NCBI GenBank assembly: GCA_016987375.1
Contig: PJRA01000508.1
Location: 825,328 to 889,327, forward strand
Origin: Brachionus koreanus
Lineage: Eukaryota > Rotifera > Eurotatoria > Ploima > Brachionidae
Length of the DNA: 64,000 nt
Direction of reading: 5' to 3'
Each line of letters begins with the position of its first letter. The stretch's first letter is position 1. The translations under genes were made by a program, and so were the position numbers. Positions 1-64,000 of this stretch are shown here, piece by piece. Below the pieces are notes generated by a model. It searched no databases and had not been told where the DNA came from. It was given only the letters and a program-made list of their open reading frames with translations.

Positions 1-279
1 ATTATCACCAAAAGTAGGTTCAATTACAAGCTGATGCAAAAGACAGTCATTTAATACTTCTAAAAACTCTTCACTTGCCTTGCATCCACTCCCCAACACA
101 GTTTCGCCATCAACTTCCCATTTGATTGCGGGATGATTGAAATCACCAAACAGAAGCAAATTTGATGACTTAATTGAATTATTGATATCGAGTGTTTGCT
201 CTCTGATACTGTTATTGCGATCTTGTCTTAGTGGTGGACGATAAACACATCCTACTAGAAATTTGTAATTACTAAATGA
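1..279 (-). mobile_element. non-LTR retrotransposon endonuclease fragment (5' part beyond window)
   Basis: Read on the minus strand, positions 270 down to 1 give an open peptide with the hallmark blocks GCVYRPP and LLFGDFNHPAIKWE, ending near FLEVLNDC and EPTFGDN. These are the late motifs of the apurinic-type endonuclease domain of Jockey/CR1-like LINEs (the D-F-N block carries catalytic residues). The reading frame is intact over about 90 residues but runs off the window. Upstream in its own orientation it is cut at a TTAA (282-285), where a piggyBac-type end begins, so a DNA transposon may have inserted into the LINE. The related element at 21.1-23.8 kb carries a matching AGCVYRPPSS block. 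Confidence 0.85.
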
Positions 280-281
280 TC

Positions 282-335
282 TTAACACTAGAACGCCCGA
301 GGGGTTTTTTAGACCCCTTTTTGAAAAATTGAACC
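282..335 (+). repeat. piggyBac-type transposon end (single end)
   Basis: TTAACACTAGAA at 282-293 matches the termini of the complete TTAA-flanked element at 3120-3343. Just inside lies a small palindrome (GGGGT, spacer, ACCCC at about 301-317), in the same place as the CGAGTC/GACTCG palindrome of the 3.1 kb element. I found no matching inverted end to the right, so this is a single end or a badly decayed copy. It interrupts the LINE frame that ends here. Confidence 0.55.
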
Positions 336-1404
336 TTGATTTTTACCACATTAAAAAATGGTTTTGGTTATCTAAAAATTTTGATTGTAATTTTTTAGAA
401 AATGAATAAATTTTCAAAGAAAATGTTTAATTTATCATGATAACTTTATTTGAAATTTTAATGAGAAATCAGCCGAGCTTTCTAATGTTAAATAGAGAGC
501 TTATATGGAAAATCTTTTTTAAGTGAATAAATTTTTTATGTTTATTATCAATTTCTAAATTAAATCAAACATTTAATTTTGTTACTGATGATTTATAAGA
601 ATTCTATAAATTAAAATGGTTAGTAATATTACATAGGTTTCATATAAATTTTATTTTTTAATCTGAAGGAGCATTAGCTCGGTACAAGAAAAAAAATACA
701 AAAGTCTTTTCTATTCTATATATTGTCCAACTCTTGCTCTTTTATTTTAGATGATTCAATTAATTTTTTATTAGAGAAAATTCTTCATTTTTTTCTGTTG
801 CAATGAGGCTATTTAGCCCACATTTACCCGAAACCAAAAGAAATATAACACTCTTTATAGATAAATTTTTGACATTTATTGAGATATTAGATTTCTTATT
901 CAATCATTTAGCAATAATTAGACATGATTCTAATTAAAAAGTATTTAAAGAAGACTTTCTATTTTTCATGAAGCTTACTAAATAAAATCATCTATAAATA
1001 ATTTTTCTGTAAAATGCACACCATCAATAAAACATTTGATTAAAATATGCAACAAATTACACAGTTTTTTCAGAGATTAGAATTAATTTTTAAAATATTG
1101 TACTGTTTCCAGAACCATTTTTGCAAATTTAAAAAAAAAAATTAAATCGCTATTCCTTTATGTACTAGAATTTAACATTGCAATTACCAGAATCATAAAA
1201 CATAAATTTGAAAATTTGGTCATTCAAATCTTATATCTTAATATTTATTATTAACTAAATTTTTATGAATAGTTACTTCAATTATATATTTTTTTTCAAA
1301 AATACTCATGAAAAAATAAAATTAAACCTGAATTAATTATTAACGTTAAAAAATAATTTAATTTTATTAAAGTTTAAAATTTGATTTTTAGACTTTTCAT
1401 TTTA
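336..1404. other. AT-rich intergenic stretch
   Basis: No open frame of note, no RNA gene and no clear repeat structure seen. It lies downstream of METTL5 (minus strand), so its right edge should hold the METTL5 3' UTR and poly(A) signal; AATAAA-like words are too common here to choose one. Confidence 0.5.
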
Positions 1405-2091
1405 TTAAACAATATGACTTAGACGGACAAAATCGACAGCAATGTCTTTTTCTTTAGATTCTTTAAATAATTTTTTATTTCTATTTTCGACTTTTGGAAT
1501 ATTGTATTTCAGCTCGGAAACTATCTCCATCTTCATATTCCATTGTTTTGCTTTTTTTTTAAGATAATCTCTGGTCACACTCTTATGTAAAGAATAAATT
1601 GAACCAGCACAAAACTCAGATGCTATCATAAGAAACTGAATATCAATTCCATATTGTTTTTCATTTGTTTCTAATTTTTGATTTTTTGTTCCAAATGGAG
1701 GATTCATTACACATGTATCAAAATAATTAATAAATTTATCAAAACTATTTTCTTTGTTTAAAAATTGTTTAACATCTGCCTGAAGAAGATCAACTGGGTT
1801 ATCAAATTCAAAGAATTCTAGATTCTTTTGACAAATGGCTAAAGCATCATTATCAATGTCTACTCCGAGAGAATATGCCGGCTCAAAAAAAGAACAAGCA
1901 ATGGTAAGCATGCCGGTTCCGATTCCGAACTCGCACATTTTTTTACCACTAATGTCATCGTAAATTTTGTCGATATTAAAAGCAATTTGACTGGCTAAAT
2001 GTGGTGTTGTTATATATTGTTCTAAATGGAGTTTTGGATCTGGAAATGTCTCCACTTGTTGCAAGTGTGATTCAAGTTCTTTAAGTTTCAT
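1405..2091 (-). CDS. METTL5: METTL5-like rRNA adenine N6-methyltransferase
   Basis: Complete single-exon frame of 228 residues, close to the ~209 of human METTL5. The family member methylates one adenosine of 18S rRNA (m6A1832 in human) with TRMT112 as partner, using S-adenosylmethionine. Seen in the sequence: the EQY block near residue 24 (LEQYITTPHLA), the SAM-binding glycine loop CEFGIGTGML at 53-62, the acidic GVDID strand end at 76-80, and the catalytic NPPFGTKN at 130-137, typical of METTL5 and of N6-adenine methyltransferases in general. The C-terminus is Lys-rich. The start is the first ATG of the frame, directly before EQY spacing expected for the family. No sign of damage. Neighbour genes are unrelated. 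Confidence 0.92.
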   Translation of the reverse strand: MKLKELESHLQQVETFPDPKLHLEQYITTPHLASQIAFNIDKIYDDISGKKMCEFGIGTGMLTIACSFFEPAYSLGVDIDNDALAICQKNLEFFEFDNPVDLLQADVKQFLNKENSFDKFINYFDTCVMNPPFGTKNQKLETNEKQYGIDIQFLMIASEFCAGSIYSLHKSVTRDYLKKKAKQWNMKMEIVSELKYNIPKVENRNKKLFKESKEKDIAVDFVRLSHIV

Positions 2092-2350
2092 TTTATTTTA
2101 TTAAATTATTCAAATTTTTTAATTAAATAAAATTTAAATAATAAAAATCAAATTCAAAATTAATTTAACAAAATTTTATTAATGCGAAAAAGAGCAGAGA
2201 TAATTTTATTTATTTTATATAATTAATTTTAAAAATTAAATCACTAACAGATAGACTCAAAAAAATAATAAATAATTTATTGAGATTTTAAAAGTTGGGA
2301 AAACGTTAAAAGTGAAGTCCACAAGATTGAGTGCCAGGTAATGATATTAG

Positions 2351-2590
2351 TGTATAAATGATCAAAAAAGTGTTTGACTCAATTAAATTTAGATAAATAG
2401 AAAGTTGTTCATAATGACAGCCAAAATACAGAGTTTGATTGTTAGATTGGTTCGGAAACTTTTAGTAAATCAAACTTAGAAAGGTATTTGGGAATTTAAA
2501 CACAAAGTGATTTAAAATGGACAAATCAAATCAAAGATGCAACGGCTAAAGCAAATAGAAAGTTGGATTTTATAAAAAAAAATATCTTCT
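2351..2590 (+). mobile_element. LINE reverse-transcriptase fragment (decayed)
   Basis: Nucleotide similarity to 23,140-23,340 of the LINE at 21-24 kb: shared runs around AATAGTTGTTCAT-like, CAGAGTTTGA, GTAAGTCAAACG-like and GATTTAAAATGGAC words in the same order. That segment encodes the thumb region after the RT active site. Frameshifts and stops throughout; no coding potential remains. Confidence 0.7.
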
Positions 2591-3119
2591 GAGTTAGGGT
2601 TAAAAAAAAATATTTAAAAAAAAATGCAACAAACTATAGTGCACTTTTTTTCAGTATTTTTTTTTCAATATTTTATTTTAGTAAATTCTAATTTTTTAAA
2701 ATAGGAAGAACTTTCGTTTTGTTTATATTTCAATTTCACAATACCATGAAAGCTGCCAAAAATAAAGAGCATAAAAAAGCCTAAAATTTACACCGGTTAT
2801 TTGAACTTTAAAGCATTCGATATAACTGTAAATTTCAAGTGACCATATTTTTCTTATTCAAAATAATTATCTAAATTTATTGAAACATATATTTTTTCTT
2901 AGAAAAAAAAAGAAAATTAAATAAATGTTTAGTTCAGTCAGCATTTTAGAAAACCAGTTAAATGATACAGCCGAAGACGCTGGAACTTTTCCTTTTTAAA
3001 GAACTGTTAGTAAAGTATATGAATATCTTCAAGAATGTGAGTCACTGGATGAATAAAAAATTAATTAAAAATCAACATTTCTTGGAGTTTTTATACACAA
3101 ATAAACTTGCCAACAGTGA

Positions 3120-3343
3120 TTAACACTAGAAGCACCAAGCGAGTCATTTTGACTCGTTTGAAAAATTTTTAAATCCTCATATCTTTTGAGTGGATTTTTC
3201 AAATGAATATATCTTTTTTGATTTATGTAGATTTTAAAATTTTCTTTAAAAAATGATATTACTTTATAAAATTCTTTTAGTTTTTTTATAAAATATTTAT
3301 GAATTAAAAAAACGTGAAAAATGCTTGGTGCTTCTAGTGTTAA
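3120..3343. mobile_element. TTAA-flanked MITE, piggyBac type, complete
   Basis: A 224-bp element bounded by TTAA at 3120-3123 and 3340-3343. The terminal inverted repeats are perfect over 21 bases including TTAA: the left starts TTAACACTAGAAGCACCAAG and the right is its reverse complement. Inside the left end is the palindrome CGAGTC-ATTTT-GACTCG. There is no transposase; the interior is AT-rich. TTAA duplication and short terminal repeats fit the piggyBac superfamily; the assignment is by those features only. Confidence 0.85.
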
Positions 3344-4444
3344 CATGTCTAAAAAAAGTTAATTTAGATTGAGTTTAGCTTCTAAATTTTTAAATGTTAG
3401 AAAAGAAACTTTGACTTTAGAGGTGAAAGAAAAAATTATTTATCTTAGGTCATTACGTGTGAATTGTAAGGTTCATGTTTATCCTAGGTTATGTTCATGT
3501 TTAATAAGTCAGCGAAGTTTAAAAGGAAAGAATTATCGACTATATTAAGCAAATTCAAAAAAATTTCGATACTAATTTAAAGTTATTCAAAGGAAAGTGG
3601 TAAAAAGTAAACAGCGATTAAGACGTTTTTAGATTACTTTCAGAATAAATGGTGTCAAGATGGCCATAAGGGGTGGCTTTAAGGCTATGCACCAAGTTCA
3701 CGGAGTACAAGTAATGCTCTTGAATCGATTTTTGACAAAATCAATATGACACTGAATAATAAGTGGTTTGTTTTGATCCATTTTTTGAAAAAACGCTACC
3801 GGGCTTGCTCTTATATGGAAAAATCAAAAAATTTAGTGTCACAAGTACAAAAAAGATTTTTTTTTATTTTTACTGTCATTTTAATCAAATTGGTGTCAAA
3901 TAATAAAAAAAGTGCTTTCTTTTATATTTGTATTTTTTTTTGTGGTTATTCTATCTAAATTTCAATTTTTTGATTTAATTTTGATTAATAACTTTCATAG
4001 TATTATTCATTTATTTTACTATAATCTTGACTTTTATGGGGAAATTATTTATTTTTATTGTTCTGTAGTTTGAAACAGTCAATCTGTGCTACATGAAAGA
4101 TTAGAGCTAATGGATCAGCGATTTTTATTTAGATAATTAAATTCAAATATAACAAAAATGGATTGAATATTTTGAAGTCATTTTTATTAATCAAATTCTT
4201 CCTACGATTTAAAGAAAGAAATAATGATTGAATGATATCTTATTAGATTCTAATATATAATAGAAGAAATCAATATATGTTATTTGATAAATTTAAAGCC
4301 AAAAAAAAATGCATCTAAATTTAGATTCAGAAATAGAAAAAGAAATGATCTTTTAATTATAAAAAAAATCAATTATTGAAAAAAAAATAATCTAATTTAA
4401 AAATAAAATTTATTCAAATAAATTTTTTGAAATTTTTTTCAATA
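3344..4444. other. intergenic stretch, probable repeat debris
   Basis: Between 3,360 and 3,730 base composition is less AT-rich and short broken frames appear, which suggests old transposon remains, but I cannot assign a family. The rest up to the GPCR stop is AT-rich without visible genes and should contain the GPCR 3' UTR. Confidence 0.4.
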
Positions 4445-6598
4445 TTAATAATGTAAATTTTTAGATTTGTTTGACTTTAATAAAGTAAACTTAGAAGCTT
4501 TGGGTGATCTGGGGTATTTAAAAGAGGATTTTTTTTTTGTAACGGAATTTATACTAAAATTGTCCCAATAGTTTTCATAAGTTTGTGGATCAATTACATT
4601 CTTTTCAAAATTTTGTCTCACTGGAATAGCTTGATTCTGGCCGGGTATGTCGGAAAGGCCTATGGGACTAGCTTTTCTGGACGAAAATGGTCTACTTTCG
4701 ACTGGCGAGACCATTTGGTTAGCATTTATTGTTTGTCGGTGTTTTCCAACTTGATTCGCATTTGTATAAGTTATTGTTTTGAAACAATTGCAGTATAACT
4801 TTTCCTTGAGAACTCGTCTGAATGAATTTCTGGTCACAATATAGAGAAAAAAATTTATAGAATGATTCAATATATACATCAACTCGGTTATTTTTTGCAT
4901 CAAAATTAGCAACTGAAGCTGATCACCATAGCGAATAAAATAAAAATTCATAATATAATAGTTTATTACATAGGGTATAGTCAGAAATATGAACGAGGCT
5001 GATATGATAATTAAAGTGAGAGTAATTTTAAAATTTTCCACTTGCATTTTTTTGTCTCGAATATCCTTGTAGGACATTTCTTGTTCATGTAGTTCAAGTT
5101 TGGCTCGGATCCATTGATCAGTCGACTTGTACAAACGTGAAATTATAATTGTGTTGAGAATACTCACTATTGCCAATGGTAATATGATAACCACAAATGT
5201 GTAAAATATAGTCAAATGAAGATAGATTTTTCTATAATCAGTCAAAATGTCACAAGATGATTTAAAGTACTCTTGCTTTAAAAAGTTTAGATAGACCGGC
5301 GATTTAGTGTATCGCTCAATGGCGTTTTGGTCTTTTAGTCTTCTCTTGGGAGTTAAAGTCACACCGGTGAGTATTGGCGCATACATGGAGACCAAGACAG
5401 ACAAAATTATAATGACAATAATAAATCTTTTGGCCAATACCGGCTTTGATATGAGGCTAGAATGATGAGGATAAATGACAACCAAGAATCGCTCAAAAGT
5501 GAATGCCACAATTAGCCATGGAGACACGGCTCGGCATGTGTTGCGCAGCAAGGCAAACGAGCGGCACATTGTCTGCTTTTGGTCAGTGATGTTAATTGGA
5601 AAATCAATTTTCCACAAGTCCACAATCTCTTTGCAGGTTTTATCCAAAAAATGTGTGATCAAAAATATGCCGTCCGAGACGGCCAATGCTATCAAATAAA
5701 TGCGTGACGATGTTCGCGGCAATTTTGTACTAAAGAAAACTTTTAGAGATAAAATATTGCCTATTAGGCCGCACATACAAATTGTACATGTCAAATAGAC
5801 CATGATTATGTCAAATGTTCGCCGAGTTTCTCGGCTCCAATTCAGCCAATCTGACTTGGATTGACTCATTTTCTCGTTTTTTAAAAATATGTTTACAAAC
5901 TTAGGATTTTTGCTAGCAAACTTTTTAACTTCCTCAATAGTTCTATCAGTAACAGTTGAGCTATTATTGTTTAGTGTGAGCAAAAATTGATATATTTCGT
6001 TTAGTTCAGCATCACTTGAAATTGAATCTAAATCGAAATAGTAATCTGAATTTAGCTTTGATTTTAGGATGCCTAAGTCAAACGATGACTGAAAATAAAG
6101 CGGATCGTCATATATCTCCTTGTTTATTTGATTAGCTGATTTGAACTCGTAAGCAAGGCTAGCATGTGATGGATTTGACCTAAGACGAAATAAAAGCTCG
6201 TTTATGCTGAGTGTTTTGTTCGTAGAATTTCGATTTAAATCTTTTTCTTCAAATTTTTCGGCTTCCAAATAAGATTTGCCAAACGGATTAGATTTATAAG
6301 AAGATTTGGATAAAAATGAATTAAAAATTTTCCTATTAAAAGTTTGAATGCTGCTTTTGTTGATAGCTTGAGACCTTGAATCAATAATAAGCAAAGAGAA
6401 TATAAAATAATAAATTAAAAAGGTATTATAGCTGTTTGTGGCATAAATTAAGAGATTAGAGGAAATATATTTAGATCTATTTTTGATACAATATTTTCGA
6501 TTAGGATAATTTTTTTTGTTCATGTTGTTGAAAAATTTTGGCAATTCTATTTTTCTAATTAAAATATTAGTTATTCTTTCCTTGCTGAATTTAGCCAT
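4445..6598 (-). CDS. rhodopsin-family (class A) G-protein-coupled receptor, peptide-receptor-like
   Basis: Intronless frame, 717 residues, seven membrane segments: TM1 262-286 (GN in GLIGNILSL), TM2 300-322 (LAVSD), TM3 345-377 with ERF at 369-371 in place of DRY, TM4 392-412, TM5 457-490 (ILP), TM6 524-550, TM7 565-587 (NHSINFFLY in place of NPxxY, followed by FRR). C345 and C449 can form the usual disulphide between TM3 and extracellular loop 2. The ectodomain is unusually long, about 260 residues, Asn/Ser-rich, preceded by a hydrophobic stretch at 51-76 ending near SRSQA that could be a cleaved signal peptide; Met26 is a possible alternative start. TM6 has FLTIPY where most receptors have CWxP. 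The NHSINFFLY/FRR signature resembles protostome FMRFamide/myosuppressin-type receptors, but the ligand cannot be read from sequence. The ~130-residue tail is Ser/Lys-rich. Confidence 0.9.
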   Translation of the reverse strand: MAKFSKERITNILIRKIELPKFFNNMNKKNYPNRKYCIKNRSKYISSNLLIYATNSYNTFLIYYFIFSLLIIDSRSQAINKSSIQTFNRKIFNSFLSKSSYKSNPFGKSYLEAEKFEEKDLNRNSTNKTLSINELLFRLRSNPSHASLAYEFKSANQINKEIYDDPLYFQSSFDLGILKSKLNSDYYFDLDSISSDAELNEIYQFLLTLNNNSSTVTDRTIEEVKKFASKNPKFVNIFLKNEKMSQSKSDWLNWSRETRRTFDIIMVYLTCTICMCGLIGNILSLKVFFSTKLPRTSSRIYLIALAVSDGIFLITHFLDKTCKEIVDLWKIDFPINITDQKQTMCRSFALLRNTCRAVSPWLIVAFTFERFLVVIYPHHSSLISKPVLAKRFIIVIIILSVLVSMYAPILTGVTLTPKRRLKDQNAIERYTKSPVYLNFLKQEYFKSSCDILTDYRKIYLHLTIFYTFVVIILPLAIVSILNTIIISRLYKSTDQWIRAKLELHEQEMSYKDIRDKKMQVENFKITLTLIIISASFIFLTIPYVINYYIMNFYFIRYGDQLQLLILMQKITELMYILNHSINFFLYIVTRNSFRRVLKEKLYCNCFKTITYTNANQVGKHRQTINANQMVSPVESRPFSSRKASPIGLSDIPGQNQAIPVRQNFEKNVIDPQTYENYWDNFSINSVTKKKSSFKYPRSPKASKFTLLKSNKSKNLHY

Positions 6599-9500
6599 TC
6601 TAACTGCATGCTGAAGCTAATCTTGATTAATTTTGCTAATTAGAAAAAAAATGTACTACGTGTAGAGAACACTAGCCCATTTGAACATTTTCCCATCACA
6701 AGTTTTCGTTTGGAGAATTTTTTTTTTCTAAATTAGAAAATTTTAAATCTTGTATTTTTCAATTAACTGTTGAAATGTTTTGGGAATTGAACGTTTTAAT
6801 TAAAAAACGATTAATTAATTCGAACTAGGTGGTTTAAGACATTAATTTAAACTGTTAATAATTATATAAGTTTCATTAAAGATAAGAGCTCTTGAGTAAC
6901 AGTGTTACTTAAATTTTAATTAAAAATGAAATTGTATTTCGATTTGTTGAGAAATTCATCTATTTAAATGGAAAAAATGGGAAATTGAAAAAAAAAAAAT
7001 TATAGATAAATGTCAATCAGAATTAAATAGTATTTAATTAGACAAATTTTCCCGTCTTTCAGTTGGCCTTTTTAAATTACTCTTGAATTTAGCTAAAATT
7101 GACTAGAAATTCTAAAATTATTGAAAATAAAATTTGCCTAATTCATTAATATATTCTAAATTAGAATATTGTTTAACTGTCAAAAGATAAAAACTTTAAT
7201 CAAACAATCGTAAATTAAAACTTTAATCAAAGTCTCGCATCTCAAAATAAAATTATTTGAAAAAAAAATATGCTTTAAAATGATACTTATTAATACAAAT
7301 AGATATTGATTAAATTTCAGATGAATTATATAAAAACGCATTTCCCGTATCGGAAAGAGTTTAGTAAACAAACTAAAAAAAAATCTCTTGTTTAGAAAAT
7401 TTTTATTTATCTCTTTTTATTTTCAGTTAGCTTGTATTTAAAATATGTTTTATATATTTCTAGTTATTATACCAAGTTTAGATTTTAAATTCTAAGATAT
7501 CAAAATAAATTAATTAAAAAAAAAAAACAAATTAATTTCGTTTTTTACGGAGGTTTACTTCATTAATGAATCATTTAATTTAAAACTATTTTACATTTCA
7601 AAACAAAAAGTCTCTAATTCAGCTTATTAAAAGCACTTAGAAAACTAAAAAAATTCAAAAAGTTTGATTATCTTAGTTTTATTTAATTGATTTAAATTAA
7701 AGTAGCTTCATTTTTTAAATATCATTGCATGAAAAAAATTCAAACAATCAGACAATATTTATTTGATTTTAATAATTCCAAGCTTAGTCAATTTCTACAA
7801 AAATTTTTTCTAAAAAGCTTAAAATTTTTCGTACCTTTTTTATTCTGTTCAAAGGATTCAATCACCAAAAAATCATTGATTAAAAGATTAGAGTTCTATT
7901 TGCATGATTTTATCAAGTCAGGAAATTTTTATAAACATGAAACAGTAATTACTCGCAAATCACTGAATGGATCTTTTAGAAGAGATTAATAAAATTTCAT
8001 GTCATTTTAAGCTTATCTTGTATTTTTATCATTTGATTGCTTAAAATTGCTCAAGAAACTTGGTACATTATTCTTTAAAATTTTGCCTTATTTTAAACTT
8101 AATTTATTGTTTCTAAATAAAATACTGTATATGGGAAATTGATAGCTTGGAAGCTTTTACGCTTCGTCAGTGATATATATTAGATGTGCAATATTTTTTT
8201 CAGTTTTAATAAATATAGTTTTAATTCATTAGAGAATTTTTAGTTAAAATAGTGTATCTAAACAAATTATTATTAATACATGAATTTTAATTATTTGAAT
8301 GTAGAAAAATAAAATAAATTGGTAAATTTGAATGGGTTTTTAAATTGAATGGGAAGACACTTAAGTTAAAAACTAAATTACGAAAAGCCTATCGATTTCT
8401 TTAAAAAATCTTTTTTGAGATTAAATAATGTTAAGTTACAGCATTATCTTGAAACATAAGCAAACACTTTTTGAAAATAAAAGTGTTTGAGTTGATAAGC
8501 TATCAATTTCCAAGTCATTAATTGCTACCAAATGCCAAATTTACCAAAAAAAAGCAATCTATTCTTACTCATCAATTTATTCATCCTTTATTTGTATCTT
8601 GAAAAATGTTGAAAATTTTCCAAAAAATAAATCTAAATAAGTAAAAAATTATAAAATTTCTAAAACTGAAAAAACTTCTAATTTAATCTAAATATCCAAT
8701 TTCTAAACAAAACTAAAATGAGAATCTCTACAATTTAAAGGAAAATAGAAAAAAAAATTTATGAAAATTTTCATATTCTGATATGTTCAGTTCAATCATC
8801 AAATTTAATCACGAATATTTAATGTTATGGGTTTAAACAAATTTATAAAACTAAATTTTTTGATTAAATTATTGAACTTAATTTCACTGTATTATTAACT
8901 GTCTGGTCTGATTTTAAACTTTATAAGTCATTTTGATGGGAAATTCAAGATTCTTTTTGAAAGAAAATAAATTTATAACATGCTTCAATTATTAAATATG
9001 TTTAATTCACTCTATTTTCAGATATTCACTTGATCTAATGAAAAAAGTCTATCCGAAAAACAATTTTCCTTAATTTGAATTCAATACTTAGGTAAAGCTG
9101 GTGTTTGAAATTTGAATTTATATAAGAAAAAATAATCTTTCGATAATATACTTAAAAATAATTTAATGCCTTCATATTAAAAGATTTAATTTAATATTTA
9201 AAACACTTAAACCATTGAAGTTTTTTTTTTTTAATTAAAAAAATAAATCAAATTACAAGTTAGCAATTTTGTACTAAAACATAGCAAAAACTCTGTAAAT
9301 TTTTTTTAAACTATCAAATTTATTTAAACATAGTGAAACAAAATTTTATAATTAGAGAATTATTTTCGACAGTGAAATAATGATTGTGATATATAGAAAA
9401 TAAATTCTACGAAACGAATAATATATTGAAATAAATTCCATCAAATTATTTACCTCTTTGAAGTGATATTAAATTAAGCATTTTAATTTTTTTATTAGAG

Positions 9501-10560
9501 AAAATTGAATTTTTATTAGTTTAACAATTTTATTACGCTATTTATATGAACTTGTATAAAATTTAAAAATAAAAAAAGCTTTTAGAATAAATTAAGTTAA
9601 TTGATTAATTAAAAAAATTGCTTCATGTCTATTATATAACAAAATGTCTTAAAAAAGAGAAAACAGCAATCTAAAATTAAAGTAGATTTAGCCCTAAGAA
9701 AATTGTTTCAAATTGAGTTGAAAAAAGGATCTTTTTAAATTTGATTTAACAATTAAATTAATCCTGTTTGAAGAAAAGGAAAAAATGTTATTTCAGAGCC
9801 ACAATTACGTGATTGAATAATTAAATATTGAAAGATAATTCATTTTGTTAAATCTAACCGTTCAATATTTATCTTACAAAAAAGATATTTTTTCGATGCT
9901 ATAAAAGTGGTTGATTGACAAAATTAATAATTAATTGAATAATCAAAATTATAAAATTAAATTAAAAGTCACATATTTTATAGAATAGTAACATTTTTTT
10001 TAAAAATTCAAATGCAACAACTGATTAAAAAAAAAACTAATGAACCAGAGTCATTTTTTAAAAGTGTAGAGTACCGTTGGTGATGACTTTTCGAGTGTCC
10101 AATATCTTAATGACCGGCACATACATAAGAAGACCCTAGAGATTTTAGACTAATTAGTCTAATTATAATCAAAATACCATCAAAATTGATTCGACTTAAA
10201 AACCTTTTTAATTTTAATAAAAAATAGATTAATTTTTTTTTCTTATTGATTTAATCATTTAATTAAATTTAAAAAAAAATATAATTAATTCAAAGACATA
10301 ATACTGTAGACAACGGCGTATTTGATCAATTGTCGCATCAGACTAACCATCTAAAACAAACAAAAAAAATTTTCTAACTAAAATTAAAAGGACCATCAAG
10401 TTACTAGTATCAATTTTTAGCATTCTTGTCAAAGTCATCATTAAGTTGAACTTGAAATTTTTTTTGCTAGCTTGATTTTTTTTTCAATTTATTTTTGCTT
10501 TAAAATATTTTTTGTTTTTTAGTTCAGAAAGGCTATTTGAAATTTTGACCACACGATTTG
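6599..10560. other. long AT-rich intergenic region
   Basis: About 4 kb without a convincing gene. Small open frames (for example 7729-7989) have low-complexity Phe/Lys/Leu composition expected by chance at this base composition. The left edge should hold the promoter and 5' UTR of the minus-strand GPCR. A possible inverted-repeat element at 8134-8511 is listed separately. A slightly GC-richer patch at about 10,070-10,135 looks like old repeat but has no recognisable coding. Confidence 0.5.
8134..8511. repeat. possible inverted-repeat element with internal hairpin
   Basis: GGAAATTGATAGCTT at 8134-8148 is repeated as a perfect reverse complement at 8497-8511, about 350 bp apart. Close to the right arm, 8461-8489 forms a hairpin with an 11-bp perfect stem (CAAACACTTTT / AAAAGTGTTTG) and a 7-nt loop. 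No clear target-site duplication, so a transposon origin is only a guess. Confidence 0.4.
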
Positions 10561-10869
10561 TCAAAAAATTATAACAATACATTTTTTGACATTTTTGACT
10601 TGATTAAGAGAAAAGTTCATTCCATTAATAAGTTGAAGACATTCATAGCCATTTTTATCACCCTTTATTCTTCTTACTTTGACGTTAGTTAGCTCTAGCA
10701 ACTCAATTCTTTTTTTCATATTCATTATTTCCAAGGAATAATTCAATTGCTCTTTTATAACAGTTTTTTTTCTAAAATATGGGCACCAAGAACTTATTGT
10801 AAACTCTGAGTGAGGCCGTACAAGCGCTGTATATAAAAATTTTGCTTTTTTCAAGCGAATCAACTTCAA
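10561..10869 (-). mobile_element. LINE reverse-transcriptase C-terminal fragment
   Basis: A 102-residue frame carries LYTALVRPHSEFTISSWCPY, the typical post-RT block of CR1/Jockey-type LINEs (compare LLYCSMVRQDLEFTVSASCP of the element at 23.4 kb), followed by a degenerate stretch with RRIKGDKNGYECLQLINGM, which lines up with the RR.R.DLIQLF.L block of the same element. Residues between these blocks are missing, so this is a decayed copy, not a gene. Confidence 0.75.
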
Positions 10870-11974
10870 AAAATCAATTTAGAGTATATTTCTTGAAGGT
10901 AAAAGTATAGTTTTTAAGCAAATAGCTATTGAATTAGGTTTCGAGGTACCTAAAAATGAGATTAAAAGAACTAAAAAATTTGGTTTCTGAACACCGGCCT
11001 TCAAATCAGAAAATAAATTAAAAATTTTGGTTCGAAAATATGGAATTAAAGTCCTTTTATAGCAGATTTAAAGTCAGTTCATTGAAATCAGTTAAAATGA
11101 TTAAAGTCTGTTCTTTTGGGAGACTTTTTTCCTCATCTAAATCCCGATGACTTGAATAAACTGCAAGTCTCAAACATCATCGCTGAATATTTGATTTTTA
11201 GAGCGATAAAATTAAATTCATAATTCAAAGAGCAATTTACCATTTTTTTATCAAATACTACATTTTTCTTTGACTATTTTAAAAACAAAATATAAAAATT
11301 GACCAAGAACAAAACCATTTTATATTCAATAGTGATTTTTGGATTTTTGAGATGGTTTTGAGATTAATTCGGTCAAATAAATAACAGGTAATTTTTGCGA
11401 AGTATTTTTTAGCTAAAAATTTACCCTAAACATGACGATAACTAAATACCAAACAAAAACGACTATTAGTATTGAAATAAAGTTTTTTGAAATTTAATAC
11501 AACACAACATTGCATTTTGCAGAAAATTTGCACATCTTTAGCAGACTTAGACTTTGTAGCAATTATGTAGGAATAAATAAAATTTGTTGAAATGAATTGA
11601 TTATTATTAAATTTTCTTATTTCAATTGCAAAAAACAAAATCGAAAAAATGGTTAAAATATATTGAATTTTTTATTAAATTTTAGAAAGTCTGATCGGTA
11701 AAACTCTGAAAATTTGTTCTAAAAATTCATCTAAATATTAACAGTTATAATTAATCATAATTTATACAAAAAATTTAAGGAAAACTTATTAAATTATTTT
11801 AAAATTTTAAAAAATATATATTATTAGTTCAATCGTTGACTCCCAATCAAGAAAAATGCCAAAAACAAAAAATACTTGGCATATTGAAATTTCTTTATCA
11901 GCAGTAAATCAGTCTAGACACTGTTGACTATTTTTAAAATCTAAAATTCTATTTATTTTGTCTTAATACCAAAG
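10870..11974. other. intergenic stretch, weak trace of a DNA transposase
   Basis: At about 10,890-10,985 on the plus strand one frame reads a helix-turn-helix-like peptide (FKQIAIELGFEVPKNEIKRT), followed by stops and a further broken basic segment. It resembles the DNA-binding start of Tc1/mariner transposases, but too weakly to call. Nothing else seen. Confidence 0.3.
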
Positions 11975-12303
11975 AATTAAATATTCTAATTTATTTGAAT
12001 TTAAAAAGAAAAAAAAATAGTAAAATAAAAGCTTTTTAATATAAAGATAAAGGTTTGTCAATCAAAAATTTAAATCTTCTTTCGAGCAATTAGATTAAAG
12101 GTTTGCTAAGCAAGAAAAAAACTTTTTAAATAACAGTATTTTCAATATTTTACTTTTGTCACAAATTATTTAAATTATTATAAATCATAACCTATTATTT
12201 TAATATTTCAAAAATAAGTGAAAAATAGTGGGTGAAATAACGGTTTTTTAAACAAAACTTTCATTATACTTTTAAAACTTAATGTGAAATACAAATAAAA
12301 ATC
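11975..12303. repeat. ~330-bp direct repeat, copy 1
   Basis: Same-orientation copy of 13000-13334. Both begin with an ATATTCTAATTTATTTGAAT-like word and end with CTTAATGTGAAATACAAATA. Long shared runs, for example TATAAAGATAAAGGTTTGTC and GTGGGTGAAATAACGG, with small indels. The copies lie 1,025 bp apart and flank 12,304-12,999. Confidence 0.85.
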
Positions 12304-12827
12304 GAACCCATCCTTTTTGGCAAAATTAAAATTTATCGCATAAAATATTTTTTCTTAAAAAAAAAACGATTTAAATTGATTATTGATTTTATTTCCTGAA
12401 AAAATAGAAAGCCGAAATTTTTATTTTAGATAGAGAGCTATAACATACTTTATTAAATTATTTTTTTGAATAATTTTTATTTATATAGAAAGAAATAACT
12501 TTTGATCAGTTTGTATTTGAATTTCACAATAACTACAAGTTTTGTAGTATTACTTTTTAAAAAATAAATTAGTTTATTAAAGTTATGATGAAATTCTACA
12601 TTTGATAAAATTAAATTATCTTATTTAAGAATTTTAATTCTTGTTAAAGCTTTAAATAAAAAAAAAGTTTAAGTAATTCTAAAACAATTATGACTGTAAT
12701 TCTAGCATTAACACGATTTCTGAATATTGTCAAGTTAAATGATAAAATTTTACAAGTTGGAAAACTTCAGTTTTCATTTTTATGGAAGAATTATAGAAAC
12801 AAAGCGATCCCTGCAATGGACAACCAA
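12304..12827. other. AT-rich spacer between the direct repeats
   Basis: No gene or motif seen. It may be the 5' part of the inserted element whose 3' tail follows, or unrelated DNA inside a tandem duplication. Confidence 0.35.
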
Positions 12828-12995
12828 AGGCAGGCAATATTTAGAAGACCATCAATGACTTGAAGGATAACAATAATGAAAAAGCTCGGTGAAATGGGAA
12901 TGATGTTGAAGCGAAGGTTAAAGGACCGACTTTAATGTAAATCATTTGTAATGAAACTATGCACCACCAAGAGCGTATAAGAATAAAAAATTCTC
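12828..12995 (+). mobile_element. LINE 3' tail, copy 1
   Basis: A GC-richer island. Its last part, GAAATGGGAATGATG-like through CTATGCACCACCAAGAG to an A-rich end, is similar to the reverse complements of the tails at 20,071-20,230 and 61,451-61,777. In one frame it reads ...KAR-stop-NGNDVEAKVKGPT, matching ARRNGNDMGRSKCEGKRST of the 61 kb copy. The A-rich end abuts direct-repeat copy 2. Confidence 0.65.
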
Positions 12996-12999
12996 TTTA

Positions 13000-13334
13000 A
13001 ATTAAAATATTCTAATTTATTTGAATTTAAAAAGAAAAAAATAAAATTAAGTAAAATTAAAGCTTTTTAATATAAAGATAAAGGTTTGTCAATCAAAAAT
13101 TTAAATCTTCTTTCGAGCAATTAGATTAGAAAAAAACTTTTTAAATTACCTTATTTTATTCAATATTTTACTTTTGTCACAAATTATTTAAATTATTATA
13201 AATCATAAGCTATTATTTTAATTTTTCAAAAAAAAGTGATAAAAAAGTGAAAAATAGTGGGTGAAATAACGGTTTTTTAAACAAAACTTTTGTTCATTAT
13301 ACTTTTAAAACTTAATGTGAAATACAAATAAAAT
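13000..13334. repeat. ~330-bp direct repeat, copy 2
   Basis: Partner of 11975-12303, starting directly after the A-rich end of the LINE tail. Differences are small indels, such as loss of a ~16-nt word near 13,126 and a short duplication around AAGTGATAAAAAAGTG. Confidence 0.85.
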
Positions 13335-15281
13335 CAAAATTTTTTTTAAGATAGTAAAATTTATATTTTTAAACTTGAATTAATTATTAATTCAAATAAA
13401 TAAATTAATTTCCTAAAAAATTTTCAAAAATATGAAAAGATAATATGAAAAAAGAATATAGCAGTTGGAGAAGTAGTTTTAATTGTAAAAACATAGTAGC
13501 ATTGAATCGTATCAGAGACGACATTTGGCAGTTAAAATAGAATTCATATGGCTTTTTATATATCCACAATTTAATAGAAGTTTGACTGAAAATTCTTTAA
13601 AATTGAATAATTTAATATAATTGATAATCATTTTTAAAAATTAAACGAAAATGAAAAATGCAATAAAAAGTATTCAGAAAACTAAATAAATTTTTTTTTA
13701 ATTGTTTTAAGTTTTTATTTTACAAAAGTAGAAAAATTTTGCAGATCGGGTTTATTTGGCTAGTATATTAAAACCAGAGAAATAAAGATGTAATTAGTAT
13801 TTTTAGTTAAATTTAATAAATAAATGAGACAAATTTTTTGTCGGTATGAGATTTATTATCAAAAAACTTCTACAAAAATCTAAAATTCGCCATTTTAATA
13901 TTTTTCGGGTATATTAATAGTTTATTTTTTATATTAGCATAAAATAAGAAAATAAAAGAAGAAAATACGAAACACATAATTTTTTTGGATATACAACACA
14001 ATAGAAAAAACATAATTTATGTTAAATAGAAAGAGCTAGGTCAATCCTATAAAATATCGAATTTTTTGTAAAATTTCTATCATTTCTCCGAAATTAAAAA
14101 ATTTTTAGAATTTTAGGGATTTTGTCTAAAAAACGAATTATTAGAAAATAAACAAAATCTTATCAAATAAACACTACTAGACTAAAAACGCACGGCAATT
14201 AATATTTATAAATAACTAAAAGAATTCAAGCTTTTTTACATATTTTATTATAATTAAAATTCGTTCTTTAAAACACGACGCCATTTTTTTTTGGTTAAAA
14301 TCTTTTAAAATCACTAATTTTTTCCTACGTATTTATATCAAATATTCATTTTCTATTGTTAAGAGCTGTTTTGACCCTGATGGTGTAAATGTTGAAGATT
14401 GAAAAAATAGACTAACATTAATATTGAACAAAATTATTCAAAAAACCATGCGCTCAAAAATTTCAAATTTTAAAAATTGAAATTAAAAAAAATTGGTCAA
14501 CAAATATTACTAAAGGAGAGACTATTAAAAGCTTGCTTTTTAGAGTTGCTTTTTTATATCTTATAATTTTGAATAGGAAAAAAGTTAGTTAAGGCTATCT
14601 TAATCCATCTTATGCTAGGTAACGATAAATCAAAATTTGTATGTTCAATGGAGACAATTAAAATTTGAAAATCATTTTATATTTCAACTGTTGTCTTGAA
14701 CGTTTTGTTCGGCGTAAACCTTTTTGTTCAATAAGTAAAATTTAGTAAGTAATTTAAATTTAATTTTGAAATACAAAAAATAATTAAATATTGCTTGATC
14801 TCTTTTTAATTAAGTTACAAATGTTTTAGTTAGATTTAAGCGTTCAATTTAATCTAAGGGTCTAAAGATAAGATAGTATGGAAAGAGTCAAAATTAAAAA
14901 TTCTAAATTAAATTTTTATATAATTTTCTTAGTTATTTTCAGAAGATAATTGCATAATTTAAGCCAAAAATTAAAAAAAATTAAGCAATAACAAAACAAT
15001 AAAATCTGGCGATTAACATTTAGGTTCGGTGAAATCTCAAAGAAAATTGAGAAATATTTTAAATTGGCAATATTTTTAAAACTAATTTAATTTATATAAA
15101 CAAAATTATCATTAAGGAATAAAAAAATTCTTTAAATCAATTTTCCGGTTAATAACTGGTAAAAAAATATTTTTTAATATTACTTTAAAAATTAAAAAAT
15201 CCAAATTAATTAAAATTAATCTAATTTTTAGAAAAAATAAATTAAAGCTAAATTCTGATAAAAATAAAAAACATTATTAAA
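13335..15281. other. AT-rich region upstream of the first ZC3H gene
   Basis: No coding sequence seen. The right edge is the 5' region of the ZC3H gene: a CTAATTTTTAG at about 15,220-15,230 looks like a 3' splice site and is conserved at about 24,478-24,488 before the second gene, which suggests a 5' UTR intron ending about 50 nt before the start codon in both. Confidence 0.45.
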
Positions 15282-17462
15282 ATGTTAGAGGAAGGAGAAA
15301 TAGATGAAAATGATTTTGAGTTAGAAGAAAGTTCTCAATTAAAAATAAACACTGAACCAAGTCCCACAAACAGTCAAAAACCTCCACTTTCTCCGGCAGT
15401 ATCTGATCGCTCGTCTAGCTCTAAATCGAGCATGACTAAGCGAAAACATCGGCATAAATCTAAACAAAGCAAACGTAAAAAACTTGAAAATGTGCATGAT
15501 AAGGATGAGAGATCAGAAATAAAAACAGAAACATCGAATGCTCCCATGTCTCTCTTTGATCTATTCAAGCAGAGCCAATTTAACAAAGAAACAGGCTCAT
15601 TTTTAAATCCGGTAATAACCGAAAAAGAAAATAACAAACCAAAAACTCAGCGAAAACCTGGTCCATTGTTGAGTTTACCTCAAGAGTTTCAAGAAACAAA
15701 GAAAAAAACCTTGCTGGCCGAACCACTAGAATCAGAAATGACTGTTAGTGTTGAGTCAATAGAGAAAAAAGTTGAGAAAAAACGAAAATATATCGAAATA
15801 CAAAAAGAAAGACAAAAAAAAGACGCTGAACGACAACAAGAGTTGAAAGAGAAACGTGAAAAAATACCATGCCAATTTTTCCTAGTTGGCCGATGTCAAA
15901 AAGGCGATAAATGTCCATTTAGTCATCAGACACCTAAAAAATTGGAATTGTGCAAATTTTATGCAAATGGCTATTGTTCCAAAATGGACAAGTGTTTTTT
16001 TATGCATTCCGATTTTCCGTGTAAATTTTTCTACAGAGGACAATGCACTCAGGGAGAAAAATGCCGCTTTTCACACGAACAAATAACAAATCCACAATTG
16101 AGAGAAGCATTCGAAAAGTATTTGACTGAAGTGGCTCATGAGACAGTAATAAAACCATCACTTTTGGCAACACCAGCTTCTGCTCTTTTGCCTACACCTG
16201 AGCCTGTGCCTTTAATGAATTTACCATTGAATACTGATGTGGATGAAAGAGAATTGATTAATACTGGTGATGTTGATCTAAGGACTTTAACTGTTCTAAA
16301 CGATTTTGATAGACTAAAAAAAGAATTGATTGATAAAATAATGAATAATGTGTCCAATTTTGACACTTCAAAACAAAAAGTGATGGCTGAATTATTGGTA
16401 AAACTTGTAAATACGGATAATGGCGAATTGGCGAAAACATTGACTATCGATGCAATTAAATCGTTATTATTTAGTTTAGATCAAAAGCCAACAACCACAA
16501 TTGAAACTGTTGGTGAAGATAAAATTTATGAAGATAGAATTGATGAAGACGAAAGATTTGATTTGCACATTGATGATGTAAGAGATAGTGAAATTGAAGA
16601 AGAACAAGAACAAGAAATAAACGGCAATTGTGGTGAATTTGAATGGAAGTTGTTTGAAATAGATGTTCAACCATCTAGTTTGTGGGATAGTCCACCAAAA
16701 GAAATTGTCTTTGATCAAGATCAAGAATGTGATCCAAGAATTAAATATTATTCAAATAGATCAAATTTACAAAATTTGCCAAATTATCATTTAAAAATAC
16801 AGCAACAAAATCAAAAACTAGAAATGTCAAATGCATCTCCTGTTTATAGTGAATCAAAACAAGTCATACAATCGCTATCACCAGTTCAAACAAATACAAC
16901 TAATGCAACTACTAGTACAATTAACATCACTAATGCTAGTTCGACTAATTCAAAAGTTTGTTCTAAGCCAGCTAGAGTTGATCCTCGTTTGGCAGCACGT
17001 AATGCTCAGCAATCATCTTCATCTCCGTCACAAGCTCAATCACATGCACATACACAATTGAATTCAAATTATTCAATTCAACAAGATAATAACAGGACTG
17101 ATTTGTTAAATAGACAAATTAAAGATCAATCATTGCTTTCCTCTTTGCCAGATATTCAATTACCTAAAGACTTAAAAAACACTTTGCTTAGTTTTAGTCA
17201 ACCAAACGTTGATACAAACTATGGCCAAAGTGCCAAACTATCTTTTGAAGACTACAAAAAAAAACTACAAAAACCAATATCACCTAGTTATTCTTCTTTG
17301 TCAAATAGTATTAGTAATTGCATGTCCAATAGTTCTGTTGAAATTGAAAACGAAACAGTAGAGTCAGAGTCAAAATCTTTGTTACCAAATATACCGTCTT
17401 ATACAGTGAATTTACAAGCGCCCCAGTCTTTGCACGAACTGCTCAGAAATTTTCAGTCCTAA
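15282..17462 (+). CDS. ZC3H4/ZC3H6-like CCCH zinc-finger protein, copy A
   Basis: Complete 726-residue frame. Three tandem CCCH fingers, each C-x7-C-x5-C-x3-H, lie at residues 197-215, 224-242 and 247-265, preceded by a Lys/Glu/Arg-rich segment (155-195) and a basic patch (KRKHRHKSK near 53). DPR motifs at 484 (DPRIKYY) and 567 (DPRLAARN) fit the ZC3H4/ZC3H6 and Drosophila Suppressor-of-sable family. In animals ZC3H4 acts in the nucleus with WDR82 to stop transcription of extragenic RNA early; that role is inferred from the family. The middle is acidic (430-470) and the C-terminus Ser/Gln/Asn-rich. The start MLEEGEID is conserved in copy B. The coding exon is uninterrupted. From codon 83 onward it is the same protein as copy B; residues 1-82 differ at many positions but have equal length. 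Confidence 0.88.
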   Translation: MLEEGEIDENDFELEESSQLKINTEPSPTNSQKPPLSPAVSDRSSSSKSSMTKRKHRHKSKQSKRKKLENVHDKDERSEIKTETSNAPMSLFDLFKQSQFNKETGSFLNPVITEKENNKPKTQRKPGPLLSLPQEFQETKKKTLLAEPLESEMTVSVESIEKKVEKKRKYIEIQKERQKKDAERQQELKEKREKIPCQFFLVGRCQKGDKCPFSHQTPKKLELCKFYANGYCSKMDKCFFMHSDFPCKFFYRGQCTQGEKCRFSHEQITNPQLREAFEKYLTEVAHETVIKPSLLATPASALLPTPEPVPLMNLPLNTDVDERELINTGDVDLRTLTVLNDFDRLKKELIDKIMNNVSNFDTSKQKVMAELLVKLVNTDNGELAKTLTIDAIKSLLFSLDQKPTTTIETVGEDKIYEDRIDEDERFDLHIDDVRDSEIEEEQEQEINGNCGEFEWKLFEIDVQPSSLWDSPPKEIVFDQDQECDPRIKYYSNRSNLQNLPNYHLKIQQQNQKLEMSNASPVYSESKQVIQSLSPVQTNTTNATTSTINITNASSTNSKVCSKPARVDPRLAARNAQQSSSSPSQAQSHAHTQLNSNYSIQQDNNRTDLLNRQIKDQSLLSSLPDIQLPKDLKNTLLSFSQPNVDTNYGQSAKLSFEDYKKKLQKPISPSYSSLSNSISNCMSNSSVEIENETVESESKSLLPNIPSYTVNLQAPQSLHELLRNFQS

Positions 17463-17881
17463 ATTTCCTCTCTTTATTTTTTTTATTTTCAAGTCCGTGT
17501 AATTTACGATGAATATTTTTTTCTGTAAAAATATGCTTGAATATTTTTTTTTCGACGGCTTTTATTTTATTTTTGTTTTGTTTTGTTTTATTATGTTCCA
17601 TTCAAGTGCAGATTGTGCACTTGGTTTATTATTTTGTGAGATAATTCTATTTTAAATGAATTATGTTTAAACAGCAAAAAAAAAAGAACAATTGCTTCAT
17701 ACTTTTCAATTTTCATATTTTTCTTAAATTATGCTGTAATTTTAAAAATTTTTATTTATAAAAGCAAGAAAATTATTTGAAATTTTAAAATTAAAAAAAT
17801 AAATAAAAGTTGGATTTAGTTAATAAAACAAAAATAGATTGTGTTTTTATCATTATTTGGTTTTAAATTTTCTTTGAAAAT
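15528..17881 (+). repeat. near-identical duplicated tract, copy A
   Basis: This ~2,350-bp tract matches 24792-27145 almost base for base at a constant offset of 9,264. It covers codons 83-726 and about 420 bp beyond the stop. I noticed one difference (TAATAAAACA against TAATTAAACA near 17,825). Left of it the two genes are clearly diverged; right of it the match ends abruptly. Confidence 0.92.
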
Positions 17882-20070
17882 TAAACATCTTTAAAATAAA
17901 CAAATTACACGTAATTAGATTCTTGAGAATTATAAAATAATCATGAAAATATAAACTAAAAATTAAGAAATTTTAACTGTTGAATCATCAATTAAATTTT
18001 TTCTTTATCAATTAAAATCAAATCATCAAATAATAATAAATAATTTTATTGATTTATAAAACTAAAATATCTTGAAAATTAAAATAAAAATTTTTGAATT
18101 GAGAAAACCTGTATTAAGAAAAATGATTAAATCAATTCAATTTTCTTGGCGAATTATAATATATGCACATATTTTTATCAAAAATTTCCAAAAATATAAT
18201 AAAATATACATATATTAAATAATAAACATGTGTTTAAATTATCATCTAATAAATTAAACAAAATATTTATTGTATAAATAATATTAACTAAATTTACTTA
18301 AAAATTATTTTTATTTTGATGTCGCTTAAATCATCAAGTTTTCAACTTTTTATTAATCCTTAAAATATTTAATTATCAATCATAAAAGATTGACAAAAAT
18401 TTAGGTTTTCTTGATCAATTTTATAACTTATTAATTTTATTATTATTTTTGAACATTGAAATTGATGAAATTGATGATATAAATGATGGCTTTAATTTCC
18501 AAAAATCTCAGTAAAATTGGAAATGTGGGCTTGACCCCGCATTTAAAACTGAAAATTATGAATTAAATTAGTGGGAATCAAAAAATATTTTTTAATTATT
18601 TACTTAACTTTTTAGTATTTTTTTAAGTCTGATTATAAAAATCTCAAATTTACTTTATAAATTTCAGTTTTATGTGAAGTCAAGCTCGGATTTTAGTCAA
18701 AAGTTTTCCCATGCATGATATCGCAAATTTTCGTCTTCACATAAAATTACTAAAAAGGTTAATATTTTTTTATCAATAAATTGAAAACCTTTTACTGACA
18801 AATTATTATAGTTTTTAATTTTCTAATACTAAAAACCAAACCAAAAAAAAAAAAAGCTTAAGTATGAATCAGAGTCATCAAGGGTTCAGAATTTTTTTTA
18901 AAACAAATTAATCTAAATGTTAAGTTTAATTGAATTTAACCATTTTTCTAAATCCTATTAAAATAATCTCATTTATTATGAATATTAAAAAAAATATAAA
19001 ATTAGTTATCAAATTAATCAAAAAAAATAAAATTTTTGATACAAATTAATTAACAATATTTTTTAGATACATTTAAGTTTAATATAACGTTTATATATAA
19101 ATAACATCATATATATTTTTCAATATCAACTACTAATTCTTTTTATTCAACTCTTTTTCAAAGTTTTTTAATTTAATTTTTACTTATTAAAACAATTAAA
19201 TTTCTTCAATCATTAATTATACAACAATTTGATTTCTAGTTTTAATATAATTGTAAATTATTTCTCATTGATGCTTAACAATATTTTATTTTAGACAGAT
19301 TTATTTTACGCGATAATTCATAAGCTTACGCAATATCAAATAAGTGATAGTCGTACAGTGCGACTTAAGGCAGTCCTTCATCCATTAATTAATGATTAAT
19401 GACTTGGTCTAGATAAAAAAGTTGGGTAAAATTTCTGAATCGAAATTTTGAGAATAATGTATTTAAATTTTAAAGATTTTTCTCGCCTGGACATTATTAT
19501 AAAATATTATGGCTCATATTTTTTAATTTTATTCAGTTCGTTTTTATTTTTTATAAATAATAAAAAATTAGAATATAAAATATTAAATTTATTTTCAAAT
19601 AAATATAGGCGTAATTAGAAAAATTAACATAAAAATTTGAGTTTTTTTGATTCATAAATGGAGATTTAACTTGTATTGCGGGCCAGCAAAAAATCGACAA
19701 CATTGAATAAATTTCAAATACCCCAATATCTTTTAATAAATTGATTTTATTTTATAAACTTAAATACTAAAATTTAACTGAAATTTTTGTTTCGGACTGT
19801 TTAGTCAACTGGCCCAACACTAGATTTTACGATAAATAATTTACTGTTTTGAAATAATACTCTCTGGTTACTTAGAAAGAATTTTTTTGCCTACATATTT
19901 TACTTAAATTTAAAATTTAGTTTCCAAACCTTTAATAAATAAAATAAGAATAAGAAATTTTTAATAAAATTTCTTAAAAAACTATCAATTAAAAGTAAAA
20001 CTGGAATAATTTAGAATAAGTTTGATTAAAATGTTGATTCTTAATTTTTGCTAAATTTTATCTAAATTTT
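17882..20070. other. AT-rich intergenic region
   Basis: No gene seen. It contains an ~80-nt inverted repeat: TTTATGTGAAG near 18,670 pairs with CTTCACATAAA near 18,740, flanked by partly matching bases. Low-complexity A/T otherwise. Confidence 0.5.
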
Positions 20071-20230
20071 TTTTTGCTTATTCATTCCTTGTTGAGCATA
20101 GGGTCATTACTGATTTCCACTCAACTTAATATTTTGCCTTTACCCTTACATTTGGATGAGCTCTTTCGTGATTGAGGACGTACATTTTACTGTCTCTCTT
20201 GAGGGCGAGGTTACTTTGGAAGACCAGCAA
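20071..20230 (-). mobile_element. LINE 3' tail, copy 2
   Basis: On the minus strand one frame ends ...LNHERAHPNVRVKAKY-stop, followed by AGTAATGACCCTATGCTC, a short spacer and a run of A. The AATGACCCTATGCTC core is identical in the 61.4 kb copy and close to the 12.9 kb copy, so these are 5'-truncated copies of one LINE family. Confidence 0.7.
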
Positions 20231-20454
20231 TATTCATTATTGAAGAACTTTTTATTTTTCTTTCATTCTAATTAACAAATTTTAATAAGGAAATTATACC
20301 CAAACCAAATTTTTTGTAAAAAAAATATTTAGTATTACAAAAATTTATTTTTTTACTACATATTTCAACTTAAGAGCGGTCCCAAGACCCCTATAAATTT
20401 TTCCTATTGTTTGTCATTCCATTTTTGGTCTTTTCGATAAATTTTCAATTCATT

Positions 20455-20640
20455 CAAAATCAATAATCAGTAATCTTCTAAATTGGATTAAAGCCTTTGA
20501 CAGGAAGTAGAAAACGTGTTGTAGTCTGAGATAAGACTTCCAATTGAATAATTTTAGACAGTGGTGTGCCACAAAGACCAGTCTTAGACCCTTTATTAAT
20601 CATCTACAAATTTTTTATCATCTACTCGGACTCATAATTT
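20455..20640 (+). mobile_element. LINE reverse-transcriptase fragment
   Basis: Two overlapping frames give WIKAF then LTGSRKRVVV, and later LDSGVPQRPVLDPLLIIY. These are the thumb-side RT blocks WLKAFL.GR.QRV and SGVPQGSVLGPLLF of CR1/Jockey-type LINEs, with frameshifts and stops. It is a relic distinct from the larger element starting near 21.1 kb. Confidence 0.75.
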
Positions 20641-21079
20641 TTTTTATATCCCAAAATATTCTTAAAATAGGATAACTTTGGATCAAGCTAAATCAAAAAT
20701 TTGACTATTCACAATTTTTACTGGTTTTTAGTTAACCAGTTTTTGGTCAGCCAAAATTGATTTACTTTCTGGTCGACCAAATTTACAACTTAAATACAAA
20801 TTTTGAATTCAAAATTTTAATGTAAAGTATAATGACTTTTATTTTCTAATAAAATAAAATTTACTCTTTAATTAATCCTTAAAAAAGATTATATTTAACC
20901 TTGATCTATTAAACCATTTTTCAAAAATTGCAGTGTTTAATTTAGAAAATAGATTTTTTGCTTAGTTTTAAAATGTTTCAAAAAATCATTTTAAAATTTT
21001 TTGCTTTTAACATTCAAAGGTAAGAGAGTTCTGAGGCCCTTTTGTTACTTACTTTATTTGTTATTACATTAGATAATCT

Positions 21080-23850
21080 GAAGTGTTTGAAATTGAACAA
21101 AAAGAATTCGAACAATTGTTGAACTAGAAAAAGAATTAAAAATAGAGAGAGAAAAATCCAAAAAGATTACTACTGAATCAGAACAGCTACAAAACTATTT
21201 GCTAGTCGAGCAGTTTCTCAAGTCGAAGGTAAAAAGTTAGAGCGCCCAACTCAGCAGATTGAGATGCTTAACTCGGTTGCTAGTGAGCAGAAAGAGAGAG
21301 CGAGAAGAAATAAAAATGTAATCTTTGTAATGTTTTTTAAAATGTTTATATACAAGTGCCACTTCGTTGGGAAATAAGTTCAACGAGTTAGAAGTGATTG
21401 CCATGAGTCAAAATTTAGATATTATTTTAATTACTGAGATTTGGTTCTCAGAGTTTTTCTCTCCATGTCTGAGTGGCTATGAAATATTAACTTTAATATA
21501 AATGGCAGAGTGGGGGAAGGGTATTTATTTATGTTAATAAACGTCTAGGCTCTTACGAAATTGTTGACGAAAATTTATGTGATATGGAGTAGGAGGTAAT
21601 ATGGAGTGCTGTAACTACCTCCGCTATGAGTTAATTCTAGCTGGCTGTGTCTATAGACCTCCAAGTAGTTCAAATGATGACAAGATTTTAAGCAGTATCA
21701 ACCATCTTTCCAAAACTCAATTGACGGATCCAGTAGTCTACTTGATTTACTAATTAGTGAAAATAAAGAGCGTATTCATAGCGTTAATCACGGCCCACCG
21801 CTTGGATCAACAAATAAAGGGCACCATTACCTATCTTGGAAATATTATTTGAAAACTGCAAGAAAGAATTCAAAGCGCTTTCGATCATCGGTTTTGAACT
21901 ACATGAGAGGTGATTTCGCTCCTATTTTTATTTTTTATGACAAAGTAAATTGGATCAATTCATTTGAGGATTTAACATTTGATCAAATGTACAACAAGTT
22001 TATATCGTATCATGAAAATGCTTGTGAGCCCTTTATTTCAAACAAGAGTTTAAAGAGTAATGAAAAACCATGGACGTGTTAAGAACCGAAGTTAATAATA
22101 AAAAAAAAGTACTCAGCTTGGAAGCCCTTTGAAGCAAGTGGTTTGTGCGAGTCAAAAAAGAAAAAGTATATAGAATTAAGAAACAAGTGGAAAAAAATGC
22201 TAATAAAAATTATGAAAAGAATTTAGCCAAGTTATCAAAATCGAAAGTTTGTGTTCAGCTATTCAAATCGACACACTGTAATTAAGCCATCGGTAAAAGC
22301 ACTAATTGATGAAAGTGGAAAAAATATCTCAGATATGGTTGACCATCTGTCTGCTCAGCATCTTAAAAATGTAGAAAAGGTAAGTGAGAAGTTGTCAAAG
22401 TTAGATACGAGTAAAGCCATCGGACCAGACAGGACTCATGGAATTTTACTCAAAAATTGTGCTAAAACGTTTGCTCTTCCTCTTTCAATCTTGTTCAGGA
22501 AATCATTAAGTTTTGGTGAGCTACCAGAAGTTTGGAAGCAAGCAAATGTAACACCGCTACATAAAGGGGGCTCTAGACTGTCTCCACAAAATTATCGTCC
22601 AGTATAGTTAACTTGTATTGTATGCAAAGTTTTGGAGTTCATAATTAAAAAACAAATATTAAAGCATTTGCCTAAAAACAATTTAATATCCACATCACAG
22701 CACGGTTTCTTACCAAAATAGTCATGACTGACCAATTTATTGGAAATCATGGATTTTATTTCTGAAACTATGTCAAATGGCTTACCGGCTGACATCATTT
22801 ACACAGATTTTGCGAAAGCTTTCGATGAAGTCTCTCATAGATAGTATAAACTAAAATTTTTTCGATTTGGTGAAGGCCTGATAAATAGGACAAAGGCGTT
22901 TTTTATAGAACGCTTACAAATAATAGTATTAGGGGATACCAGCTCAAAATGGATAAGACTTTAAAGTGGAGTTCAACAAGGTTCAGTGTTAGGTCCTCTC
23001 TTCTTTTTTATTTATATAAATAATATGTTGAGAATTGTCCAAAACAATTGCAAAGCTTTTGCTAGAGACACGAAGATCTTATCAACAATTGATAATTTAA
23101 ATTTGATTTATAACCTACAATCGGATAACAATAAAGTGTGTAAATGGTCAAAAGAATGGTCGACTCAGTTAAATATAGAAAAATGAATAGTTGTTCATAT
23201 TGGCTGCAAAAATTCAGAGTTTGACTATAAAATTAGTTCAAAACTTTGGGTAAGTCAAACGTTAAAAAGGGAGTTGGGTATTTACATACAAATTGATTTA
23301 AAATGGACTACTCAAGTCAAAAATGTTAAAGCTTATAAGATTTAAAAAACAAATAAAATGTTGGGCCTAATTAAGAAAGCATTTAAGTATCCTTGTAGTA
23401 AGACTATCAAATTATTATATTGTTCAATGGTTAGACAAGATCTGGAGTTTACTGTCAGTGCTTCGTGTCCTTATACGGAAAAAGACATAAATGAACTTGA
23501 GAGAGTTCAACGAAGAACAACAAAGTTGATTCCAAAAATGCGTAAATTGGATTATCAACAACATTTGTCGAGACTGGATTTAACTGACTTGAGAACAAGA
23601 AGATTAAGAGTTGATCTAATCCAGTTGTTCACGTTGGTGAACAATTATGAACAAATTGAATTTAATAAAGGAATCAACTACAGTCTTAACACAAAACCTG
23701 GTAGCCGAAGATATGAGTTGAGGAGAAATAGCTATTGTCTTAGTCGTGAAGGAATAAATAACTGTCTTCCTGTAGTTTTATACTACTACTTGTACTAATT
23801 TTTCTTCAACAACAAAAATAAAATAAAATCATTTAATTTTTATTACATAA
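21080..23850 (+). mobile_element. non-LTR retrotransposon (CR1/Jockey-like), inactive
   Basis: About 2.7 kb, plus strand. Order seen: an acidic ORF1-like tail (21,100-21,300), an endonuclease (21,350-21,720, with ITEIWFSE and AGCVYRPPSS), a linker frame (21,849-22,082), then reverse transcriptase from 22,380 (SKAIGPD, LHKGGSRLSPQNYRPV, IYTDFAKAFDEVSH, SGVQQGSVLGPLFFFIYIN) and the C-terminal block (LERVQRRTTKLIP, RLDLTDLRTRRLR) to about 23,798. The active-site box is AFARDTKIL, with Arg (23,064-23,066) where the first Asp of the catalytic pair should be. Stops interrupt the frame at many places (after NYRPV, in LPK*S*L, SHR*Y, RL*SGV, EK*IV). It ends in an AAAAT-repeat-like tail near 23,830. 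It lies wholly between the two ZC3H genes. Confidence 0.88.
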
Positions 23851-24545
23851 TAATTTTATTTTCATTGAAAAAAAAAGTAAAATTACAAGCCAAATAAAAT
23901 GGGCCGAAAATCCTTTCGGCTTTTGAGTGTTAGTTTAGGCTAATTTTAATTAAAATCTTTTTTTGGAGGACAAAATTAAATTAATTCCGCTAAAGTGAAA
24001 AATATGAATCTTGGTAATTAGCAATTAGTATTATTTTCAGGCATCTCTAAACACCTTGAATGATCTCTTTTGAATAGATTTTACAAATTAACTTAATCTT
24101 AAAATTTGAGTTTAAAATTCATAAAATCAGACAATTTTTAAGTCACAAGTAAATTATCAAATTTAATGTTTTAAAATGTAAGAACTAATTCTATATACGC
24201 ATTAGAAAAATCTTGTAATAAAATTAAATGTTTCTTAGGGAACTAAAAACTTATGTACTTATAATTTCATAATTAAACTATAAACATTAGAAATAGTTAA
24301 GAATGATTTTTTTTCATAACTAATATAAATTTAATTTCAAGAAAAAAAAGGGACACAAATTTAAATTAATTTAATTAATTAAAGCGCTTAATAAAAAGAA
24401 ATATAAAAAAATATTTATCATTATAAATAACTATTTTGTGACAGAATTTCAAAGATAAATTCTTTTAAAAATTAATCTAATTTTTAGAAAAAAAAACTGC
24501 CTAAAAATAAAATCTCTAGAAATAAAAACCAAAGCTAAAAAGATA
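23851..24545. other. 5' region of ZC3H copy B
   Basis: AT-rich, no frame. It shares with the 5' flank of copy A mainly the stretch ATTAATCTAATTTTTAG before the start, a likely 3' splice site of a 5' UTR intron. The flanks are otherwise diverged. Confidence 0.45.
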
Positions 24546-26726
24546 ATGTTAGAAGAAGGAGAAATAGATGAAAAAGATCTTGAACTTGAAGAAGGGGTTG
24601 AACTGAGACTAAACACTAATACGGGTCAAACACACAGTCAAAACCCATCATTATCTCCTACTGTATCTGAACGCTCGTCAAGCTCTAAGTCGGGCATGAC
24701 TAAGCGAAAACATCGGCATAAATCAAAGCATAAAAAACGTAAAAAAGTGGAAAATTCAAAAGAAAAACTGGAAGAGACTGAAACAAAGTCTGAAACATCG
24801 AATGCTCCCATGTCTCTCTTTGATCTATTCAAGCAGAGCCAATTTAACAAAGAAACAGGCTCATTTTTAAATCCGGTAATAACCGAAAAAGAAAATAACA
24901 AACCAAAAACTCAGCGAAAACCTGGTCCATTGTTGAGTTTACCTCAAGAGTTTCAAGAAACAAAGAAAAAAACCTTGCTGGCCGAACCACTAGAATCAGA
25001 AATGACTGTTAGTGTTGAGTCAATAGAGAAAAAAGTTGAGAAAAAACGAAAATATATCGAAATACAAAAAGAAAGACAAAAAAAAGACGCTGAACGACAA
25101 CAAGAGTTGAAAGAGAAACGTGAAAAAATACCATGCCAATTTTTCCTAGTTGGCCGATGTCAAAAAGGCGATAAATGTCCATTTAGTCATCAGACACCTA
25201 AAAAATTGGAATTGTGCAAATTTTATGCAAATGGCTATTGTTCCAAAATGGACAAGTGTTTTTTTATGCATTCCGATTTTCCGTGTAAATTTTTCTACAG
25301 AGGACAATGCACTCAGGGAGAAAAATGCCGCTTTTCACACGAACAAATAACAAATCCACAATTGAGAGAAGCATTCGAAAAGTATTTGACTGAAGTGGCT
25401 CATGAGACAGTAATAAAACCATCACTTTTGGCAACACCAGCTTCTGCTCTTTTGCCTACACCTGAGCCTGTGCCTTTAATGAATTTACCATTGAATACTG
25501 ATGTGGATGAAAGAGAATTGATTAATACTGGTGATGTTGATCTAAGGACTTTAACTGTTCTAAACGATTTTGATAGACTAAAAAAAGAATTGATTGATAA
25601 AATAATGAATAATGTGTCCAATTTTGACACTTCAAAACAAAAAGTGATGGCTGAATTATTGGTAAAACTTGTAAATACGGATAATGGCGAATTGGCGAAA
25701 ACATTGACTATCGATGCAATTAAATCGTTATTATTTAGTTTAGATCAAAAGCCAACAACCACAATTGAAACTGTTGGTGAAGATAAAATTTATGAAGATA
25801 GAATTGATGAAGACGAAAGATTTGATTTGCACATTGATGATGTAAGAGATAGTGAAATTGAAGAAGAACAAGAACAAGAAATAAACGGCAATTGTGGTGA
25901 ATTTGAATGGAAGTTGTTTGAAATAGATGTTCAACCATCTAGTTTGTGGGATAGTCCACCAAAAGAAATTGTCTTTGATCAAGATCAAGAATGTGATCCA
26001 AGAATTAAATATTATTCAAATAGATCAAATTTACAAAATTTGCCAAATTATCATTTAAAAATACAGCAACAAAATCAAAAACTAGAAATGTCAAATGCAT
26101 CTCCTGTTTATAGTGAATCAAAACAAGTCATACAATCGCTATCACCAGTTCAAACAAATACAACTAATGCAACTACTAGTACAATTAACATCACTAATGC
26201 TAGTTCGACTAATTCAAAAGTTTGTTCTAAGCCAGCTAGAGTTGATCCTCGTTTGGCAGCACGTAATGCTCAGCAATCATCTTCATCTCCGTCACAAGCT
26301 CAATCACATGCACATACACAATTGAATTCAAATTATTCAATTCAACAAGATAATAACAGGACTGATTTGTTAAATAGACAAATTAAAGATCAATCATTGC
26401 TTTCCTCTTTGCCAGATATTCAATTACCTAAAGACTTAAAAAACACTTTGCTTAGTTTTAGTCAACCAAACGTTGATACAAACTATGGCCAAAGTGCCAA
26501 ACTATCTTTTGAAGACTACAAAAAAAAACTACAAAAACCAATATCACCTAGTTATTCTTCTTTGTCAAATAGTATTAGTAATTGCATGTCCAATAGTTCT
26601 GTTGAAATTGAAAACGAAACAGTAGAGTCAGAGTCAAAATCTTTGTTACCAAATATACCGTCTTATACAGTGAATTTACAAGCGCCCCAGTCTTTGCACG
26701 AACTGCTCAGAAATTTTCAGTCCTAA
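24546..26726 (+). CDS. ZC3H4/ZC3H6-like CCCH zinc-finger protein, copy B
   Basis: Complete 726-residue frame, same length as copy A. Residues 1-82 are diverged (KDLELEEGVELRLNT against NDFELEESSQLKINT near the start) with conserved islands SSSSKS and MTKRKHRHKSK. From residue 83 (ETSNAPMSLFDLF) to the stop I see no difference from copy A, so the three CCCH fingers (197-265) and the DPR motifs (484, 567) are the same. Likely a nuclear RNA-binding protein of the ZC3H4 early-termination pathway, by family. Both copies look intact, with conserved start contexts, so both may be expressed and differ only in the N-terminal tail and promoter. An assembly artefact is less likely because unique DNA and a LINE separate them and the 5' parts differ. 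Confidence 0.88.
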   Translation: MLEEGEIDEKDLELEEGVELRLNTNTGQTHSQNPSLSPTVSERSSSSKSGMTKRKHRHKSKHKKRKKVENSKEKLEETETKSETSNAPMSLFDLFKQSQFNKETGSFLNPVITEKENNKPKTQRKPGPLLSLPQEFQETKKKTLLAEPLESEMTVSVESIEKKVEKKRKYIEIQKERQKKDAERQQELKEKREKIPCQFFLVGRCQKGDKCPFSHQTPKKLELCKFYANGYCSKMDKCFFMHSDFPCKFFYRGQCTQGEKCRFSHEQITNPQLREAFEKYLTEVAHETVIKPSLLATPASALLPTPEPVPLMNLPLNTDVDERELINTGDVDLRTLTVLNDFDRLKKELIDKIMNNVSNFDTSKQKVMAELLVKLVNTDNGELAKTLTIDAIKSLLFSLDQKPTTTIETVGEDKIYEDRIDEDERFDLHIDDVRDSEIEEEQEQEINGNCGEFEWKLFEIDVQPSSLWDSPPKEIVFDQDQECDPRIKYYSNRSNLQNLPNYHLKIQQQNQKLEMSNASPVYSESKQVIQSLSPVQTNTTNATTSTINITNASSTNSKVCSKPARVDPRLAARNAQQSSSSPSQAQSHAHTQLNSNYSIQQDNNRTDLLNRQIKDQSLLSSLPDIQLPKDLKNTLLSFSQPNVDTNYGQSAKLSFEDYKKKLQKPISPSYSSLSNSISNCMSNSSVEIENETVESESKSLLPNIPSYTVNLQAPQSLHELLRNFQS

Positions 26727-27145
26727 ATTTCCTCTCTTTATTTTTTTTATTTTCAAGTCCGTGTAATTTACGATGAATATTTTTTTCTGTAAAAATATGC
26801 TTGAATATTTTTTTTTCGACGGCTTTTATTTTATTTTTGTTTTGTTTTGTTTTATTATGTTCCATTCAAGTGCAGATTGTGCACTTGGTTTATTATTTTG
26901 TGAGATAATTCTATTTTAAATGAATTATGTTTAAACAGCAAAAAAAAAAGAACAATTGCTTCATACTTTTCAATTTTCATATTTTTCTTAAATTATGCTG
27001 TAATTTTAAAAATTTTTATTTATAAAAGCAAGAAAATTATTTGAAATTTTAAAATTAAAAAAATAAATAAAAGTTGGATTTAGTTAATTAAACAAAAATA
27101 GATTGTGTTTTTATCATTATTTGGTTTTAAATTTTCTTTGAAAAT
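24792..27145 (+). repeat. near-identical duplicated tract, copy B
   Basis: Partner of 15528-17881. Identity starts inside the coding sequence at GAAACATCGAATGC and ends at TTTCTTTGAAAAT, where the two 3' flanks part. Confidence 0.92.
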
Positions 27146-30100
27146 ACAACATCGTTTTAATTTTTAACTATGGAACATTAAAATTAACAGTCTTTTCTCC
27201 ATTCTTTACCAGATAAATTATCTTCAATCGTGAATTTTTCAGAAACTTTTCAAATAATTTTGCCTAAAAATATTCCCTAGTTAATTGAATGAAAATAATA
27301 ATGCAATATTTTTTATATCAAATGAAATATTCTTATATAATTTTGTAGCATATTTTATAAAATATACACAAAAATAAATTTTTATTAAATTCTTTATTAA
27401 AATTGTTTCTCAATGTTAAATTTTTTATTCATAATAGGTTTATTGATTCAATATTCACTTAATATTTTCACAGGCTTAATGATATATATGAATTGCTTGA
27501 ATATTCATGAAGATTTTTAGTGAATTTTTAAAAAATTCTGATAAATTGATTTGCTTTTCATCAGCAAGTCCGATAGATATTTGACTTAGAAGAATTTGCA
27601 TATTTTTTTCACTAAACTTTGATTTTGCAATAAAACGCCATTTATTCCTCTCGCTAAACAAACGTATTTTATTTTAATTTGAAGAATTTGAATATTTCAA
27701 CAACTTCTGATTTGTTTTACTGCCTATTGTAACTAGATATTGCAGGAGCTTAACTATTGTTAGCTTGTAAAACCATTTAAGCTTAAGTAAAGAAATAAAA
27801 AAAATTACATTATTAAATTTTTGTAGAAAAAATTAAATTTTGAAATTTTTAAAGTTCTAATTTTATATTCACCTTGAGAGTTAAGCGCATAAAAAATTCT
27901 TTGAGTTGCATCAAAATCTGGATTTATTAAATATGTTTAATTTATCGTATAATTACATTCAATATTTTTTTTTTCTAAAATTTTCTTGTTTTTGAAATTA
28001 AAGCGCTATAAAAATTTCTAAATAAATTTTTTTCTAGTATCTAAACTAGACATATAAATCTAGTTAGTATGAAAAAAAAATTAACAAGGATGACTAATGC
28101 TGAAAATACTTGAAAAGCTTTCAATTACGTATCTTATTTTAGACTAAAAATTCATCTTATCTAAAGATGTCAAAAACAGTTCTTTGATGATGACCAAAGA
28201 TAAGCAAATAGATAATTTCAATACCACAAAATGACTTGAAATAATTCTTTTTACCTATAATAATAAATTTCTCTAAATGATTAATTTTCTATTTAATTAG
28301 TAGTTTATATTTCACCTTAACCGGACATGTCTAAATTTTAGTTATTTTAATTTTTTTAATCGATCAGGGAATGATAAAAATATTTTCAATATTAGACTAG
28401 TCACTAAATTTCACTATCATTATTTTCAAATGCTCGATCAAATCAAACTCAATAAAAAAATATTATATGTTACAACAAATTAATTCAAAAATATAAGTTA
28501 GATTTATTTGAAATTTCTAGTTTTGTTTATCTGTTTATGAAATTAATTTAAGAGTTTAAGAATTCTAGAAAAAATCTTTTTAAAAGTTAATTCAATTAGT
28601 TAAATTTAATTTTTTTACTAGTTCTAGTCTGATTCTAGAGGCAAAAAGAAGGTAAAAATCAGAAGAAATATCATTTACTGCTATAAAAAAAAAAGGCTCG
28701 TCTAATTTATTTGATTATTTATATTGAATTAAAAAGGATGCTTAATTTGTTGCAAAAACCGGCAATAGAAATTGACTTAAGAGACTTCTTCTTGTATTAT
28801 TTATTCTATGGATTCTAACTATTAAAGCTAGAATTTTGTGTTTTGTATTTATCAAATCGATATGAAAAAAGCTAAAATCAGAAGAAAAAATTTGATAAAA
28901 ATAATTTATCATTAAATATGATCATTCTCAAGCTTTAAGAACTTAAGTTTAATACAAAATGAGAAGTTGAATTTCCATCGAGAAGACACAAAATCGATTA
29001 TGTGAAGTCTTGTACTTAAATAAATGATAAAAACTCGAATAAAGTAGTCTTATTTATTTAATAATCTAAAAAGCTCAATATTTATATCAAAGCCGGTATA
29101 AACCCATTATAATCATGATTTTTATTTAAATTTTCGTCAATAAAAACTAAGGTAGAAATTCTTTTGAGACAACAAAAAGCAATTTTTATTTTAAAAATTC
29201 GATTTTTTTCGATAAGAAAAAATGCTAAATTAGCCAAAAATATTTTCGGAAGTAAAATATTTGAATTTATCAGTAAATAATCATTTTTGTAAAATAAATC
29301 GTTATCGATAAAATTTGTTCGTGTAGTCAAGCTATGATTTTTAAAATAAAAATTTCAAGCAAAAAAATAGATTATTAAAGCTAGACCATTTCTATAAATT
29401 TTTGCCAATATTTTTTTGAACAAGCCATCCAATTTTTCTCTAACATTTTCAAAAGAGGCTTACAAGTAATTTATTGAAATCTTGTTCTAATTTTTTTAGA
29501 GTTTTCTACTTTTTAATTTAAAAATCTGGTTTTGGCAAAACAATTTTAAAAATAGAAAGATGAACTAAACAAAATAAGTTGTATCACTTTTGTTGCTCTT
29601 TTTATCATTATGAATCTTAATTTTCATGCTTAGCATTTGATACAAAACAACCATACAAAGCTAAATACTTTTGGATGGCATTTATTTTCATAAATAACCT
29701 ATGTTTCGGTTCTCAATTTCATTTTTTCTAAAGGTAATAAAATTAAATAAAAAATTTCTAAATTTTAATTTTCAAAAATGTGTTCGCTTCAATGTCTCTT
29801 CAACCATTAATAATCATAAATAATTTTAGACAGATTGGATTTTTAATTTAAGTTTCATAATAATCTAGCTAATTATCTAAGTTAATTTTGTTTATGAGAT
29901 TTAAATGGAAATGTTTACAGTAAATTTTAAAATTAAGAGCAAACTGTTGCAACTGGCATTTTCAAGCGTTAGTTTTATGGATAGATATATTAGTATATTT
30001 AGAAATCATTTTAATTAATTATTAAGTTTTTCTACTTATTTGATTCTTTATACATTTGATGTTATTTTTAGGGAATAATTTTTTTTGAAATTTTTTTATT

Positions 30101-30813
30101 TATGTCAAAATTAGTTGAAACTAATCATCAATTATTTTAAGAACAAGCATTTAATAGGCCAAAAAAATTTATGTTCTAATTTTTTTGCTCAAATTTATAT
30201 TGATTTTATGCTCTCTGGCGACTAAAATTTTGTATTAAATTGCTTTAATATTTTCTCTATTTAAAAATATCTTAGCTAGTTGAATGTTAGGGTACCGCAG
30301 CGACAATTAACCTCTTTTAAATTCCGCTACATAAAATCGATAAAAGCATTTGGCCAGATTCTTTTTGATACTGAGCATAGCTTTGATTCTAAATATTGAA
30401 AAACTTATTTTGCTAATAGAAAAATTGATTTATTTATTTGATAATTGTTAAAAATACAAGATTAATTTTTCGACCCTTAAGGATGAAACGATTCAAAAAG
30501 TCAATATTCGCAAATCTCATTTTCAAATAGCATGAATTAATTTTTCTCAAATTTTATTTAAAATATAGCTAAAATCCTAATCGATTTTTAGAGTGCTGTG
30601 TTTATAATTTCATCTCAAGTCAAAACAATAAAAATTAGTTAAATCAATTCTTTTAAAGTTAAAAATAAAGATACTTTTAATATTATTCAAAATTTCATGT
30701 TTTATTAATTTGTTTTCTGACTTAAATAGACTTCGATTTAGCAAAAAATAACGAAAAACTTATTTCTTGAGTTTTTGTCTGTCAAATTCAAGTCTCATGT
30801 TCTGTCTAGAAAA
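27146..30813. other. AT-rich intergenic region
   Basis: About 3.7 kb with no supported gene. One site at about 30,294-30,320 (CCGCAGCGACAATTAACC) is nearly the same as 60,874-60,892 next to the mariner relic, so it may be a transposon end. The right edge is the promoter region of the first class B GPCR. Confidence 0.45.
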
Positions 30814-33800
30814 ATGAAATATGAACTTGTATGTTTTTTATTGGTAAATTAAAAAGTTTGAACCAACATCAACCCAATTTTATAAAATTTTCATTTAAGC
30901 TAATTATTTTTCCATCGAATTGCATCAACGATACATATCACTATCATTCGCGGGTAGATAATATGACATTATGTGTAAAACCACATCTGGTTAAAATAGG
31001 TCCTGAAGAACAAAACCTTCTAATAAAAAAAGAGCTGAAAAAATGCATTTCACAAATGAGTGGCCTGAACGAGGGTAGTAATTCAATTTTTAAATGGCTT
31101 TAAATATATTTTTCTTATATAATTTAGATCCTGAAAAATGCGCCATAAAATGGGATTCAGTCATGTGTTGGCCAGAAACACATGCCAATGAGACTGTAGA
31201 ATTACCATGTGCCAATTATGTCAATAAATTCAATAAAAAACGTTAGACAAATTTTCAACATAAAATTAAAACTTACACTATTATTTTATTAGATAAAGCT
31301 TATATTCATTGTAGATATAATTTTACGTCAAAAAGGGCCGAGTGGTCTAAAACAAATTATTCAAAATGTCTGACTTATGAAGAAACTGATTTCTGCAATA
31401 CAACAACATGTAGTTTAGAGGTAATTTAAAATTGTTTTTCGACAAGATTTGTTCACAAATAACCTCAATGCTTCGAATAAAATTTTTGTTTAAAATAATT
31501 AAACGAATTTATATCCTAAAAAAAATGATAGTCTTGTAGAAATTTTTTCTTATTTTAAGTGCCTCAAATCAAAAACACTAGTCAAGTATTTAGCAGAATT
31601 TTTTGAATTTGGTACTTATAATAATTTTATAGAGAAAGTATTTTTTTTCGTTTTAACACTAGAAAATCCAAAACTTAAAAACTTTTTGAATATAAAATAG
31701 CTTTTAAAAATTTTAGAATTAATTTTCAGAAAAAATATTTAATTTGACTAGATAACTAAATTTGAAAATTTTACTGAAAATCTTAGTTTGTTGATATCAT
31801 TGTTACTTAGCTGTTTAGTTAGATTTTAGTCCTTTCAAATTTTAAATAAAATAAGTCGAATTAAACTTAGAACTCTTTCTAATTTAGATATTACAAAACT
31901 GAAAAAAAACATTAATGGTGAGAATAAACATTAATGGTGTTGAATGCAGTCAGTGTCAAAAAAAATTGGTGTTGCCGTGTTTTCCCCGACAATCAACACC
32001 AATTTATGGCAGTCTAGTGGCCGTCACTGACGCAACCCAACAATAACACGTTCTGTAAAGCTTTGTAAATGTTTCAAAGTGATGCAAACTATCTATAGGC
32101 TTATTTACTATTATTTCAGAATTTACTAAAAGCAATTTCTTTTTTTTCAGGCGGCTGAAAGGAAGGACTAAGATCCATTCCAAACTGCCCGGGTCTAAAC
32201 CCAAACTATATTTTTAAATAAATAAAAAAACCTATAGGCTTAAAATCAAACAAAAATAATAAAAAAAGAATTTTTTTCAAAATTTTTAAATAAAAACATG
32301 ATTCTCATAAATTTAAGATAAATTTTCAAAAAAAAGGCTTTCTTTTAAGAGCCTTTTTACTATTTAAAAAAAAAACTATCTTGAGGTATTTTCGATGTAT
32401 ATTTAGAAATTGTGGACGACTAGTGTCTAATTTGGGGCAACTTAATTTAGTTTAAATTCACGGTTTGAATATTTAAAAAAAAATTATTTTTATTTATTTA
32501 ATTTAACAAGACATTATTTATCGAAATTTAAGTCTTATGGACAAAAAAAAGAATTTCATATAATTTAGTATCTTAATTAATAATCAATTCTTTATTAAAT
32601 TTCCATAATAAAATATTGAAAAAAAAAAGATTTTTCCAAGCAAATACTTAAATAAAAGCTTAAGCCTTCCATTCAAATTTTTTATTTTAAACATTACATT
32701 ACATATTTATTTTTCAAAAAAAGAATAAATAAAATAAATTTTTTTTATATTTATATTTAACAAATTTTTCATTTTTTTCAGAAACATATTCAATTGATAT
32801 TAATCACACGGATATTTGGTAATGCTGCATCGTTGATAACATTACTTCTCTCAATTCTAATTCTCCTAAGGCCGTAAGTAAAATATATTTTAATTTTGAA
32901 AAATTTTAACTAGTTGATTTAAGAAAGCTCAGATGCCCAAGAAATTACGTTCATATAAACTTGTTTATTGCCTATCTACTACGAACTTTCATGACAACTC
33001 TAAGTGAATTGGCAACAAAGTCAGATCCACATTCAAAACGAAAACTAATTTTAACTGATTCATACCATGACGATGATCAAGATGTAATATAATGTCATTT
33101 ATTAAAAATAAAAAAGTAATTAAAATTGATTAAAGATGTTTTTTTGTCGTTCTGTGGTCAGTTTTTTTCGATATTCTAGCTCAGCCTACCATATGGCTAT
33201 TTTATCTGAAGCAATCTATTTGGTACTTTTGCTAAAATTTCCCTACTACAATGAATTAAGGGGATCAAAATTTTGCATTGCTATTACATGGCGTAATTTT
33301 TTGAAATTTAAAATAAAAAACAAAAAAAATAAATAATTTCTTTCTAAATTAGTTCTGCCAATTTTATGGGTGATTCCATGGGTGATAACGAGACTTTTAA
33401 AACACAATTATTGGTAATTTATTTTTTTCAACTAAAAAAAAATTTAATAATCTAAAAAGGTGTTGGCAAAGTGAATCGCATTTTAATTTGATTTTGAAAA
33501 TTCCACAAACTTTTATATATTTTATTAATGGTATTTGTGCATTCTATATTATCAGAATATTGTATTCAAAAATTTTGAAAAAAAATATGACTCGCGAAAA
33601 AATTCTAAAATATCGGTAAGCTTAAAAAATTACTTAATCAATCAAATAATTTAGAAAATAATTCATATTCTCAGAGAATTAAATTATTAAATTGATATTT
33701 TTTAGTTTTTTAGTAATTGATTGTAGTTAACAGCACCGTAATCTAATTTTGTTTAAAAAGGAACGGTAAAAATTGAAAGCAGTTTTAATAGAGCAGAGCA

Positions 33801-36800
33801 AATTAAAGAATTTAAATATTTAAAAAATTTAAAAACTAAAAAGCAATTGGAAAAAAATCACAGATTTTGATGATTGTTAAAAAAGATATAAAAAATTTGT
33901 TTTCGAAAACTTGAATAAAAAAAAATTTTCCTAATATCACTATTTGTTCAGTCAATAGATTTTGTTTACATTTATAAGTAATTAAATTTTTTTTGTTGAT
34001 CAGACAATGGAGGCCTTATTATTTATTTTTATTTATTTATTTATTATATTTAGGATTTTTGGGGAAATGGAATATTGAATTGTCCAAGGGTTTAATTATG
34101 CTCAGACATACATTAGGAAAAAATTGTGAGTTTTAGTGTGGGTGATTAATTCAAAATTTTGAGTGTATGAATCTCAATCAAGTAAAATTGAGAAAAAAAA
34201 TTGATTAAATAAATAATTTCAAAAACTGTTTTTTTCGATTCAAATTGATTAATATTATTTTAGAGTTAAATTTTAAGAACAAAAAACGTTTCAAAAATTA
34301 AATGTTAAAATAACCTAGTTTCGAAAGTATTTTAGTTAACTAAAAAAAAGATGAATGCTCAAATCCTGAATTTTAATTTTTTAAAAGCCAAAAAAAAAAA
34401 CATTAAAATTAATCCGAAAATAATCAATTCATTTGTTACACTCAAAATTTTATTTCCAAACTCACATTTTATTTTACTGAGTGAATATGAGTGACTATTT
34501 AATTATAAATATTTATTATCTAGTTTTCAACATATAATAAACTGAATGTGAACAGTCAACGCAGGTACTTAAACATTTTTCAACTTTATTTATATTTTGT
34601 GACTTATCTAATCGTGAAAGTTTTTAAGACCTTTCACTAGATATTCGGACTGATTATTAATAAAAATTTCAAATTAAGTTATGCAGACAAATTAAATATT
34701 TTTTTTTAAAACTAGTTTAAATTTATAAAGAATTTTAAACGAGATTTTTAGCTTTTAACACAAGAAAAACCAAGTAATATCATTTTTAAAATCAAAAATT
34801 TTAAATTGAAATTTTTCATTAAAAAATTTAAAATCTATTTAAATCAAAAAAGATATTTTTTTTGAAAAATTTATTCAAAATAAATGAGAATTTTTCAAAT
34901 GAGTTAAAATTACTGGTGCTTCTAGTGTTAAAGGCTAATTACAAAATTTTATTCCTATTAAAAATTATTTAAGTTTTAATTTTTTTAAAACGCTTTCTAG
35001 TACTAATCGAGTCAATCTAAAATTTTAATGAAATTCAATTACCTTTTTATGAAATTAAATGTGTAATAAATTTTGTCTTTGGTCTTATAATACTATGTTA
35101 TGCAAATTTTATTTTTTTTAAATTTAACACTAGAAGTCGTGGTGTTGTTTTGTCAATTCTATCAATTTTTATTGGCAAATTGAAGTTAATGATCAAATTA
35201 AAATGATCATGCTCAAAAGATATGATTGAAAAAAGGTTTTAAAATATTTTTGAGTAAAAAATTTATTGCAGAAGCATATTTTTAAAGTAAACTTTCAATG
35301 TTAATCTTAATTTTTTAGGTGTGAAAATTTCTGCAAATGATTTCTGAATGCAGAATTATGCAAAATAGTTGGTTATGGTTTAACATGTTATGCTACTCAT
35401 GAAAAATTTCAGTGCAATAAATTTTTCATTTAAAAAACTTTTAAAAAGCTTGTATAACAAATCATAATTGAGCATGATCATTAAATTTTGATCATAAACT
35501 TCAATATGCCTTTTTATTTATCCTTTTGTTATTTTGAAGATGTAAAGCTAATCTTAACAATGTTTATTCGATGGCTAAGTGATGAATGTAGAAAATTTTA
35601 AAAATCTAAACTAAATTTTTATTCCAACATTAATAAATGAATTGAATTTTAGATCAAATCAATATAAATAATTTTGTTTAATTCATTTGAATTTTTATTT
35701 TCATCAAAATAATACAAATTCTTGCTATTTTATTTATCAAGACTTTTTGAGAAATATGAGAAAAGGGATATTTTCTATTGACTTCATTAAGAAATTTAAC
35801 CAAAAATAAAATTTATCAGATGATTCATTTGTTTTTTTTTTTAATTATTTGAAAGTAAATTTTTTTTTATGAATTCTTTAAAAAATTATTTAAATTTTTA
35901 AAATATCATCATATTAATAATATAATTTAAAGGCGTTTGGCACAATCAATTTTAATCATCATCCCTATATTTGGTCTTCATTTTATTTTTTTCGCGTGGA
36001 TACCATATATAGGACTATTTGATTTTCAGATTGGTCCTTGCTTTGAAGTTGTATTGATTTCCACCGAAAACATTTTCAATTCATTTCAGGTAAAATTGAA
36101 ATAATTTTTAAAAATAAAATTTTCAATTTCAAAAAAGGGATTGGTAGTTTCAATTGCATGCTGTTTTATTCATAGAGAAGTTCGAATCGAGTCTATTTTA
36201 TTTGTTCATCAAATTTTAGGAAAAATAAAATGCCTTAAGTGTGTGCCATTTTTAGACCAAGACTACATACGCCGTTTGAAATACTCTCAAACTAGAGGAG
36301 CAACAATGGCAGTAGTTGAAACTTGTTCTCCAAATTTGGCCTTAGATAAATACAAATTCAAGAACAATTCCACTAATAACATAGATGAAAAAAATCCAAT
36401 GCTGACTCCGATGTCAAGCAAAAGGCTACATAATCCAGAGAGCATAGAAGAAGAGTATTTTGAAAAAAGAAAATCAATAATTGCATCACAGTCAAATCTT
36501 TCCGTTAAACATCATTCAAAATGGTGCTTTTGTCTCCTAGGCGAGCAAAAGAACGACTTTTTTAGCGACTCAAGACGAAAATCAAGCAGCAAATTTTTGC
36601 GCGGTTCTTCCGGAATTTTAAACCGTGACAAAAATGGAAGAAAAAAGAGCTTAAATTTATCAAGAACACCATCAGTTTTGACCCATGCTGATGATAGCTT
36701 TAAAAATTTGTCTTCAATTCAAGAGATCAATTTAAAGTCAAATTTAAAACAAAAAAATTCAGAGAGTAAACTAAGCCAAGTTATATTTCAAATGGATGGG

Positions 36801-36851
36801 CAGAAAATTAATGAAATATCAGAAAATTCAAGCAACGAAGAAAAAAAATAA
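30814..36851 (+). CDS. secretin-family (class B1) GPCR, copy 1, 11 exons
   Basis: I joined exons by GT/AG sites and phase: 30814-30843, 30900-31074, 31128-31241, 31293-31420, 32782-32873, 32924-33083, 33136-33292, 33353-33413, 33460-33615, 35933-36089, 36138-36851 (stop included), giving 647 residues with frame kept throughout. It starts with a signal peptide (MKYELVCFLLLIIF). A hormone-binding domain follows with six cysteines (KKC, EKC, MCWP, LPC, IHC, SKC) and the marks KWDSVMCWPE and W-x-K-T-N-Y-S. TM1 is in exon 5; TM2 has RNYVHINLF; TM3 has the disulphide Cys and EAIYLVLLL; the extracellular loop 2 partner is WCWQ; TM6 has SILIIIPIFGLHFI; TM7 has GLVVSIACCFIHREV. Such receptors bind peptide hormones and signal through Gs. 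The Trp/Cys pattern recalls PTH/PDF-type receptors, but the ligand is not assignable. The ~200-residue tail shares CLL..QKNDF with copy 2. Confidence 0.88.
31653..31680 (+). repeat. possible piggyBac-type end in intron 4
   Basis: TTAACACTAGAA at 31653-31664 equals the first 12 bases of the 3.1 kb MITE. No matching right end found in the intron. Confidence 0.35.
31908..32215. repeat. GC-richer island with nested inverted repeats in intron 4
   Basis: ACATTAATGGTG occurs twice within 32 bp (31,909-31,939). Then AAATTGGTGTTG (31963-31974) pairs perfectly with CAACACCAATTT (31994-32005), and outside these GTCAGTG (31949-31955) pairs with CACTGAC (32025-32031). To the right is an unusual GC-richer stretch to about 32,205. 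It looks like an inserted element but no family is recognised. Confidence 0.5.
34755..34931. mobile_element. TTAA-flanked MITE, piggyBac type, diverged (intron 9)
   Basis: 177 bp from TTAA 34755-34758 to TTAA 34928-34931. The right end, read inward, is TTAACACTAGAAGCACCAGT; the left end is TTAACACAAGAAAAACCAAG, 15 or more of 20 positions matching. No coding. Inserted in the 2.3-kb intron of class B GPCR copy 1. Confidence 0.75.
35124..35520. mobile_element. inverted-repeat element with piggyBac-type left end (intron 9)
   Basis: TTAACACTAGAA at 35124-35135 starts the element. Internal arms at about 35,167-35,226 and 35,458-35,520 are inverted copies over about 60 bp with few mismatches (shared core AATGATCATGCTCAA). 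The expected right terminus is eroded. It sits about 190 bp after the MITE at 34,755. Confidence 0.65.
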
Positions 36852-39800
36852 ATCTATACCGGATCGCTAAGTTTGAATAGTCAATGTAAATAAACCAACT
36901 GGTTTTACCATGAGATATTTGCAACTATTGCTGATTCACAGCAAGAGTAAACTGTTGAGTGGTTGAAAAATCGAGTCTTAATGACTTTATTAGTTAATTT
37001 TGACAATCGAGTTTTATTTTTAAATGATTATTTTTAGGAAAACGCTTGTATATTTTTTTAATATTATTTTTAAAAACATTAAATCTCTATATTTAGGAAA
37101 AGGCTTTTATGAAATTTTTCAGGTTTACAAAATAAACATTTAATTAAAGAAAATTAAAAATAAACTTTATTTTAGTTCGATTAGTACATTTTTTAAATAT
37201 CGGAAACTTTTTATTAAAAAATTTGATTTATATTTAGTAAGTAATATTTTTTTCCAAAATTTTATAAATTTAATAATAAATATTTATGAATAAATATTAG
37301 TTTCATTTAATCATCACATGTCACACATTTTTCATTCAATATGGACAAGATTAAATTTTAAGCTTACGCCTTAAGTTGAGCTCATTTGTTTGAAGGCTAG
37401 AAATAATAGAAAATAAATAATACCATAATTATAGTAATGTTTATTCTAGTTTATATTTATTTAAATTTGAAACTATAAAATTTTAACTTTATATGATTTC
37501 AACAATATAAGTAATAAAAACTTTTTTCTTTATTTATAACGGTTTGCTTAAGAAATTTGTTTTAGTTACCTAGTGCTGATTTGATAAAGATTAATATAGA
37601 ATAAATTTTTATCGTTGCTGGATTATCCATGATTATTAATTGCATAAGTAAATATCATCTATTGATACCATGATAATTTTTGGAAAGCTAGGATAGAGAT
37701 TCAAAAATTTTGTATATATCAAATTATTTATTTATATTGCCTGATAAAACCATGATTTTGTTATTATACAAGTCTGTATGATGCTTTAAAACAAAATAAT
37801 TCGAAATATTTGATTAGTAGAAGCCGACTTGTTTAGACATACTTAAAATAGATATTATTCAGAAATAACTAAGAAATCAAAATTCAAAAATACCCAAGCT
37901 GAAATTTTGCCGCAGAGATTTGATTATCCAAAAGCTTTAATTGTTTGAGTCGAGATGCACTTCTAAACTTTTGTTAAGCATACATTTTTGTTCAACTTGA
38001 GTTTTAGACTTAGCAAGAAATTTGAAAAAATAATATATTTTTTATTAGTTTTAAAGTCTAATACATTATCTATAAATAAATTTTTTGTTTAATATTATAC
38101 TCAATTCAATAATTTTTTAAATGTCAAACAGAAAAAAATATATTCAAGAATTTTAGTTTCCAAGGCAATAGACATAAGTGCTAGCTGCAAATATTTACCA
38201 AATGTTGAAAATATTGATAAAAAAGCATCATCAATTTAAATGTTCAAATATTTAAGTAATAATTGGCAAAGATTTGCTTTTGAATAGTTTAAAAATAGAT
38301 TTCATTTTTCTAATCTAAGCGAATTGCATGTAAAATTAGAAATCAATCAATTTTTGTATTTTTTCCTGATTTTTTTTTCTAATTCTAAAAATCTTTTAAA
38401 AAAGATGGTTAAATCTAAATTATTTTTGGATAAATATCAAATTACGTCAGATTTTTCAGATTAACAGAAAAACATTTTTTAAATTAAAATCTTGCCTGCC
38501 AGGAATTTTCGGCATTTTTGGTAAAACTAAAAATACACCTGAGAAAAAATAAAAACTTTGATTCTATTAATAAAGCGAGAAATGTTTTGACTATAAATTC
38601 GTAAATAGCAACTAATTTTATTAACAGATAAAGCAAAATAGCTGCTTAAATCAATTAAGTAAGCCCCTCGGCTAGTTCGTTTAATTCAAATTTTGTTGAA
38701 TAAAAAAATCTCGTTTGATTTATTCAAATTTTTAGATTCTTAAACAGTTAAATTTTTTTTAAAAAAAAAATTTTCTTCTTCTTGTAAAAAACAAAAATTA
38801 TTTTTGTTTAAATTTAAAAGTATACTAAATTGATGCAAAAATTATTTTAAAATAAATTAGTTTTACTTCAGCACATTAATGGTGGATTTATTAATTTAAA
38901 TATTAATTTTTACTTGAAAAAGATAGTCGTTAGACCTAAGTTGAGAGTCTGTTCCAAATTATTTGCTATATAGAAATAAATTATTTATTTTAGTGAATTA
39001 ATTTGTAATGTCGTACCTTTATATTAAAAAGAAAACATCTAATCCTCAAATAAGAGATTTAAATTTCTAAAGGTGAGGAAGTTGTCATTTCGTATTATTT
39101 ATCTCACGAGTGAGGGTGAAAAATAATGTATGATAAAAACTGAAAAAAATTTGTTTGACTAATTAAAATATTTTATATTTTGTAATAAAACATCTTGAAT
39201 AAACATTAATTTAGAATTTCTAAAAATACAGTCTTAAATAAACTTTTATTTCAACCATTTTTAATGTAATTTGGCATATAATAAAAATAAAAAAATTGTT
39301 AAGAAAAATATTGCGGAATGAATTATTTTTCTTTTTCAATGGAAAAACAAAAGAGGTTTTAATTAAATTCAGCTTTTTTTTTTCAAATGAAAATTTCCAA
39401 GATAAAGATAAAAAAACCCTAAGCAAATATAGTACTAAAACGCTATCTCAAAACTTAAATATTAAAAACGAAATTTAGTTGAGCGATTCTTAAAATTATT
39501 TACTTTGTTTCCGGGAGTATTCTTCTGTTCGCTAATTACTAATGAATAGGATCTTGATAAATATTGTTTTTTCTTCGGAAAATTTATTTAAGTTGTAATA
39601 AAATTTTTATTTTATTTTAGATATTTTGTTCGTAAACAAATCAAAAATCGATAAACTAGTTATCTTATTCTTTAAAAATGTTCCCTTTTATTTCAACTTC
39701 CTCTTAGTTCACGTTAAAAATTCTACAACTCATATTAACTTTAGAAATATTTACTAAGCTTTTGGCATTTAAGCTATAAATCCTGCTGGTATCGATATTA

Positions 39801-40605
39801 AAAAAGAAATATTCAATTAATTTAGTTTTTTTTTTCAAATAAATCAAAATATTTGGGCTCTTTGGATGCTAAATTTTTTAGACTAAATAAATAATTTTAG
39901 TGATTTAGTTTTGTTAAAATTGTTTAGTTTAAATTTTTCGAAATTCGAGGCTCAAATTATTAGTTAAATAATGCAAAAAGATATCTTGATTTTAGAAAAA
40001 GAAATTTTCCAACCTACCAAACAAATGTTTTTATTTGGCATAAGATCAATTTTAAATCAAATTAAAACTATGTGAAAATAATATTAAGCTAAGAAAAACA
40101 TTCTTCATACTCTAATATTATGTTACTTTTCAAAGTTACATTTTGCGCATTTTATCTAAAAAGTTTTTATTTCTAAAAAGAAAATACATTTACATTGGTC
40201 ATTATGAGCAAAGTTATAAAGCTTTAAATAAAAATGATGTTGGTATGCTACGCCATAGTTGAGTGATTTTGCAAGAATCTTTAGCATTCAATAGTCAAAA
40301 TGTAATTAAGTTTTTTAAAATAAAAAAAAAAGCTTCATAAATGAATCATTCTAGCAAAACACTCGTTTCCATAAAAGATCACTTTAGAATTCCATTCGAT
40401 TTGATTTTTAATTAACTTTTTTAAACTAAATTAGAAAATGCTTATTTATTTTTTTTTAATTAGAAAAACAAAAGTTTAGTATTCGAAGCAAATGAAGACA
40501 AATATTTAAAGCGAATCATATCCAAAAATAAAATTGGATTGATAGTAATTCAAATAAATCCATTATAATGCCTAAAATTTCGTTCCTTAATAAGGTGTTT
40601 TAAAA
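36852..40605. other. AT-rich spacer between the two class B GPCR genes
   Basis: About 3.75 kb, no supported gene or RNA. Chance frames at 39.2-39.5 kb overlap on opposite strands and are Phe/Lys-rich. It holds the 3' UTR of copy 1 and the promoter of copy 2. Confidence 0.5.
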
Positions 40606-43600
40606 ATGAATCATTTAAATACAATTATTATAGAAATATGTTTTGTGACATTTTTTGCCTTCTTGGTGAGTGGCAAAAGTATAATGAAAGAAATAAAGGG
40701 TCGAACAAGTATTGATGTCTTGTATTCAAATGAAGAAGACAGTGATTTGATTGAAATAGACCAGGCACAGCAAGAAAAAAAGCTTAGAGAAGCAGCATTG
40801 AATTGTAGTACAAAGATGGCTGCTTATCTTACAAACCGTAATTTACTTTTTTATATTTAAATTGTTTTAATATGAAATAGTAAAGAAAAAAGCTTATCTG
40901 AAATATTTCATAAATCATTTTTGCAAAATATTTTAAATTTAAATTTGATCATTCTATAAGGCACTGACACTTGTTTTATCACTTGGGATCAAATTTTGTG
41001 CTGGCCAGAGACTCAAATCAATCAATCAGTCTACATACCATGTCCTACTTATGTAAATAAATTTAATCGAAGATGTAAGAAAAAATACAATTTGAAGAAA
41101 AACTTAAAAATAATTAGTTTTGATTTTGAATAGATAAAGCGTCTAAACATTGTGTATTTAATAGAAACACTAGTCGACCTGGATGGACTAAGACCAATTT
41201 TTCAGAATGTCTTCTGCCTTCACAGCATTTGATTGAAGAACTAGGTGAGAAGAAAATTATGGAAGTAAATTAATTAAATCTTAAAATTTCAAATTAAATT
41301 GATATCATTTTGTAGAAACATCTAAACAATATAATTCCAATAAAGCTTATAAGCTATGTCATATCTCTATTTTCATTAATTTTTTCAATTTACATACTTT
41401 CAAGGCCGTAAGTCTTTAAAAAAAATGTTCAATTCTCCAAAAAAAAAATTATTCTAATTTTTTGGAGATTTTTTCATTCATCAATTTAGACGTATTTTCA
41501 TTTAGACGTTTACGCTGTCCACGTAATTACGTTCACATTAATTTATTTGTAACATTTTGTTTTCGGGTTTTTTCAGTCATATTTGTCAACTATTTGCGTT
41601 TCTATGATTCAACTACATTTGGAATGCAGCCTCAAGGCTCTAACATTACCCAATACTTATCAGCAAATGATTCGGATGGCGTAATAATTTTTAGAATAAA
41701 ATTTAAAAACTACTAAATCAACTTTCAACAAAAAATTTAGAAATTTAATTTGTGTCGATTTTCAATGACAATATTTCGCTATTCAGCTTCAGTTTATTCA
41801 GTTGCCATTACAACTGAAGCATTTTATCTTATGCTTTTGCTTAAATTTCCCTATTATAGTGAAAAGAAAGGGTCGAAATTTTGCATTATAATATCATGGG
41901 GTAGATTTTTTAAATTGTATTTAAATTTAAATATATTTAAATTTTTAAAAAAGTTCTTCCATTTTTGTGGATATTACCATGGCTTGTTATAAGAGTATAT
42001 ATAGAAAATAAATGGTTGGTAAAATTTTTCTTAATTTTGATTAATAATAAAAATAAATTAAAAGGTGCTGGCAAATGGAATCTATATGGAATTTACTTAT
42101 AGACGCACCTAACACCATTCTCACTATCGTAAATGTGCTTTGCGCTATTTTTGTAATTCAAACTCTTTATTCAAAAATCATCAAACAATCTGTTAGTCCA
42201 GAGAAAGTGATCAAATACAGGTATTGATTAATTTAGTTTTCAAAGAATGTTATGTTGAAAATTTGTTTCAATACCCAAATTATTCTATATAATTAATATT
42301 TTTTTAGAAAAATTTAAGTTTTAAATGAATGTTGAAAATTAATTTTTTTACCAAGTCAAGTTTTTTTACTTTTCTCCTATAATTAATCGATTCACCTATA
42401 AATATAATCAGTATAACTTTTGAAAAAGCTTATTAATCATTTTGTTACTCTTATTCTTTTAATCATATTTTTCTTATTTTCATTTATAATTTTTTTTACT
42501 ATTGAAACTATTTTTTTAAATTTCTCAATTTTTCTGGCTGTTTGCGGATAAAAATTTTAGTATATATGAACGAGTTCTTTAATTTTTAAGAAAAAAAACA
42601 TCACATGTAAGAAAACATCAAACGAAAGCGGCTCATATATCACAAAAATAAAATCATGTCACAAACCAGTATTTAAAAAAAATATCTTAAACTAGTTTTT
42701 TTTTTAAATTTTTAAATTTGTATAGAATCTATATAGTTAATCTAGCACAGATTTTACTTGAAATTTAAGAAAAATTCCTAATTTTGCAAACAAAAATTAT
42801 TTCATCTAATTTTTCGAAATAATTTGGTAAATTTTTAGTTCTTTTAAAATTTTTGGGAAAAAAAATTATTTTTGCTGTTTTAGAAGTAACAAATAGAATA
42901 AGATGATGTTTATACTTTTTGTTCGAGAAAGGTTACTGTTGCCTCAATTTATTAAACGCTTAAATGATTGTATTAAATTGATTTTTCACAGATAAGTTAA
43001 GTTTGAAAAATTTCATTCGTGAGCATATTATTGTTAATGCTTTACATAAAAAATCAACAACAATATCTGAAAATTACTATGATACGGTTATAGGTTCATG
43101 GCCATTGCCAGGAAGGAAAAAAGACTCAAGTTTGGCATAGAATTAAAAATTTTTGATTACTTTTTTATTTATTTTTATTTTTTATATTGTTATTGAAATT
43201 CTATCATACATCTTGATATTTATATGCATAAAGAAATATTTTGATACCATGAAAAATAAAAAATACTTATTAAAATTAGGGCTTTATTCAGATATTTTAT
43301 TAATATAAAATTAACATGTCAAAAATGATGTCAATTAAAATAGAATTCAAAATTTTCAAGCTATCTTAAATTTTTTTTGTAAATATAAACTAAAAAAAAA
43401 ATAAATTAAATAATTTAATTAATGGAAAAAAATTGATTCAAATTTTGAATTTTTCGAAAACTGAATATAAATTTGATTCAAATGTTTCAATTTTTTTTTC
43501 ACATTGTCTTTTTTTTTGTTCAAGAAGTGAATTTTTTCAAAAAATTAATGATACTTGATAGAATTTAATTGAATTTATTAAATTACGAAATTTAGAAAAA

Positions 43601-44608
43601 AATATTTAATTGAATTTTTATTAAGACGGTTGGCTAAATCAATTTTAATAATCATACCAATTTTTGGAGTTCATTTTATTATTTTTGAATGGCTGCCCTA
43701 TTTTAGAGTGGCCACCGAGGATTCACTTCTAGAGCTACCTTTGGTATACATGGAAATCATATTTAATGGGCTACAAGTAAAAATATTTAATATTTAGTAA
43801 ATAAATCCAAAAAAAATGAAACCTGTTTTCAAAGGGTCTTTTAGCTTCGATAGCATGCTGTTTTGTTCAAAAAGAAGCTCAAATAGAGACTCTAATTCTT
43901 CTATATAATTTATTAAAACGTTTTAAAGCATTGAATAATTTCAAGTGTTTAAAAATTCTAGACCAAAACTACATTCAAAATTTAAAGTATTCACGCGAGT
44001 TCAGATCAAAGTCGTTTTACGATAATTCTAGAATTAAGCGCTCGGATTCTGCCCTAGACTCAGTAACTGATGTATTTCTAAGTCGACCAAAAATAGAAAT
44101 TAAACGAGTGAATAGTCGCAGAAGATCATCAGTAATTAACTATGAATGGTCAAATAGATTTTGCTGTTGTTTGTTTAGTAATCAAAAGAATGACTTTTAC
44201 CAAAACGGGCATAGAAGATCGACCCTTTTGTCTCTTACAGAGCATACAACATTGGCTAAAAATTTCAAGCGCCTCAGAAATTCATCTAGTCTGACAAGTT
44301 TTTTTAATAAAAAAACAATATCGGAAAAATCATTTAAAACCATAGGTCACAAGTTTACTAGTCAACCTGAACCTGTGAGCAGATTAAATTCGATGAATAG
44401 TGAAGATTTAAGCAGGAATTTAATAAATGGAGAAAAAAATGAAACAAACCATTCAGATCCAAAAATTGCAATTAATAATTTGGTAATAAACGAAGAAGAA
44501 CGTATTTCAAAAGATTCTGATTCACTGAAAAAAAGTTCAAGCACAAAAAAATTCGATTCAGAGTCTGAGTCTCCAAGAAGAAAGATTAGTTTTTCACTGG
44601 AAAAATAA
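40606..44608 (+). CDS. secretin-family (class B1) GPCR, copy 2, 10 exons
   Basis: Exons by splice site and phase: 40606-40837, 40961-41074, 41134-41264, 41316-41407, 41506-41680, 41741-41900, 41954-42014, 42065-42220, 43626-43776, 43835-44608 (stop included), giving 681 residues in one frame. A signal peptide (CFVTFFAFLVSG) is followed by an acidic spacer and a six-Cys hormone domain (LNC, DTC, LCWPE, IPC, KHC, SEC; with W-T-K-T-N-F-S). TM2 has RNYVHINLF, TM3 EAFYLMLLLKFPYY, TM6 SILIIIPIFGVHFI, TM7 GLLASIACCFVQKEA. Several exons have the same length as in copy 1 (114, 92, 61, 156), and phases agree, so the pair is an old tandem duplication. Differences: the first exon is unsplit, and the seventh donor must be GTTGGT to keep frame. 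The tail has FCCCLFSNQKNDF like copy 1. Confidence 0.88.
42221..43625. other. 1.4-kb intron 8 of class B GPCR copy 2
   Basis: Mostly A/T. At 42,960-43,140 a GC-richer patch reads, in one frame, ISENYYDTVIGSWPLPGRKK then a stop. I cannot assign it. The matching intron of copy 1 (33,616-35,932) is also the longest and carries two MITEs, so this position tolerates insertions. Confidence 0.4.
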
Positions 44609-45342
44609 AAGTCTTAATTAATGGTCTTGATGGCATTCAATTTTAGAAGTTCATGAATCTTTAATTAATTCTAGCAAACACAAAAAAATCGCCCGGTTTA
44701 ATAAAAAAACAAAGTTTTTTTTTAATTAAGATAAGTTTTTATCAAAAAAATATTTTTAAAATAATCATTAAATGTATTATAAATGTTAATTTTGTGCATA
44801 TATATTTTTTTTTCAAATACATCTCTATTTTTTTCGAATTTTAGTAAATAAATATTTAGAAAAAAATTTATAATTAATTTAAAGATAATCAAATTTTATT
44901 GATAATAATTAATTATCTTAATATTTGTTGAATAAAGTGAAGACATTAAGAATAAAATTTGGGAATATTCCTCAATTATCTAAAACAATGAAGAATTATT
45001 TAAAGCTATAAAATCTAAAAATTGTTTTCAAGGCTTGTCACTGCACGAGTTTTTAATAATTTATTTTAAAAAATGGAGAGAAATTATTACAGCTATTTTA
45101 TCAAGGATTGCTTTTCTATATAAGTATGAAACGAATTGGTAAATTTAAAAAATCATTTTGGCTTAAATATTTTTAAATTGAAATTTTAGCATAATTTTAA
45201 AATTTCACTTTAGATTTTCGATTAAAGAAAAAATCGGTTTTTACAATACAATCAATAAGCCTATCACTTAAGAATAGAATAAATAGACTTTGGAAATAAA
45301 ATTTGATCTATTAAGATTAAGATTTTAAAAGAAAAGCGTAAA
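44609..45342. other. spacer before the RNF213 gene
   Basis: About 730 bp of AT-rich DNA. It should contain the GPCR copy 2 poly(A) site and the RNF213 promoter; no specific motif stands out. Confidence 0.5.
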
Positions 45343-48300
45343 ATGGCTGAAAAAAGCAATCAATCTATATCTGAAGATAGCAGTGGTTCAGAGGGTTGCT
45401 TTAATTTTTTAAACAAGGATTTCTCTTAAATTTTGTTTTAGATCTTTATGCATTATATGACCCGGAATTTAACAATTCTTACAAACCTAAAGATAAACTA
45501 AAAATAAGTGAAAAAAAAGAGTCCAAAATAACTGATATTGAAAATGCTGAATCATTGGAATTGAATTTAGATAAAACCAGTGATTTAAAAGGTTTTAGAG
45601 AAGAAGAAAAAAGAACACTTATTGGATCTAAGGATTATCAATTGTCTAACAAAACCAAAGAAAAAGATGAATCAGAAAATTTTTCATTAGATGATTTACA
45701 ATCTTTACCAGATAATAATTACAAGTCAAAAGCAAACAAACAGAATAGAAAAAAAATGTAAATACTATATCGATTTAATTTTTTGCAAAATTTTTCATGA
45801 AAATTAGCAAAATGAACAGACTAAAATCTTAAGAAATCTTTAACAATAACTTTTTCATGAAGATCAAAAATGAGCAAATGCAATTTGGTTCAATATTTTT
45901 TTCTTAGTTTATATGTTCTCAATCAATGATGTTTTGCATAAAAAAAAACATTTTTAACTAAAATCAAAAAGCAGTTGACAAGCTCAGACAGATTATTAGT
46001 GATACTTCTTTTGCGTTTAGTTCTAGATAGATACTTAAAACATTTCCTAATTTTTTCTCTGCTCTTTTATGCCAAATTTTGTTTAATTTTTAGAAATTCA
46101 TTAATTATTTATTAAATCTTTTTATTTAAATTTGAAATTCAAAAGAAAACTAAATGTTGAAAATGAACAAAGCTGCGAAATTAACTTGGAAAAAATTAAC
46201 AAAATAGAAAATAATTCAGATTACAATAAAATAAGGGTGAAGTTTTATATATATGCCCCACCTGAATTTGAAGTTAACCTTGAGTCGTGCTATTTCGCTA
46301 TTATTCATAATTTTGGCCGATGGAAATCTGAAAATGCAATTCAATTGAAAGCGAAGTATTTAAGATTTAAATATGGAAAAAACTAGTCTAAAAACAAGTA
46401 ATTTATTTAAGAAATATCGAAAGTGGGTGGCTCATTACTGGGGATCATTGTTTTAATAAAAAAGACGAATTATTTGAATATAAATATTGCTTGGTGGCAA
46501 AAAGCAATTATGAAGTCGAAATATTTTATGAATATTATGGTGGCTATAAACACAATAGAACAATTAATTTAAAATCTTTTTCAACAGGTTTAAATTGAAT
46601 TTTTTTAAGAGAAGCTTCATAAGAATTTGATTTTTAAATTTAAGATATTGTTCATTCAATTTACGATGGAATTATGCTACCTCCAGATGAAGCAAACCAG
46701 AATAATTGGAAAAAAATTACAAAATCTTTTTTTTCCAAATTTTTTAAGAGATTTTACTCAAATGACATGATTGACGTTTACTTAGTAGATACAATCAAAG
46801 CTATGCTTCATGAAGTACCATCAATGAAACAAGATGATGACCGAATAATAAATTATAGATTTGCTAAAAAATATATCATTTCAACAAGTAATTCTGTAGT
46901 TAAATCATTGAAACAAATCAAAAATAGCTTTTCAATAATTAAAGTATTATAAAAATCAATTCAAAAACAAAAAATTATTAATTTTTTATTCAAGAAATTT
47001 TCAAAATATTACATTAATATTATGGACCATCATAGAAAGCTAACTATAATAAATTTTCTGGCCTTGCTGGATTTTACTAACACGTCAGATATTGAATTGG
47101 ATGATGAAGAAAAAGAAATTTTTTACAATATTTTGATGAATAGCTCTTGTAAAGACATATCCCAGTTTAACGAGTAAAATTTAAAGATACTTAATTAAAT
47201 TATTATTAACACTCAAAGGATCGGTGTCAATTTGACATATTTTTTTATGCTTTATCTCTTTGGGTCTTTTCATCAGATTTCCGAAAATCTAATTTTATTT
47301 TAGAAAAGATTTATTCCTAGATAGAAAGAAAAGTTTTTTTTAATTTTTTTTTTATTTTGATAAAAACTTTTCATTTTTCAAACTTTTAGATGTCTATGAA
47401 TGATCAAAAAAATAAGATAAATGAGCAAAAAAATGGCACTAATAGACACCGGTCCTTTTAGTTTTAAAAACTATGGTTCATTAAACTATTTTGTAATTAT
47501 TTAACTGTAAATATTTGTTTTTTTTTTAAATTGAACTAAAAACGGATTAACTTAACTTCGGTGCCTCAAAAACAAGTTTATAGAAAGAGAATAGGATTTC
47601 TTTTTCATTAATTATTATTTTAACTATCTTGATTCCTAAATAATATATTCTTCAGACTTTTCAAGCTTAGTTTTCAGAATTTAATTGCTGGTAGATAAAA
47701 CATCTACATCAGTTTTATTACGAGAAAATATTTTATTTAAATAAAACAAAATAAACTCTATATTTTCTTAGTTTTAAAAAATTAAATTAACTACTCGTTA
47801 CTCGCATTAAAGGTCTGCTTCCTGTATCTTATTTAGAATCTTTTTATTAAGACTGGTGAATTTAAGAACAAAAAATAAAAATTTCAAATTTTAATGCATT
47901 TATTTTTCGGTTTAAAACTTGTTTACAAAATTTATCGGCTATTGGAAAGACCGCATGACCTAAGTTTTATATACAACTGCAAAATACCATTTTGAAGCTA
48001 GTTTTAGAGTTTTTTTTTGATCCATATCATGAATGCTCTTTATTAATATACTTTTATAAAGAAAAGATAGTTTAGAATAAAAAAAAATATTTCTCTGAGA
48101 CGGTTAACATCAACTTTTGGTCGCCAACATCAAAAATTTATAAGATATTAATTTTGTTTCCTGTAAAATAGGATTTTGAATAACAAAATACTGATCAATT
48201 TTTTTTAGCATTAATGTTAAAACTTTGGAAAAAGCCTTCGTGTCAGACATAAGATTTGTTTATTTATATGAAATTTGGATAAAGCTCAAATTAAATAAAA

Positions 48301-51300
48301 ATTCAATAGAAAACATCAATTTTTTGGATAAGGAATTTTTTGCTTTAATCAAACCACTCATACAAAGAGTGCCTCTAAAGTAAGCTTTTAAAAAAAAATA
48401 TTTCTTTCTATTTAGAAATAAAAATTTAAAGTGATCAAGAATTATTCAAGCGAATTCTAATAATGATAAATTATAAAAAATCGAAAGTTATTGAATCTAC
48501 ATTTTTCCCATTTTTTATAATCAATAGCATAATTCAGAAACCTGAAGTTATTTCAGAAGTATTTTCAATTTTTGAAATAGTTGGAAATCTATGCTTCTTT
48601 AATTATCAAACCGATTCAGTCTGGGATAGAACTGATATTTATAAAAAAATAAGTGAAAAAGAAGAATATCGAGTTCGCTTATTAGACACTTTTGAATGCT
48701 CGTTTAATAAATTTATAAATTCAAACGATTCAAACGATAAAAAACTTTTAAAAACTGAAAAAAACCTGAAATTTATTTCAAAAGCATGTTTATTCGTTCT
48801 AACAAAAGGAAATTTAAGAAACCTAATGAAAGATAATTATTCAAAATTTATAATTCTAATAACAAAATTGTTTGTGCATGATAATATTTGCTATATTGAT
48901 CAAGAAAAAAGGGATATTGTTAATTTTGACATAAAATCAAAATTTAAGAAACTTTTGGATAATCATGACAACTTTCTAGTTTTAAATTATTCGGCATTAG
49001 AAACAGATATAAAAAAAACACTTGCAAACTGGAGCTGTTTGCATGAAATTTTAAAAATTGTTGCTGATAATTCAAATCAGGAAATTGCTGACTTTATTAA
49101 ATCGTTTTTGAATGAGATATCATCAAAATCTTTTTCAAAATTGAACATTACAGACCTAGTTAAAATTTGTAGTTTAATTTTAAAAATAGAGCTACAGGTT
49201 CACAAGAATGTTGAGAAAGATATATTCAACAACATCACTACCAAAATAGATCAAATGAACCAATATGATTTGAATCATTTGTCAAGATTTCATGAGTACA
49301 ATTCAGAATCTGTGCACAATTTAATTCGTGAAGTTATTAAAAAAAAATGGCCAAGTGATTCCAATCATTCATTTGAAATTTTTAAGTTTATCTTTGAATG
49401 CAACAATTTTCTACGATTATTTCTTTATACAAATTTTATTCAGAATGATCTTATGTTGCAGTCCAAAATAGCTCAGATTGTTTCCTTATTAGAAAATACT
49501 TTTGATAATTTGATAGACGGAAATATTGATGTTTACCTAATTCGTTTGCTAAATCAGAATAAAAAGACATTTTTTGAGCTAAATCAACTTTTCAAAAACC
49601 AAATGGCTGTAAAATTTACTGACGATATAGCTAGAATTCAAAATCTAGTAGAATTTCGTTTTGAACAAATAGTGACTTTTGAAGCTTTTCTGGCCTTGAT
49701 GAATCAATTTCTTAGTTATTTTAAAAAGCTCAATTTAAAAAGAATAAACATAGATTGTGAAAATTTTGAGAAAAAATTAAAATACTTAAATACAAATTTC
49801 AATGTAGTAAAAGTAAAAAGTTTAGTTGAATGCAATATAGATGATATTGTAAAAAATGAATTGAAAATAAATTTTAATAAAGTGATTGGTTTTGATGAAA
49901 TAGACAAAACAATCATAGATAAAATAAGACATTTTTTTGGTATCTTAAATGAAAATATATACCTTCAATATTACACAAAGGAGTCAGTCAATGAATATAA
50001 TAAGCCAGTTGGGTTGGAATATTTCACAAAACAAATTATTGATTTTTCATTGGAAAAGTATAAACGATTGGAGAAAAAATTAAATAATGGAACACTTGAA
50101 TTAGAATATTTTTCAAAATTAGTGAAAATTGGAAATAACTTGCAAATTGGAGAAGAAAATGATGTTTACAAAACTGAGCTTAGAAAAATAATGCAAAATG
50201 CTAAAATGACAAATGATAAAATTGAATTTCGATTAAATCAATTAAAGCATTTTTTAAATTTACCAAAAATAAAAGAAATATCTGAATTAATTTTGGATAT
50301 AAAAGAAAAAGAAAATTTGCAGGGTAATTTTATACCATTAGAACAAATTTTGCAATCAGTAATTTGAATGTCAATATTTTTTTCAACTTTTTTTATAATT
50401 TTTTTAGCTAAATGAGAGTCAAAATCGAATCAAATATTTAAATGATATTACAAATGACTCAATGAAACTTTTTGAATCTTTAGATAAATTAAGTGATGTT
50501 AGATTCGTCAAATGTCTGAGGAAATATATTGAAAAATTTGAATTTATCGATTGGCTAAGATCCAGCACTAAAAGTAAAACAACCTTAAAAATAAAGTAAA
50601 ATTTTATTACAATAAAATAAAAAATTTAAGATTTAAATGAGTTGAAACTACTTTGTGAATTTGCATCTCAGTCACAAAATGAAGGTGCTTTGGAAGTTGT
50701 TAGAGTGCAGTCTCTCTTGCTTGTTGGAACTGCTTTTGCTCCTTTGATTTATGATATGAATAGCACTTGTTCTTATGAAAAGATGGTTGGATACATTATG
50801 CAAATTTTTAAAAATTTCTTTCGAAATAAAGAACTACCAGAAAAAATTGTAAAAATACGACAAGCTAGATTTGATTTTAAATTTAAAATTTTTTAAGGAT
50901 GCTATTTCACAAGAAAAAAACTGGCTTAAAGATGTAAAAGATTCAATGGGTAATACAGAAGCAAATTCTCTCAAACAAGTTGAACGCATAAATAAATATG
51001 GCATTTTTGATTTTGGTCTTATATCCAGTGAGAAAATCGATGATTTGGTAAGATCAAAATTATCAATATTATTAAGAACATTCTGGCAAATCTCTGCAAA
51101 TTTAGCATAATTTTAATTTGAACAAATTTGGCTGTTGTGCATTTTGCAGATATTTTGCACATCATTGGCATACATTGACTTTATAAACAGCTATATTGAA
51201 TTTAGGTATTTTGTAAAAACCTTGAGGAAAAAAGTTAAAAAGTAACTCTATTAGCATTAATTTTTATTCTTTTTTTAATTTTGTACCAAATTTCACAAAA

Positions 51301-54300
51301 CTTGTAAAAATTATTTTTGATTAAAATCAAGATTTTTTATAGTTTAAATTTTAGATTTTTAAAAGTTAATTTGTAAAAAAAATTTTAAGCTTGATTTAAA
51401 TAAGAAAAGAATTTTTAAAAGGAAACTTAGAACATTTCTTAATGACGATAAGCTAAATTATCGTCAAAAGTTTATTTCCGAAATAAAATTATAAAATGGT
51501 TACGATGGTAATAACTCTTTGAGTTTAGCTTATTTCTAAGAATAATAAGCAAAGTTTTACGCTTTTAAAATTTTATAATTAAATTTATTTTATGACAAAA
51601 TTTATTTTATTGATATTTATTAAAAATTAAAATAAACTTAATCTTTTAAATCTGATTTTTGTTTTAGACACTTGGGGATATAATTAAAGTAACAGTTCCA
51701 AGCAATGAAGATCAACCACAGAAATCTTACAATTTCAATCAACTGAGAGATTTGCAAGACAAGATTGCTTTGGTTGTTGGAAAAGATAAAAACGACCAAG
51801 AGATTATTGAATATTTTGAAAGCGTAAAATTTTTTTCTTTAAAATAAAATAAACTATAACTAAAGCTTAAACTAATTTCAAGTTTCTAGAATCTCTAATA
51901 AATTTAGGAGATATTTTTTTGAGTTTGCTGCAAAATGGAAATATTCTGTTCTCTAAATGGAATGCTACAATTTACAACAAAGCTTCTGATTTGCATACAA
52001 TGAAAATAAATTTTGGTATTCAAAATTATAGTCAGAATATTTTTGCCAAGAGAAAATACGAAAAAAGCGCTATCAATTCAATAGATAAAACTTTTAAATT
52101 TCTTAATAAATGCTCCCAAGAATGGTTAGCTCATATCGAGTTTATGAGAAATAAATTTGCTAATCTAAATTATTTTAAAACAAAACAATTAGTAAATCTA
52201 AGAGTTCTAATGGCAAAATTTATTTCAAAACAAGCTTCACAGTCAGAAGTTAGAGAGTTATTGGATCTTTTGGTCGTTGTCAATCCATTAGTTGATACAA
52301 CATGCATTCAAACAGCTAATCAGTTTGCTCAAAAAACAATCAATGAAGAGCCCCTGGATGCGAATCATTCAAATAATCAAAATTTAGATTGTGACCAAAT
52401 ACTACTAAACGAATTAATTGAATTTGGTTTTAAAAGAAATGTAATTTTGAGAGCAATTAATGAGCTTAAAACCACTGAACGTACCAAAATTATTGATTAC
52501 TGTATGCTAAATGATACAAGTCAAGTAGAAAATAGCCCTAATGAATTAAATCCAAAAGTGACAAAATCTGAAAATTTTGTGTCTAACATTTTAAATGATT
52601 TTGATGATCCTTATAATGACATGGAACATGATGATTTACAAGAAAAATATGACAAAATTTGGGAGAAATTCTCTGAATATTTAAATTTAAATTTTGAAGA
52701 CAATGTTTGTCTCTATCATATTGGATTGGCACTTGATCACATTAAGAAACAATCAGCTGAATTAATTAATCGAGAGAAGCCTTCATTTTTGGAATATAAT
52801 AAGCCAAATTTGATAGTTTGTCCACAAGATGAGATTATTTTGCGTACTTTAAGCATCTATTCTTTATCCGAAGATCAACCATTACCATCAAACGATGAAG
52901 TGCTTTATTGCAATTCACAGACAACTAGTGAAGAAATTGAACTTTTTTGGGCTAGAGTTTTGAAAAAAAATAACAATGATCAAAAAGAGCAAAAAATTTA
53001 CTCATTAATTAATGTACAAGATCTTATTTATGATCAGGCAGTCAAAGCTCATGCATCTTTTGAAAAATTTATGTCAAATTATGATACAATGTCTGATCAC
53101 AAGTTTCTGATTTGCGTCATTTGTTCAGTTGAACGAGAAGACAAGTGTATTTTTGTGACAGCTTTTAATAGATTTCGAAAAAACGTCACACTTTCAAGAA
53201 GCATAAATACAGATTTGCATATTTACTTGAGAAAACAATTCAAGCAAAAGAAAGAGCCTTTTTTTCCGGACACGTATGGCCAAGAGCTGTTAAGTGTTCA
53301 AGTGATCACATCGGATCGTGCTAGTGTAGGCAAATCTTTGTACGTACAAAGACAAATTGAATATTCTAGGCTGAACAAAGATCAAAATTTGAAGCATCAG
53401 TGTGTGTCGATCAAAAAACGAACTCTTCCAATCGAAAGTGTTTTTACAATTTTAAAAGATTTTGAAAACAATAATTGTAATAATTCAAAAATTTATCACA
53501 TTGATATAGCTTATGAGGTCTGGTACGAAGTAGACTATTTTTTGTTTAATTTACTCTGTCTTGGAATAATAGTAAACTCAAATGGAAAAGTATTTCGACG
53601 TTCACCAACTGACTTGTTTTTTATCGAAATAATGAGTCCAAAATTTAAACCAAAAGATAGTCTGGATGATTCAAATTTGAAGCCTTTGCACAGCATGCTC
53701 ACCATACTTCCATCTCTAAAATGCATTACTCCATTTTATCTGCTTGAAAACATAAGAAATAATGGTCATTTACCTCAAGATGTGTGTCCTATTCGTTTTG
53801 ACGAAGAAATTCTCAATTCTGAATTAATTCAAAGACCTTGTCAGTATTTGCACGCTTTAGATAATGCAACAAATGTTGATAATCTAACCTACATGGCGAC
53901 TAATAACTTGGATGCAGCAACTTGTTTGGAACTGTTGCTGAACCATTTGGAGTCTGAGACAGCTTCTTGGTCCGAAGTAATTCACTTTGCCAATTTTCTA
54001 AACACCCAACTAGTGGATTGTGAGCGATCTGTTTATTGCGATCCGGCTCTTGCAGGCGAAGACTTGCCCGGATTTAAAACATTTGTTGTCAAATTTATGG
54101 TTCAAATGTCTCATGACTTTGCACTGCCAAGTTTGGAAATATCGGATCGGTCAGCCTTACAATTAGCTGACAATAATCAAGCGGAATTTCAATTGAATCA
54201 ATTGAGAATGAGACGAAAATGGGAAAATGATCCGCATCCATATTTATTTTTTAATCCAGATGGTCAGACATTTACCTTTTTTGGATTTTTTATTAACCGT

Positions 54301-57300
54301 GCTACCGGAGTAATTATCGATCAAAAAACAGGTACTGCACTGTTTGAAAATAGACTGATTATGAGCAGAAATTTAATTCATGGAATCTATGCCCAAAACA
54401 AAAATATTCTGTATGAAAATATAGCTGTCATGCAGAAAGAAGACAAAATACGAAAATTATTATCTGTGATGGGTATAAACTCTGATAATGTAATTGATCC
54501 AGATTCTTCATATGAGCTGACTATGGACAATTTACTTAAAATTTTGGCAATTTATATGAGGCTAAGAGCTGACATTCCGGTGATCATAATGGGCGAGACA
54601 GGATGTGGAAAGACCAGGCTATGCAGATACATGTGCGATTTGTTCAAGTATTCTTATAAAAATGTGGAGAATATGTATTTGGTAAAAGTCCATGGAGGCA
54701 CTACGGCCGATGATATAATTAGACATGTGCATAAAGCCGAGAATTTGGCGAGAAGAAATTGGGATCTTGGCTCAGGCATATTTACAGTTCTTTTTTTTGA
54801 TGAGGCCAACTCGACTGAAGCAATCGGAACGATTAAAGAAATAATGTGCGACTCACGAGTCAATGGAGTTCCATTAGACAAAACTTGTGGCTTGAAAATT
54901 ATCGCTGCTTGTAATCCGTACAAAAAGCATTCGGATGAAATAATTCAAAACTTTGACAAATCGGGCCTTGGTTTCTATGTTGACACAACTGAAACACAAG
55001 AGAAACTGGGCAATTTGCCAATGAGACATTTGGTTTATCGAGTGCAGCCTTTGCCTGCCTCAATGCTTCCCTTGATTTGGGACTTTGGACAACTAAATGA
55101 ACAAGTTGAATTTTTGTACATTAATCAAATTGTGCATAGGCAGCTAGAGCAACATTTTGACCAAAGCGAAATGGACCTTATAGTCAAGGTTTTGTGCGCT
55201 TCTCAAAAATTTATGAGACAACAACAGAATGAATGCAGCTTTGTCAGTCTGAGAGACATTCAAAGAGTTCTGAAAATTATACAGTGGTCTATGGAAAAAG
55301 GTGATAACATTTTTAGACATTTGAAGCCTTTATCAGGCAGGAATACGCCTAGTTTGTCTAATGCCGAGAGCGTGTTCGCTCTGAATCAAATAGAAAATGA
55401 AGCAAGTGATAATGAAGAGGATTATTTCGATGCTAGGCAATCAAATAACAATCCAGAAAGACAAAAATATATTTTGAGTTCGATCATACTGGCATTGAAT
55501 GCATGCTATCATGTTGGTTTACAAAACGAAGATTTACGTTTTCAATATAGAGTTACAATATCAGAATGTTTTGCCGATAATAACATAGACCAAGACTTTT
55601 TTCTTGTAGAAATAAACAATTGCTATGATGCTTTTTTGAATGAAATAAACTTGCCAGATGCCATAGCTAGAAATCAAGCTCTCAAGGAAAACATATTCAT
55701 GATTTTAATTTGTATTGAGCTCAAAATACCATTGTTTATCATAGGAAAGCCTGGCTCTAGTAAGAGCTTGGCAAAAACTTTAATTTCAAACAAAATGCAA
55801 GGTTCAGATCGCAATAGTTCTGCTTTATTAAGAACTTTCAAAGAAGCTCATTTGATCACATTTCAATGCAGTCCTATGTCGACCAGTGAAATGATTTTGA
55901 ACACGTTTCGCTATTGTGCCAGATACCAATTTGAACGAAGAAACGATTTGAATAGATACACATCTGTGATTGTACTAGATGAAATTGGTCTTGCCGAAGC
56001 TTCGGCATCAATGCCTCTCAAAACTTTGCATCCTCTATTGGAAGATGGCGTACATTTCGAAGAAAAAGAAGAAAGAGAATTATTGAAAAAAGTAGAAAAT
56101 GGCAATTTGTATGAACAACATTGGAATCGAATTGGTTTCATTGCTATTAGTAATTGGATTTTGGATCCGGCAAAAATGAATAGAGGAATATTTGTGAACA
56201 GAAATAGTCCGTCTACAGAAGAACTTAAGGATACTCTGACTGGAATATGCAAAAATGATAAAAAAGTTTTAGACAAATTAATCAAACAAGACTTGATTGA
56301 ATCGATGTCAAAAGCGTACTTGAATTTGTGCGAAAAAGCAAAAAATAAGATAAGAGAATTTTTTGGTCTAAGAGATTTTTATGCATTGATTAAAATGATC
56401 TATTGGTATGCGAAAGAAAACGATTCAAGTGAAATAGATTGGCCATTTTTGGAAAGAGCAATAAAACGAAATTTCGGTGGCCTGATAGATCTGGATCCAA
56501 TTGACATATTCATTAGACAATTTCAAATGGATAAAATAAGTTTGAATGCCTATAAAAATAACTTGAATGCCATTGATTTGGTTAAAGAAGCGTTGCTCAA
56601 ACGTACAACTGAGGACGAGAATAGATACTTGCTTTTATTGTCTCAAAATGACAATGCTTTGGATTTAATAAATAATTTTGTACTTAACGAATTGGACAGT
56701 GAATCGAAAAATTCTAAAATAAAAATAATTTTCGGTTCAAGCTTTCCCAATGACCAAAAATATTCCCAAATATGTCGAAAAATTCATCAGATCAAATTGA
56801 GCATGGAACTTGGCAAAACAGTTATTTTGCTCAACCTGGAAAATTTGTATGAAAGCTTGTATGATGCATTGAATCAATTTTATTATAAATTTGGCGTTGA
56901 TTCAAAATTTGTTGATTTGGGCCTCGGAACTGCTCGAGTAAAATGTCTGGTTCATGAAGACTTTCGCTTAATTGTAGTTGCAGACAAAAAATCTGTCTAT
57001 AATCCAAAAAAATATCCAATACCATTGATAAATCGTTTGGAAAAGCATCTTTTAAGCATTGAATCCATTTTAAACAAAAAATTAAAATACATCCTTGGAC
57101 CTGTTGAAGAATGGGCAAATAATTTAACCTCTATATCGGCAAAATTTGCTTTTGAAACGACCAGGCTGAAAAAACTAAAGCCAAGTGATATTTTTATTGG
57201 ATTTACAGATGAAACCATTCCATCATTGATTTATAAAATTTCTAAAGATGAATTTGAAGATGTTTTAATTAGTGAAGAGAACGATGAAGATTGGCTACAT

Positions 57301-60300
57301 GCCTGTGAAAAAGTACAAGAAAAAGTGAAAATTGTTCTACTTCAATCGAGCACTTCGGATGGTGTTATACGTCTTTTATCTGATAAGAAATTAAATAACC
57401 AAAAGTTTGATTTAGACTTTGTCATAAATAATTATTATAAACTGCAAGCTCACGAAAATTTTAATTCATTTTTTGAAAAATATCTACTCGAGCCAGCAAG
57501 AACAAATTTTATTCAAATAACCACCCACTCGAAGCTTCTATCAGCCAAAAGCATCACTGTACCCAATGCTAAATTTCAACTTGAATCCTTGCTCTCATTT
57601 AATTCACAACAACAATTTGTTAATGTATTGAAAGAGTTTTTTTCCAAAAATCTAGAAGAAAATCGATCAGAAAAATATTCAAATGTTCTCATTGTTCAAT
57701 GTGATTGTGGCCATATCTATTCAGATTTGGTAAACTGTGCTCGATTTACAATAATCGATGAATATACTAAACATGTATCCGATTTAAACAGAGATCAGCC
57801 AATTCAAATTCCTAATAATTTTTTTGTTGTGTTCATAATTCAAGTGCCAAAAATAGCTGGAGGATGCTTTACTGGTTTTCAAACTTCAAATTGGTTTTGC
57901 TTTCACATTGACGATCTCCAAAACAATGTTTGTGTAAACAATATTCTTGATTATGAAAACAAAAGCTTGTCAGAAATTTTTGCTAACTCTTCGCCTGAAA
58001 TTAATCAACAGTCATTTAAAATTCTCATGAATATTTTAGAGTCGGTAATTTTCAATGCTTGTTCTAAAGTAAATGAGAACTATTTGGACAAAGATTCAAA
58101 TGATACTAAGAACAAATCAAATCGAGCTGTTCAAAGAATTGAAAAATTGCTAGCTCTTTTCAAAGATCAAAAATTAAGGGGGAAATTTTTTCCAATTCTT
58201 ATCAGACACTTGTGTAGATTGCAATCAGAAAGAGAAACCGAACTAAGCACTCCAGAAAAAAGCAAATCTTGGATGCTTGACAATGTTTCGAAAATTAACA
58301 ATGTAATCAAGTATGCTACTTTGAAAAACTCGTGCCAAAATTATATTGAGAATCGTGTGACTCATTTGTTCTCTGGAATCATAGCTTTAGTTGACACCAA
58401 TCACAATTTAGATCTGCTTTTGTGTTCGGACATGCAATGGATATCAGACTTTTGGCTATTTTTTTTTGATGATAGTGAAATTCTTGGTTTAAAGTATATG
58501 AATAATTACAACAAAACAAATTATAAAGAAAAGAATGAATTTACTTGTTACAATAGTTTTAATTCACAACACCATTCAGATTTAAAATTAAAATTACCAT
58601 TTTCTTGGATTATAAAAGACTATTTGGACAAGCTAATTCAATTGAAAATAAAAGAACTAGAAATATTCTCTAGTCAAGACTCAACTCATATTAATAATCA
58701 GAATGAAAAAAATTCAGAACATTTTAAAGAACAAATGAAAAATGCATTTGAGCAAAGCATTCTTAAAAAAAAGTTAGACTTATTTTTTGAACCTCTATCT
58801 GAAAGTGATAAAAGAACTTTTATACTCTCCTACGTAAATGATTTTATATTGCTTTCTTCAACAGAGCCTTTTAAATATTTGAATCATTTTAAATTAGTAA
58901 AAGACAGACTGATCAATTATAACAAAAGTAACTATTTCAGATTGCAAAATAATCTATATTTCTTGGTTGGTTTGCACTGTTCTCAAGAAAAATTGAATCT
59001 AGAATTCAAATTATTCTCTAAATTTGCCAAAATTGATCCAAAATGCATTGACATTGTGGCTAAAAGTGAAAATCAAGATTCAAATATTTCTTTTATGGCT
59101 GCTAGAATTTTGTGCACAAATTTTAAAGAGATTTCAAGTGAAATGAAAATTGATGATTGGTCTAAATGGTTCGAAAGAGTTCAGAAAACTTTGTCCGTTG
59201 TTCAAAAAATGATGGATTTAAGCGCAGAAATTGACTATGAAAAATTTCCTGAATTTGACTCTCTCTGGCAGCAAACAACTTTGCTAAAATTATATATTGA
59301 AAACATTTGCATTAAAGAGAATGACTTGTATGAACGTTGCTTTAAATTTTGGAAATATTTTTCTCCTACAACACCAAATACTAACAAATACGTTGATTTT
59401 AAAAAGAAGGAAACTTTTGAAAAATTTGTTAAAATATCAGAACTTATTTTTAATTTTGGAAAACAATTGATGATAAAAAAATATGTAACTAAATGTCAAG
59501 GTTGTGATAGTAAAGAACCAAATAATTTGTTCACAACAGCTGATTGTCCTCGTTGTTTAGCTTGCTCTGTTTGTATCGACAAAGCTAAACTATCTAGAAG
59601 ATGCCAAATTTGTACCAAAAATCTTGATGACCAAATAACTTTTAAACTTGCTTCTACCAATAACGGATGCAAACAAAAAATTAGTACTCTGAAAATTAAC
59701 TTCAACACTTTTTACATGGACGTCGTAAAGAATTTGTGTTTTAATAGACATAAAAACGAAAAGCTGCCAGATGATGAGGTAATTGATTTGATTGTAATAA
59801 ATTTACTACCAAGAGTCAGATCTGACACTAATAATTCAACATTGGATTTCAACCATACTCCTTCGATTAAATCATCATTGTTTCAATTTCTGCTAAATTT
59901 TAACGAAGAAGCAATGAGAAAGCATTTATTGGAAATATTTACAAAATCTGAAAAATACCTGAGAGAAAATTATGATGAAAAAGATTTGACATCATTGAAA
60001 TTGATGTATTTAAATGCTTTCGAGGATAATTTTTATTCGCGCAGTTCAAATATAAATAATGAGGAAAACTTTAAACATGACGTACAACTCGCAGTGAACA
60101 TTTTGCGAGATATACTTGATGATAGGGATGATTTAGAAGATGAAGTATTGCGACTCAAGTTTTTGGCAAAGATTAGATTTTGCTTAACAACTTGCTCAAA
60201 GTTGTTAGCAAATATTAACCGATCATGTGAAAATCAAATGAATCTGTTAAAATTAGTTAAAATCTTGCTTGAAAGGCACAAAGGCTGGTGCAGATTATTT

Positions 60301-63300
60301 TTAGTCAAAAGTGTATTTAGAAATTATGGAAGAGCCGAGACTTTGAGAATAGCTAATGAAGATATTAGTAGTGAATTAATACCTAATGATCTAGTTAGTG
60401 AAGCAAACAATAGACCAAAAACTTTTGCTTTATTTGGTAATCAATATAAAGAAATAAAAAAATTGATTGAAAATAGTTTGATAACAGAAAACTTTGAAAA
60501 TATTGGAAAAATTCAAGTAATTTATTTAAAATTTCTAAATAATATAAAATTTTCAATTTTTTTCTAAAGACTCATCACAAAAATTTTGAGTATATTTACT
60601 TGTCAGTTTTTGAACTTGTCTCAAGTGATGAATCACTTCGTAATGAAAAATTTAAAACCATGATTGAACTTGTGAAAAATCTTTTTAAAAAAAATAAGGT
60701 AATTTTTGAACTATTATAATATTTAGAAAGAAAATATTACCTAAGAAATTAAAAAAAATATTTTCTTTTTTTTAATTAACAGAATTTAACTTGAATTTTT
60801 TTTAAAATAAAACACAAAATTTAAAAATTAGAAAAAAAAGAAACTTGATCCCTGCCTAAGGTTTGTATACCTTACGCAGGGACAATTAACCGTTTTTGAA
60901 CCCAAAATATTCACACCTTTCTTTTTTAACTTGATCTTGGTTAGTTTAATGCCACTCTCTAAGAAAAAGAGCCATGGAGCCAGCAAGATGATAATCAGAA
61001 GGATAAAGATCTGAGCTAAATGCTAAATGAGGAAAAAGTTCTATTCCTGAGCTCTTCAATTGTTTTTCCTTGTTCTTTTATCTGTATGGGGTCTAGCGTT
61101 ATCTTGAAGAGGCAAACTTAACTTGCGGTTGACCAAAGAATTATTTATATTTATATTTTTGTTGTATTGAAGCATAGATTCTAATTTTTCAGAATAAAGT
61201 TCATAAAAATCTGAAAAGAGCTTGAAGTGAATTATCCCTTGAAAATTCAACCAAACATTCAAAATCACCTTTTTATCAAAGTGTACTCTTTTAACGACTG
61301 ACTAAGATAGATACAAACATTGATTTCTGTTATCATTATTTCAAAAATAGATTCAATTTTTATTGATCCACAAGTAAGGATTTTAAAATAGTTTCTTACA
61401 AATTTGAATGCGTTTTAAATATAAAGGTCATTTTATAATTGACGAGTTCTTTATTTTTTTTTCCTTATTTACTCCTTGTGGAGCATAGGGTCATTACTTT
61501 TGATTTCTACTCAAGTCGATCTTTTGCCTTCACATTTGCTTCTCCCCATGTCATTCCCATTTCGGCGAGCNNNNNNNNNNNNNNNNNNNNNNNNNNNNNN
61601 NNNNNNNNNCTTAATGCATTGACTCAATGGCCCAGAATTTGTTCTTTTGTATAGTTTAGCATTTGACAGTGTCTCAGGCCCAGTGTATCAGTGTATCCCC
61701 AGAACCCTTCAAAGGCTTCCAGTATGGAAGGTGTTCAGACTTCTTTTATCAGATTCACACATTCCCCAACATTCACTTAATTGACGAGTTCTAAGCTTAG
61801 GTTAATCTCACCAAAATATGCAAAAAAGACTAAATTTTCTACATTTGGAGGTTGGCTTGAGTTGAAAATCTAGTATTTACATGTTTAACCATCTTTATTC
61901 TTTTTACTTTAACTCGACTATTCTTTAGAGCAATGCTTAAATAACCTCTTTAAACTAATACTTCTAAAAGATAAGCAAAAATCGGTAATTTTCAAACAGA
62001 ATTTTTAAGCGGCTTTACTTGTAGTGTACTTTGTTTCTGAGATCTAATCTAAAAGGGGGCATCTAGGATCAGAGGTAAAAAATAATATTTTCTAGGTTTT
62101 TTGCTATGCTTTTTAATTCTAAGGACCAAAAATTTTGGCTTCTTATCCTTTTGGACGAAGAGCACCTTATATTTTTCTTTTAGTGATAGTAGGCCACAAA
62201 TTCTGATTTTTTAATTATTTTCAAAAAATTTCCTGTTATTTCACACAAAGTCTAATTTTAAAACTAGATTTTTTTGCTAATTTTAATTAGTTTATAAGCA
62301 TAAATTTTACTTTTGTCACTTTTCCACTTTATCACCCGTTTTTTAAATTTCTTTTTTTTTAAAGGAACAATTTGACTTATTTTTGAACAATACTTTCCCA
62401 ATGGCAAATAAACAAAACCAAAATTTTGAGATCAGTATACAGTTTTTGATAATGCATGTTTTTACTTCAAGTCTAAACAATCCAGATAACGCTATTTTCA
62501 AGCCATTTACTAAATTAATAAATAATCCCGAAAAATTTGCTCAATGCTTTTTGCCATCTATTCCACACGATGATGATTATGAAGCTTTTCAGGCTTTTAA
62601 TAACAACAACATGAAAGGTACTGTAGCATGGTATCAATGTCCAAATGGACATTTATATACTATTGGCGATTGTACAAAACCAGCACTAGTTGCATTTTGT
62701 CCTACTTGCAAATGTAAAATTGGCGGAAATAATCACAACTTAAGTGAAGGAAATAAGCCAGCTCAAAATATGACTGAAAGAGAATCTAAAGGCTATTCAT
62801 TAGATCTAAATGATAATATGCAATCAATTAGAAATATGGGACAGTTAAATACAATTTTAATAAGACTTTTATTGGATTGTTGTATGTATTTATCTGCATA
62901 CAAAAATTCTGCTCAAGCTAAAAAAGTGGTGCATTCGCCAAATATTGATAACCAGAACTTACAACAATTTTTCTTAGAACAAATTAGAAAGGATATTACA
63001 AATTTATCTCAATGTCTACAACATTCTCCAGATGAAAGCCTTCTCGTATTTCACATTTTTGTTCATAAAATTACTACAAGTGCTAATCCAACAGACACAT
63101 TTGATTCAAATCTTAAAAAAAAAGAGGACCGAAATAAGCTTGAAGAAATTATTTGTAATTTTATTAGAGACAGAGTATTTGAAAATCGATCTGTTGACAA
63201 ACTGATCGAAGAGCTTAATCAGATCATTAAAGAAAACGCCACAGATTCAGATAAATTGTTGAAAGTTGCCTTTGACCTTGTAGAATTGCCTGAAGATAAT

Positions 63301-64000
63301 AATAATTATTTATGTCAAAAACAATTTTGGCCCTATAGAAGACAAATAACACTAGATTTGATGAAACAAAATTTTTTGGTTTTGCCTCATGAAGAAAGAA
63401 AAACTAAATTTAGATTGTTGAGTGAATTTTTGGAAAAAATTGACACTTTAAAAGCAATAAAATATTTGCCAAGTTTGTTTAAAATGATTAGAACCTTTCA
63501 TAGAATATTTAATCGTCAAATTGATAGACAAACTAGCTTGAAAATAAAACTCAAAGACATTCTAGATGATAATCCAATATTCAGAATGGATCCCTTCTTG
63601 AGAAATCAAATCGAAAATAATGCAAGAGATTTTTTAAAAGTTTGGAAAATTTTGAATTCTCATTTAGCATCCAAATTTGATAGAAAAAAATTTGAAAAAT
63701 TTGAAGAAACGCTAAAAACTAAAGATAGCTGTGCAGATATTCCATTTGTTTTTTTTCTGCCAGCAACCAAAAATGAAGGATTCGTAATTTACTCCATTAT
63801 TTTTTATCTAGTTAATGTTCAAAACGAATTTATACGATTCTATATTGATAACTATAAAAAAAATAGGGCTAACACAGCAACAATTGGCTTAGAAAATGTG
63901 ATCGAAAACGATTTAATTTCATTTTCACCTGATAAAGATATTTTGAGACTGGTTTACATTCATTCAAACTATTCACTTGAAGAATCAAGAAATATTAATT
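45343..64000 (+). CDS. RNF213: RNF213 (mysterin)-like giant AAA+ ATPase / E3 ubiquitin ligase, 3' end beyond window
   Basis: Exons by splice site and phase: 45343-45394, 45442-45757, 46146-46355, 46412-46587, 46645-46943, 46995-47173, 48209-48379, 48432-50358, 50408-50573, 50631-50848, 50898-51047, 51668-51823, 51883-60516, 60570-60698, 62365-64000 (open): about 4,806 residues so far (human ~5,200). Order: CBM20-like domain (~150-250, KFYIYAPPEFE), helical arms, AAA+ module with Walker A GETGCGKT (~2243), Walker B LFFDEAN and sensor AACNPYKKH, second module with GKPGSSKS and VLDEIGLAE, then RING-like cysteines (~3878-3925) and an RZ finger (WYQCPNGHLY...CPTCKCKIGG, ~4348). By family it is a cytosolic ligase acting on lipid droplets and pathogens. 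The RING has Cys where the usual His ligand stands. Exon 1 is least certain. Intron 14 holds transposons and a gap. Confidence 0.93.
47206..47467. mobile_element. TTAA-flanked MITE in RNF213 intron 6
   Basis: 262 bp between TTAA 47206-47209 and TTAA 47464-47467. The left end is TTAACACTCAAAGGATCGGT and the right end, read inward, TTAAAACTAAAAGGACCGGT; the match continues for about 20 further bases. TGTCAATTTGACA is a palindrome just inside the left end. No coding. Confidence 0.78.
60850..60881. repeat. 13-bp-stem palindrome
   Basis: CCCTGCCTAAGGT and ACCTTACGCAGGG form an imperfect inverted repeat (12 of 13 pairs) around a 6-nt loop. It lies just past the C-terminal end of the mariner relic, and the right arm with its flank (CGCAGGGACAATTAACC) recurs near 30,296. 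Confidence 0.6.
60940..61385 (-). pseudogene. mariner transposase relic
   Basis: On the minus strand, 61268 to 61056 reads VWLNFQGIIHFKLF, LVNRKLSLPLQDNARPHT, which are the VWWD.GVIHYELL and QDNARPHT blocks of mariner transposases. A frameshift later (61,055-60,950) comes LFPHLAFSSDLYPSDYHL, matching the PYSPDLAPSDYHL catalytic block. Farther upstream (about 61,385-61,330) SLLVDQ*KLNLFLK resembles SLLxRxKxEPFL. The first catalytic D block is not recognisable. Stops and frameshifts make it inactive. Confidence 0.85.
61436..61792 (-). mobile_element. 5'-truncated LINE insertion with 15-bp target-site duplication
   Basis: TAATTGACGAGTTCT at 61436-61450 recurs exactly at 61778-61792. Between them, on the minus strand, lies a LINE tail: GC-richer sequence from 61,777, the ARRNGNDMG...KRST-stop end of a frame, AATGACCCTATGCTC, and an A-run at the 3' end next to the left repeat. 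That is the form left by target-primed reverse transcription. 39 unknown bases lie inside it, so its length is only nominal. Confidence 0.85.
61571..61609. other. assembly gap (39 N)
   Basis: Run of N within the LINE insertion in RNF213 intron 14; probably a repeat-induced break. It does not touch coding sequence. Confidence 0.99.

Follow-up and report, generated by a model that had tools for sequence, protein, structure and literature searches.

Two genes for CCCH zinc-finger proteins, each with an intron-free CDS, lie head to tail in the window, that is, the whole stretch of 64,000 nucleotides of Brachionus koreanus DNA analysed here. From codon 83 to beyond the stop codon the two genes are almost letter for letter the same, and before codon 83 they have clearly diverged. 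We consider it probable that they are old tandem paralogs in which about 2.35 kb was later overwritten by recent ectopic gene conversion; the mechanism is what we infer from the pattern of differences.

Divergence along the gene pair

We aligned the two coding sequences base by base at a fixed offset. Both are open over 726 codons, the offset is constant at 9,264 bp and the register is kept from end to end with zero indels. The initial annotation, whose span (15528-27145) runs from the start of the copy 1 tract to the end of the copy 2 tract, had proposed the equal length, the constant offset and many indel-free differences before codon 83, and all three were borne out by the open reading frames and the alignment. 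The 62 differences between the coding sequences all fall within the first 246 bp (log10 P = -58.8 for random placement over 2,181 bp), where they hit 42 codons and cause 28 amino-acid changes, the other 14 being silent. Successive 30-bp bins contain 3, 9 and 15 differences, then 0 from 15528 onward, which makes the left edge sharp.

Table 1. Coordinates of the gene pair and of associated features in the window.
Feature	Position	Strand	Evidence or remark
Copy 1, CCCH gene, intron-free CDS, 726 aa	15282..17462	+	ORF; Pfam CCCH matches over cut-off
Copy 2, CCCH gene, intron-free CDS, 726 aa	24546..26726	+	ORF, Pfam, protein search; protein 96% identical to copy 1
Diverged 5' coding part, copy 1, codons 1-82	15282..15527	+	62 differences, dS 0.72, dN 0.23
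Diverged 5' coding part, copy 2, codons 1-82	24546..24791	+	same comparison: 62 differences, dS 0.72, dN 0.23
Near-identical tract, copy 1	15528..17881	+	2,354 bp, one difference at 17825
Near-identical tract, copy 2	24792..27145	+
Three CCCH zinc fingers, copy 1, residues 196-265	15867..16076	+	Pfam, alignment
Three CCCH zinc fingers, copy 2	25131..25340	+	Pfam, alignment
EEGEI, copy 1	15288..15302	+	fits ARS2-recruitment motif [ED][ED]GE[ILV]
EEGEI, copy 2	24552..24566	+
26-nt block upstream of copy 1	15212..15237	+	identical to one upstream of copy 2
26-nt block upstream of copy 2	24468..24493	+	identical to that of copy 1
AATAAA, copy 1	17822..17827	+	putative poly(A) hexamer
Reverse-transcriptase-like fragment of decayed repeat, between copies	22965..23186	+	RVT_1 E 3.8e-06, 27.2 bits, below 29.6 cut-off

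The tract that begins at this edge (15528-17881 = 24792-27145) has a longest identical run of 2,297 bp, against 31 bp in the diverged 5' part. It reaches 419 bp beyond the stop codon, and this non-coding part includes its single mismatch (17825/27089). The earlier observation of one difference from 15528 to about 420 bp past the stop, silent and non-coding sites included, therefore holds over the 2,354 bp. When divergence was estimated by the Nei-Gojobori method, codons 1-82 gave a dS of 0.72 and a dN of 0.23, and codons 83-726 gave zero for both; the contrast at synonymous sites has P = 8e-26 by a Fisher test on the synonymous counts rounded to whole numbers. The base-by-base alignment and the profile of silent divergence, which had been proposed as checks, thus show divergence that is not uniform along the gene.

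Two simpler causes were considered and rejected. If the pair had been duplicated recently and the N-terminus had then changed fast, the silent sites would not be expected to differ there as they do, and the 3' non-coding DNA does not differ. Protein constraint is not the cause of the identity either, since near-identity also covers the 419 bp of 3' non-coding DNA.

The window has a G+C content of 25.7% and contains further open frames. On the reverse strand these are a 717-aa ORF (4445-6598) with a rhodopsin-type seven-transmembrane receptor domain (PF00001, E 3.8e-20) and a 228-aa ORF (1405-2091) with methyltransferase-domain matches, the best being PF05175 (E 2.8e-07). The forward strand carries a 634-aa ORF (48463-50367) with no Pfam match at E 0.1 and a 2,882-aa open frame (51919-60567) that matches an AAA_5 (dynein-related) ATPase domain.

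Relatives and copy number

The comparison with related species was made at the level of protein sequences only. In a protein search the nearest relatives of copy 1 were a homolog, P0001 (75%), and a Brachionus calyciflorus protein (60%), and the full copy 2 gave the same ones; with the N-terminal 299 residues of copy 2 as query there was no closer relative (top hit 52% identity, none above 61%). In the N-terminal part, copies 1 and 2 are identical at 54 of 82 residues, copy 1 and P0001 at 47 of 81, and copy 2 and P0001 at 50 of 81. In the remainder the copies agree at 644 of 644 residues, compared with 503 of 620 to P0001. Since the copies are barely closer to each other than to P0001 at the N-terminus and identical in the remainder, the pair looks old to the left of the edge and recent to its right. 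Within this family the N-terminal part changes more quickly than the rest: between copy 1 and P0001, 34 of 81 residues differ there and 117 of 620 in the remainder. Even when we scaled by the N-terminal rate relative to P0001, about 99 amino-acid differences were expected in the remainder, and 0 of 644 were observed.

A tree of the N-terminal part (four sequences, 87 columns) favoured copy 2 with P0001 by only 0.5 log units and kept all three topologies in the 95% set; it is therefore no independent evidence for a duplication before speciation. The tract tree groups copies 1 and 2, either alternative topology having an AU P of 0.0005. Among the N-terminal site patterns, copy 2 equals P0001 at 9 sites, copy 1 equals P0001 at 6, and the copies are alike with P0001 different at 12; in sharing with B. 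calyciflorus, 8 sites favour copy 1 and 2 favour copy 2. These patterns may be a hint of an old split, and no more.

In the searched part of the 83.3-Mb assembly we detected no third copy, and the copy counts are accordingly lower bounds. The protein search matched at 2 places, each inside the window, and there were likewise 2 matches for the N-terminal DNA of copy 1. Of 4 matches to the PF22623 profile, 2 exceed the cut-off, and these lie in the window. With the 3' DNA (17463-18400) we obtained 7 matches, namely the query locus, copy 2 (430 bp, 99%) and, at 69-73% identity, five weak AT-rich matches, which we take as chance or old repeats; two of these five (on contigs C53 and C27) touch the 3' non-coding part of the tract.

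Flanks and edges of the tract

Homology in the flanks was assessed by comparing alignment scores with those of simulated first-order Markov sequence pairs. Upstream of the ATGs, the score for 300 bp was reached by 0 of 300 simulated pairs and that for 100 bp by 1 of 300; residual homology between the copies persists just upstream of the ATG. Over 2,000 bp upstream we observed no excess similarity (13 of 60 simulated pairs match the score), and it is on this absence of similarity in the 2-kb upstream DNA that the two copies would be credited with different promoters. Beyond the right edge, where homology was sought, the score was reached by 229 of 300 simulated pairs for 100 bp, 12 of 300 for 300 bp and 12 of 100 for 1,000 bp. 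The left edge is thus inside homologous sequence, with codons 1-82 to one side and, further out, a 5' flank that is homologous near the gene, while the right edge coincides with the point up to which homology can be detected; strictly speaking, only the left one qualifies as a conversion edge. The sharp gene-conversion edge described earlier, on the left, stands as such, as the switch there occurs within homology.

The 26-nt block shared by the two upstream regions contains an acceptor-like CTAATTTTTAG, whose last base in copy 1 is 15231, 50 bp ahead of the start codon; in copy 2 the acceptor-like AG has its end at 24487, 58 bp ahead of the start codon. The block may have a splice role. At the 3' end, the place of the AATAAA of copy 1 is occupied in copy 2 by AATTAA, which creates ATTAAA one base on (27087-27092) and is the single difference of the tract. 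Both hexamers are putative poly(A) signals, and the right edge lies 54 bp past the last AATAAA in copy 1 and 53 bp past the last ATTAAA in copy 2.

When 22200-23780 was used as query and 40 of 174 candidates were scored, the repeat between the copies matched at no fewer than 67 other genomic places, with 76-97% identity. Upstream of copy 1 (11982-13243) there are two direct repeats (116 bp at 86% and 85 bp at 95%), about 1,018-1,031 bp apart, which are probably a separate small tandem duplication. Downstream of copy 1, the segment 18154-18362 is matched at 71-72% by contigs C1, C3 and C7 and is probably an old repeat.

Protein family and N-terminal motif

The PF22623 (KIAA1064-like) profile scores 34.1 and 34.2 bits for the two copies (cut-off 27). 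When copy 1 was compared with solved structures, the fingers of KIAA1064 (2cqe), which we take to be ZC3H4, were matched at E 8e-18. Judging from the family, both are likely ZC3H4 / Su(s)-type (ZC3H4-like) nuclear RNA-binding proteins. In one study, ARS2 is said to recruit ZC3H4 to nascent transcripts.

The EEGEI sequence begins at residue 3 in both copies. According to passages of PMC9402713, [ED][ED]GE[ILV] is the ARS2-binding motif of Red1, ZFC3H1, ZC3H4 and others, and it is named ARM in a section of PMC10720265. This motif occurs in 55 of 103 proteins (101 homolog-search hits plus copies 1 and 2), where shuffled residues predict 0.58, and lies within the first 40 residues in 17 of the 22 best copy 1 hits, the other five being without the usual start. 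Codons 1-9 contain one silent change and no replacement, and the Ser- and Lys/Arg-rich block of codons 43-67 has a dN of only 0.07, as against 0.34 for codons 10-42 and 0.52 for codons 68-82. Both N-termini retain EEGEI and the KRKHRHK block and, since these are spared and dN is high elsewhere, the N-termini of the copies differ mainly in their linkers. The proposal of two proteins with the same RNA-binding part and different N-termini is thus borne out with a qualification: the remainder is the same (644 of 644) and there are 28 N-terminal changes, but EEGEI and the basic block are kept and it is mostly linkers that differ.

By analogy with the family, each protein would bind nascent RNA via its three CCCH fingers, its N-terminal EEGEI would let ARS2 bring it to capped transcripts, and it would then promote early termination of transcription. 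The zinc-finger protein may in this way help to stop unwanted transcription. Human ZC3H4, as described in parts of PMC8137146, binds WDR82 and restricts or ends transcription early.

Origin of the near-identical tract

We propose that an old tandem duplication yielded two paralogs and that a recent conversion, single or serial, would have replaced about 2.35 kb of one gene, from codon 83 to where the common 3' region stops, by the sequence of the other, while the first 82 codons and the upstream DNA would have been left diverged. It is plausible that repeated conversion keeps the body alike and that the 5' end drifts beyond its reach. When synonymous sites, non-coding sites and the constant register are fitted together, conversion gives the best fit, and the earlier suggestion of an old duplication overwritten by a tract of about 2.35 kb is thereby supported (dS 0.72 versus 0, non-coding identity, register). 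Among Caenorhabditis paralogs, passages of PMC3966223 give conversion tracts of 117 bp on average with a range of 12-2,958 bp (7,829 pairs), so that 2,354 bp would be near the top of the C. elegans range. The same passages mention that a long tract may be made up of several short ones; single and repeated conversion fit the present tract alike. The length of the tract counts against conversion, as does the lack of independent tree evidence noted above. The longest 5' identity, 31 bp, would also be a short substrate for homologous pairing, supposing that the remainder had once diverged to the same degree; moreover, as homology does not follow the right edge, a second resolving step inside homology would be unsupported.

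The right edge equally fits a copied segment that ends without homology, and no clear homology is found to the right of 17881/27145. Both observations favour a recent partial duplication, in which a 2.35-kb piece of one gene, starting at codon 83 and ending beyond the 3' end, was inserted into a locus where nothing but the old 5' part was left. This could come about by template switching, or by unequal crossing-over with three copies as an intermediate and a later loss, the join being homologous on the left and non-homologous on the right; incomplete duplications are moreover common in C. elegans, where recent ones can be mistaken for conversion, as stated in a portion of PMC3966223. However, the register at codon 83 is exact and in frame, with zero indels over 246 bp, and one locus should have had a truncated or lost 3' part, of which we saw no sign. 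The N-termini also look constrained, with a dN/dS of about 0.3 over codons 1-82 and codons 1-9 free of replacements. This constraint and the join in register on the left make a partial duplication less likely, and we give it a small but real probability.

That the tract is an artefact of assembly, either a repeat consensus placed in both copies or false joins at the edges, seems to us very unlikely. The tract does exceed the length of short reads, and the window has one run of 39 N (61571-61609), which is not necessarily a gap. Nevertheless, the flanks differ on both sides, there is one mismatch within the tract, the diverged 5' parts are in exact register with it, the contigs reach 6.3 Mb, and two copies with no further allele-like one were found in the searched part of the assembly. 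In conversion templated by cDNA, a 5'-truncated reverse transcript of one gene, perhaps the product of a LINE-type enzyme, would have taken the place of the 3' part in the other gene. This would suit a tract that spans the gene interior to the 3' end and a reverse-transcriptase-like repeat fragment between the copies, and the intron test has no purchase on an intron-free CDS. However, cleavage is usually expected 10-30 nt beyond the hexamer, and the tract runs on for 54 bp after the last one in copy 1 and for 53 bp in copy 2; it also has no poly(A) at its edge. We give this route next to no credit.

Ectopic gene conversion thus being preferred, one may ask whether the edge is kept by selection. 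Repeated conversion would then hold the RNA-binding and C-terminal part identical, with the two promoters and linkers protected, and the pair would behave like one gene with two alternative starts; we regard this as rather doubtful. If the N-termini are under selection, the pair would offer a natural test of whether an ARS2-linked termination factor with one shared body can be divided by promoter.

Comparison with known systems

A full-text literature search for ZC3H4 with rotifer found nothing, among the titles listed for Brachionus and gene conversion there was no report on monogonont tandem paralogs, and the main text of two monogonont genome papers (PMC11954553, PMC6555955) does not contain the term 'gene conversion'. 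The process itself is well known, and the pair is a clean and neat new instance of it, with a tract that is unusually clean and long and a left edge that can be read to a few bases. Gene trees of the ZC3H4-type family built on whole sequences could mislead.

With human ZC3H4 and ZC3H6 and with Drosophila Su(s), the proteins share CCCH fingers flanked by disordered regions, as described in parts of PMC8137146 and PMC9402713. According to the same sources, ZC3H4 and ZC3H6 are paralogs and both have the ARS2-binding motif; the human proteins carry two or three tandem copies of the EEGEI-type motif, where we found one, and, unlike the human pair, the paralogs here are tandem and almost identical. 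In a rotifer, conversion has been proposed for near-identical alpha-tubulin copies within one bdelloid species; from what sections of that report say (PMC3464624), those are collinear or homologous copies in a degenerate tetraploid genome, whereas the present pair, in a monogonont, is tandem with an edge inside the gene. The hsp16 modules of C. elegans are identical with fully diverged flanks and were also read as conversion, but passages of PMC3966223 describe them as an inverted repeat 416 bp apart, and the Brachionus genes are direct and 9.26 kb apart.

The closest precedent that we have seen is col-12/col-13, two tandem collagen paralogs of C. elegans whose flanks are very dissimilar and whose ORF is 99.5% identical, interpreted as an old duplication plus conversion in the part of PMC3966223 that treats them. 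Like our genes, they are a tandem pair with near-identity beside diverged DNA, and the reading is the same. They differ in that, as far as that part goes, the intron-bearing ORF regions of col-12/col-13 are alike and the genes lie 1.8 kb apart, whereas in Brachionus the edge falls inside the ORF, which gives two N-termini, and the offset is 9.26 kb.
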